Made by a program: the position numbers and the translations under genes. The notes beneath the pieces are model-generated. The model did not search any database. It worked only from the letters and a program-made list of their open reading frames with translations, and was not told where the DNA came from. Below are positions 1 through 37,597 of a stretch of DNA of 37,597 nt, one piece after another. Each line of letters starts with the position of its first letter. Positions within the stretch are counted from its first letter, which is position 1. The stretch is from a virus, in the IMG/VR virus record IMGVR_UViG_3300032093_014002, positions 1 through 37,597 of that record. The stretch is one strand, 5' to 3'.

Positions 1-123
1 AGCAGGGGTCCACGGCAGCTCCTCGAACACGGAGTCCTCGTTGATCACCAAGTCTTGGTACTTAGGAAGATCGAAGCTTCTGTTGAGTTTTTCAATGAAG
101 AACCTAAAAATCTTAAGATTCAT
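1..123 (-). CDS. Hypothetical protein, N-terminal fragment (cut by window edge)
   Basis: An open minus-strand frame of 41 codons runs from an ATG at 123-121 off the left edge. An AAGGA ribosome-binding site (complement of 132-136) lies 8 bases upstream of the ATG, which supports a real start. The visible N-terminus begins MNLKIFRFFIEKL and ends in an acidic stretch followed by ELPWTPA. I recognise no domain. It is transcribed divergently from the accessory operon that begins at 208, and its promoter probably lies in the shared AT-rich region at 124-207. Only the first 41 residues are visible, so function is open. Confidence 0.6.
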   Translation of the reverse strand, partial: MNLKIFRFFIEKLNRSFDLPKYQDLVINEDSVFEELPWTPA

Positions 124-140
124 AAAAAAAATCCTTGTTG

Positions 141-171
141 TTGACATTTTCTTATATATAGTATATATAAT
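141..171 (+). promoter_or_regulatory. Sigma70-type promoter of the accessory operon
   Basis: A perfect -35 box TTGACA (141-146) is followed by TATATA at 164-169 (17-base spacer) and an overlapping TATAAT at 166-171 (19-base spacer). The first 14 bases, TTGACATTTTCTTA, recur exactly at 30027-30040 ahead of another early-type transcript. The promoter points at the gene starting at 208. Early expression by host RNA polymerase is inferred from the consensus match. Confidence 0.7.
152..170. repeat. Perfect AT palindrome in divergent promoter region
   Basis: TTATATATA and TATATATAA flank a single central G, giving a 9+1+9 perfect inverted repeat. It overlaps the -10 region of the rightward promoter and lies between the two divergent genes, so it could supply -10-like sequence in both directions or act as an operator. 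Neither role is shown by sequence alone. Confidence 0.5.
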
Positions 172-207
172 AATGTAAGTGATGAAAATTTTCTTTGCGA
201 TGCAAAA

Positions 208-822
208 ATGTACAAGTATGTATTCATAGCTGGGGCTCCTGGATCCGGCTGGAGCAGAGTCGCGCTCAGTCTACACGGGAGTCCCAGCGTAGACTACAGC
301 GATTGGTCTAAGGAGCAGTCGTGGACTTTCATAAATGATAAGAATGTAGAGGAAAAAAGCTACCACTCGGGCGTCTACTTTGGACCGGATCAAAAGCACG
401 GCAAGAGATTTGATAGGCTCAAAGATCTGACCAAGGATGAGATTGAGGCTGAGATGAACCTTCCCTTCACCGGCGAAGGCGTGAAGATAATCAAGTGCCA
501 CGACTTCTCGTATCAGCTCGACTTCATATCGGAAAACTGGCCGGAATGCCCAATCATCACATGCCATCGCCCTACTGAGGTGTGCTACAGCTGGTGGATG
601 TACGTAGGAGGCGCGGACATATCTTTTCCATCTTACGCGATGCTAAAGAAGATCGATCCAAAGGTATACATGGACAAGTGCAACGAAGGAATAAAGAGCT
701 TCTTGATGAGAAACGAGACCATCAGCGTTGAGAGCAACATCGAAGCCTGCGAGCTTCTGGAGCTTGAATATCCTAAGAAGGTGATATACTACGATCACTC
801 AAACGTACAGGTAAAGATTTAA
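208..822 (+). CDS. Sulfotransferase-like P-loop protein (paralogue A)
   Basis: A 204-residue protein, first gene of the accessory operon. Residues 8-17 (AGAPGSGWSR) form a P-loop like the 5'-phosphosulfate-binding loop of PAPS-dependent sulfotransferases. KIIKCHDF (about 93-100) matches the family's IIKTH segment. ITCHRPTEVCYSWW carries R121 and S128, matching the Arg/Ser pair of the 3'-phosphate-binding motif. Members of this fold transfer sulfate from PAPS to hydroxyl groups of sugars, lipids or proteins. The acceptor here is unknown. The gene at 4691 is a clear paralogue (shared GAPGS.W P-loop, PFT..G.KI.K.H core and WW motif), so the two bracket the operon. The ribosome-binding site is weak. 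It could instead be another P-loop transferase or kinase. Confidence 0.6.
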   Translation: MYKYVFIAGAPGSGWSRVALSLHGSPSVDYSDWSKEQSWTFINDKNVEEKSYHSGVYFGPDQKHGKRFDRLKDLTKDEIEAEMNLPFTGEGVKIIKCHDFSYQLDFISENWPECPIITCHRPTEVCYSWWMYVGGADISFPSYAMLKKIDPKVYMDKCNEGIKSFLMRNETISVESNIEACELLELEYPKKVIYYDHSNVQVKI

Positions 823-823
823 C

Positions 824-1456
824 ATGGAAAAGATCTTTTCACTCATCAAGGAAGCCAACGACGAAGTGCTTTGGATGTTCAGCAGGGACGTACACGACCT
901 CATCCTTGAGAAGTACTACAGCACCTATTGGCCCGATGTGCCCGAAGGATTCGATGAGAGCAAGACGAAGTCGATCGAGATGATCGTCAACCTTCACGAA
1001 TGTAAGAACATACTCGACGTTGGCTGTGGGTACAACCACTTCAAAGATAAGTTTCCAGAGGCCAAGTTCACAGCGATTGAGCCGTTCATCGACGGCGCCG
1101 ACTATAAGATGACGGTGACAGAGTACCAGCGTAACTTTCCCGATCGTCAGTACGACTGCGTCATGGCTCTGGGCTCGATAAACTTTGGACCTAGGGCGAA
1201 GATCCTCGAGGAAGTGGAGGCGATAGATAAGCTTACGCGTCCCGAGGGAATCCAGATCTGGAGGGTCAATCCCCGCGACAAGCCATTCGTCGACGAGAGG
1301 TTCCCCATCTCTGAGCTCATACAGTACTTCAGCTGGGACGAACCGTTCATCAGGCACATCAGCGAGGTGTACAACTATAAGCTGATCGAGTATAAAGAGG
1401 AGATGAACTACAGCAACGATCGAAGGATCTTCTTTATAATGAAGAAGGGCCTCTGA
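824..1456 (+). CDS. SAM-dependent methyltransferase (class I)
   Basis: A 210-residue protein. ILDVGCGYN (63-71) is motif I of class I S-adenosylmethionine methyltransferases. E86 in TAIEPF, at the end of the second strand, is in position to bind the SAM ribose. DCVMALGSINFG (111-122) fits motif IV. The remainder has the expected alternating helix/strand pattern, but no substrate-specific domain is visible. It starts 1 base after the upstream stop and its stop overlaps the tctA start (ATGC at 1456), so translation is probably coupled. It resembles the methyltransferase-like protein at 36484 in length and motif I spacing. The substrate might be a small metabolite or a surface glycan. That is inference. 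Confidence 0.75.
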   Translation: MEKIFSLIKEANDEVLWMFSRDVHDLILEKYYSTYWPDVPEGFDESKTKSIEMIVNLHECKNILDVGCGYNHFKDKFPEAKFTAIEPFIDGADYKMTVTEYQRNFPDRQYDCVMALGSINFGPRAKILEEVEAIDKLTRPEGIQIWRVNPRDKPFVDERFPISELIQYFSWDEPFIRHISEVYNYKLIEYKEEMNYSNDRRIFFIMKKGL

Positions 1457-2901
1457 TGCTTGAGTACTTGGTCTGGCTGATAGCGGGAACTTTATACGGC
1501 TTCGTGTTTGGTCTCATTCCAGTGGCTGGTGCGGCTACTGCTTTGATCACAATCTACAGTTTCCTTGATGTGTTTAGACACGACCCATACACTTTAGTCG
1601 TATTCACGACATCTATAGTAGTCTCAAGCACTATAGGCGACAGCTTCTCAAGCGTCATGTTGAACGTTCCCGGTGCGAGCGGTTCGGCGGCGACTATGGT
1701 CGACGGCTTTCCACTCGCTAAGAAGGGCAGGGGTGCCTACGCCATGTCGGCGGCGATCACCACGAGTGCGATCAATGGGTTGATCTGGGGGCTACTTGTA
1801 TTCTTACTCCTTCCCTACTACGGTGCGGCGGTGCTTTCGTTCGGCATACCGGAGCAACTTGCGTTCATGCTCTTGGCATTCACGACGGTGAGCTTCATCG
1901 CCAGCGGTTACTGGTTCAGGTCGTTGATGGGACTTGTAATTGGAATCTTTGCCGGAATGATTGGTCAAGACCCAATGTCGGGTGTACCTAGGTTTACGTT
2001 TGGTTGGCAATACTTAGAAGCAGGTGTGCAGATAATACCTATCCTCGCCGGCGTCCTTGCGTTCCCTGAACTGCTGCAGCTCTATTTCTCAAAGTTTGAA
2101 AAGGTGTCTCTAAAGATAGATGACTATAGGAAGCAAGTAGTCGATGGTGTAAAAGACAGCTTTACTCATTGGAAAGATGGACTACGCGGCGGGGCGATCG
2201 GTGCATTCGTAGGAACCCTTCCGGGAATAGGTGGCAACGTTGCCGATTGGATGGCTTATTCGCAAACGGTCGCATTAAACAACAAAGAGACTTATGGCAA
2301 CGGAAACATACGCGGGGTCATAGGCTGCGAGGGAGCCAACAACGCGCAGAAGGCGACCGGATACATACCGACCGTACTGTTTGGGATTCCCGCTGCACCG
2401 TTTGAGGTGATCATCCTAAGCCTCTTCGTCTTAGTGGGAATCGAGCTCGGAACACCTGCTCTTTTGAAGGACACGAAGTTCTTTGATACTCTAACGATGA
2501 GCTACGTCGCTTCGCTGGCATTATCATTCTTGATAGCGATGGCCACCATCAAGTACATCGGTAAGATCTTTGAGGTGCGCATCGACTACTGGTTCTGGCC
2601 AATCGTTGCCTTAGTCGTCTGGAGCTGCGTTCAATACACCGGTTACGTCGAAGACTACTTGATGCTTGCGGCCTGTGTCGCTCTTGGATTCTTTCTCAAA
2701 CACTTTAAGTTCGGTAGGGCTTCATTCATCATAGGCTTCGTCCTTAGCGACAGGCTGGAGAAGCTCGCTTATCAGTACAGATCATTGTTTGAACCCTTCG
2801 ACATACTTATGAGACCTATAAGTTTAACGCTTGTCATCTTGGCGATCTTTGCCATGGTGTATGGTGTATTCTTCAACAAAGCAAAGGTAGACTACGCATG
2901 A
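1456..2901 (+). CDS. tctA: TctA-family tripartite tricarboxylate transporter, large permease
   Basis: A 481-residue polytopic membrane protein with about 11-12 hydrophobic segments, close to the roughly 500 residues usual for TctA. Family signatures are clear: LNVPGASGSAATMVDGFPLA (from about residue 73), GTLPGIGGNVADW in the middle, and EGANNAQKATGYIPTVLFGI after it. TctA forms the transport channel of secondary, ion-coupled TTT transporters that take up citrate, tartrate and other carboxylates delivered by a periplasmic TctC protein. A candidate TctC is encoded two genes downstream. The usual small permease TctB is absent and an oxygenase gene sits between them. The gene is coupled to its neighbours by a 1-base overlap upstream and an ATGA overlap downstream. 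The substrate cannot be read from sequence. Confidence 0.92.
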   Translation: MLEYLVWLIAGTLYGFVFGLIPVAGAATALITIYSFLDVFRHDPYTLVVFTTSIVVSSTIGDSFSSVMLNVPGASGSAATMVDGFPLAKKGRGAYAMSAAITTSAINGLIWGLLVFLLLPYYGAAVLSFGIPEQLAFMLLAFTTVSFIASGYWFRSLMGLVIGIFAGMIGQDPMSGVPRFTFGWQYLEAGVQIIPILAGVLAFPELLQLYFSKFEKVSLKIDDYRKQVVDGVKDSFTHWKDGLRGGAIGAFVGTLPGIGGNVADWMAYSQTVALNNKETYGNGNIRGVIGCEGANNAQKATGYIPTVLFGIPAAPFEVIILSLFVLVGIELGTPALLKDTKFFDTLTMSYVASLALSFLIAMATIKYIGKIFEVRIDYWFWPIVALVVWSCVQYTGYVEDYLMLAACVALGFFLKHFKFGRASFIIGFVLSDRLEKLAYQYRSLFEPFDILMRPISLTLVILAIFAMVYGVFFNKAKVDYA

Positions 2902-3629
2902 CAGAGTACGAGAATTGGGGCGACAGCCGCTGGGAGTATACTAAGAGCCAGAGCAAGTGGCACTTCGACCCAAGCGTCCCGCCGACACCGGGAGCCGACA
3001 GCTACACGCACGTCTGCAGGTTCACCAACGACTTCACGGATGCGATCGTTAAGTGCCTCCCTGAAGCGAAAGCTTCGACGTGGAGCTCACGCAACAACTA
3101 CGACAAGAAGATCGAGCAGGAAGGTCTATACTCAGCCACGCCTGAGGAGAACGACTTGATTCGCGCCGGCGCCAATCCTAAGATGGAGGTGTTCAAGCGC
3201 ACCGAGGCGAAAGACGTTGAGATCTTCAGGCGCGTGGCTAGGTGGCTCGGCTTGGAAGACCCAAGCATTAAGTTCCACAACCAGACGACCGGACAGATGC
3301 TCGTTTGGCACATCGACAACTTCGCCGCGCGCCCTGAGAGGGAGAACAGCTACAAAGTGACGGAGTTCGACAAGGACCCATCGACCATGAGGCGCTTCGC
3401 GGTGATGCTCGACGATTGGAAGCACGGACAGGTGTTTCAGCTCGGCAACGCGTTCTTCACCCAGTGGAGGGCCGGCGACTGCATCACTTGGGAATGGCGT
3501 GACATGCCTCACGCGACCTGCAACATGGGGTGGTGGGATCGACCTATGCTGCAGCTGACCGGTTACACCACTGAAGTGACCAAACAGATCCTCAATAAAG
3601 CTAATAAGAACTGGTACTTGGAGGTATAA
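2898..3629 (+). CDS. 2-oxoglutarate/Fe(II)-dependent oxygenase (Asp/Asn hydroxylase-like)
   Basis: A 243-residue protein with the double-stranded beta-helix metal triad. H138-x-D140 is in VWHIDN, distal H205 is in DMPHAT, and R215 in WWDRPMLQL, ten residues later, is placed to bind the 2-oxoglutarate carboxylate. This arrangement is typical of the aspartyl/asparaginyl/prolyl hydroxylase group, many members of which occur in T4-like marine phages. The reaction would couple 2-oxoglutarate decarboxylation to hydroxylation of an unknown target, small molecule or protein. The gene overlaps tctA by ATGA and abuts the tctC start, so it is embedded in the transporter cassette. A link between imported carboxylates and its co-substrate is speculative. 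Confidence 0.8.
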   Translation: MTEYENWGDSRWEYTKSQSKWHFDPSVPPTPGADSYTHVCRFTNDFTDAIVKCLPEAKASTWSSRNNYDKKIEQEGLYSATPEENDLIRAGANPKMEVFKRTEAKDVEIFRRVARWLGLEDPSIKFHNQTTGQMLVWHIDNFAARPERENSYKVTEFDKDPSTMRRFAVMLDDWKHGQVFQLGNAFFTQWRAGDCITWEWRDMPHATCNMGWWDRPMLQLTGYTTEVTKQILNKANKNWYLEV

Positions 3630-4694
3630 ATGAAGAAGATTCTACTCGCTATCGCGGCGGTCGCCGTCAGCGCATCGGCCGCGCTGGCCGACTATAGGCT
3701 CATCGTTCCACAGAAGCCGGGAGGCGGCACGTCCGTCTGGGCCACCATCGTGTCGAAGCACCTTGAGAAGTTTATCGGTGAGCCCGTCATCGTTGAGCAC
3801 ATCCCAGGTGCTCAAGATATTCCTGGGTTCAATAAGTTTCACAACGAGCTTCAGAAAGATCCGAAAGTGATCATGGTCGCGCACGGTGGAAACGCCGAGA
3901 GCTTCCTCACGGACAAGGTCGACTACGACTACGATAAGTACGACCCGATCGCTCTCGTCAACCTCAACATCACAGTGAGCCACATGGCCGAGCCCTTCGA
4001 TCCATACTCGCAGCGCATCAAGTTCGGCAGCACCTCAGGTCGTCGTCCGGACGTCATGGCGATAACACTTCTCGTGTGCGGACCAAAGAAGAACGTCGAT
4101 GAATACATCGCCTGCTTCAATGAACACATCACCTTCGTCAAGGGAATGGATCCAACCGAAGCGCGTCTCGCGGCGCTCCGCGGTGAGCTGAACGTGGTTC
4201 GTGAGACGTTCGTGAGTCAGAAGAAGTTCATTGAGCCTACCGTCAAAGAGGGTAAGTTCAAGGAATGGTTCAACCACGGTGTGCTCGACCTCAAGACCGG
4301 TAGGATCGTGAAGGATAAGAACTTCGCATCGCCTAGCTTCGAGGAAGCGTACAAAGCTAAGTGGGGCAAGGCTCCTTCCGGTGAATTCTACGACGCCTAC
4401 GTTCTCGTGAAGAACTACCGCGACGTCCTTCAGAAGTCCCTATGGGTCGGTAAGAACAACCCAAACAAGGCGAAGCTTCAGCAGGCCGTAAGGAAGATGC
4501 TTGAAGATCCTGAGGCGCGGGCCGAGATCGTCAAAGACGGTGGAGACTATGAGTGGTTCATCGGCGACGACATGCTCAACGCCTACAATAAGATCAAGAA
4601 GTCGTTGAATGAGAAGTCGCTTCAAACGCTCGTCAAGTTCACCAACGAAGCACTTGAGATCAACTCGGTCTATAAGCCAGAGATCTTAAAGTGA
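3630..4694 (+). CDS. tctC: TctC/Bug-type periplasmic solute-binding protein
   Basis: A 354-residue protein with a classical Sec signal peptide (MKKILLAIAAVAVSASAALA, predicted cut before DYRL). The mature N-terminus RLIVPQKPGGGTSVWATIV, followed by GEPVIVEHIPGA, matches the hallmark start of TctC/Bug proteins (IVPFPPGGG and VVENRPGA). These proteins bind carboxylates such as citrate, nicotinate, glutamate or terephthalate and deliver them to TctA/TctB. A GTSSGRRPDVMAI-like ligand-loop segment and a long helical C-terminus are also present. At about 20-30 residues longer than usual it appears intact. It starts directly after the oxygenase stop with an upstream GGAGG, and its stop overlaps the GTG start of the next gene. 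Confidence 0.9.
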   Translation: MKKILLAIAAVAVSASAALADYRLIVPQKPGGGTSVWATIVSKHLEKFIGEPVIVEHIPGAQDIPGFNKFHNELQKDPKVIMVAHGGNAESFLTDKVDYDYDKYDPIALVNLNITVSHMAEPFDPYSQRIKFGSTSGRRPDVMAITLLVCGPKKNVDEYIACFNEHITFVKGMDPTEARLAALRGELNVVRETFVSQKKFIEPTVKEGKFKEWFNHGVLDLKTGRIVKDKNFASPSFEEAYKAKWGKAPSGEFYDAYVLVKNYRDVLQKSLWVGKNNPNKAKLQQAVRKMLEDPEARAEIVKDGGDYEWFIGDDMLNAYNKIKKSLNEKSLQTLVKFTNEALEINSVYKPEILK

Positions 4695-5344
4695 GCGGCG
4701 ACTACATATTCGTCACAGGCGCACCGGGCTCCAAATGGAGCTCGGTGGTTCGCAGCATCTACTTCAGCGGCGACATCAACCAGAGCGACTTCTCCTTAGA
4801 TCGCAGGTACTATCACGACGCTTCGGGCAAGCGTCAGCTCATGCATCTCGGGTCGTACTTTGATCCGGGAATGGAGTTCGGCGACAACTTTAAGATGTTC
4901 AGTATGCTCAGCAAGGAGGAAGCCGAAGCTGAGTTCGATCGACCCTTCACGCACGGAATCGGAAGGAAGATAGTTAAGAGTCACTTCTTCGCCTATCACT
5001 TGGACGACCTCAAAGAGAAGTGGAAAGATCCTATAGTCTTAGTCTACCGCGACTCGGACGCGTGCTTAGGGTGGTGGATCAGGTGCGGTCACTTCAACAT
5101 CACCTACCCTAAGTACGACTACTATAAAAACATCGACGGGATGGTCAAGTATGTAGACGCACAGAATAAGCACATCAAGCGTTTCATAGATGAGAACGAA
5201 GTCCTACAGGTCTGGAACAGTCTCGAGCTGGCCCAGGCGCTGGGATTAGACGACGAGGGCGTCTACCACCAAGACTACAGGCGAAGCGACGTCAAGGTCT
5301 ACGTATACTGGTCGAGATACGACGGGAGCCAAGCTTTTCTTTGA
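4691..5344 (+). CDS. Sulfotransferase-like P-loop protein (paralogue B)
   Basis: A 217-residue paralogue of the protein at 208, read from a GTG that overlaps the tctC stop (GTGA). The P-loop GAPGSKWSS is at about residues 10-18. RKIVKSHFF (about 92-100) matches the conserved KxxKxH segment. LVYRDSDACLGWW keeps R120, but glycine (G127) replaces the serine of the 3'-phosphate motif seen in paralogue A. The paralogues align across most of their length, including LMHLGSYFDPG versus SYHSGVYFGP. It is the last gene of the accessory operon, and a late promoter follows at once. It may be a divergent or altered-specificity sulfotransferase. Activity is unproven. Confidence 0.55.
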   Translation: MSGDYIFVTGAPGSKWSSVVRSIYFSGDINQSDFSLDRRYYHDASGKRQLMHLGSYFDPGMEFGDNFKMFSMLSKEEAEAEFDRPFTHGIGRKIVKSHFFAYHLDDLKEKWKDPIVLVYRDSDACLGWWIRCGHFNITYPKYDYYKNIDGMVKYVDAQNKHIKRFIDENEVLQVWNSLELAQALGLDDEGVYHQDYRRSDVKVYVYWSRYDGSQAFL

Positions 5345-5347
5345 CAT

Positions 5348-5355
5348 TATAAATA
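5348..5355 (+). promoter_or_regulatory. T4-type late promoter box TATAAATA (tail-fibre operon)
   Basis: An exact match to the T4 late -10 element, 25 bases before the ATG at 5380 and just after the stop of the accessory operon. It marks the switch from the accessory unit to virion genes. Recognition by gp55 (encoded at 33142) is inferred. Confidence 0.75.
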
Positions 5356-5379
5356 GTTTGAAGCTAAGTCGAGGTTACC

Positions 5380-5706
5380 ATGGCAACGAAACTCAATCTG
5401 GTCATAGACCAAGGCGCGACCTACTCAAACGCGATACTTGTCAAAGATTCAAGCAACAACGCGATCGATCTCTCGACCTACACGGTCGCCGGTCAGATCA
5501 GGAAGTACTACACTTCTTCCAACAGCACATCCTTCACGGCGACCGGCAACAGCACCGGCTACGTCAACATCTCACTCACTTCAAACGCGACGGCGAACCT
5601 GTCTTCGGGCAGGTACGTCTACGACATTGAGATCACCAGCAACACGGGCGTAGTGACCCGCGTTACTGAAGGCATCGCCACGATCACCCCTCAAGTGACA
5701 CGATAA
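5380..5706 (+). CDS. Small beta-rich virion protein, likely baseplate/fibre adaptor
   Basis: A 108-residue protein beginning MATKLNLVIDQGATYSNAI and made largely of Thr/Ser/Asn-rich beta-strand sequence. The N-terminal pattern (LxxxxGxTxxxxxxVKDxxNxxIDLxxYTVxGQIR) resembles small structural proteins next to fibres in marine T4-like phages and the N-terminal domain of upper baseplate proteins. It is the first gene behind the late promoter and is followed after 6 bases by the first fibre gene. A role as a fibre attachment or baseplate protein is inferred from context. No enzyme motif is present. Confidence 0.55.
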   Translation: MATKLNLVIDQGATYSNAILVKDSSNNAIDLSTYTVAGQIRKYYTSSNSTSFTATGNSTGYVNISLTSNATANLSSGRYVYDIEITSNTGVVTRVTEGIATITPQVTR

Positions 5707-5712
5707 CTCGAC

Positions 5713-7422
5713 ATGGATGAGAAGAAGCTCCTTGAGGGATTCGCCAAAGCTTTAGGCACTGCCGGCGAGAAGGCGCTCAAGGACATCGAAGATAAGAAGC
5801 TCAAGGAGAAGCAGTACCTAGAGGGTCTCGCTTCGATGCTTGGTCCTGAGGCGAAGCGTAAGCTTGAGGAGATCGAGAACGAGCAGGCTGAGAAGCAGCG
5901 CGCGCTTGAAGCTAAGAAGGAAGAAGCTCGAGCGAAGAGGGAGAAGGAGCAGAAGCTCCTCGATGAGATCAATAAGTCACTCAACGCTCTCGTGTCCGGC
6001 AACCCACAATACGTTGAAGCGATCGAGCAAGAAGTCGCTGAGACGATCGCTGAGCTTCCGATTGAAGAGACGATCGCCGCGACCGCTGAAGAGCCTATCG
6101 CCGAAGAAGCACCGGTAGAAGAGATCGAAGAGAACGCGGCTCAGCCTCAACCTGAGCTTCCAAAAGACGACATCATCACACTCGCGGTTAAAGACATCTC
6201 CAAGTCGGCACCCGGAAAGATACAAGACGTCGTCGATGAGCTTCCACGAGGCCTTCGTCGTGAGCTCGACATTCTTAAGAAGTCGATCGCCGACCTTCAC
6301 AGGTTCGCGACGAATCACTCGCAGATGGGCGGAGGCGGCGAAGTCAAGCTCGCGCGCTTAGACGACGTCGACGCCAGCACGATTGAAGACGGCTACTACC
6401 TGCAGTACGACGCCGCTTCTGGAAAGTTCATATTCGCCGCGGGCGGCGCCGGTGGTGGAGGAACAGGTCCAAGGGGTGCAAACGGTATTAGTGTAACCAA
6501 CGCCACGGTCAACGGCAACGGTTACCTCATCATAACTTATTCAAACTCCGCCACGTCGAACGCAGGCTACGTGGTTGGTGCTACAGGTCCGACGGGTGCC
6601 AATGGCGCGAACGGTGCGACCGGCGCGACTGGACCCACTGGCGCTACTGGAGCCACAGGACCCACCGGTGCAACTGGACCCACTGGACCGGCAGGCGCGA
6701 ACGGTGTCGATGGGATCTCAATAACAAATACATCGATCAGCGGCGGCTACCTCAACATAACTTATTCCAATTCGCATGTCGCGAACGTTGGATACGTCGT
6801 AGGACCAGCTGGTGCAAACGGCGCGAATGGCACCAACGGAACCAATGGAACGAATGGTACCAATGGAACCAACGGCGTCGATGGTGTCGGTATAACGAAC
6901 ACCGCGATAAGCGGTGGTTACCTCAACGTCACTTACTCCAATTCATATGTTGCTAACGTTGGATACGTCGTCGGCGCGTCTGGAGCTACAGGTGCAAATG
7001 GCATAAGCATAACAAACGCAGCGGTCGACGCAAACGGTTACTTAAAGATCACATATTCAAACACGTACGTCGCTAATGCCGGATACGTAGTCGGCGGCGG
7101 AGGTGGAGGAGGTGGATTCACCAACGGACAGTCGATCTCAGTCGCAACGATCGAAGTAGCAACTGCTTTAGTCCCAGCCACCAACAACACTGTTGACATA
7201 GGCACGGATGGTTTAAGGTTTCATACCCTCTATCTTTCAGGCAACACGATCGTCTTGGGAAACGCCACGATTGAAGCCATAAATAGTGGAGTTAATCTAC
7301 CCGAAGATTCAAAGGTCAACGGTAGACCTATAGCTACCGGCGCTTCCCTAATATACGACTGTGGGACGCCGACCACGGATTTTTCAGTCGGCATGAGCAT
7401 AGACTGTGGAGGAGTTACCTGA
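5713..7422 (+). CDS. Tail fibre with N-terminal coiled coil and collagen-like repeats
   Basis: A 569-residue protein. Residues 1-95 are charged, heptad-rich helix (many K/E/A), a likely trimeric coiled coil or virion anchor. Residues 105-150 are an acidic Pro/Glu linker, and 160-200 a further helix. From about 258 a 30-residue beta module (GIS.TN...GYL.ITYSNS...N.GYVVG) occurs four times (about 258-289, 334-364, 393-421, 430-460), separated by Gly-X-Y collagen-like tracts (290-333 and 365-391). A Gly-rich hinge at 461-468 precedes a C-terminal domain containing NTVDIGTDGLRFHTLYLSGN, a common fibre repeat. Collagen-like triplets in phage fibres form trimeric shafts. The next fibre shares the same module, so this could be the proximal part of a two-protein fibre. 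Confidence 0.8.
   Translation: MDEKKLLEGFAKALGTAGEKALKDIEDKKLKEKQYLEGLASMLGPEAKRKLEEIENEQAEKQRALEAKKEEARAKREKEQKLLDEINKSLNALVSGNPQYVEAIEQEVAETIAELPIEETIAATAEEPIAEEAPVEEIEENAAQPQPELPKDDIITLAVKDISKSAPGKIQDVVDELPRGLRRELDILKKSIADLHRFATNHSQMGGGGEVKLARLDDVDASTIEDGYYLQYDAASGKFIFAAGGAGGGGTGPRGANGISVTNATVNGNGYLIITYSNSATSNAGYVVGATGPTGANGANGATGATGPTGATGATGPTGATGPTGPAGANGVDGISITNTSISGGYLNITYSNSHVANVGYVVGPAGANGANGTNGTNGTNGTNGTNGVDGVGITNTAISGGYLNVTYSNSYVANVGYVVGASGATGANGISITNAAVDANGYLKITYSNTYVANAGYVVGGGGGGGGFTNGQSISVATIEVATALVPATNNTVDIGTDGLRFHTLYLSGNTIVLGNATIEAINSGVNLPEDSKVNGRPIATGASLIYDCGTPTTDFSVGMSIDCGGVT
6580..6711 (+). repeat. Collagen-like Gly-X-Y tract (GAT/GPT/GAN triplets)
   Basis: About 14 consecutive Gly-X-Y triplets, mostly G-A-T, G-P-T and G-A-N, coded by imperfect 9-base repeats. 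It forms the first collagen-like shaft segment of the fibre at 5713. Confidence 0.85.
6802..6885 (+). repeat. Collagen-like G-T-N tract
   Basis: Tandem Gly-Thr-Asn and Gly-Ala-Asn triplets coded by ggnaccaat/ggaacgaat units. It separates the second and third beta modules of the fibre at 5713. A very similar tract recurs at 7864-7947 in the next gene. Confidence 0.85.
7278..7285 (+). promoter_or_regulatory. Possible internal late promoter box CATAAATA
   Basis: It matches the NATAAATA late motif and lies inside the first fibre gene, 138 bases before the second fibre ATG. It could boost expression of the second fibre. As a coding-sequence match it may be chance. Confidence 0.25.
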
Positions 7423-10035
7423 ATGGCATTCATTCAGTTTCAATTCAGGAGAGGTTCTGAGGCCGAATGGGCTTCCGCCAACAGCGTTCTGGCGAACGGT
7501 GAGATCGGCGTCGCGCTTGATACACGCAACTTTAAGATTGGAAACGGCGTCGACGCATGGACCAACCTTTCTTATGGTGGTCTGCAGGGACCGAACGGGT
7601 CCACTGGTGTAGGAATCACAAGCGCTTTGGTGAACGCGAACGGTCACTTGATGGTGACTTTCTCGAACTCCGTCGTTGCAAACGCCGGCTACGTTGTCGG
7701 CGCGGCCGGACCGACCGGCAACACCGGCGCTAACGGTGCTGCTGGAGCGACAGGTGCAACTGGGGCGAATGGCGTCGGTATAACTTCAGCCACAATCGAC
7801 GGCAGCGGTTATTTGATCATCACCTATTCCAACTCAGCCACCGCGAATGCTGGATACGTGGTCGGACCGGCTGGAGCTAACGGTGCTAATGGTACTAATG
7901 GCACCAATGGAACCAACGGAGTAAACGGCGTCGATGGTTCAAACGGCATAAGCATCACTAGCTCAGTCGTAAACTCCAACGGCTACCTCATCATAACCTA
8001 CTCAAACTCTGCGACTTCAAACGCGGGATACGTAGTAGGTAACTTCGATGCAAACACAGCTGGATCGTTGAATGTAAACAGCTCGCTTACGTCTAACAAC
8101 GCTTCCTACTTAGGAGGCAACAGCGCGGCAGATCTTAGGACCTATGCCGACAATAAAGCTGGAAACGCTTATTCCAACGCGGTCGCTTACACCGACGCAA
8201 CCTTCCAGACTATGACGGGTCTAAGCGCTAATGTGGCGATCTTAAGTGCAAACGCCGCTACGTACTTGAATGGTAAGACTGAGTCGAACCTCAACGTCAA
8301 CAACTCTTTGACTTCAAACAACGCCAGCTACCTCGGCGGAAACACCGCTTCTGACTTAAGAACTTATACCGACAACAAATCCGGAAACGCGTACACCAAC
8401 GCGACCACCTTTGCCTCAAACGCCACAAACATCTCAAGCGGCACATTGGGTGAAGCGCGCCTTCCATATAGGATGGATCAGAACGTAAGGACTACCGACA
8501 CCGTCTCGTTTGGAAACATGACGATCACGGGCAACCTCACCGTGACAGGCAACGTCGCGGTGATCGGGGCGAACAACCTTACGCTCATCGATAACATGAT
8601 CTACCTGAATAGTAACAACAACGTTACTAATCCAGACCTTGGCTTCGCCGGCAACTACAACGACGGTTCGTACCACCACGCAGGATTCTTCAGAGACGCG
8701 ACCGACGGTTTCTGGAAAGTGTTCGACAACTACGCGCCGGAGCCTGACGCTTCACCGTACATCGACACCGCCAACGCGACCTTCCACATCGCCGACTTCC
8801 ATGCCAACACGCATCGCGTGGGTAACACCTCGGTGTACGCGACGATCAACAGCACCGCTTTCTCAGGTTCTGCAAACAATGCTTCGTACCTCGGAGGCAC
8901 CGCGGCCGCTGGATATCAGACGACCGCTGGTTTGTCGGCAAACGTAGCGACCCTAACAGCCAACGCTGCTGGATACTTGAACGGTAAGACCGAGTCAAAC
9001 CTCAACGTCAACAGCGCATTGGTCTCTAACCTTGCGACATACATCGTGGCGAACACGGGTCTCGTTTCCAACGCGTCTGGTGTATTCGTAAACGCGTCAT
9101 ACGTTGCTACACAGAACGCCAACAACGCAACGTACGCGTTCGGCAAGTCTGAAGGCAACCTGAACGTAAACAACGCCCTCACCGCGAACAGCGCATCCTA
9201 CCTAGGATCTTCAAACAATACAGGAAACACCACTGGAATATACACCACCGGTGTAGTCACTGCCAATGGAACTATCACTGGACTAGATCTTGTTTCAACG
9301 GCTGCCAGTGGAGACGAAGGTGGTGAGATAAGGTTAGCAAAAGCACCGAATGGAACGACAAACGGTGTGATAACAATCGATGTTTATCAAAATAAAATAA
9401 GAATTTTTGAAAGCGGTGGCAATAATCGCGGAGCATATATTGATATCTCCGCAGCTGCAAACGGCGTTGGCACCAATCTTCTAACGGGTGGAGGTGGAGG
9501 CACCGGAACGGTGACTTCCGTTGGATCGGGAAATGGTCTCACCGGCGGTCCGATTACAGGATCTGGGACTCTTTCAATCCTTGCCAACACTGGAATCGTT
9601 GCAAACGCGACAGGGTTGTTTGTAAACTCTGCGTACATTGGAACCATAACGTCTAACAACGCAACATATGCATTCGGTAAGACCGAAGGAAACCTAAACG
9701 TCAACAACTCTTTGACGTCCAACAATGCTTCTTACCTGAACGACACGGCGGCCGCCAACTATGTGCAGAATACCGACTCAAGGACGCTATCAGGAAATCT
9801 TAACTTCACCGGCGCCAACACCACGATCTCAGGAAATTTAACGATCACGTCCACCGGCGAACTTATAATCACCAGCGGCGCAGGTATATATGCTAATGGA
9901 GGTCTTGGCAGTTCAGGTCAAGTACTTACGTCTAACGGCAGCTCAGTTTACTGGTCGACCCCGAGCTCCGGCGGCGGAAGCTCCAACGTTACAACAGGCA
10001 AGGCGATAGCGATGGCAATCGTCTTCGGAGGATAA
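7423..10035 (+). CDS. Long tail fibre with Mtd-like N-terminal domain and collagen/beta modules
   Basis: An 870-residue protein starting 1 base after the upstream stop. Residues 1-55 (FQFRRGSEAEWASANSVLA, GEIGVALDT, FKIGNGVDAW) match the small N-terminal domain found in major-tropism-determinant and many phage tail proteins. The 30-residue GYL.ITYSNS module occurs three times (64-93, 118-147, 175-206) between Gly-X-Y tracts. NLNVNNSLTSNNASYLGG-type repeats recur several times between about 214 and 730. Residues 365-460 hold a GNLTVTGNVAVIGANNL and LGFAGNYNDGSYHHAGFF region common in marine phage fibres. LTGGPITGSGTLSI and GQVLTSNGSSVYW follow, and the protein ends KAIAMAIVFGG, a typical fibre C-terminus. 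It is probably a receptor-binding or distal fibre. No chaperone or reverse-transcriptase partner is adjacent. Confidence 0.85.
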   Translation: MAFIQFQFRRGSEAEWASANSVLANGEIGVALDTRNFKIGNGVDAWTNLSYGGLQGPNGSTGVGITSALVNANGHLMVTFSNSVVANAGYVVGAAGPTGNTGANGAAGATGATGANGVGITSATIDGSGYLIITYSNSATANAGYVVGPAGANGANGTNGTNGTNGVNGVDGSNGISITSSVVNSNGYLIITYSNSATSNAGYVVGNFDANTAGSLNVNSSLTSNNASYLGGNSAADLRTYADNKAGNAYSNAVAYTDATFQTMTGLSANVAILSANAATYLNGKTESNLNVNNSLTSNNASYLGGNTASDLRTYTDNKSGNAYTNATTFASNATNISSGTLGEARLPYRMDQNVRTTDTVSFGNMTITGNLTVTGNVAVIGANNLTLIDNMIYLNSNNNVTNPDLGFAGNYNDGSYHHAGFFRDATDGFWKVFDNYAPEPDASPYIDTANATFHIADFHANTHRVGNTSVYATINSTAFSGSANNASYLGGTAAAGYQTTAGLSANVATLTANAAGYLNGKTESNLNVNSALVSNLATYIVANTGLVSNASGVFVNASYVATQNANNATYAFGKSEGNLNVNNALTANSASYLGSSNNTGNTTGIYTTGVVTANGTITGLDLVSTAASGDEGGEIRLAKAPNGTTNGVITIDVYQNKIRIFESGGNNRGAYIDISAAANGVGTNLLTGGGGGTGTVTSVGSGNGLTGGPITGSGTLSILANTGIVANATGLFVNSAYIGTITSNNATYAFGKTEGNLNVNNSLTSNNASYLNDTAAANYVQNTDSRTLSGNLNFTGANTTISGNLTITSTGELIITSGAGIYANGGLGSSGQVLTSNGSSVYWSTPSSGGGSSNVTTGKAIAMAIVFGG
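7699..7773 (+). repeat. Collagen-like tract in second fibre
   Basis: Eight Gly-X-Y triplets (GPT, GNT, GAN, GAA, GAT) between the first and second beta modules of the fibre at 7423. Confidence 0.8.
7864..7947 (+). repeat. Collagen-like G-A-N/G-T-N tract in second fibre
   Basis: Tandem Gly-Ala-Asn and Gly-Thr-Asn triplets, nearly the same protein sequence as the 6802-6885 tract in the preceding gene. This suggests exchange or duplication between the two fibre genes. Confidence 0.8.
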
Positions 10036-10036
10036 T

Positions 10037-10399
10037 ATGGCTAACCCAAACATAGTGAACGTCACTACGATCTATGGAAATACGTCGACGCTTTCGGTGA
10101 GCACCACGGCGGCGAACGTCGTACAGAATCCAAACGCTTCTGGAGCTGTATATAAGATCAATTCTTTGACGATCGCGAATATAAACACGACGCCGTCGGC
10201 AGTCTCAGTGACCGTTGAATACAACAACGCTGGAACGAATACCTACATCGCACGCGCGGTAACGGTGCCGGCAAACGCGTCTTTGACGATCTTAGGTAAA
10301 GACAACCCGATCTACCTCTTAGAAAACACTTCACTTCAGCTTACCGCTGGCGTGAATACTTCATTGACAGCAATTTGTAGTTTTGAGCAGATAAGCTAA
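10037..10399 (+). CDS. Small beta-sandwich-like virion protein
   Basis: A 120-residue Asn/Thr/Val-rich protein with no charged catalytic cluster. A GGAGG ribosome-binding site sits at the end of the previous gene and the stop overlaps the next ATG (TAATG). The pattern YKINSLTIANINTTPSAVSV, then Y.ARAVTVPANASLTILGK, then IYLLENTSLQL resembles short proteins near fibres in marine T4-like phages, probably an Ig-like or adaptor fold. It has a similar strand pattern to the 82-residue protein at 24723 (VRVINTGAAAVLNF and EFVVVEKQPTDTL). A virion-associated role is inferred from position between two fibres. Confidence 0.5.
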   Translation: MANPNIVNVTTIYGNTSTLSVSTTAANVVQNPNASGAVYKINSLTIANINTTPSAVSVTVEYNNAGTNTYIARAVTVPANASLTILGKDNPIYLLENTSLQLTAGVNTSLTAICSFEQIS

Positions 10400-12510
10400 T
10401 GGCAAGAATTAGGCCGGACGGTGGCGTACACGGAAGTGTAATCACATCGAACACAACAAGCGCGGTTGGCATGTGGTCTCTTAAAGATCTTGAAAGATCT
10501 GTAAGAAATACTGCTTGGCCCTCCCCTCCACCGGCTGTTGTGACAGATGCAAATTTTTACTACAATACTTTCTTGACTCATGCCGAAGGAACTGATGGAT
10601 CAAACAACACAGTATTTGTCGACGGTTCTACTAACTCGTTAATTATAAACACGAACGGTAAACCTCAACAGGGTTCATTTTCTCCATTCAGTCATACCGG
10701 TTGGTCTAATTATTTTAACGGCAGCAGCGACTATCTACAGGCAACGGTTACGGCACCGGACGCAGACTTTACGATCGAAGGCTGGGTAAATTTTAGCACA
10801 GTGTCATCGGGCGTAGGTAACTCACCGTCACCCTTTGCAATACTTGGTGCATCGAGCAGTGCAGGGTTTCAAGTTTACGGTAGCGCCTTAGGTTGGGCGG
10901 TAAGAAACAATTCTCAAAACATTCTAGGTGTCGGTGGAAGTTCTGGATTAGGAACGCCTCCGGTAGTCGGCAGGTGGTATCACGTCGCGTTTGTAAGAAA
11001 CTCCGGAACTGTAACACTCTATGTAGATGGTAGTTCAGTGGGATCCTCTTCAACTTCTTATACGTTCACCAATACGTCATTGACCATCGGCAGAAGCATT
11101 GTCGCTGGGACTTCATACTTTAATGGATACGTATCAAACTTGCGATACGTATCAAATCAAGCTCTTTACACTTCCAACTTCACTCCTTCGACGACCCCGC
11201 TCACAGAGGTTGGAGGTACAGATTTTCTCAGCTGTCAAAGTAATAGGTTTGTTGATAATTCAAGCAACGCTAGATCTATTACAATCACAAGCACAGCGAG
11301 CGTTCAACCCTTCTCTCCATTCGTGCCATCTTCTTCTTACTCTACCTCAACAGTTGGAGGGAGCGCATATCTCGCTGGTTCTTCCTCAGCAGATTATTTA
11401 CAGAGCAGTGGATTTTCTGCAGCACTGTTGCCTTCAACCGGTCAAGATTTTACAATTGAGTTTTGGGCTTATCCACTCGCCACTGCAAGACAAGACTGGT
11501 TCAACCTTCAGGCAACGTCAGGATTCAACAGAATCTTGTTCTATTATAGTGGGACTCAGATTGTTTATTCAGGAGGCGACTCAACAGCCGCCTCTGCAAG
11601 GATAACTTATACGACATCTCTTTTTAGGCAGTGGTATCACATCGCGCTTTGTAGATCTTCGGGATCGACTAAGATGTTTGTCAACGGAACGCAAGTTGGC
11701 TCCACTTACACCGATTCATTAAACTGGACAAACAACCTTCAATTCACTACCGGTAAGGATCCTGGTGGTTCTACTTATGTAACTGGCTATATGTCGAATA
11801 TAAGATACGTAAAAGGAACTGCGTTGTACACCAGCAACTTTACAGTACCAACTGCTCCTCTTACAGCCATTTCAAACACAGCTTTACTTTTAAACTTCAC
11901 AAACGCAGGCGTAATCGATCAAACTGGTAAAAACAACATTGTTAATTATGGTACTGCAACAATATCTACAACTCAAGAAAAATTTGGAAACTCTAGCATA
12001 TCAATACCAGCCGCGACTAATAGTTATTACCTCAGCACTTCTTCTGAGTTCTATGATTTAAGAGCTGGAAGTTGGACAATAGAGCTTTGGGTGTATCCAT
12101 TAGGAACATCTACAAGAACAGGATTCATATCAAAATCTAACTCTGCCGGCACAAGCGTTCCATTTCTTATTGAAATGACGTCTTCAGGTTTCTTACAGGC
12201 CATTGCTCAAGACGGTGTTAGTCAAAAAGTAATAACAGATGCTAGCTCACTGACGGCAAATGCTTGGACACACGTTGCTTTAGTAAGAAATGTGAATACT
12301 TTAACATTATACAAGAATGGCGTTTCTGTAGGAACACCGCAAACTTTATCCGGCGCTTTAGTCACCACCACGGATGAATTAAGAATCGGCGTAACAAAAT
12401 TTGCTTCATCAGGGGCAGGTTGTTATATAGATGACGTTAGAATCACCAAAGGTGTTGCTGTTTATACTACAGGATTCACACCTCCTTCAACTACTTTCGC
12501 TGATCAATGA
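10399..12510 (+). CDS. Tail protein with three LamG/concanavalin-A-like lectin domains
   Basis: A 703-residue protein. The N-terminal 45 residues (GMWSLKDLERSVRNTAWP) are a short segment usual at the start of this kind of marine phage protein. Three LamG-like jelly rolls follow, at about 100-268, 328-488 and 528-700. Each has the signature order FTIE.W, WYHVA(L/F).R, LY.(D/N)G and GY.SN.RYV...ALYTSNFT. Such domains bind glycans, so it is probably a receptor-binding or decorating tail protein. Codon use is visibly more AT-rich than in the neighbouring structural genes, which suggests separate acquisition. It overlaps the upstream gene by 1 base. No signal peptide or protease domain is seen. 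Confidence 0.8.
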   Translation: MARIRPDGGVHGSVITSNTTSAVGMWSLKDLERSVRNTAWPSPPPAVVTDANFYYNTFLTHAEGTDGSNNTVFVDGSTNSLIINTNGKPQQGSFSPFSHTGWSNYFNGSSDYLQATVTAPDADFTIEGWVNFSTVSSGVGNSPSPFAILGASSSAGFQVYGSALGWAVRNNSQNILGVGGSSGLGTPPVVGRWYHVAFVRNSGTVTLYVDGSSVGSSSTSYTFTNTSLTIGRSIVAGTSYFNGYVSNLRYVSNQALYTSNFTPSTTPLTEVGGTDFLSCQSNRFVDNSSNARSITITSTASVQPFSPFVPSSSYSTSTVGGSAYLAGSSSADYLQSSGFSAALLPSTGQDFTIEFWAYPLATARQDWFNLQATSGFNRILFYYSGTQIVYSGGDSTAASARITYTTSLFRQWYHIALCRSSGSTKMFVNGTQVGSTYTDSLNWTNNLQFTTGKDPGGSTYVTGYMSNIRYVKGTALYTSNFTVPTAPLTAISNTALLLNFTNAGVIDQTGKNNIVNYGTATISTTQEKFGNSSISIPAATNSYYLSTSSEFYDLRAGSWTIELWVYPLGTSTRTGFISKSNSAGTSVPFLIEMTSSGFLQAIAQDGVSQKVITDASSLTANAWTHVALVRNVNTLTLYKNGVSVGTPQTLSGALVTTTDELRIGVTKFASSGAGCYIDDVRITKGVAVYTTGFTPPSTTFADQ

Positions 12511-12518
12511 GGTAACTT

Positions 12519-12773
12519 ATGGAAGAACTTATAGAAAAGTTCGCGATGCAGTGTGTGTCTTGGCCGTACTGGAGAGACATGCCGAACGACGGATCCGTTC
12601 CGGCAGACCTCATCACTGAGTGGCCTCCTCACATTACAGAAGTTCAAAAAGCTTTCTGGAGAAACTTTGTTTCTATGATGATTGATGATCTAAAGATTGA
12701 ATTGAGTCGGGAGCTCGTGACTGTCAACAACACAAAGCTCGACAACATAATCAACATTCTTAATTCTAAGTAA
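12519..12773 (+). CDS. Hypothetical 84-residue protein
   Basis: A short protein beginning MEELIEKFAMQCVSWPYW, with several Trp residues in the first half and a helical, amphipathic C-terminus. It starts 8 bases after the LamG gene and ends 9 bases before the endolysin, so it is part of the same late unit. I do not recognise a family. Position suggests a small tail or lysis-associated protein, but there is no predicted membrane segment long enough for a holin. Confidence 0.55.
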   Translation: MEELIEKFAMQCVSWPYWRDMPNDGSVPADLITEWPPHITEVQKAFWRNFVSMMIDDLKIELSRELVTVNNTKLDNIINILNSK

Positions 12774-12782
12774 GGAGACACT

Positions 12783-13394
12783 ATGTTAACAGAAGAACAA
12801 ATTAAGCACGGCTACCCAAACTCAAAGCCGGACATCGTCAAGGCGCTTGTTGAGAGCTTTGAGACCCTCGCGAGCAAGTATGAGATCTCAGGTCTCCGTC
12901 TCGCGCACTTCCTCGCGCAGACCGCGCATGAGTCGGGCGGCTTCCGCGTCATCGAGGAGAACCTCAACTACTCAGCCGATGGACTCATGAAGATTTTCCC
13001 CAAGTACTTCAGGGACAAGGACCCGAACGAATATGCTAGGAAGCCTGAAAAAATTGCGAACGTTGTTTACGCCTCGAGAATGGGTAATGGTGATACTGCT
13101 TCTGGCGACGGCTATAGGTTTCGCGGCCGCGGACTTATCCAACTTACCGGAAAAAGCAACTATACTGGGTTCGCAACTGATTCCGGAGTAAGCGTGGATG
13201 AAGCCGTTGCCTACCTCGCTACGCCGCAGGGCGCGATCGAGTCGGCAGCTTGGTTCTGGAAAAAGAACGGCCTCAACGCTCTTGCCGACAAAGATGACGT
13301 GGTCGCCGTCACGAAGCGCATCAACGGTGGCACCATCGGCCTTGAGGATCGCAAGAAGCACACCGAAGAGTTCAAAGAGATCTTGGGAGTCTAA
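12783..13394 (+). CDS. GH19-type endolysin (chitinase-like muramidase)
   Basis: A 203-residue protein. LAHFLAQTAHESGGF (40-54) contains the probable catalytic glutamate E50. ENLNYSADGLMKIFPKYF (59-76) provides the second acidic residue and the conserved NYS segment. YRFRGRGLIQLTGKSNYT and AAWFWKKNGLN complete the glycoside hydrolase 19 pattern found in phage lysozymes. It would cleave peptidoglycan glycan strands at lysis, or locally at entry if virion-borne. There is no signal peptide, so release would need a holin, which I do not see nearby. A GGAGA ribosome-binding site precedes the ATG. It sits just before the PAAR tip protein, so a tail-associated lysin is also possible. Confidence 0.9.
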   Translation: MLTEEQIKHGYPNSKPDIVKALVESFETLASKYEISGLRLAHFLAQTAHESGGFRVIEENLNYSADGLMKIFPKYFRDKDPNEYARKPEKIANVVYASRMGNGDTASGDGYRFRGRGLIQLTGKSNYTGFATDSGVSVDEAVAYLATPQGAIESAAWFWKKNGLNALADKDDVVAVTKRINGGTIGLEDRKKHTEEFKEILGV

Positions 13395-13397
13395 GAC

Positions 13398-13673
13398 TTG
13401 ACAGCCGCACACAGACAGGATGATCTGAGGGTGTGCGGAGCCACAACCATAGTGACCGGTCAAAGCTCCGTCTTCGTCAATGGAAAGCTTTGGGCGGTCG
13501 ACGGTGATCAGAACAGTCACGTCGGCGGGGCTTTGAATCCCGTCGGCATGACAGTAAAAATAAACAATAAGAAAGTAGTCGTGGTAGGGGATCCCGCGTC
13601 AGCCGACCTTTTGCACCCTCCGCCTCCCACCGACGCCAGCACCGGAAGCGGGAACGTCAACTGCTACGGCTGA
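13398..13673 (+). CDS. gp5.4: PAAR-repeat spike tip protein (gp5.4-like)
   Basis: A 91-residue protein read from TTG with GGGAG 9 bases upstream. The sequence AAHRQDDLRVCGATTIVTGQ, then VFVNGKLWAVDGD, SHVGGALNP and KVVVVGDPA has the three-turn pattern of PAAR proteins, which sharpen the central spike of contractile tails. Several His/Cys residues (H5, C14, H42, H69, C89) could bind the structural metal. T4 gp5.4 is of similar size (97 residues). It is the last gene before the late promoter of the neck operon. The TTG start is preferred because no upstream ATG or GTG with a ribosome-binding site exists in this frame. Confidence 0.75.
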   Translation: MTAAHRQDDLRVCGATTIVTGQSSVFVNGKLWAVDGDQNSHVGGALNPVGMTVKINNKKVVVVGDPASADLLHPPPPTDASTGSGNVNCYG

Positions 13674-13674
13674 T

Positions 13675-13682
13675 TATAAATA
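13675..13682 (+). promoter_or_regulatory. T4-type late promoter box TATAAATA (neck/terminase operon)
   Basis: An exact late -10 match just after the PAAR stop and 21 bases before the gp13 ATG. An AGAGG/GAGGA ribosome-binding site follows. Confidence 0.8.
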
Positions 13683-13702
13683 CCTGAAAGAGGAAATTTA
13701 TA

Positions 13703-14686
13703 ATGGCCACTCCAACGACCAGAGACCAATTCAAAGAGTACTGCCTGCGTAAGCTCGGCAAGCCGGTCATCGAGATCAACGTCGACGACGATCAGGTCGA
13801 CGATCGCATCGACGAGGCGCTCAAATACTACTACGACTATCACTTCGACGGCACCGAGAAGCAGTTCTACCGCCACGTCTTTCAAGCCGGCGACTTCCCA
13901 GACGTAGTCAAGGAGGTTATGGTCTACGACGGAGGCACGGGCTACTCAAACACGGACACTGTCACGATCACCGCGGCGACCGGCGACACGACAGGCACGG
14001 GGGCAACTGCGACGCTCACGACCTACGCGAACGGCACGATTCAATCGATCAACGTCACCGCGAGGGGATCGAACTATAGGCTCGATCCAAACGTATCCAT
14101 CACGACCAGCGGCGGATCGGGCGCGAGCGTACAAGCTTTCAAGGGTGGATACATCACCATCCCACAGAACATCATAGGTGTCGTCAACATCTTCGACATC
14201 GGCGATTACATCGCTACCAACAACATCTTCAACATACGCTACCAGATCGCGTTGAACGACCTGTACACATTAACCTACCAGTCGATGGTTCCCTACTACA
14301 TGGCTTTTCAACACATCCAGCTCCTTGAGCAGCTTCTCGTCGGTAAGCAGCCGATCCGCTACAACAGGAACACGAATCGCTTGTACATCGACGTCAACTG
14401 GAACAAGGTTGAGGCCGGTCAGTACTTGGTCATCGAGGCTTATCAGATCGTCGACCCGACCAAGTTCACGGACGTATGGAACGATCGCTGGCTTCAGAGG
14501 TACGCGACGCAACTCATCAAGAAGCAGTGGGGCACCAACTTGACGAAGTTCAACGGTCTTCAGCTTCCGGGAGGGGTCACCTTCAACGGTGAGAAGATAT
14601 ACAACGACGCCGAAGCTGAGATTGAGAAGCTTGAGAACGAGATGGCGGTGTCCTACTCGTTGCCCGCATACGATATGATCGGATGA
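13703..14686 (+). CDS. gp13: Neck protein gp13 with an inserted beta-repeat domain
   Basis: A 327-residue homologue of T4 gp13 (309 residues), which with gp14 closes the filled head and joins it to the tail. The N-terminus FKEYCLRKLGKPVIEINVDD, then DRIDEALKYYYDYHFDG, and the C-terminal RWLQRYATQLIKKQWGTNL segment are characteristic. Residues about 72-149 look inserted. They form a Gly/Thr-rich segment (YDGGTGYSNTDTVTIT, GTGATATLTT, ARGSNYRLDPNVSITTSGGSG) resembling a beta-repeat found in unrelated phage surface proteins. The conserved frame resumes at ITIPQNIIGVVNIF. It is the first gene of the late neck operon. Confidence 0.88.
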   Translation: MATPTTRDQFKEYCLRKLGKPVIEINVDDDQVDDRIDEALKYYYDYHFDGTEKQFYRHVFQAGDFPDVVKEVMVYDGGTGYSNTDTVTITAATGDTTGTGATATLTTYANGTIQSINVTARGSNYRLDPNVSITTSGGSGASVQAFKGGYITIPQNIIGVVNIFDIGDYIATNNIFNIRYQIALNDLYTLTYQSMVPYYMAFQHIQLLEQLLVGKQPIRYNRNTNRLYIDVNWNKVEAGQYLVIEAYQIVDPTKFTDVWNDRWLQRYATQLIKKQWGTNLTKFNGLQLPGGVTFNGEKIYNDAEAEIEKLENEMAVSYSLPAYDMIG

Positions 14687-14689
14687 TTG

Positions 14690-15421
14690 ATGGCAACCTC
14701 CGTCTTCTTCAACAACTTCAACTCCACCGCTGAGCAGAACCTCATCGAGGACTTGATCATTGAGTCGATCAGGATCTACGGCATCGACGTATACTACATC
14801 CCTAGGACCACGAGCAACCGCGACGACGTCTTCAGGGAGGGTTCATACTCATACAACTCATCCTACTTGATCGAGGCTTACATAAGGAACGTCGACGGCT
14901 TCACCGGAGACGGGGAGTTCTTATCGAAGTTTGGACTGCAGGTCAGGGACCAGATCGTGTTCACGATCGCTCAGAGGACTTTCAAGGCAGAAGTCGGAAA
15001 CTACACGGCCGACGTTCGTCCGAAGGAAGGAGACCTCATCTGGTTTCCATTGACGCGATCGGTGTTTCAGATTAAGAACGCGGACGTCAAGCCTATATTC
15101 TATCAGCTCGGTGCCCTTCAGACCTACGACTTGACCTGCGAGCTCTATGAAGCTAGCAGCGAGACTTTCAACACCGGCATCACCGAGATCGACGGCGTAT
15201 ACAACGCCCTTTCACTTAAGTCTGATGGATACGAGCTTCTCGCTGAGAACGGAAACGTTCTCGTCACTGAATCCGGCGAGAGGATCATCCTTGAGAGCTT
15301 CGACATCGAAGCCATCGACGTGCAAGCTGAGAACGACGTCTATGAGACTGAAGGTCAAGACTTCATCGACTTCACCGAGTTCGATCCGTTCAGTGAAAAG
15401 GCTGGAGGCTATAGAAGCTAA
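14690..15421 (+). CDS. gp14: Neck protein gp14
   Basis: A 243-residue protein matching T4 gp14 (256 residues), the partner of gp13 in the neck. The N-terminus has ATSVFFNNFNSTAEQNLIED, then GIDVYYIPR, DDVFREGSYSYNSSY and GLQVRDQIVFTIAQRTF, all typical of marine gp14. I prefer the ATG at 14690 over the in-frame TTG at 14687, because ATG follows the gp13 stop by 3 bases and gives the usual MATSVFF start. The C-terminal third contains ELLAENGNVLVTESGERI, a small beta motif of unknown use, then an acidic tail. Its stop overlaps the gp15 ATG. Confidence 0.87.
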   Translation: MATSVFFNNFNSTAEQNLIEDLIIESIRIYGIDVYYIPRTTSNRDDVFREGSYSYNSSYLIEAYIRNVDGFTGDGEFLSKFGLQVRDQIVFTIAQRTFKAEVGNYTADVRPKEGDLIWFPLTRSVFQIKNADVKPIFYQLGALQTYDLTCELYEASSETFNTGITEIDGVYNALSLKSDGYELLAENGNVLVTESGERIILESFDIEAIDVQAENDVYETEGQDFIDFTEFDPFSEKAGGYRS

Positions 15422-16233
15422 TGCTCTCAGTCCCATTCTATCACTCGCTTCTTCGCAAATACGTGGTCATATTCGGCACGCTGTTCAACAACATCAAGAT
15501 CGAGAGGCTCGACGCAAACGGAAACGTGGTGACGAGCTTCAAGGTTCCCATCGCCTACGGACCGAGGGAGAAGTTCCTCGCCCGCGTCGAAGCCAACCCG
15601 ACCGGCATAGTTCAGACTGCGGCCATACTTCCAAGGATCGGCTTCGAGATCAGCGGCATAAGGTACGCCAGCGACAGGAAGCTTCAGACCACGATCCCGC
15701 TGTATACCAACCAAAACGTATCGGGCAACAGCGTCCTCAAGAAGGTGTACTCACCCGTTCCATACGACATCGACTTCACCATGTCCATCATGACGAAGCA
15801 GACCGAGGACGCGACTAGGATAGTCGAGCAGATCCTCCCTTACTTCACCCCTGAGTGGACCATATCGGCTCAGCTTCTGGCTGACTTTGAGAACACCACG
15901 GACATCCCGATCGTCATCGGTTCCATCGACATCGAGGATACGTACGCGACTGACTTCACCCAGCGGCGCGCTTTGATCTGGACGATCAACTTCACCATGA
16001 AGGCGTACCTCTACGGTCCGGTGACGAAGGCGAAGCAGATCAAGGTCGCGACTGTCAACTCATTCGCTCCCATGACGGCGAACCTCGCCCTCAACAGGGT
16101 CGTCACCCAGCCGGGACTAGACGCAAACGGAAACCCGACGACGATTCTCGCGGACACCATTCCATACACGTCGATCGATGAGACCGACAACTTCGACTAT
16201 GTGATCACAACTACGGACTTCCCAAGTGGCTGA
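15421..16233 (+). CDS. gp15: Tail sheath stabiliser/tail completion protein gp15
   Basis: A 270-residue protein, close to T4 gp15 (272 residues), which forms the hexameric terminator ring at the head end of the tail and joins the neck. The N-terminus LSVPFYHSLLRKYVVIFGTL, then IAYGPREKFLAR, LPRIGFEISGIRYASDRK and PYDIDFTMSIMTKQTED are strongly diagnostic. It overlaps gp14 by 1 base and gp16 by 8 bases, consistent with co-translation. Confidence 0.92.
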   Translation: MLSVPFYHSLLRKYVVIFGTLFNNIKIERLDANGNVVTSFKVPIAYGPREKFLARVEANPTGIVQTAAILPRIGFEISGIRYASDRKLQTTIPLYTNQNVSGNSVLKKVYSPVPYDIDFTMSIMTKQTEDATRIVEQILPYFTPEWTISAQLLADFENTTDIPIVIGSIDIEDTYATDFTQRRALIWTINFTMKAYLYGPVTKAKQIKVATVNSFAPMTANLALNRVVTQPGLDANGNPTTILADTIPYTSIDETDNFDYVITTTDFPSG

Positions 16234-16606
16234 TAAGAAAGATATCATAGGGCAGTCGCTCAACCTACCCGACATGCCGAGTAAGTCGAGGATAACCGAC
16301 CTGACACCTAAGATCGCGACCGACGACTACGAATTCGCGCGCAGCAACCTATACGACCTCATCAACAAGGGTTCACACGCACTTGAGGACATCATAGACG
16401 TCGCGAAGCAGTCTGAGTCGCCTAGGGCTTTCGAGGTCGTGACGAACTTATTGAAGACGATGGTCGACGCGAACAAAGACCTACTCGAGCTCGCGAAGAA
16501 GCAGAAGCAGCTCGAAGACGTCAAGGACGAGGGTCCAAAGACCGTGAACAACAACCTCTACCTGACGTCGGCAGACCTCTTGAAGATGATAAAGAGCAAT
16601 GAGTGA
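16226..16606 (+). CDS. gp16: Terminase small subunit gp16
   Basis: A 126-residue protein read from GTG inside the gp15 end. T4 gp16 is 164 residues. The central part is helical (LYDLINKGSHALEDIIDVAK, SPRAFEVVTNLLKTMVDANK), which fits the ring-forming oligomerisation core. The end has the common NNNLYLTSADLLKMIK segment preceding the large subunit. It recognises DNA and regulates the gp17 packaging motor. Its stop overlaps the gp17 ATG by 8 bases. Confidence 0.87.
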   Translation: MADKKDIIGQSLNLPDMPSKSRITDLTPKIATDDYEFARSNLYDLINKGSHALEDIIDVAKQSESPRAFEVVTNLLKTMVDANKDLLELAKKQKQLEDVKDEGPKTVNNNLYLTSADLLKMIKSNE

Positions 16607-18206
16607 GATCTACTTAGGTAATAAGAACCTAAAGAGCCGCGACGTAAAGATACCGTTCACCGCGGATCAGGTGCAGGAGTACCTGAAATGTTCGAGAGAC
16701 GTGGAGTACTTTTGTCAGAAGTACGTTAAGATCGTCAACGTCGACCGAGGCCTCATAGACTTCGCACCGTACAAGTACCAAGTCAAGATGTTCGACGTCT
16801 TCGATGCGAACAGGTACACGATCTGTAAGATGCCTCGTCAGGTCGGTAAGACCACGGGCGTCGTAGGCTACCTCCTTCATAAAGTTCTCTTCAACGAGAA
16901 CTACAACGTCGCCGTCCTCGCTAACAAGGAGAGGCAGGCCCGTGAGATCTTGGCTAGGGTTCAACTGGCCTACGAGTGGCTTCCGAAGTGGATGCAGCAG
17001 GGGATAGTCGAGTGGAACAAGGGAAGCATCGAGCTTGAGAACGGGTCGAAGATCCTCGCCTCGTCGACCTCATCGAGCGCGATCCGCGGTCAGTCCTACA
17101 ACCTCATCTACCTAGACGAGTTCGCCTTCGTTCCGCGCAACATTCAAGACCAGTTCTTCGCCTCGGTCTTCCCGACGATATCTTCTGGTCAAACGACTAA
17201 ACTCATCATAACTTCAACGCCGAACGGTATGGACCTCTTCTATAAGATCTGGATCGACTCCGAGCAGGATCGCAACACCTACGCCCGAGTCGACGTACAT
17301 TGGTCGGACGTTCCGGGACGCGACGAGGCTTGGAAAGATCTGATGATCAAGAACACCTCGGTCGATCAATTCAGGCAGGAGTTCGAGTGTGAGTTCCTTG
17401 GGTCGTCGAACACCCTCATCCACCCGTCGGTCTTGTCGAAGCTCGTGTTCTTCCCGCCGCAGACGAACGCGCAGGGAGTCAACGTCTTCGCCGAGCCTAA
17501 GAAGGGTCACCAATACTTCATGACGGTCGACTTGGCCGAGGGTCTCGGTCAGGACAGCTCGGCCTTCACCGTGATAGACGCGACGACAGTGCCGTACGAG
17601 GTGGTCGCGACCTATAAGAACAGCAGCATATCGGAGCTCCTGTTTCCTACCCTAATCATGAACGTGGCCAAGTACTACAACAGCGCTTGGGTCCTCGTTG
17701 AGACGAACATAGGGTCGCAGGTCGTCAACATCCTTCACCAGGACCTTGAGTACGAGAACGTGGTCACGACTAAGACCAGCGGTCGAAAGGGAGTCATGCT
17801 TGGTTCGGGCGGAAGCCAAAGTCGACTCGGCGTCAAGACCACGAAGGTCACGAAGAGGATAGGCTGCTCCAACCTCAAGTCTCTGGTCGAGTCGAATAAG
17901 ATAAAGCTCAACGACTTTGAAGTCATCCAGCAGCTCTCGACCTACGTCGCGGATAAGTCGTCGTTCAACGCCGAAGAAGGCCATCACGACGACTTGGTCA
18001 TGTGCTTGGTCCTGTTCTCATGGATGGTTAGTCAAGAGTACTTCAAGGAATTGTCGGACACCGACGTTCGACAGAGGATCCTAGAGGAGAACGAGAGGCA
18101 GATCGAGGAGAACATGTCTCCCTTCGGATTCCAAGACGACGGTATGCCTGAAGAAGACGTGATGACGGTCTCAGGCGACGAGTTCGACCGCCTGCTTCTA
18201 AACTAG
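16599..18206 (+). CDS. gp17: Terminase large subunit gp17 (packaging ATPase/nuclease)
   Basis: A 535-residue protein (T4 gp17 is 610). The N-terminal ATPase has Walker A MPRQVGKTT (78-86, K84), Walker B LIYLDEFAF (D173, E174) and coupling motif TSTPNG (205-210). The C-terminal RNase-H-like nuclease has D311 in FMTVDLAEG, an acidic residue in VLVETNIGSQ, and GHHDDLVMCL near residue 462, consistent with the metal site that cuts concatemers. It pumps DNA into the prohead through the gp20 portal. The acidic end is separated from the sheath gene by a late promoter, with no obvious terminator hairpin. Confidence 0.96.
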   Translation: MSEIYLGNKNLKSRDVKIPFTADQVQEYLKCSRDVEYFCQKYVKIVNVDRGLIDFAPYKYQVKMFDVFDANRYTICKMPRQVGKTTGVVGYLLHKVLFNENYNVAVLANKERQAREILARVQLAYEWLPKWMQQGIVEWNKGSIELENGSKILASSTSSSAIRGQSYNLIYLDEFAFVPRNIQDQFFASVFPTISSGQTTKLIITSTPNGMDLFYKIWIDSEQDRNTYARVDVHWSDVPGRDEAWKDLMIKNTSVDQFRQEFECEFLGSSNTLIHPSVLSKLVFFPPQTNAQGVNVFAEPKKGHQYFMTVDLAEGLGQDSSAFTVIDATTVPYEVVATYKNSSISELLFPTLIMNVAKYYNSAWVLVETNIGSQVVNILHQDLEYENVVTTKTSGRKGVMLGSGGSQSRLGVKTTKVTKRIGCSNLKSLVESNKIKLNDFEVIQQLSTYVADKSSFNAEEGHHDDLVMCLVLFSWMVSQEYFKELSDTDVRQRILEENERQIEENMSPFGFQDDGMPEEDVMTVSGDEFDRLLLN

Positions 18207-18212
18207 CCTTTT

Positions 18213-18220
18213 TATAAATA
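18213..18220 (+). promoter_or_regulatory. T4-type late promoter box TATAAATA (sheath/tube operon)
   Basis: An exact late -10 match in the gap after gp17, 45 bases before the gp18 ATG. A strong AAAGGAGA ribosome-binding site precedes the ATG. Confidence 0.82.
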
Positions 18221-18265
18221 AGAATACGATTTATTGCTCTAATTTTATGATCAAAGGAGAAAATC

Positions 18266-20293
18266 ATGCCATTTCAAGTAAGTCCTGGCGTCAACGTCTC
18301 TGAAGTCGATCTTACCACCATCGTCCCTGCGGTGTCAACCACTCAGGGTGCGATCGCGGGCGTCTTCAGGTGGGGACCGGTTAACGAGAGAGTTTTGATC
18401 TCTAGCGAAGATGAACTCGTCGCAACTTTCGGACGCCCAACCGCAAACAACTACGAAACTTTCTTCACAGCCTCAAGCTTCTTGGCCTACGGCAATCAGC
18501 TCTACGTCGTTCGCTCTAATGCATCTAATGCCTACAACTCAGTGGCGGCGGTCAACAGCTCAGTCTCTTTCGCCAACACGAGCGTAAGGAACAGCGAATC
18601 ATACGATAACCAAGTTGGAACTTTTGATGCAAACGCATACTGGATCGGTAAGTACGCCGGCTACCAAGGCAACAGCTTGAAGATCTCGACCTGTGAATCG
18701 ACGAACGCCTACTCGGCCACCTTGACCGGTAACTCGGACAGCGTTCCGGCCTTTAGCTTTACGATTAACAGCAACACCCTTCAAATCGTCGTGACTTCAG
18801 CCACTTCGAACACCAACGCCAACACGATGGCCAACACAATCGTCAACCTACTTAACGTTGGCGACTACGTGGTAGCTGGTAACTCAACACTCGGCACTCA
18901 GAACATCAAGATCACCTCGATCGGTGCACCTTCGGTGACTGCGAACTCGACGGTCTACACGGCTCAGGCAAACATCTCGCTTTCGACCACCTATAACTTG
19001 TCGCAGAACGTTAGCTCAAACTCCGTTACCCGTTACTGGGAGTTCTTCAACTTCGTCGATGCCGCACCTGGCACCTCGAGGTACACTTCATCGCTCGGCG
19101 GCGCCGGCGACGAGCTCCATGTCGCGGTTGTCGACGAAGACGGCGTCTTCACCGGCACGGCTGGTCAAGTTCTTGAGATCTGGAAAGGTCTCTCACGCGC
19201 TTCGGATGCAAAGACCGAAGACGGCGCGACGAACTTCTATCAGACCGTTATCAACCAGCAGTCGCAGTACGTCTGGTTCGCCAACGCAAGGGCCGGCGTG
19301 ACTTCAAACACCGCTTCCAACATGACGGCGATCACGGTTGGTCCCTACACCCAGTCGTTCCGCAGCGGGTACGACGGCGTGACTGAGACGACTCAGACTC
19401 TGGCAAACCTGACGGACGCGTATTCCAAGTTCGCCAAGACCGAACAGGTCGACGTCTCGCTCATCCTTACAGGAAAGAATCAGTATGGTGCGCTCGGTGA
19501 GGGTCTCGCAAACTGGATCATCGACAACATCGCTGAAGTTCGCAAGGACTGCATCGTTCTCGTGTCTCCTCCTAAGAGCCTCGTTGTCGCGACTTCGTCC
19601 CACAGCCCAGCTGATTCATTGGTGACCTTCCGCAACGCGGTCCACAACAGCTCATACGCCGTCATGGATTCAGGATACAAGTACATGTACGACAAGTACA
19701 ACGATACGTATCGCTGGGTTCCTTTGAACGGCGACGTCGCTGGAACGATCGTTCGCACCGACAACACGAGGGATCCTTGGTTCTCACCCGCAGGCTTCAA
19801 CCGCGGTCAGATCAAGAACGTTGTGAAGCTCGCCTTCAACCCAGACAAAACCGACAGGGACGTCATCTATAAAGCTGACATCAACCCAGTCGTCAACTTT
19901 CCTGGTGAAGGAACTGTTCTCTACGGTGATAAGACCCTTCTCGGTAAGCCTTCGGCTTTCGATAGGATCAACGTTCGCCGCCTCTTCATCGTCCTCGAGA
20001 AGGCGATCTCGACCTCCGCGAAGTTCACCCTCTTTGAATTCAACGATGAGTTCACTAGGGCGACGTTCCGCAACCTCGTCGAGCCTTACCTCAGGGACAT
20101 TAAGGGCCGTCGCGGCATCTACGACTTCCGAGTCGTGTGTGACGAGACCAACAACACACCTGAGCGCATCGATCGCAACGAGTTCTGGGGCGACATCTAC
20201 ATCAAGCCGGCGCGTTCGATCAACTTCATCCAGCTTAACTTCGTCGCGGTGCGAACCGGAGTTCAGTTCGATGAGATCGTCGGTAGGGTATAA
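18266..20293 (+). CDS. gp18: Tail sheath protein gp18
   Basis: A 675-residue protein (T4 gp18 is 659). The N-terminus FQVSPGVNVSEVDLTTIVPA, then GAIAGVFRWGPVNERVLISS and FGRPTANNYETFFTASSFLA, is the standard sheath start. The C-terminal core with PAGFNRGQIKNVVKLAFNP, NPVVNFPGEGTVLYGDKT and FDRINVRRLFIVLEKAI is the most conserved part of the contractile sheath fold. The variable surface domain is in the middle (about 100-300) and is Asn/Ser/Thr-rich. It polymerises around the gp19 tube and contracts on infection. It is the first gene after a late promoter with a strong ribosome-binding site, as expected for a high-copy protein. Confidence 0.96.
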   Translation: MPFQVSPGVNVSEVDLTTIVPAVSTTQGAIAGVFRWGPVNERVLISSEDELVATFGRPTANNYETFFTASSFLAYGNQLYVVRSNASNAYNSVAAVNSSVSFANTSVRNSESYDNQVGTFDANAYWIGKYAGYQGNSLKISTCESTNAYSATLTGNSDSVPAFSFTINSNTLQIVVTSATSNTNANTMANTIVNLLNVGDYVVAGNSTLGTQNIKITSIGAPSVTANSTVYTAQANISLSTTYNLSQNVSSNSVTRYWEFFNFVDAAPGTSRYTSSLGGAGDELHVAVVDEDGVFTGTAGQVLEIWKGLSRASDAKTEDGATNFYQTVINQQSQYVWFANARAGVTSNTASNMTAITVGPYTQSFRSGYDGVTETTQTLANLTDAYSKFAKTEQVDVSLILTGKNQYGALGEGLANWIIDNIAEVRKDCIVLVSPPKSLVVATSSHSPADSLVTFRNAVHNSSYAVMDSGYKYMYDKYNDTYRWVPLNGDVAGTIVRTDNTRDPWFSPAGFNRGQIKNVVKLAFNPDKTDRDVIYKADINPVVNFPGEGTVLYGDKTLLGKPSAFDRINVRRLFIVLEKAISTSAKFTLFEFNDEFTRATFRNLVEPYLRDIKGRRGIYDFRVVCDETNNTPERIDRNEFWGDIYIKPARSINFIQLNFVAVRTGVQFDEIVGRV

Positions 20294-20305
20294 TAGGAGC
20301 TAAAG

Positions 20306-20860
20306 ATGGCATTTTCAATCAACGACATTAGGGCTCAACTTACTCTCGGTGGCGCTCGCCCAGCACTCTTTCAAGTCACCATCACGAACCCAGTCTCGGC
20401 CATCGCCGACCTCAAGGTTCCATTCCTCACGGTGAGGGCGGAGATTCCGGCCTCAACCATAGGCAACATCGCAGTTCCATACTTCGGCCGCAAGATCTAC
20501 GTGGCCGGAGACCGCACCTTCGCGCCGTGGACGGTCACAGTCATGAACGACGAAGACTTCCTCATCCGCAACGCGATGGAACAGTGGAACAACTCGATCA
20601 ACGCCTACGAAGGCAACATCAACAAGCTTGGCTCGGGAGCTCCTGCGCTCTATAAGTCTCAAGCTACGGTGACTCAATTCGGTAAAGCCGGAGAAGTGCT
20701 CAGGACCTACCAGTTCAACGGCATCTTCCCCGTCGAAGTCTCGAATATCGGTCTTGACTGGAACGCTCAAGACCAGCTGGAGGAGTTCAACGTAACCTTC
20801 CTCTACGACAACTTCGAGGTGGTCGGCGGCATCACCGGCAACGCCGGCGGCGCGATCTAA
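20306..20860 (+). CDS. gp19: Tail tube protein gp19
   Basis: A 184-residue protein (T4 gp19 is 163). The sequence RPALFQVTITNP, then VRAEIPASTIGNIAVPYFGR, DRTFAPWTVTVMNDEDF and TYQFNGIFPVEVSNIGLDW is typical of the beta-barrel tube subunit. Hexamers stack to form the DNA channel inside the sheath. AGGAG precedes the ATG. A hairpin follows the stop, overlapping the next late promoter. Confidence 0.95.
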   Translation: MAFSINDIRAQLTLGGARPALFQVTITNPVSAIADLKVPFLTVRAEIPASTIGNIAVPYFGRKIYVAGDRTFAPWTVTVMNDEDFLIRNAMEQWNNSINAYEGNINKLGSGAPALYKSQATVTQFGKAGEVLRTYQFNGIFPVEVSNIGLDWNAQDQLEEFNVTFLYDNFEVVGGITGNAGGAI

Positions 20861-20871
20861 CGACTTTGATG

Positions 20872-20904
20872 GAGCCGCTATAAATAAACCTATAGCGGCT
20901 CTTT
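20872..20904 (+). terminator. Hairpin terminator-like element after gp19
   Basis: An 11-bp perfect stem, GAGCCGCTATA (20872-20882) with TATAGCGGCTC (20891-20901), has an 8-base loop and is followed by TTT. The tract is short, so termination may be partial. The late box TATAAATA (20879-20886) lies within the left arm and loop, so terminator and promoter share bases. Confidence 0.6.
20879..20886 (+). promoter_or_regulatory. T4-type late promoter box TATAAATA (portal)
   Basis: An exact late -10 match, 32 bases before the gp20 ATG. It is embedded in the stem-loop at 20872-20901. Confidence 0.8.
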
Positions 20905-20918
20905 CATAGGAAATCATT

Positions 20919-22478
20919 ATGCAGTTATTTGGTTTTGAGATCAAGAGAAAAGAAGAGCAGCCTCTTGAGTCCTTCGCTCCCGAGATAAAAGACGATGGTG
21001 CAGTGGTCGTTGCCGCAGGAGGCATGTACGGCACCTACATCGATCTTGATGGGACCGCGAGGACGGAGGCTGAGCTCGTTTCTAAGTACAGGGAGATCTC
21101 ACTCGAAGCCGAGATCGAGAGAGCCGTTGACGACATCGTCAATGAAGCCATCGACACGGACTCGGACGAAGTGGTCAAGATCAACCTCGACAACATCGAA
21201 TACAGCGACGACGTAAAGAATAAGATCCGCGAGGAGTTCGACCACATCCTTGAGATGTTCAACTTCCAGAACGAAGCCTATGAGATCTTTAAGCGCTGGT
21301 ACGTCGACGGTCGCCTCTACTACCACGTAATCATCGATGAGAAGAATCCTAGGGCCGGAATCCAAGAGATCCGATACCTTGATCCGCGAAAGATCCGTAA
21401 GGTTCGCGAGGTCAAGAAGGAGCCTAAGGGTCCCATCACCATTCAAAAGACGAAGCGCGAGTACTTCGTGTACTCAGATCGCTCGTTCGTAGCCGCCCCA
21501 GGAAACGCTGGATTGGCGCAGGACAACAACTCAACCGGCGGCCTTCGCATAGCCACCGACTCGATCCTTCACGTCACATCTGGACTGATGGACAAGAACA
21601 ACCAGATGGTCTACTCATACCTGCAGAAAGCCATCAAGCCTCTCAATCAACTTAGGACGCTCGAAGATGCTACAGTCATCTATCGTATTAGTCGCGCTCC
21701 TGAGCGCCGTATTTTCTATATTGATGTCGGTAATCTACCGAAGGTGAAGGCCGAGCAGTACCTTCGCGATATGATGGTTCGCCATAAGAATCGTCTCGTC
21801 TACGACGCTGTCACCGGCGAGGTTCGCGACGATCGCAAGTACATGACGATGCTTGAAGACTACTGGCTCCCCCGTCGTGAGGGCAACCGTGGAACGGAGA
21901 TCACAACCCTTCCAGCCGGTCAGAACCTCGGTGAGATGCAGGACGTCGAGTACTTTCAGATGAAGCTGTTTCGCTCTCTCAACGTTCCGGTCTCAAGGCT
22001 CAACACCGAGACGGCGAACGTATTGGGCAGGGCCTCGGAGATCTCACGCGATGAGGTCAAGTTCACCAAGTTCGTTGGTCGCCTGCGCCGTAGGTTCTCA
22101 ATGCTCTTCCTTGAAGCTCTCAAGAAGCAGCTCATCCTCAAGGGCGTCTGCTCGGAGGAGGATTGGTCGGAGCTTCAGCAGCAGATCAACTTCAACTTCA
22201 ACAAGGACAATCACTTCGAGGAGTTCAAGGAGATCGAGGTGATGCAAGGAAGGTTGAACCTTCTCAACCAGATGATGCCGTACATCGGTCGCTACTACTC
22301 AGACCTCTGGATCCGTAAGAACATCCTCAAGATGGATGAGAAGGAGATCGCGGACATGATGGATGAGATGGCGGGTGAGAAAGTTCCACTCACTACACCT
22401 ATTGAGCCGGGACAACCGTCACCACCGCCGCCGATCGCCAACAAGCCGAACATCCCAGGAACCGGCGAACAGTACTAA
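20919..22478 (+). CDS. gp20: Portal vertex protein gp20
   Basis: A 519-residue protein (T4 gp20 is 524). It forms the dodecameric portal through which DNA enters and leaves. Diagnostic segments are DIVNEAIDTDSDEVVKINL, YEIFKRWYVDGRLYYHVII, ISRAPERRIFYIDVGNLPK and LPRREGNRGTEITTLPAGQN, then SRLNTETANVLGRASEISRD near the C-terminus. The end is Pro-rich. Bases 21664-21735 use T-ending codons unlike the surrounding gene and fall on the most conserved segment. It stands after its own late promoter and is followed by another late box. Confidence 0.96.
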   Translation: MQLFGFEIKRKEEQPLESFAPEIKDDGAVVVAAGGMYGTYIDLDGTARTEAELVSKYREISLEAEIERAVDDIVNEAIDTDSDEVVKINLDNIEYSDDVKNKIREEFDHILEMFNFQNEAYEIFKRWYVDGRLYYHVIIDEKNPRAGIQEIRYLDPRKIRKVREVKKEPKGPITIQKTKREYFVYSDRSFVAAPGNAGLAQDNNSTGGLRIATDSILHVTSGLMDKNNQMVYSYLQKAIKPLNQLRTLEDATVIYRISRAPERRIFYIDVGNLPKVKAEQYLRDMMVRHKNRLVYDAVTGEVRDDRKYMTMLEDYWLPRREGNRGTEITTLPAGQNLGEMQDVEYFQMKLFRSLNVPVSRLNTETANVLGRASEISRDEVKFTKFVGRLRRRFSMLFLEALKKQLILKGVCSEEDWSELQQQINFNFNKDNHFEEFKEIEVMQGRLNLLNQMMPYIGRYYSDLWIRKNILKMDEKEIADMMDEMAGEKVPLTTPIEPGQPSPPPPIANKPNIPGTGEQY

Positions 22479-22481
22479 TTT

Positions 22482-22489
22482 TATAAATA
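22482..22489 (+). promoter_or_regulatory. T4-type late promoter box TATAAATA (prohead core genes)
   Basis: An exact late -10 match starting 4 bases after the gp20 stop and ending 22 bases before the ATG at 22512. Confidence 0.8.
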
Positions 22490-22511
22490 CTATGAGATTT
22501 TGGAGGATTTT

Positions 22512-22751
22512 ATGACTGAACTTTCTGATATTTTTCACTCGGCGTTCACAAAAGACGCCGTCGGACTCAAAGCGGCCGTCGACGCAGCGCTTTCAGCGCG
22601 CTCGCAGGAAGCTGTATCAAACATCACCGCCGACGTCGCGGCGAGCATGTTTGGTATGACCGTCGGCGATGAAGTCGAAGTAGACTCCTCCGACACGGAT
22701 TCAAACATCGAAGACTCAAGTCAGGAAGAACAAACCGATGAAGCTCTATGA
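22512..22751 (+). CDS. gp67: Prohead core protein gp67-like
   Basis: A 79-residue protein in the T4 gene-67 position (between 20 and 21), with a length nearly the same as T4 gp67 (80). The N-terminal half is Ala-rich helix (FTKDAVGLKAAVDAALSARS) and the C-terminal third is strongly acidic (EVEVDSSDTDSNIEDSSQEE), as in gp67. gp67 is a scaffold component degraded by gp21. I place the start at the ATG at 22512 because GGAGGA ends 5 bases before it. An in-frame TTG at 22500 would swallow that site. It overlaps the next gene by 14 bases. Confidence 0.65.
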   Translation: MTELSDIFHSAFTKDAVGLKAAVDAALSARSQEAVSNITADVAASMFGMTVGDEVEVDSSDTDSNIEDSSQEEQTDEAL

Positions 22752-24723
22752 CAAACTTAAGAAAAGCATAACGGAAGTTCAAGAGCCTCTCTCACAGGGC
22801 GAGAAGAACTTCAAAGCCCTTCACAACCCAGACTTCAAGAACCTCGTTCCCGGCGTCACCGATCAGGAGCACCTGTTCAAGGGTTCACCTCAGCGCAAGG
22901 ATCCTAAGACCGCGTCCTATGAAGACAGCGAGTCGGCCCAAGCCTATGATAAGACTTTGAACGTTGAAGAAGAAGCTGAGATCGATGAAGCTCGGTCGAA
23001 TCTCTACATCGGCACCGTTCACAAGGACGACCCCGACTATGAGAAGAAAGTCGGCGAGATGAAGAAGAAGGCCGTCGGCGGACACCGCGTTCGCGGTCGC
23101 GCCCCGCTCGAAAAGTTCAAGCACCTCTATAAGAAGGGCGGAGAGCTTTATACCATGACTTCACAGGACGTTAAGCCTGAGCACAGCGCACGGGTCGATG
23201 TCTACTCAAGGAAGCCGATGAAGAACGAAGAGGTCGAGCAGGTCGAAGAAGAGCATCAGTACATTGAAGTAAAGAACAAGCACACCGGCGCAATTAAGCA
23301 CGTTAAAGTTCACCCCTCAAAAGCTTTCGCGGCTCTGAATCAATATAAAGATAAGAACAACACCGCTCGCATCGTGAATAAGAAGCCGATGAAGGAAGAC
23401 GTTGAGCAGATCGACGAAGTCATCACAAAGAAGACTCCGCTCGCTAAAGTCATCTCAGACTTCGTTCACAGCAAGAACCCTAAATTCGCCGGTAAGTCTA
23501 AGAAGCAGCGCATGAAGCAGGCCCTCGGAGCCTACTACGCCATGCAGCGCAACGAAGACGTTGACACGGAGAGCGACGACTACGACTTTGAAGGCATCAT
23601 GGCGAAGACCGAGCTCTCGGCGCTTCGCGATAAAGCCGACAAGCTCATCTCTATGATCAACGATTCAGACGACCTTGAAGCTTGGGTTCAGTCAAAGATC
23701 TCATACGCCAAGTCGCAGCTCGACGGCGTCTACGACTATATGACCTACAGCGGTGAGCATAAGCCTCAGAAGCCGATGGATCAGACTTCACCGATGGCCG
23801 CCAACTACGCGAACTTCATGAACCGCATGGGTGAGGAGTTCGTCGTTGAGAAGAAGGGCGACGACGAAGATGAGTCGGACCGCGCGGCGAACAAGAACAT
23901 CATCAACCAGATGCGTAAAGCTCCGGTCGACGGCATGCATAAGATCACCTTTGAGAACGGCAAGAAGCACATGATCGAGCCTAAGCACGTCGCGAAGGCT
24001 TTGGAAGTTCACGCGAACACTCCGGTCGCCAAGGGCGCGAAGGAAGAGGTTCAGAACGCCCTCGGTCGCTCGCACGAAGACTTCATGCACGTCGTCAAGC
24101 ACGGTAAAGCTCCGGCTGTGAAGCCTAAGCCCAAGGTGTCGCTCGGCACGATGCGCAAGGAAGAGGTTGATATGCCCACCCGCGAAAGTGGGAAGAAGGC
24201 CCGTCAAGCTATGACGATGATCGATCCAACCACCGGTCGCGTTAAGGTGAAGTACTTCACCCCAGCCCGCAAGGAGATCAAGGTCACCGCCGAGGAGCTC
24301 AAGGGCAACCAACATAAGATCGACGCGAACAAGAACGGCAAGATCGACGGCCAAGACTTTAAGATCCTTCGCGGCAAGAAAAAGGTTCAAGAAGCCGAGG
24401 AGATGACGGCAGCCAACGTCGCGAAAGCTGCCGCCTCTCAGACTCAGCACGGCGTAGTCGGCAAGGAGAACATGCAGCAGGACAGCATCGACAAGATGAA
24501 GTCCGATCCGTTGGCCTCAAAGGAGAAGGTTACCCTTCCGCCGACACAGGGCAACAAGCCGATCGGTGGCGACACACAGACCCATGCAAACGTCGCTGAA
24601 CAGCTGTTAAATAAGTTGTATGATACTTTATCGGAAGAAAACAAAGAGAAGTTTGAACAGATGCTTGAGACCGACGAAGGTGTTCAGTATCTCTTAGACT
24701 TCGCAAGAGAGCAGGGACTTTGA
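22738..24723 (+). CDS. Large modular prohead-region protein with EF-hand-like loop
   Basis: A 661-residue, very charged, Lys/Glu-rich protein in the place of T4 gene 68. I see several separable modules: LEKFKHLYKKGGELYTMTSQ (about 124-143), VKNKHTGAIKHVKVHPSKAF (178-197), FVHSKNPKFAGKSKKQRMKQ (242-261), MAKTELSALRDKADKLISMI (288-307) followed by LEAWVQSKISYAKSQLDGVY, and IDANKNGKIDGQDF (528-541). The last fits an EF-hand/dockerin loop with ligands D529, N531, N533, K535, D537 and D540. Acidic linkers such as EEVEQVEEE and EDVEQIDEV separate the modules and contain I/V-x-E sequences like prohead protease cleavage sites. The module LEAWVQSKI is familiar from other marine T4-like phages. A scaffold or core role is inferred from position. 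No catalytic site is seen. Confidence 0.7.
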   Translation: MKLYDKLKKSITEVQEPLSQGEKNFKALHNPDFKNLVPGVTDQEHLFKGSPQRKDPKTASYEDSESAQAYDKTLNVEEEAEIDEARSNLYIGTVHKDDPDYEKKVGEMKKKAVGGHRVRGRAPLEKFKHLYKKGGELYTMTSQDVKPEHSARVDVYSRKPMKNEEVEQVEEEHQYIEVKNKHTGAIKHVKVHPSKAFAALNQYKDKNNTARIVNKKPMKEDVEQIDEVITKKTPLAKVISDFVHSKNPKFAGKSKKQRMKQALGAYYAMQRNEDVDTESDDYDFEGIMAKTELSALRDKADKLISMINDSDDLEAWVQSKISYAKSQLDGVYDYMTYSGEHKPQKPMDQTSPMAANYANFMNRMGEEFVVEKKGDDEDESDRAANKNIINQMRKAPVDGMHKITFENGKKHMIEPKHVAKALEVHANTPVAKGAKEEVQNALGRSHEDFMHVVKHGKAPAVKPKPKVSLGTMRKEEVDMPTRESGKKARQAMTMIDPTTGRVKVKYFTPARKEIKVTAEELKGNQHKIDANKNGKIDGQDFKILRGKKKVQEAEEMTAANVAKAAASQTQHGVVGKENMQQDSIDKMKSDPLASKEKVTLPPTQGNKPIGGDTQTHANVAEQLLNKLYDTLSEENKEKFEQMLETDEGVQYLLDFAREQGL

Positions 24724-24971
24724 TGCCTAATTCAATCAAACCAATCGGCGCTGAAAGATCCATTGCTTCGGCAAACAACGTCGCTTCGGCCAAGCTCGTA
24801 AGGGTGATCAACACCGGAGCCGCCGCGGTGCTCAACTTCGCCTATGCGAACGCCACGGTATACGCCAACGTCACGGTCACGAACACAGAGTTCGTGGTCG
24901 TTGAGAAGCAACCAACCGACACACTCACCGGTGCAAATATGCTCGCGACCCCGCTTGCGTATACACACTGA
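24723..24971 (+). CDS. Small beta-rich protein in capsid operon
   Basis: An 82-residue protein starting at the ATG of TGATG, which overlaps the upstream stop. An in-frame TTG at 24720 is less likely. The sequence LVRVINTGAAAVLNFAY and TNTEFVVVEKQPTDTLTG suggests a compact beta-sandwich. Similar short proteins occur near head genes in marine T4-like phages and could be capsid accessory or decoration proteins. It is only 10 bases from gp21. No enzyme motif is present. Confidence 0.6.
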   Translation: MPNSIKPIGAERSIASANNVASAKLVRVINTGAAAVLNFAYANATVYANVTVTNTEFVVVEKQPTDTLTGANMLATPLAYTH

Positions 24972-24981
24972 GGAAACTAAG

Positions 24982-25641
24982 ATGAAGCTCATAGCAGAAC
25001 TAAACGAATCGGTCAAGGTCATAACCGAAGAGGGAGTGGAGGGCAAGAAGAACCTCTACATCCACGGACCGTTCATCCAAACTGAGGTAAAGAACCGCAA
25101 CGGTCGCATGTATCGTCGCGAGTCGGTCGCCCGAGAAGTCAACAGGTACAACGAGGAGTACGTCAACAAGGGACGCGCACTCGGTGAGCTCGGCCATCCC
25201 GATGGTCCCTCATTGAACCTCGATCGCGTCTCACACAAGATCGTCTCGCTGGTGCCGGAAGGCAACGACTTCATAGGTAAGGCGCAGATCCTCTCCACCC
25301 CGATGGGTGAGATCGCCCGCAACCTCATCGAGTCCGGCGTCCAGCTCGGAGTCTCGACTCGCGGCATGGGTTCACTCAAAGAAGTGAACGGCGTCCAAGT
25401 TGTACAGGACGACTTCTACCTCGCCACGGCAGCCGACATAGTCGCCGACCCGTCCGCCCCGAACGCCTTCGTAAACGGCATCATGGAGGGCGTAGATTGG
25501 GTCTGGGACAACGGCCTGCTCAAGGCTCAGGAGCTGGAGAAAGCAAAGAAACACATTGAAGAGTCCGCCCGCAAGGTGAACAAGAAGGAGCTCGAAGAGG
25601 CTCAACTCCGGATCTTCAAGCATTTCGTTTCAAATCTTTGA
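24982..25641 (+). CDS. gp21: Prohead maturation protease gp21
   Basis: A 219-residue protein (T4 gp21 is 212). The sequence LYIHGPFIQTEVKNRNGRMY is the conserved N-terminal strand. GELGHPDGP contains the catalytic His (H72), and LGVSTRGMGS contains the catalytic Ser (S126), as in herpes-type/S78-like prohead proteases. It cleaves scaffold proteins and the gp23 propiece after I/L-x-E, then destroys itself. The open frame extends upstream to 24844, but the ATG at 24982 with GAGGAAA upstream gives the conserved MKLIAEL start. It is followed by a late promoter. Confidence 0.93.
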   Translation: MKLIAELNESVKVITEEGVEGKKNLYIHGPFIQTEVKNRNGRMYRRESVAREVNRYNEEYVNKGRALGELGHPDGPSLNLDRVSHKIVSLVPEGNDFIGKAQILSTPMGEIARNLIESGVQLGVSTRGMGSLKEVNGVQVVQDDFYLATAADIVADPSAPNAFVNGIMEGVDWVWDNGLLKAQELEKAKKHIEESARKVNKKELEEAQLRIFKHFVSNL

Positions 25642-25645
25642 GTTT

Positions 25646-25653
25646 TATAAATA
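25646..25653 (+). promoter_or_regulatory. T4-type late promoter box TATAAATA (scaffold gp22)
   Basis: An exact late -10 match 5 bases after the gp21 stop and 27 bases before the gp22 ATG, which has an AGGAG ribosome-binding site. Confidence 0.8.
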
Positions 25654-25679
25654 CTTTAAGAAAAAACAGGAGTATTCTA

Positions 25680-26738
25680 ATGTCTGAAGAAAACTTGAAC
25701 CACGAAGATCTTGAAATCGACACCCAAGTGGCGGTCGAAGAAGAGACTTCAAACGCAGGCACGATCGCCGCAAAGCCGACCGTGTCTCGCTCAGACCTTA
25801 TCAGGAACATGGTTTCATACGCGACGAAGATGGGTTCGGAAGAGCTCGCTGACTTCGTTGCCCGCATCGGCTCAGCTGAAGAGATGACCTCTTCAAACGA
25901 CGCCAACTACGCTTCATCCGTGCAGGTCACAGGCGACGCGTCTGCAAAGAACAAGGGATCGATCAAGTCAGCCGGCGCGCCGGAAGAAGCAGCTAAGGCG
26001 CTTCCTTCGGCTGTCAAGGAAGACCTCGCCCTCGTGTTCGGCAACTCGCTCGATCTCTCGGAAGAGTTCAAAGATAAGATCTCGACCCTCTTCGAAGCCG
26101 CGGTCATGACCCGCGTCGACCTCGAGAGGGTTCGCATCGAAGAAGAAGTCGCCGCTGAAGCTGAACAAGCCCTCGAGTCGCTCAAGGAAGAGATGGAGTC
26201 GAACATCGACGCCTACCTCAACTACGCAGTGGCTGAGTGGCTCGAGCAGAACAAGCTCGCGGTTGAGAACAACATCAAGGTTGAGATGGCTGAGTCTTTC
26301 TTTGCCGGCCTCCACAACCTCTTCACTGAACACTACATCGACATCCCGAACGAAGAAGTCAGCGTCGTTGAGTCGCTGATGGCTGAAGTCGAGGAGTTGA
26401 AGTCTCAAGTCAATGAGACGACTGAAAAGAACATCGAGCTCACTAAGATCGTTTCCCAGAAGGAAGTGTCCGAGTCGGCCGCGAAGCTTGCGGAAGGCAT
26501 GACAGACACCCAGAAGGAAAAGTTCACCAAGTTGATTGAAGCAGTTGACTATTCTTCCGTTGAAGAGTTCAACAAGAAAGCTAACATCATCAAGGAAACT
26601 TACTTTGCTAAAAGTGACGTCAAGGTGAATGCTGATCAGCTTCTCAGCGAATCAGTCGATGAGCCCGCGAAGCCGGAACATGTGGCACCTGAGATGCAGG
26701 CCTACGTTCAGTCGCTTTCTAGAACAATTAAGAAGTAA
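25680..26738 (+). CDS. gp22: Prohead scaffolding core protein gp22
   Basis: A 352-residue protein (T4 gp22 is 269), highly acidic and mostly helical. It includes RVDLERVRIEEEVAAEAEQA and EEMESNIDAYLNYAVAEWLE, then QNKLAVENNIKVEMAESFFA, which match the gp22 core region. A coiled-coil segment around VESLMAEVEELKSQVNETTE follows. The ATG at 25680 is preferred over an upstream in-frame ATG at 25638, which lies before the late promoter. It forms the inner scaffold on which gp23 assembles and is degraded by gp21. Confidence 0.9.
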   Translation: MSEENLNHEDLEIDTQVAVEEETSNAGTIAAKPTVSRSDLIRNMVSYATKMGSEELADFVARIGSAEEMTSSNDANYASSVQVTGDASAKNKGSIKSAGAPEEAAKALPSAVKEDLALVFGNSLDLSEEFKDKISTLFEAAVMTRVDLERVRIEEEVAAEAEQALESLKEEMESNIDAYLNYAVAEWLEQNKLAVENNIKVEMAESFFAGLHNLFTEHYIDIPNEEVSVVESLMAEVEELKSQVNETTEKNIELTKIVSQKEVSESAAKLAEGMTDTQKEKFTKLIEAVDYSSVEEFNKKANIIKETYFAKSDVKVNADQLLSESVDEPAKPEHVAPEMQAYVQSLSRTIKK

Positions 26739-26743
26739 TTTTG

Positions 26744-26751
26744 GATAAATA
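26744..26751 (+). promoter_or_regulatory. Late promoter box GATAAATA (major capsid)
   Basis: It fits the NATAAATA late motif used in T4-like marine phages, with G at the first base. It lies 27 bases before the gp23 ATG, and GAAAGGAGA provides a strong ribosome-binding site. Confidence 0.65.
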
Positions 26752-26778
26752 ATTAGAACCCCTCGAAAGGAGACAACA

Positions 26779-28155
26779 ATGGAAACCTTCAGCATTAAAG
26801 AAGAGTTGCTTAATAAGTGGAAGCCCGTGCTCGAGCACGGTGACCTTCCTTCTATTAAGGACGCTCATCGTCGCCGTGTCACCGCGCAGATCCTCGAGAA
26901 CACCGAGATCGCGATCAAGGAACAGGCGATGTTCAATCCACAGTCGTTGTTCGAAACTTCACCGACCAACTCTGTCGGCACCGGCGGCTACGCTGGCGCA
27001 GGCGGCACTGGCGTTGCTGGTTACGACCCGATCCTCATCTCTCTCGTTCGTCGCGCGATGCCTAACCTCATCGCATACGACATCTGCGGCGTCCAGCCGA
27101 TGACCGGTCCTACCGGCCTCATCTTCGCGATGCGCGCAAACTACGCCAACTCGACCGCTCGTACAACCGACGAAGCCTTGTACAACGAAGCGAACACCGC
27201 GTTCGCTTCACCTGGCATCTCCTCGGCCAACACGATCGGCAACAAGAACGTCGGTACAGTTCCTGGCACAACCGCTCAGACGACCGTCCTCGCCAACAGC
27301 AACATCTACAACTTTGCTGGCGGCGCGAACACCCAACAGGCTGAAGCGCTCGGTTCGACCTCGAACGTTGCCTTCGCTGAAATGGCGTTCTCGATCGACA
27401 AGCAGACCGTGACCGCGAAGTCACGCGCTCTCAAGGCAGAGTACACCATGGAACTCGCACAAGACCTTAAGGCGATCCATGGCCTCGACGCTGAGACAGA
27501 ACTCGCGAACATCCTTCAGTCGGAAATCCTCGCGGAAATCAACCGTGAAGTTGTTCGCTCGATCAACATCACCGCGGTCCGCGGCGCCAACACCGGCACC
27601 ACGACTCAAGGCATCTTCGACCTCGACACCGACTCAAACGGTCGTTGGTCGGTTGAAAAGTTCAAGGGCTTGATGTTCCAGATCGAACGCGAAGCCAACC
27701 AAATCGCGAAGGACACCCGTCGCGGTAAGGGTAACGTCATCATCTGCTCGTCGGACGTCGCTTCGGCACTCCAGATGGCTGGCGTTCTTGACTACGCACC
27801 TGCTCTCAACAGCAACAACCTTCAGGTTGACGACACAGGCAACACCTTCGCCGGTGTGCTTAACGGCCGCTTCCGTGTCTACATCGACCCATACACCACC
27901 GGCAACTATATGACCGTTGGTTACAAGGGTGCCAACGTGTTCGACGCTGGTCTCTTCTACTGCCCATACGTTCCTCTCCAGATGGTTCGTGCGGTCGGTC
28001 AAGATACCTTCCAGCCGAAGATTGGCTTCAAGACTCGTTACGGCATCGTACCGAACCCCTTCGCAAAGGGTGCAACCGCTGCTTCGGCAACCGGCGCGCT
28101 CGAAGAAGACACGAACGTCTACTATCGTCGTGTTCTCGTGTCGAACCTTCTCTGA
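26779..28155 (+). CDS. gp23: Major capsid protein gp23
   Basis: A 458-residue protein (T4 gp23 is 521). The N-terminus ETFSIKEELLNKWKPVLEH, then LPSIKDAHRRRVTAQILENT, the central PNLIAYDICGVQPMTGPTGL and the C-terminal FQPKIGFKTRYGIVPNPF are diagnostic of the HK97-fold T4-type capsid protein. An L-x-E site (SLFE, E59) lies where the gp21 propiece cut is expected. The exact cut is inferred. Its own late promoter and a strong terminator downstream fit very high expression. Confidence 0.97.
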   Translation: METFSIKEELLNKWKPVLEHGDLPSIKDAHRRRVTAQILENTEIAIKEQAMFNPQSLFETSPTNSVGTGGYAGAGGTGVAGYDPILISLVRRAMPNLIAYDICGVQPMTGPTGLIFAMRANYANSTARTTDEALYNEANTAFASPGISSANTIGNKNVGTVPGTTAQTTVLANSNIYNFAGGANTQQAEALGSTSNVAFAEMAFSIDKQTVTAKSRALKAEYTMELAQDLKAIHGLDAETELANILQSEILAEINREVVRSINITAVRGANTGTTTQGIFDLDTDSNGRWSVEKFKGLMFQIEREANQIAKDTRRGKGNVIICSSDVASALQMAGVLDYAPALNSNNLQVDDTGNTFAGVLNGRFRVYIDPYTTGNYMTVGYKGANVFDAGLFYCPYVPLQMVRAVGQDTFQPKIGFKTRYGIVPNPFAKGATAASATGALEEDTNVYYRRVLVSNLL

Positions 28156-28187
28156 TAATAAACAGAAGAAGCTACTTAAAGAACTTA

Positions 28188-28213
28188 GGGGACCCTTCGG
28201 GGTCCCCTTTTTT
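28188..28213 (+). terminator. Strong intrinsic terminator after gp23
   Basis: An 8-bp GC-rich stem, GGGGACCC/GGGTCCCC, has a stable TTCG tetraloop (28196-28199) and is followed by six T (28208-28213). It ends the rightward late transcript at the convergent junction. The stop codon of the minus-strand gene begins inside the T tract. Confidence 0.93.
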
Positions 28214-28505
28214 ATTCCACGACTACTCTCTTCCAGTCGCCGTCTTTACTCTTCAGCCATAGGTTTCCATCTTCACCCACTGACATTGATACCTGTTTAT
28301 TCGGATCATATTGAGGAAAGTTGCCAATCATCATAGAAGAACTATTTCCAAGATACATCATTGTACCATCTTTCTTCTTAGCTCCCATTAGAGTCATTTT
28401 TACTGAATCTGCTAATGGTTCCCCCGTCGGCTTCTCCTTAGCAAACGCTTCAACCGCCATCAAAGGCGATAGGGCAAACATTCCAAATAGACTACGTCTG
28501 TTCAT
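28212..28505 (-). CDS. Small exported protein with twin-arginine-like signal peptide
   Basis: A 97-residue protein. The N-terminus MNRRSLFGMFALSPLMAVEA has paired arginines (R3, R4) before a hydrophobic stretch and an Ala-rich cleavage region (EAFAKE), resembling a Tat or Sec signal. The mature part contains VKMTLMGAKKKDGTMMYLGN and MSVGEDGNLWLKSKDGDWKR, probably a small beta-rich domain. I do not recognise a family. Its start overlaps the stop of the upstream gene at 28502-28505 (ATGA), so the two are co-expressed from the promoter at 28964-28991. Confidence 0.65.
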   Translation of the reverse strand: MNRRSLFGMFALSPLMAVEAFAKEKPTGEPLADSVKMTLMGAKKKDGTMMYLGNSSSMMIGNFPQYDPNKQVSMSVGEDGNLWLKSKDGDWKRVVVE

Positions 28506-28933
28506 TCTATGATCTCCAGATGATCTTTCACCACTTTAAACTTAACAACATTGTAATCAGAAAACCGATCGCCACCATACTTAAAATAATCTCGTCCGCC
28601 ATCTACAAATGCTCCGTTCTTACCCTCACGAAAATCGTGGCGATACCGTGAATAGACAACCTCACCCTCAGCCTCGATCCCAGAGAACACCACGTCCTTG
28701 ATGGATGGAAGTCCATCTGTGATCATCAGCGAGTCGCCCCTGAAGTATAAAGCGAAGTAGTTGGATCCCCGTGGATGAGCCTCTTCCGTATAGAAGATGG
28801 CTGCCGGTCTATTGCCCCAGTCTCCGTCTTTATACTTAAGACAAGACTCGAGAACGTACTTAGCTTTGTACTCCCTCTCGACCGTCTCGATGATTTCTTT
28901 CTTGAGAAAACTTGAATCCGTATTGATGATCAT
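28502..28933 (-). CDS. Hypothetical 143-residue protein
   Basis: A protein of mixed alpha/beta character beginning MIINTDSSFLKKEIIETVER. Notable segments are DWGNRPAAIFYTEEAHPRGSN and YFRGDSLMITDG, with many aromatics and Asp/Gly turns. No catalytic motif is recognised. It has its own near-consensus minus-strand promoter and is coupled to the signal-peptide gene downstream, so the pair may act together. It is expressed against the direction of the structural genes, which suggests early or host-takeover use. That is inference. Confidence 0.65.
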   Translation of the reverse strand: MIINTDSSFLKKEIIETVEREYKAKYVLESCLKYKDGDWGNRPAAIFYTEEAHPRGSNYFALYFRGDSLMITDGLPSIKDVVFSGIEAEGEVVYSRYRHDFREGKNGAFVDGGRDYFKYGGDRFSDYNVVKFKVVKDHLEIIE

Positions 28934-28963
28934 GGTCTATCCCTGTTTTAATCTCATAGTATG

Positions 28964-28991
28964 ATTATACATGAGCGGGATGAAATGTCAA
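28964..28991 (-). promoter_or_regulatory. Consensus sigma70-type promoter, minus strand
   Basis: On the minus strand, TTGACA (28991-28986) and TATAAT (28969-28964) are separated by 16 bases, with TG directly before the -10. Both hexamers are perfect. It begins immediately past the radical-SAM stop codon and drives the genes at 28933 and 28505. Confidence 0.85.
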
Positions 28992-29618
28992 CTATATTTT
29001 TAGCCTGTTTCTGGCATGGGTGGCGATGAGTTCTGGATTACTGGGAAGCATGGGATCATCTTTCTTATACCACCTCTCGCTCTTTTTCAATAAGAACGTG
29101 ATTCCCAGCTCCTTAGCTAGCTTCTTCGCGTCGTCGATCTGATGTTCATTGAACTTCATAGGTATGAAAGTCCAAACACATTCTATCCCGCGAATCTTTG
29201 CCAGCTTAAATATCTCTAAGTTCTTATAGAAGTCCTTCTCAGTGAAGTTAACACGATAGATCCCAGCGGTCTCCTTGAATCCATCCATCGCTATGTTTAA
29301 AGCATCATTTTTAGTCATGAGCAAGAATATGCTTTTCCACCAGTCGAGGGATTTTCCTGAACCGTTTGTGTGAATTTGGATAAAAATGTTGTTTTCTTTA
29401 GCGATCTTGACAAGCTCATAGAAGTCTGGATGGTAAATGCAGTCGCCGTACGTTCCGCCGAAGAACATGCTCCTGTACTTCTTTGATTCACAGATCTTTC
29501 TAAACTGATCCACGGGAAAATCGTAGATCTCAAGCTCCTTTCTTTCTACGAGCCTTGTCCTTATGCACTTAGGACAGGAAAGCCTGCACCTCGTAGAAAG
29601 CTCGATGTCAAGATTCAT
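28992..29618 (-). CDS. Radical SAM enzyme (core domain only)
   Basis: A 208-residue protein. The sequence STRCRLSCPKCIR has C11, C15 and C18 in the CxxxCxxC arrangement that binds the SAM-cleaving 4Fe-4S cluster. FFGGTYGD (52-59) takes the place of the GGE motif that holds the SAM amino group. QIHTNGS (81-87) and NIAMDG (108-113) match later strands of the partial TIM barrel. The protein ends at about one barrel, with no C-terminal auxiliary cluster domain. That domain appears to be encoded by the preceding gene (29943-29608), which overlaps it by 11 bases. The substrate is unknown, and peptide or protein modification is possible. Confidence 0.85.
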   Translation of the reverse strand: MNLDIELSTRCRLSCPKCIRTRLVERKELEIYDFPVDQFRKICESKKYRSMFFGGTYGDCIYHPDFYELVKIAKENNIFIQIHTNGSGKSLDWWKSIFLLMTKNDALNIAMDGFKETAGIYRVNFTEKDFYKNLEIFKLAKIRGIECVWTFIPMKFNEHQIDDAKKLAKELGITFLLKKSERWYKKDDPMLPSNPELIATHARNRLKI

Positions 29619-29943
29619 GCTCTTCCAGCTCTTCCATCGTCCAGCGCATGCCCCTGCGATTCTTCATGGTTTCATGCGCCTGCAGTGAACAACGATTCTT
29701 ACATACCTCTAGGTTGCTCTCGTAGCTCGTCTCTATGTGCTCGATCCAGTTCAAGAAAGAATCTTTGTCGTGAAACTCGTCGACACGCTCGTTGTTCTTT
29801 AATAGGTATTCATCCCTTGAGAATATGCTCTCCTTGAACTCCTTCCCCATGGCCGGAAAGCTGCAGCACGGGAGCCACCTGCCCTCGGCCGAGAAGTAGC
29901 TGTGCTGCCCAAAACGGCACTTTGGGACCACCCTTTTTTCCAT
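29608..29943 (-). CDS. Stand-alone SPASM-like iron-sulfur protein
   Basis: A 111-residue protein with cysteines C9, C26, C27, C81 and C85 in a pattern (CRFGQHSYFSAEGRWLPCCS, then VCKNRC) resembling the SPASM/twitch auxiliary-cluster domain that normally forms the C-terminus of radical-SAM peptide maturases. It has no CxxxCxxC core of its own. The radical-SAM core follows in the same operon, overlapping by 11 bases. I choose the ATG at 29943 because AGGAGGG lies 7 bases upstream. The frame could be extended to 29997 but without a ribosome-binding site. A catalytic complex of the two proteins is inferred. Confidence 0.65.
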   Translation of the reverse strand: MEKRVVPKCRFGQHSYFSAEGRWLPCCSFPAMGKEFKESIFSRDEYLLKNNERVDEFHDKDSFLNWIEHIETSYESNLEVCKNRCSLQAHETMKNRRGMRWTMEELEEHES

Positions 29944-30026
29944 CTCAAGCCCTCCTGATCGAGTATTTACCCCTAACCCATTGAAAAGATTACACAATTT
30001 TTTTTCTTAAAACCGGCACTTTTCTA

Positions 30027-30055
30027 TTGACATTTTCTTAAAACTTTGATAAGAT
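30027..30055 (+). promoter_or_regulatory. Sigma70-type promoter of the 30085 gene group
   Basis: TTGACA (30027-30032), a 17-base spacer and TAAGAT (30050-30055). The 14-mer TTGACATTTTCTTA is identical to that at 141-154. The promoter is divergent from the radical-SAM pair. Confidence 0.72.
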
Positions 30056-30084
30056 CTAGATAATGGATTGGAAAGGGTAGTCAA

Positions 30085-30195
30085 ATGTTACAGGAAATCT
30101 ACGCAGTAGTCTCAGCTTATATGCTCCCGATCTCGGTGGCCGTCACGGGTCTCACGATCTCGGCGATCTACGAAATCTTCTTTATGAAGGGTTGA
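30085..30195 (+). CDS. 36-residue membrane peptide
   Basis: A short frame, ATG to TGA, with AAAGGG 7 bases upstream. Residues about 6-28 are a single hydrophobic segment (VVSAYMLPISVAVTGLTISA) followed by a short charged end (FFMKG), as in single-pass phage membrane peptides. It is the first frame downstream of a sigma70-type promoter. The function is unknown. It could be an inner-membrane effector, or a small holin/antiholin-like peptide, but context does not decide. Confidence 0.5.
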   Translation: MLQEIYAVVSAYMLPISVAVTGLTISAIYEIFFMKG

Positions 30196-30198
30196 ACT

Positions 30199-30345
30199 AT
30201 GAACAAGCGCAGGTTGGTGACTCAGCGCGAAAATAACGGTGTACAATTGTACGTAAAAGTGTATAATGGTAAGATTAGATCACGGAGACCCGCCAATGAC
30301 GATGCACCTGCTTCCAGTATACTTCAACGACCTCAAGACCCGTAA
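30199..30345 (+). CDS. Possible small basic protein (48 residues)
   Basis: A frame from the ATG at 30199 with AAGGG 7 bases upstream, read as MNKRRLVTQRENNGVQLYVK and then a basic, Pro-rich end. It runs into the beginning of the gene at 30296 in another frame (50-base overlap). The good ribosome-binding site favours it and the overlap argues against it. Confidence 0.35.
   Translation: MNKRRLVTQRENNGVQLYVKVYNGKIRSRRPANDDAPASSILQRPQDP
30241..30252. repeat. 12-bp perfect palindrome GTACAATTGTAC
   Basis: A perfect inverted repeat located 10 bases before TATAAT (30262-30267) and upstream of the gene at 30296. It is in a suitable place for an operator between -35 and -10, but a clear -35 box is missing and it also lies in the small frame at 30199. 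Confidence 0.35.
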
Positions 30346-30679
30346 GAAGCCTCGCGCAGCCAAGTCGTTCGGCAGCCTCCCACGCGTCGACATGGCCAAG
30401 CTCAAGCACGCTCAGTTCATCCACAAAGTCACGGGCGGCAAGAAGGCAGACCGCGACGTGCTGCGCAGCGACTGGCTCAACGAGTACAAGAGCACCATGC
30501 AGGTCGATCGCTCCGACTACCAAAGCGCCGGCATGTCGTCGAGCTCCGCACCAAAGCCCGAGGCCAAAGTCTACACCGGCGGCAACCTCAAGGGCATCGC
30601 GACAATGCACAAGTCGAACATGGTTCCCGTCTTCAACTCACAAGACGCCGAGGACATCTCCAAGATGCGACGAGGGTGA
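30296..30679 (+). CDS. Hypothetical 127-residue basic protein
   Basis: Read from the ATG at 30296 (MTMHLLPVYF), which has GGAG 8 bases upstream. The ATG at 30266 would add ten residues but lacks a ribosome-binding site. The protein is Lys/Arg-rich in its N-terminal half (DLKTRKKPRAAKSFGS, HKVTGGKKADRDVL) and ends with NLKGIATMHKSNMVPVFNSQ, then a short acidic/basic tail. No known domain is recognised, although similar short proteins are seen near this locus in marine T4-like phages. It precedes the late promoter of the gp3-like gene. Confidence 0.6.
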   Translation: MTMHLLPVYFNDLKTRKKPRAAKSFGSLPRVDMAKLKHAQFIHKVTGGKKADRDVLRSDWLNEYKSTMQVDRSDYQSAGMSSSSAPKPEAKVYTGGNLKGIATMHKSNMVPVFNSQDAEDISKMRRG

Positions 30680-30681
30680 TT

Positions 30682-30689
30682 GATAAATA
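30682..30689 (+). promoter_or_regulatory. Late promoter box GATAAATA (gp3-like gene)
   Basis: It matches NATAAATA and begins 2 bases after the preceding stop. The ATG at 30694 is only 4 bases after the box, so a transcript from this box would start inside or at the beginning of the frame. The box may be fortuitous. Confidence 0.35.
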
Positions 30690-30693
30690 AAGC

Positions 30694-31254
30694 ATGGCCA
30701 TAGACTTAACGACCACCATCAGTGCTGCGAACACCGGGATGCTCTTCACGCAACCCGGTGATACGAACTTTCTGTCGCCGCTCGGCTTCAGGTTTAAGCT
30801 CAAGCGCGCCCCGAACCTCAACTTCTTCGCGACCGACGCGAACATCCCGTCTTTCGAGATCGGGTACATAAACGTGCAGACTCCGTTCAAGAAGATGGAG
30901 ATCCCCGGTGATAAGCCGAGCTTCGGCGACTTCATCCTGACGTTCAAGGTCGATGAGAACCTAGCGAACTACTTGGAGATATACGTCTGGCTCATGAAGC
31001 TCGGCTTCCCCGAGAGCTTCGAGCAGTACGCGTCGCTCAAGAACGCCGCGATAGGATCCGGCGAGGGAACCGTGTCGGACGGAACGCTCACCGTGCTCAA
31101 CAGCTCGATGGCTCCGACCACCGAGGTTCAGTTCACCAACATGTTCCCATACAGCTTGAGTGAAGTCAACTTCACCACGGCTGACACCGCCCTCAACTAC
31201 GTGACCGCGAGGGTTGGATTCAAATTCAACATCATGAAGATCGTGTCTCTCTGA
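30694..31254 (+). CDS. gp3: Tail completion/tube-fold protein, gp3-like
   Basis: A 186-residue protein (T4 gp3 is 176). The sequence FRFKLKRAPNLNFFATDANI, then PFKKMEIPGDKPSFGDFILT and FKVDENLANYLEIYVWLMKL has the tail-tube beta-barrel pattern also seen in gp19 and gp54. Its place directly before uvsY is that of gene 3, the tail terminator, in T4-like cyanophages, so I favour gp3. A tube-initiator (gp54-type) role is the main alternative. It would cap the tube and stabilise the sheath at the head-proximal end. Confidence 0.62.
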   Translation: MAIDLTTTISAANTGMLFTQPGDTNFLSPLGFRFKLKRAPNLNFFATDANIPSFEIGYINVQTPFKKMEIPGDKPSFGDFILTFKVDENLANYLEIYVWLMKLGFPESFEQYASLKNAAIGSGEGTVSDGTLTVLNSSMAPTTEVQFTNMFPYSLSEVNFTTADTALNYVTARVGFKFNIMKIVSL

Positions 31255-31272
31255 CGCGAGTGAGGATACACT

Positions 31273-31707
31273 ATGAAGCTGGACGAAATCCACGCCCTGT
31301 GGTCGCAGGACTGCGACATCAATCGCATCGAGCTCGGTGAAGAAGCTCTAAAGATCCCAAAGCTGCACAGTAAATACTTACGGATGTTCTCCGACGAGAG
31401 GATGCTGCTGCGCAAGCTTGAAGAAGATCGAAGCACACTCAAGCTTCTTAAGATCGACTACTACCGCGGCGTCCTACCTGAGGAAGACTTGCGTGCGAAC
31501 GGTTGGGAACCCTTCCGCTTGTCCGTACTGAAGTCCGATTTGCCGATGTACCTTGACGCCGACCAAGACATCATTAAGATCAACCTAAAGATCTCTGTTC
31601 AGCAAGAGAAGGTCGACACTCTTGAAGCGATTATAAAATCGATAAGCAACAGAGGATATTTGATAAAGAGTGCGATAGACTTTGAGCGGTTCAAGGTGGG
31701 TGGATAA
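31273..31707 (+). CDS. uvsY: Recombination mediator UvsY
   Basis: A 144-residue protein (T4 UvsY is 137). The N-terminus MKLDEIHALWSQDCDINRIE, then HSKYLRMFSDERMLLRKLEE and GYLIKSAIDFERFKVGG at the end are typical. UvsY loads the UvsX recombinase on single-stranded DNA and displaces gp32. Largely helical, with a central insert DADQDIIKINLKISVQQEKV. The stop overlaps the start of uvsW by 8 bases, so it begins the recombination operon. Confidence 0.9.
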   Translation: MKLDEIHALWSQDCDINRIELGEEALKIPKLHSKYLRMFSDERMLLRKLEEDRSTLKLLKIDYYRGVLPEEDLRANGWEPFRLSVLKSDLPMYLDADQDIIKINLKISVQQEKVDTLEAIIKSISNRGYLIKSAIDFERFKVGG

Positions 31708-33145
31708 GGTGCACCTTCGCAAGATCAATGAGACTTATCTCAGGGTCGAAGCCGAGCCGTCAGTAGTACAGGAGCTGTCGGACCAACTAACGTTTGAAGT
31801 TCCCGGCGCGAAGTTTATGCCGGCCGTCCGCAACAGGTTCTGGGATGGAAAGATTCGCCTGCTCAACGCGCTCACCGCGATCACGTACGCCGGACTGGTC
31901 GAGGAGATCAGGAAGTTCTGCAAAGCTCGCGACTACGAGTTCAGCGTCGACGACAGCTTTAAGCCAACCAAAAAGATCGACGAAGCGGAGACGATAGAGT
32001 TCCTCAAGTCTCTCAACTTAACCATGAAGCCGAGGGGCTATCAGGTCGAAGCCTTCATGCGCGCGGTCAACAGCGACCGAGGAGTGTTCCTCTCGCCGAC
32101 CGCGTCGGGCAAGTCGTTCATCATCTATCTCATCACTAGGTACTACAATGCGCGCACTCTTATCATCGTACCAACTACTTCTCTTGTTTCTCAGCTTGCC
32201 TCTGATTTTGCTGACTATGGCTTCGACTCTTCCACTAACGTTCATAGTGTATTCTCTGGACAGGACAAACGCTCGCCTAAGCCAATCACCATCTCAACTT
32301 GGCAGAGCATATACAAACTACCTAAGGGTTATTTCGAAGACTATGACTTGATCATAGGCGACGAGGCGCACCAGTTCAAGGCTAAGTCGCTGACTACCAT
32401 CATGGAGAAGATGGAGAACACGAAGTACAGGTTCGGGTTCACCGGTACTCTCGACGGCTCGCTGACGAATGAGATCACGCTGACCGGACTCTTCGGTCCA
32501 GTCCACAGGGTAACCACCACCAAGTCCCTGATGGACGACGGGAAGGTCGCGAAGCTCAGCATCAAGGTCATCATACTGAAGCACAAGAAGGAAGACAGGA
32601 AGCTCATCTCAAAGGCCAACTATCAGGACGAGGTGGACTGGATAGTCTCAAACCCCGTGAGAAACAAGTTTTTGAGAAACCTCACGCTCTCAGCCGAGGG
32701 CAACACACTTTTATTGTTCCAGTTTGTTGACAAACACGGTAAACTGTTGTATGATAGCATTAAGTCGAAAGATCCGAACAGAAAGGTGTTCTTCATACAT
32801 GGCGGAGTCGACGCAGAAGACCGAGAGAACGTCAGAAGAATCGTTGAGAGCGAGTCTAACGCTGTTATCGTGGCTAGCTTTGGCACCTTTTCTACCGGCA
32901 TTAACATTCGCAACCTTCACAACATCGTACTTGCTTCTCCGTCAAAGTCAAGGATAAGGCTGCTGCAGTCGATAGGTCGAGGCCTTCGACTCTCAGACAC
33001 CAAAGACTCGGTGACGGTGTACGACGTAGGCGACGACCTTCGCCACGGCGACAGAACCAACTACACGCTCCAGCACTTGACCGAGCGCATGGAGATCTAC
33101 AACTCCGAAGACTTTGACTATAAAATATACACGGTGGATTTATGA
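31700..33145 (+). CDS. uvsW: Recombination DNA/RNA helicase UvsW
   Basis: A 481-residue SF2 helicase (T4 UvsW is about 500). Motif I is SPTASGKSF, motif II GDEAHQF, motif III FTGTL, and motif VI QSIGRGLR. The N-terminal DNA-binding domain includes KFMPAVRNRFWDGKIRLLNA. The frame is open upstream to a TTG at 31682. I choose GTG 31700 because VDKVHL then aligns with the T4 start MDIKVHF. GTG 31709, preceded by AAGGTGG, is the alternative. UvsW unwinds R-loops and branched DNA and switches off origin-dependent replication. A consensus promoter lies inside the gene at 32727-32755. Confidence 0.94.
   Translation: MDKVHLRKINETYLRVEAEPSVVQELSDQLTFEVPGAKFMPAVRNRFWDGKIRLLNALTAITYAGLVEEIRKFCKARDYEFSVDDSFKPTKKIDEAETIEFLKSLNLTMKPRGYQVEAFMRAVNSDRGVFLSPTASGKSFIIYLITRYYNARTLIIVPTTSLVSQLASDFADYGFDSSTNVHSVFSGQDKRSPKPITISTWQSIYKLPKGYFEDYDLIIGDEAHQFKAKSLTTIMEKMENTKYRFGFTGTLDGSLTNEITLTGLFGPVHRVTTTKSLMDDGKVAKLSIKVIILKHKKEDRKLISKANYQDEVDWIVSNPVRNKFLRNLTLSAEGNTLLLFQFVDKHGKLLYDSIKSKDPNRKVFFIHGGVDAEDRENVRRIVESESNAVIVASFGTFSTGINIRNLHNIVLASPSKSRIRLLQSIGRGLRLSDTKDSVTVYDVGDDLRHGDRTNYTLQHLTERMEIYNSEDFDYKIYTVDL
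32727..32755 (+). promoter_or_regulatory. Internal sigma70-type promoter within uvsW
   Basis: TTGACA (32727-32732), a 17-base spacer and TATGAT (32750-32755). The spacing is optimal and only one -10 base deviates. Codons here (TTA, TTG, AAA, TAT, GAT) are unlike the surrounding gene, consistent with selection on the DNA. It would express gp55, gp47 and gp46 separately from uvsW. Confidence 0.5.
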
Positions 33146-33708
33146 ATAAGCCAGTGCCTAAACACTACGTCGACAACAAGAAGTTCTTTACGGAGATCAT
33201 ACACTACAAGCAGCGCGTGCTCGAGGCCAAGGAGCGCGGCGATGAGAAGCCGCGGATCCCACCGTACATAGGTGAGTGTCTGTATAAGATCGCGTTTCGC
33301 CTGTCGCTCAAACCAAACTTCGTGAACTACACCTTTCGCGAGGACATGGTGGCCGACGGGCTTGAGAAGTGCATCGCGTACTTCGACAACTTCGATCCTG
33401 AGAAGTCGAGCAACCCGTTCGCCTACTTCACACAGATCATCTACTACGCGTTCCTCGCGAGGATCAACGGTGAGAAGAAGCACCTATACATAAAGCAGAA
33501 GACGCTTGAGAACTTCTACTTCGAGGGTATGCTCGCTGAGCAGGGCATGGACGGCGACGAGCGCGCGGTGAACGTCGACCTCGACAACGAGTACATGAAG
33601 AACTTGGTCTCCACCTACGACAAGAAGCAGGAGGAGAAGAAGGCTAAGATCAAGGCGAAGAAGACCGCCGGCAACCTAGATAAGTACTTTGGTGAGTTAC
33701 CTGAATGA
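33142..33708 (+). CDS. gp55: Late transcription sigma factor gp55
   Basis: A 188-residue protein (T4 gp55 is 185). The sequence HYVDNKKFFTEIIHYKQRVL, then PPYIGECLYKIAFRLSLKPN, FREDMVADGLEKCIAYFDNF and NPFAYFTQIIYYAFLARIN matches the region-2-like core that binds polymerase and reads the TATAAATA -10 element. The C-terminal part is Lys-rich (KKQEEKKAKIKAKK). The ATG overlaps the uvsW stop and its stop overlaps gp47 (ATGA), so the operon is coupled. Its predicted targets are the NATAAATA boxes in this window. Confidence 0.93.
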   Translation: MNKPVPKHYVDNKKFFTEIIHYKQRVLEAKERGDEKPRIPPYIGECLYKIAFRLSLKPNFVNYTFREDMVADGLEKCIAYFDNFDPEKSSNPFAYFTQIIYYAFLARINGEKKHLYIKQKTLENFYFEGMLAEQGMDGDERAVNVDLDNEYMKNLVSTYDKKQEEKKAKIKAKKTAGNLDKYFGELPE

Positions 33709-34775
33709 AGATCGCACTTATAACGGACACACACTGGGGAATCAGAAACGATTCTCCGGTGATGCTGAGCCAGATGAAGAAGTTTTTAGATGAAGTTTTC
33801 TTTCCTACGATCGATAGTCAAGATATCTATACTGTTATCCATCTGGGGGATCTTGTTGATCGCCGCAAGTACATTAATTATGTGACGGCGAAGCGCCTGC
33901 GCGACGACTTCCTTGAGCCACTTCGCCGACGCAACATCGACGTGCACATCATCGCCGGCAACCACGATACGTACTTCAAGAACACGAACGACATCAACAG
34001 TCTTCGTGAGCTGCTTGATCGTAAGTATCCCAACATCAACATATACGACAACGTTGCAGCGGAGATGATCTTCGCGGATAAGACCAAGATATTCATGCTG
34101 CCGTGGATCTGCGACGAGAATCGCGATCAGTGCATGAAGGCGATCGACGAGACCAACGCCCCGATACTGATGGGGCACTTGGAGCTCAACGGATTTGAGA
34201 TGTACAGGGGACAGGTGAATGAACACGGCGATGATCCTAAGATCTTTGATAAGTTCGATCTCGTATGCTCTGGGCATTATCATACTCGCTCCTCTCGCTC
34301 TAACATTCACTACCTTGGCACTCCTGCTCAATACACTTGGTCTGATTACGGAGACACTAAGGGCTTTTATGTGCTGGATACGGAAACTCGAGGGTTGACA
34401 TTTATCGAAAACCCGTATAAGATATTCTTTAAGTTTCACTACGACGACATCAACAAGCAGATGGACGAGGTCTTGGTGTTCGACGCCGCGCAGTACAAGG
34501 ATACGTACGTCAAGGTGATCGTCAAGAACAAGACCAACCCGTACTGGTTCGACCTTGTGATCGATAAGATCGAGAAGTCCGGACCCGCCGACATCCAGAT
34601 CGTCGAGGATCACTTCAACCTGAACCTTGAGGACGACAACGACATCGTCAACGAGGCTGAGGACACCATCACCATCATACGCAAGTTCGTCGACTCGATG
34701 AACGTGAACACCGATAAGAAGCGCGTTGAAAACATCATCCAGTCACTATACATTGAAGCGCACGAGATAGAATGA
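33705..34775 (+). CDS. gp47: Recombination endonuclease subunit gp47 (Mre11-like)
   Basis: A 356-residue calcineurin-like phosphoesterase (T4 gp47 is 339). Metal-binding motifs in order are LITDTHWG (D8, H10), HLGDLVDRR, AGNHD, GHLELNG and SGHYHTR. With gp46 it forms the Mre11/Rad50-type complex that resects DNA ends for recombination-dependent replication. Two stretches (about 33776-33890 and 34250-34430) use T-ending codons unlike the rest. The second holds an internal promoter-like sequence. The stop overlaps the gp46 ATG. Confidence 0.96.
   Translation: MKIALITDTHWGIRNDSPVMLSQMKKFLDEVFFPTIDSQDIYTVIHLGDLVDRRKYINYVTAKRLRDDFLEPLRRRNIDVHIIAGNHDTYFKNTNDINSLRELLDRKYPNINIYDNVAAEMIFADKTKIFMLPWICDENRDQCMKAIDETNAPILMGHLELNGFEMYRGQVNEHGDDPKIFDKFDLVCSGHYHTRSSRSNIHYLGTPAQYTWSDYGDTKGFYVLDTETRGLTFIENPYKIFFKFHYDDINKQMDEVLVFDAAQYKDTYVKVIVKNKTNPYWFDLVIDKIEKSGPADIQIVEDHFNLNLEDDNDIVNEAEDTITIIRKFVDSMNVNTDKKRVENIIQSLYIEAHEIE
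34395..34423 (+). promoter_or_regulatory. Internal sigma70-type promoter within gp47
   Basis: TTGACA (34395-34400), a 17-base spacer and TAAGAT (34418-34423). By eye 21 of 29 bases match the promoter at 30027-30055, including TTGACATTT, AAAAC and ATAAGAT. It would direct transcription into gp46 and beyond. Confidence 0.5.
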
Positions 34776-36487
34776 TCTACTTCAAAGCAATCCGTTGGAA
34801 GAACTTCTTATCAACAGGAAACGCTTTCACCGAGCTGAAGTTGAACCAGTCGGACACCACACTCATCGTAGGTGAGAACGGTGCCGGCAAGTCGACGCTG
34901 CTCGATGCATTGTCGTTTGTACTGTACAACAAGCCATTCCGCAAAGTCAACAAGTCTCAGCTGATGAACTCGATCAACAAGAAAGATACGTTGGTTGAGA
35001 TCGACTTCGACATTGGGTCGAACCGATACCACATCAAGCGCGGCATGAAGCCGAACGTCTTCGAGGTTCACCAGAACGGTAAGCTGCTCAACCAAGAGGC
35101 GGCGGACCGCGACTATCAGACTGTGCTTGAGAAGCAGATCCTAAAGCTGAATCACAAGAGCTTCTGTCAAGTCGTGGTGCTCGGCTCAGCCTCGTTCGTC
35201 CCGTTCATGGAGCTTCCCGCCGGTCAGCGGCGCGAGGTGATCGAAGACTTGCTCGACATCCAGATATTCTCGGTGATGAACTCACTGCTCAGGGAAAAGA
35301 TCTCAGGCAACAACGCCGCGATCACCAAGGTCGAGTACGAATGCGACCTGACGTCTGAGAAGATCAAGATGCAGACGCAGATCATCGAGAGCACGAAGCT
35401 TCTCAACGACACATACGTGGCGAAGCTCAAGGAAGAGCTAAATAAGAACACAGACAGGATAGAGGAGGAGCGCGATGCTGTTAAGCGACTCAGCGAGAAA
35501 GCAGTATCCCTTAAAGCCGAGATCGAAGACCAAGAGTCGATCGGCGAGCGTCAAAAAAAGCTACAACGACTCGAGGTACAACTCGCTGATAAAGTTGCCA
35601 AACTCACGGCTGACATCGAGTTCTTTTCTTCACACGATAGCTGTCCTACATGCAAGCAGGACATTGACCATACCTTTAAGTGTGAGACTGTCGGTGATAA
35701 ACAGGGCCAAGTTCAAGAAACACGGGACGCAATCGATAAACTACAAGTGGAGATCACGCGAGTTCTTGATAGGCTACAATCCATCGCACGGGTGGCTGCT
35801 GACATTAATTCCGTGAACATCGAAGTCATCACCAAGAACAACACGATCAGCAATTTGATCGACCAGTGCAAGTCGCTCGCGGCTAAGATCAAGGAGACTC
35901 AGGAGTACAACGATAAGCTCGTGATCGACGACGGCGTCATGAAGGAGCTCGAGAGAACGCTCGGTAGACTCTCCGACGACAAGGCCGAGCTGCTGCGCGA
36001 CAAAGACGCCCTCAACGTCGCGTCGATCATCCTCAAAGATACCGGCATCAAGGCTAAGATCATCAAGCAGTACGTGCCGGTCATCAACCGACTCATCAAC
36101 AAGTACCTGTCGGCGATGGACTTCTTCGTCAACTTCGAGATGGATGAGAACTTCGAGGAGAAGATCAAGTCGCGATTCCGCGATGAGTTCTCATACGCAT
36201 CGTTCTCAGAGGGCGAGAAGATGAGGATCAATCTGGCGATCCTATTCACGTGGCGGGCGATCGCCAGACTCCGCAACAGCGCGTCGACGAATCTACTGAT
36301 CATGGACGAGGTGCTCGACGGGTCGCTCGACTCCAACGGCACCGATGAGTTCCTCAAGATAATCAGCAACCTGACGCTCGACACCAACACCTTCATCATC
36401 AGCCACAAAGTGGATCAGATGGTGGATAAGTTCGCCAACGTCATCAAGTTTGAGAAGCACAAGAACTTCAGTAGGATAGCGGCGTGA
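34772..36487 (+). CDS. gp46: Recombination endonuclease subunit gp46 (Rad50-like ATPase)
   Basis: A 571-residue SMC-type ATPase (T4 gp46 is 560). Walker A is GENGAGKST (34-42). A coiled coil follows to a zinc hook CPTC (C291, C294), and a second coiled coil leads to the signature FSEGEKMR (about 478-485) and Walker B LLIMDEVLDG (D512, E513). It dimerises through the hook and drives gp47 nuclease. Start and stop overlap neighbours (ATGA and GTGA). The zinc-hook region (35560-35800) shows a codon-use shift. Confidence 0.96.
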   Translation: MIYFKAIRWKNFLSTGNAFTELKLNQSDTTLIVGENGAGKSTLLDALSFVLYNKPFRKVNKSQLMNSINKKDTLVEIDFDIGSNRYHIKRGMKPNVFEVHQNGKLLNQEAADRDYQTVLEKQILKLNHKSFCQVVVLGSASFVPFMELPAGQRREVIEDLLDIQIFSVMNSLLREKISGNNAAITKVEYECDLTSEKIKMQTQIIESTKLLNDTYVAKLKEELNKNTDRIEEERDAVKRLSEKAVSLKAEIEDQESIGERQKKLQRLEVQLADKVAKLTADIEFFSSHDSCPTCKQDIDHTFKCETVGDKQGQVQETRDAIDKLQVEITRVLDRLQSIARVAADINSVNIEVITKNNTISNLIDQCKSLAAKIKETQEYNDKLVIDDGVMKELERTLGRLSDDKAELLRDKDALNVASIILKDTGIKAKIIKQYVPVINRLINKYLSAMDFFVNFEMDENFEEKIKSRFRDEFSYASFSEGEKMRINLAILFTWRAIARLRNSASTNLLIMDEVLDGSLDSNGTDEFLKIISNLTLDTNTFIISHKVDQMVDKFANVIKFEKHKNFSRIAA

Positions 36488-37125
36488 CCAAGAAGCAATA
36501 TCTTAACAACTTTCATTCAACTGAACTCGCTGATAAGATAAAGAAACTTTACAGCTGCGAGTTGATCACACACGATCAATATATGAATATGAATCCTAGA
36601 AAAAGTTTAATTTATCAGTATTTTACTATTGACACTTTCTACTATTTGGATATGATATTTGACAATGAAGACTACGACTATTACGATATAGGTTGTGGTG
36701 ATAATTTTTTTAAGAAAATTTATAGCGACAAGTTTAATGTAATAGGTATAGATACTAATGATGATGCTGATCTTCACTGTACCTTTGAAGAATTTTTGAG
36801 TAAGAATAGAAACAAAGTCGATAGAGCCTTTGCCATCAACTCTCTGCATTTTGTACCATTTGAAAGAATAAAAGATAGAATCATAGAATACATATCAATG
36901 TTCAAGAAAGATGGTAAAGGGCTAATCACGTTCAATATAGGTATGATGAATAGGCTTAATAAAGTTCATCAGACTAAATACGTATTCGTTGAAGCGATGC
37001 AGAGTTTAAAGAATGATCTAAAAGATAAAGTCGACTTCTTCTTCGTTGAAATAAGCGATGAAGGAGCGAACGGAATCGACGGTACCACTAAGATATGCTT
37101 CAAAGTTTTAGAAGAGATTGAATGA
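36484..37125 (+). CDS. Methyltransferase-like protein, AT-rich
   Basis: A 213-residue protein read from a GTG that overlaps the gp46 stop. The sequence YDIGCGDNFFKKIY (67-80) resembles methyltransferase motif I, with D90 in IGIDT as the probable ribose-binding acid and DRAFAINSLHFVPF (113-126) like motif IV. It is shaped like the methyltransferase at 824 (similar length and motif order). The gene is much more AT-rich than everything around it, with AAA, TTT, TAT and GAT codons throughout, suggesting recent transfer into the operon. An internal promoter match lies at 36629-36656. The substrate is unknown. Confidence 0.65.
   Translation: MTKKQYLNNFHSTELADKIKKLYSCELITHDQYMNMNPRKSLIYQYFTIDTFYYLDMIFDNEDYDYYDIGCGDNFFKKIYSDKFNVIGIDTNDDADLHCTFEEFLSKNRNKVDRAFAINSLHFVPFERIKDRIIEYISMFKKDGKGLITFNIGMMNRLNKVHQTKYVFVEAMQSLKNDLKDKVDFFFVEISDEGANGIDGTTKICFKVLEEIE
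36629..36656 (+). promoter_or_regulatory. Promoter-like sequence inside the AT-rich methyltransferase gene
   Basis: TTGACA (36629-36634), a 16-base spacer and TATGAT (36651-36656). The preceding bases CTA and following CTTTCTA resemble the 30024-30040 promoter. It could express the deformylase gene. High AT content of the gene makes chance matches more likely. Confidence 0.35.
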
Positions 37126-37126
37126 T

Positions 37127-37597
37127 ATGACAGAGATCGTAAAGTTTCCTAACCCCATACTAAGGATGCCGACGCGCCAGTTCAACTTCGTCAACCCAGA
37201 AGTTGATCCACATGAGCTCGTGCAGGAGATGCTTCAAGTTATGAACGACAACAAGGGTATAGGTCTGTCGGCGAATCAGATCGGCTACAACCTACGCGTA
37301 TTTGTGATGCGCGGTTTAGAACAGAACTACGCCTGCTTCAACCCAAAGATCGTGAGCTTCGGCGAAGGCACGAACGTTCTTGAAGAGGGATGCCTATCTT
37401 TTCCCGGTCTGAACGTAAAGATCAAGCGATTCAACAGCCTGCGCCTAAGGTTCCAGACCGCGTCAGGCGACGTGGATACGATCAACGTTTCAGGTCTGAC
37501 GGCCCGTGTCGTGCAGCACGAGATCGACCATCTAGATGGATACGAGTTCTTCAATCGCGCGAATAAGTTTCATCGCGACAAAGCGTTCAAGAAGCAG
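37127..37597 (+). CDS. def: Peptide deformylase, cut by window edge
   Basis: An open frame of 157 codons from the ATG at 37127 (1 base after the preceding stop) to the window end without a stop. All three deformylase motifs are present: GIGLSANQIG (motif I), EGCLSFP (motif II, metal-binding Cys) and QHEIDHLDG (motif III, HExxH-type metal site with catalytic Glu). It removes the formyl group from new N-terminal methionines. Phage copies are known in marine T4-like phages, where they may support fast processing of host or phage proteins. Only a short C-terminal tail is missing. Confidence 0.94.
   Translation, partial: MTEIVKFPNPILRMPTRQFNFVNPEVDPHELVQEMLQVMNDNKGIGLSANQIGYNLRVFVMRGLEQNYACFNPKIVSFGEGTNVLEEGCLSFPGLNVKIKRFNSLRLRFQTASGDVDTINVSGLTARVVQHEIDHLDGYEFFNRANKFHRDKAFKKQ

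Follow-up and report, generated by a model that had tools for sequence, protein, structure and literature searches.

A mosaic pair of phage fibre genes with a repeated beta module set between collagen-like tracts

The fibre gene pair and its setting

The stretch of DNA analysed here (the window; 37,597 bases) is the entire IMG/VR record IMGVR_UViG_3300032093_014002, with no larger genome behind it. Its terminase-, portal- and gp13-like genes place it among the T4-like myophages; the gp17-like terminase is about 55.6% identical to the terminases of S-SRM01 and P-SSM2. Two fibre genes are followed by a Laminin-G-type gene (10399-12510), an endolysin and then the neck genes. The host recognition cluster of pelagimyophages occupies the same place before the neck genes and is described as hypervariable, with collagen, Mtd and concanavalin-like domains (PMC7029224). 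The pair matches phage tail-fibre families by sequence (phrog_6320, phrog_5073, phrog_6049), and we propose that the two are neighbouring genes for tail fibres (or baseplate fibres) within the host-recognition cluster of a T4-like myovirus. The gene 1 stop codon abuts the gene 2 start codon (TGAATG), and a consensus scan found no separate promoter between the two. The sequence-only reading assigned its repeat to positions 5713-10035, a span that does hold both genes, the module-bearing part being only 6457-8040. The genes and their parts are listed below; relative A is the nearest relative (locus L005, IMGVR 3300033076_001354).

5380..5706 (+): small gene directly 5' of the fibres, 108 aa; phrog_1084; 94% identical to its counterpart in relative A
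5713..7422 (+): fibre gene 1, 569 aa, intact ORF
5713..6447 (+): gene 1 proximal region (head), long helices, ending GGGEVKLARLDDVD..DGYYLQYD..; common to gene-1-type proteins with unrelated distal parts
7096..7422 (+): gene 1 tail, with poly-Gly linker GGGGGGFTNGQSISV and terminal motif ..SIDCGGVT
7423..10035 (+): fibre gene 2, 870 aa, intact ORF
7423..7599 (+): head of gene 2, a domain of the Mtd_N type, MAFIQFQFRRG..; 503 phage records have heads like it
8041..8922 (+): body of gene 2; in A the corresponding segment shares a gene with a gene 1 head (88% aa identity over residues 321-500)
9685..10035 (+): gene 2 distal part, ending GKAIAMAIVFGG; its counterpart lies in a third gene of A

The structural model of the gene 1 head contains helices at residues 3-113 and 154-204, at a mean pLDDT of only 66. 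These helices are probably a coiled coil, and the proximal region would be the end that attaches to the virion. The poly-Gly linker of the gene 1 tail is also present in a different fibre gene of A. Like fibres of the cyanophage type, gene 2 opens with an N-terminal Mtd_N domain (PF18454, residues 7-43; 43.9 bits against a cut-off of 26.3), and 237 of the 503 phage records with similar heads are Synechococcus phages. Mtd proper is a target of diversity-generating retroelements; we rejected this assignment for gene 2, since no reverse transcriptase gene was found nearby. A search for PF00078 gave no match in the window (37.6 kb) or the 157-kb A contig, two records that may both be fragments, and the controls were detected. 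At its other end, gene 2 resembles the end of the MAFIQFQFRRG gene of another phage, L012 (GKAIAMTIVFGG). Asn-rich NLNVNNALTSNNASYLGGN repeats are scattered over several fibre genes, namely gene 2 of the window and two genes of A (at 5224 and at 9943), and might form another set of joints.

The small gene at 5380-5706 additionally resembles the L-shaped-tail-fibre assembly family phrog_3304. In the phages with its nearest relatives besides A (L055-L061), the next gene looks lysozyme/chitinase-like (..LRLAHFLAQ..HESGG..) and not like a fibre, and thus the small gene may be the site of a further, separate swap. Farther upstream, positions 1456-4694 encode a TctA permease (PF01970, E 9e-87), a 243-aa protein and an exported protein of 354 aa that weakly resembles TctC/Bug binding proteins. 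A has none of the three genes between the corresponding neighbours, which suggests a 3.2-kb insertion bringing a tricarboxylate-type transporter into a T4-like phage. Matches to the cluster in the phage collection stay below 31% identity and come from unannotated gut phage records and from Salmonella/Escherichia records; an earlier mention of tctA on viral contigs is limited to a domain hit (PMC4164917). Close to this fibre region, relative A has a gene like those of sodium/solute symporters (700-2154; TIGR00813, 131 bits, below the cut-off of 184). Transporter cargo thus seems to vary beside the fibres.

A three-stranded beta module between Gly-X-Y tracts

Gene 1 contains four copies of a short beta module and gene 2 another three, seven in all, with Gly-X-Y tracts between them, just as had been read from the letters of the DNA. 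Each copy scores 45-54 bits against a 21-sequence profile, compared with at most 6.4 bits in 1413 shuffled proteins, and no eighth copy was found at E<=1. The unit is 31 or 32 residues long rather than the 30 first given. The tracts are rich in A, T, N and P, nearly free of charge, and 3 to 15 triplets long. In order along the DNA, the modules and tracts are:

6484..6579 (+): beta module 1 (gene 1)
6580..6711 (+): Gly-X-Y tract 1 of gene 1; 15 triplets including the last Gly of module 1
6712..6804 (+): beta module 2 (gene 1)
6805..6882 (+): Gly-X-Y tract 2 of gene 1, NGT-rich
6883..6975 (+): beta module 3 (gene 1)
6976..6999 (+): Gly-X-Y tract 3 of gene 1, short; modules 3 and 4 are just three triplets apart
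7000..7095 (+): beta module 4 (gene 1)
7606..7701 (+): beta module 5 (gene 2)
7702..7770 (+): Gly-X-Y tract 1 of gene 2
7771..7866 (+): beta module 6 (gene 2)
7867..7944 (+): Gly-X-Y tract 2 of gene 2
7945..8040 (+): beta module 7 (gene 2)

Gene 1 matches the Pfam Collagen family (PF01391) at 39.4 bits, above the cut-off of 27.2; gene 2, at 22.1 bits, falls below it, yet its Gly-X-Y tracts are visible nonetheless. Exact repeats in this gene pair reach 20 nt at most, and exact matches from one gene to the other 17 nt. Repeats this short should not have led a short-read assembly to build the array, and an assembly artefact is thus unlikely.

An AlphaFold2 monomer model of the module (6457-6606; 35 natural sequences) is a three-stranded beta meander, with strands at residues 13-18, 23-28 and 33-38 of the 50-residue query and a pLDDT of about 87 in the module versus 53-56 in the poorly ordered collagen ends. 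With three strands, the modelled chain should exit opposite to where it entered, a topology that would fit a unit inserted in a rod. Twelve alignment columns are invariant among the seven window modules and the two copies of A, and conservation falls on glycines and strand residues.

What kind of unit is this? No Pfam model covers it. Gene 1 does exceed the cut-off for NigD_C (PF17415; 25.6 bits), but the best stretch covers only positions 14-35 of this 120-residue domain, and we rejected the assignment, the score being a sum of short stretches across the repeated modules. Sequence searches of the PDB with module profiles gave chance-level matches only (best E 0.06), and a Foldseek search of the PDB with the module model returned mostly single sheets of reductases (best E 0.49). 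Among predicted viral proteins, the leading fold matches are largely phage collagen-triple-helix/repeat and tail-fibre proteins (probability near 1; best E 0.002, an E value to be expected for 50 residues). A second look at the PDB with VIA-align gave Z scores of at most 3.3, the best match being the 40-residue Pholiota squarrosa lectin (rmsd 2.5 A, 39 residues aligned). This match raises the idea that each module is a trimeric mini-lectin, a small knob on the stalk that binds sugar and provides extra receptor contacts. However, a Z score of 3.3 is within the chance range for such short sheets, identity to the lectin is 8%, the other matches are unrelated proteins, and a pocket is not apparent among the conserved residues. 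We regard the mini-lectin reading as highly improbable, and no observation here points to receptor contact by the modules.

Copy number, age of the copies and a break inside a tract

Does the module array vary among phages? Its copy number differs from phage to phage: the window holds 4+3 copies, A holds two, relative B (L043) three, and other phages 1, 4, 8 or 12. In A, a single 1065-aa gene joins the gene 1 head (92% identity) to two modules and to the body found in window gene 2. Likewise, B has a single gene with a head of the gene 1 type (54%), three modules and another body. This comparison of A, B and the window draws on three contigs from metagenomes. Gene-1-type heads, at 29-92% identity, carry different distal parts in five further phages: a pure collagen stalk in L028, no stalk in L010, and other long bodies in L139, L143 and L145. 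We excluded loci L016-L021, which match just a short piece of the gene 2 body. A tblastn search of the phage collection with gene 1 returned no match, a result likely to stem from BLAST masking of collagen.

The module profile also matches a 517-kb phage contig with 8 copies, other contigs with 1, 4 and 12, and records of gut phages with 8 and 4 copies. Gut phage matches include L148, which scores up to 34 bits, and L161; Arthrobacter phage Mimi matches weakly, at 18 bits. Judged by these sequence matches, the module is a common part of phage collagen-like proteins and no peculiarity of this gene pair. Scanning genome contigs with two module alignments confirmed no bacterial relative, and these patterns were probably too narrow, because the gut phage records do hold the module. 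The protein of L148 (MT837718.1) also contains, at residues ~40-100, a different unit, SAYELAVQQGYAGSLDDWL, which matches tail/structural proteins of many Pseudomonas jumbo phages.

How old are the copies within the window? We compared codon agreement at identical residues with the agreement expected by chance. No pair of window modules rises above chance: one pair shares 9 of 23 codons (8.9 expected), modules 2 and 3 share 13 of 26 (9.7 expected, p 0.22), and the closer pairs pooled share 75 of 189 (70.1 expected). Module 1 and its counterpart in A, by comparison, share 28 of 30. Similarly, the most alike tracts of genes 1 and 2 share 21 of 24 residues, yet only 7 of 21 codons.

These values bear on the proposal, made by the sequence-only reading, that a cassette expands and exchanges between the two genes and so may tune fibre length or receptor contact. 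Copy number does vary among relatives, module 7 of gene 2 is the window module nearest to module 1 of gene 1 (84% aa identity), and modules 2 and 3, taken together with the tracts, make up a tandem unit of 171 nt. Nevertheless, codons agree at chance level in all window pairs, including modules 1 and 7 (11/27 against 10.0) and the alike tracts, and no exact word common to both genes exceeds the 17 nt given above. With synonymous codons at a random level, recent tandem growth or conversion between the genes is not supported, and we consider an active cassette quite unlikely. Synonymous saturation of these sequences could hide an old exchange. In a module tree with few resolved forks, used as a hint only, module 7 falls with the modules that come first in the window, A and B, which hints weakly at such an old event; the second module of A lacks a clear counterpart in any single window module. 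Exchange between phages is another matter, and here that reading fared better: in A the gene 2 body stands behind a gene 1 head, with the break in a tract. Across the relatives we found neither a fixed copy number nor a lack of exchange, the outcomes that would have told against that reading.

The break can be placed closely. From ~5200 to 6602, window and A DNA are 84-97% identical per 100 nt (about 93%). The alignment is then lost abruptly at ~6602-6617, inside the first long Gly-X-Y tract after module 1, and similarity returns shortly behind module 7. Codon sharing with A is 0.78 over 5380-6579 and 0.93 in module 1 (chance ~0.37). The adjoining upstream gene reaches 0.66, the two genes that precede the transporter cluster 0.54, and the body 0.49. 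The head block differs from the body (Fisher p 4.6e-13), the two upstream genes (3.7e-11) and the neighbouring gene (0.004). Higher sharing over 5380-6579 argues for a more recent common source than that of its surroundings, with one edge inside the collagen tract. Codon selection could also raise sharing, but it would not create an edge at the tract.

The junction between the two genes has its own distribution. The sequence ..DCGGV(S/T)-stop-MAFIQFQFRRG, at 7390-7455 in the window, recurs near 5960-6040 in four otherwise different phages, L008, L009, L012 and L015, where it adjoins small unrelated genes in front. It varies to NCGGVS in L012 and DCGWIT in L015, and L009 is nearly the same as L008. 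Thus, head type, junction block and body occur apart elsewhere, and the window pair is a mosaic joined in collagen.

One could instead regard the two-gene state of the window as ancestral, with A arising by a deletion between the cassettes of adjacent genes that fused the gene 1 head to the gene 2 body. The junction of gene 1 tail and gene 2 head is kept in other phages, so the two-gene order is not specific to the window. However, the gene before that junction is small and unrelated in those phages, B (the outgroup to the window and A) is likewise fused, and most gene-1-type heads run directly into long bodies. Furthermore, body codons (0.49) appear older than head codons (0.78), and a single deletion in place is insufficient to explain both. 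An ancestral two-gene state is, in our view, possible but doubtful.

Proposed fibre architecture and comparison with known systems

We propose, with a probability of roughly two in three, that genes 1 and 2 encode trimeric collagen-stalk fibres in which the modules are trimer knots, the tracts are recombination joints and the gene pair is a mosaic. Each protein would be a homotrimer with a virion-attaching proximal end, a stalk of collagen triple helix with modules set into it, and a body at the distal end. Trimerisation is suggested by the collagen fold and by analogy with studied phage collagen fibres (EPclA is trimeric in vitro, PMC3368898). Judging from their position, topology and conservation, the modules may act as trimeric knots that nucleate the triple helix, set its register, and stiffen and lengthen the stalk. 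The Gly-X-Y tracts, given the break in A and the mosaic, may be tolerant in-frame joints for recombination between fibre genes of different phages. The mosaic would comprise an A-type gene 1 head through module 1, a tail-stop-start-head block as in L009/L012, and a distal body that in A is placed behind the gene 1 head. Both genes would then share the module through splitting and joining of arrays at the joints, not through recent duplication or conversion, and the favoured order is that a fused gene was split, given the fused form of B and of most relatives. More broadly, the module could be a trimeric beta unit, widespread yet undescribed, in the collagen-like proteins of viruses (a register clamp, perhaps glycan-binding), its arrays forming a general platform for head and body exchange among unrelated phages; this generalisation we hold to be unlikely.

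Joints in fibre shuffling are usually inferred from flanking homology only, whereas here the break is placed within ~15 nt in a collagen tract, and the ages of codons tell the old copies of the module apart from a later swap. A description of the module would aid annotation of a large class of fibre genes, and the module, small and natural, might serve as a tag for the trimerisation of collagen-like proteins.

Phage fibres on collagen stalks with other domains interposed are known already, as is the shuffling of fibre domains (PMC3368898, PMC5601072, PMC10684548), while the module family appears to be undescribed in Pfam and in the open-licence papers found. The collagen-like fibres EPclA-D of EHEC prophages resemble the present ones in their helical proximal part, in a collagen stalk that varies in length and, for EPclB, in a pair of collagen blocks with the non-collagen repeat Pf2 between them (PMC3368898). 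In contrast, the EPcl proteins have other non-collagen domains, whereas here a 32-residue beta module recurs 3-4 times per gene in two adjacent genes; the EPcl domains PfN (PF08400), PfC (PF06820) and Pf2 (PF03406) gave no Pfam match in either gene at E<=1. Similarly, antireceptors of Streptococcus thermophilus phages combine collagen with fibre domains, their collagen repeats lying between domains of which one determines host range (Duplessis and Moineau, as cited in PMC5601072); the modules described here lie inside the collagen stalk instead. FibU (gp68) of Staphylococcus phage 80alpha (PDB 6v8i) is likewise a baseplate fibre with a predicted collagen-like stretch, but it has one short stretch, another attachment domain and no repeated module (PMC7048315). 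PclA of S. pneumoniae, as summarised in PMC8968730, also has a collagen region interspersed with non-collagen segments; it is a cell-anchored bacterial protein, unlike the fibres proposed here. Finally, the host recognition cluster of pelagimyophages and cyanomyophages is alike in being an island of fibre genes before the neck genes with the domains named above; the excerpt of PMC7029224 describes neither this module nor collagen tracts as break points.

Follow-up and report, generated by a model that had tools for sequence, protein, structure and literature searches.

The promoter box and hairpin between gp19 and gp20

The window, by which we mean the whole stretch of 37,597 nucleotides analysed, is a 37.6-kb record of an uncultured T4-like phage whose genes we identified from PHROGs. 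We found no near-identical DNA for it in named phages, and gp20 of the best named relative is 57% identical; searches of the window returned zero Rfam matches and no tRNAs. The junction studied here lies among plus-strand genes for the gp18 tail sheath (18266-20293; phrog_23, 9e-127), the gp19 tail tube (20306-20860; phrog_45, 2e-50) and the gp20 portal (20919-22478; phrog_213, 1.5e-201). A plus-strand late-promoter box, TATAAATA, lies 5' of gp18 (18213-18220) and is the presumed origin of the RNA that reaches the junction; the hairpin at this box is not strong (score 10.5). Between gp19 and gp20, the plus strand reads as a left arm GAGCCGCTATA (20872-20882), an 8-nt loop AATAAACC (20883-20890) and a right arm TATAGCGGCTC (20891-20901), then TTTC, a weak U tract directly 3' of the stem (20902-20905), and the gp20 Shine-Dalgarno AGGA (20908-20911), which is outside the stem. 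A perfect 11-bp stem had been claimed for this position and was borne out; folding recovers the arms and the loop, and the arms also appear in the inverted-repeat listing and show compensatory changes in relatives.

The gp20 late-promoter box, an exact 8-bp match to the T4-type sequence TATAAATA, occupies 20879-20886 on the plus strand and, as had been proposed, is shared between left arm and loop, with four bases at the top of the left arm and four forming the first half of the loop. Its expected reader, a gp55-type late sigma factor, is encoded in the window (33142-33708, plus strand; phrog_234, 6e-58), and gp55 is encoded in 10 of 11 related records. The plus strand of the gp19-gp20 gap carries no sigma-70 promoter among those listed. 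Elsewhere in the late region, a perfect sigma-70 consensus promoter (12/12) lies on the minus strand at 28964-28991, directed toward an ORF at 28502-28933, and a radical SAM ORF (28992-29618) lies on the same strand. The window also encodes a second protein of the tail-tube family (30694-31254; phrog_45, 8e-31), beside UvsY, UvsW and gp55, with a GATAAATA box at 30682, just 5' of the gene.

The hairpin with its nested promoter box is real and conserved, and it exceeds what chance would produce. RNA of 20850-20930 folds at -27.3 kcal/mol (z = -4.76), a stability reached by 0 of 200 shuffles, and the hairpin alone, with its GC-containing stem, folds at -17.8 kcal/mol. Among the 25 listed of 43 inverted repeats with arms within 30 nt of each other, no other with a true loop is as long. 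Seven YATAAATA boxes occur in the window and only that of gp20 sits in a strong hairpin (31.5, the next scoring 15.0); in the 157-kb record of a near relative, 0.13% of random positions have a stem score of at least 25. Across records or part-records holding 83 such boxes in all, the strongest late-box hairpin was at the gp20 box in seven of seven. The few other late-box hairpins that score moderately are AT-rich, and several are palindromes of two facing boxes. Such facing pairs in near-palindromes occur at window 13675-13702 and in two relatives (G001:C1:53667-53691, locus L087; G002:C1:3021-3049, locus L093); their start sites would lie almost back to back, making the two promoters mutually exclusive.

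Conservation, covariation and recurrence

Four scans together gave 307 loci with gp20 relatives, 301 of which held the gp20 N terminus; once fragments without the gene start had been dropped, 171 were distinct with at least 60 nt upstream, some of them near-duplicates, leaving 40 distinct 70-nt hairpin regions. By the stem-score rule the box lies in a hairpin at 46 of the 171 loci. Within the window's clade, defined by gp20 at least 68% identical, the arrangement follows gp19 in all 47 distinct regions, 45 by the score rule and two by inspection, these two being L015, in which the loop is longer, and L021, in which the hairpin still lies directly after gp19. Only one of the 124 regions outside the clade, L071, has it. 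The clade forms one branch of the gp20 tree (SH-aLRT 99; 35 rows, 34 labelled), and gp19-gp20 is a fixed gene junction within it. In L021, an inserted ORF with a NUMOD3 match (L021:1510-2171) separates the nested hairpin from gp20 and would now be under the control of the nested promoter.

The original prediction had looked to compensatory changes in relatives as a check, and these are present: the stem is conserved, with such changes in 9 of 13 pairs. They were scored in 39 clade regions aligned with MAFFT without fitting to structure; the alignment excludes L021 and, as it lies outside the clade, L071. RNAalifold recovered the stem from this alignment unaided, with compensatory changes in all nine pairs it predicted. 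When the 13-pair structure was imposed, 93.4% of cells could pair, versus 79.8% in shuffles and 34-64% for structures slid along the alignment, and 73 cells were changed on both sides, versus 18.9 in shuffles. The upper pairs hardly covary because the box itself is invariant, ATAAATA being identical across all 39 regions. G.T oppositions on the plus strand outnumber A.C oppositions 20 to 5 in columns 17-28, or 20 to 8 when the outermost column is included, counts that ignore kinship; this excess points to RNA of the plus strand as the selected molecule.

The strand bias bears on the earlier suggestion that a hairpin in the nontemplate DNA strand influences gp55 access, and on a DNA-level device in which such a hairpin, or a cruciform, would expose the box to gp55 or conceal it. 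Two features would suit such a device: the box sits at the apex without exception, and the strands of this segment separate as the promoter opens. However, the wobble changes favour one strand, the extent to which the box is paired differs among clade members, and no comparable hairpin accompanies the other late boxes in these genomes. The effect on gp55 access was therefore not borne out, and we regard a DNA-level device as highly improbable.

We also examined the junction in 27 named phages (19 and a further 8), a sample that is not random since the last eight were picked as DNA relatives of KARL-1. In six Acinetobacter phages (KARL-1, PhT2, Melin, ZZ1, Ac42 and 133), the box extends from the left arm into the loop of a stem 12-15 bp long. 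The geometry is that of the window's clade, yet the stems are unrelated to those of the clade, fall into three mutually unrelated sequences and lack a U tract. In the ZZ1 paper, a search by term turned up neither late promoters nor hairpins. T4, Thanatos-2, PspYZU05 and Klebsiella 5N have a separate hairpin followed by the box; the cyanophages S-RIM2 and S-BM3 have short hairpins around it; and DLP6, phiM12, Cr30 and Vibrio D525 have no box at the junction. In RB43 the order is reversed, with the late box 5' of the hairpin (L349:257-312), so that RNA from its own promoter would begin with a leader holding the entire hairpin. Because nesting is absent from the other Straboviridae examined, and the Acinetobacter phages share the geometry on unrelated stems, nesting probably arose more than once.

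Predicted start register and a possible 3' end of the tail message

In T4, late transcription starts 13 nt after the first base of the box. Applied here, this rule predicts a start near 20892 in the window and 0-5 nt inside the right arm in all 28 unique hairpins, so RNA from the nested promoter is predicted to hold the right arm only and to be unable to form the hairpin, which RNA arriving from upstream could form. The register itself is a prediction of the rule, which is consistent with the account, in a passage of PMC2988020, of T4 late promoters as a box about one helical turn 5' of the start site without a -35 element.

One alternative is a translational switch, in which folding of upstream RNA into the hairpin would conceal the ribosome site of gp20 and RNA from gp20's own promoter would leave it free. 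T4 gene e is a known case, its late promoter lying within the 5' strand of the hairpin (described in PMC3014915). The gp20 Shine-Dalgarno, however, lies outside the stem, and its predicted openness is the same in own-promoter and upstream RNA (0.407 versus 0.410; n = 40, p = 0.68). Masking of the gp20 ribosome site is unsupported in the clade, as the site is not in a helix and is equally open in both RNA types, and we consider a switch of this kind very unlikely there. The neighbouring clade (L049-L076) has a different layout: the last 60 nt 5' of gp20 hold a weak terminator-like hairpin and then a second hairpin, which carries the late box in its right arm together with a potential anti-Shine-Dalgarno sequence. 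Weak masking may exist in that clade (openness 0.65 versus 0.53, 14 of 21, p = 0.01).

Whether the hairpin ends the upstream message is where the word "terminator", as used in the original prediction, becomes uncertain. By a d'Aubenton-Carafa-type score, 15 of 40 clade regions are positive, with a median of -6 and a value of -10.8 for the window, which 0.07% of random hairpins reach. The gp23 terminator, our yardstick, is far stronger, at +49 in the window (28187-28208) and +37 to +57 in seven of seven records in which gp23 was found. A generic terminator scan of 12000-30000 did not return the junction hairpin, and its 16 hits versus 18.0 expected from shuffles were no excess. A T/C tract does follow the stem: at least three of the first five nucleotides are T in 39 of 40 regions, the 200 cells holding 149 T, 42 C, 9 A and 0 G. 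The T-tract score tops most positions of the same locus (a median of 0.5% are as high), although this comparison favours the tract, since the stem end was placed wherever the score was highest. Ahead of the Shine-Dalgarno, T content is 5.0 of 12 at gp20 versus 5.2 at other late genes (4 versus 23 sites), and the tract may therefore be no more than the usual context of a leader.

The outgroups, from which 23 distant regions (gp20 less than 52% identical) were omitted, give a second comparison. Among 100 regions examined, 98 had some hairpin and 60 had one at -12 kcal/mol or better; eight of these 60 exceeded the terminator threshold. The median tail score was 2.03 for outgroup hairpins versus 3.20 for the clade, and in many outgroups the hairpin stands in the gap without a late box and without a U tract. 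Across the 100 regions, those with a late box scored better as terminators than those without (p = 0.003, kinship ignored).

These comparisons are also where the main rival, protection from decay, has its footing. On that account, the hairpin terminates nothing; it shields gp18-gp19 RNA against exonucleases at its 3' side once the RNA has been cleaved or terminated further on, and the promoter is nested in it only because the gap is short. The stable outgroup hairpins, with their shorter T tracts and often promoterless gaps, fit this well, as do the Acinetobacter phages, which keep the geometry without a U tract. The T/C tract in nearly all clade members speaks against it, and we hold an mRNA-stability element alone to be possible but rather doubtful. 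The hairpin is most likely a leaky 3'-end element for gp18-gp19 RNA, acting as a partial terminator, an exonuclease block or both, and any termination at it is likely partial. The original prediction, that the same bases end the sheath/tube transcript and start the portal transcript, stood as to the shared bases, the conserved stem and the predicted starts in the right arm, and was supported in part as to termination.

Our preferred reading is that the gp20 late promoter lies inside an intercistronic RNA hairpin, so that one stretch of DNA ends the tail message and starts the portal message, and we put its probability at roughly 0.55. RNA from the gp18 promoter would carry both arms and fold 3' of gp19, giving a defined 3' end; in the clade, most such ends would come from leaky intrinsic termination at the short T/C tract, and the hairpin would contribute as a barrier to 3'-to-5' decay. 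At the nested box, polymerase brought in by gp55 would start at the border of loop and right arm, and the resulting RNA, having no left arm, would escape termination and offer the ribosome site of gp20 within a short leader. Use of the nested promoter, formation of the 3' end and the effect on the gp19:gp20 ratio are inferred.

Under another account, a hairpin and a promoter of ordinary kinds would overlap through selection for a short gap, without coupling. T4 and Thanatos-2, which keep both parts side by side, lend it some credit, and it does not contradict a function for the hairpin itself. It leaves unexplained, however, the fixed register and the recurrence in another lineage, and appears unlikely. 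Under a further reading, polymerase that releases gp18-gp19 RNA might stay on the DNA atop the gp20 promoter and restart with gp55, so that tail transcription feeds portal synthesis. The predicted release point lies about 10-17 nt 3' of the nested start, and retention and restart after termination are shown for E. coli polymerase in vitro in PMC6978322 and PMC6978380. We think such a restart quite unlikely; if true, repeated nesting at gp19-gp20 would reflect selection for coupling, not compaction.

Under the preferred reading, in which one stretch closes the tail message and opens the portal message, the arrangement would be of use. A T4-like particle needs about a hundred or more tail-tube and sheath subunits and only 12 portal subunits. 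For neighbouring genes with such unequal demand, placing the promoter of one inside the hairpin that ends the message of the other would be a compact means of separation, and the earlier idea that the junction separates the high-copy tail genes from the portal is plausible. That the layout recurs in different branches suggests that they have a need in common here, and the cultivable Acinetobacter phages with the same layout make the arrangement testable, including restart of polymerase on the spot.

Relation to known promoter and hairpin designs

In the open literature, surveyed as titles, abstracts and passages with subscription papers outside its scope, a late promoter inside a gp19-gp20 hairpin is not described. 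PeSL (promoter-early stem-loop) cassettes, attributed to Arbiol et al. in 2010, reportedly combine an early promoter and a stem-loop in mobile intergenic cassettes, and would share with the junction a promoter and stem-loop in one intergenic unit. We rejected identity with PeSL, given the late box, the lack of a listed sigma-70 promoter on the plus strand of the gap and the fixed junction.

Intrinsic terminators of the T4 type provide another parallel. One is predicted after gene 23 in six of six T4-like genomes, according to a passage of PMC1524935, and the junction hairpin resembles this type in its GC-containing stem and position between late genes and, less certainly, in its T-rich tail. 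It differs from the gp23 terminator of the same genomes in its long A-rich loop, set by the box, its short tail and its much lower predicted strength. The mobE terminator of T4-like phages, as described in part of PMC2988022, terminates about 30% of transcription ahead of a gene with its own promoter, and was proposed to set the ratio of the two products. The junction shares with it a weak, here putative, terminator 5' of a gene with its own promoter; at mobE, in contrast, terminator and promoter are at separate places.

The nearest known design is that of T4 e and I-TevI, in which, according to a section of PMC3014915, a late promoter lies in the DNA coding for the 5' part of an inhibitory RNA hairpin; soc and 49 are said there to have such inhibitory hairpins as well. 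The likeness is that the late box coincides with, or lies within, the 5' portion of a hairpin which upstream RNA alone can form and which RNA from the gene's own promoter escapes. In e and I-TevI, the hairpin masks the ribosome site of a gene kept silent early, whereas at the junction the ribosome site lies outside the stem and the hairpin follows a high-copy late gene, making 3'-end formation the likelier effect. The nesting at gp19-gp20 is a variant of this T4 design.
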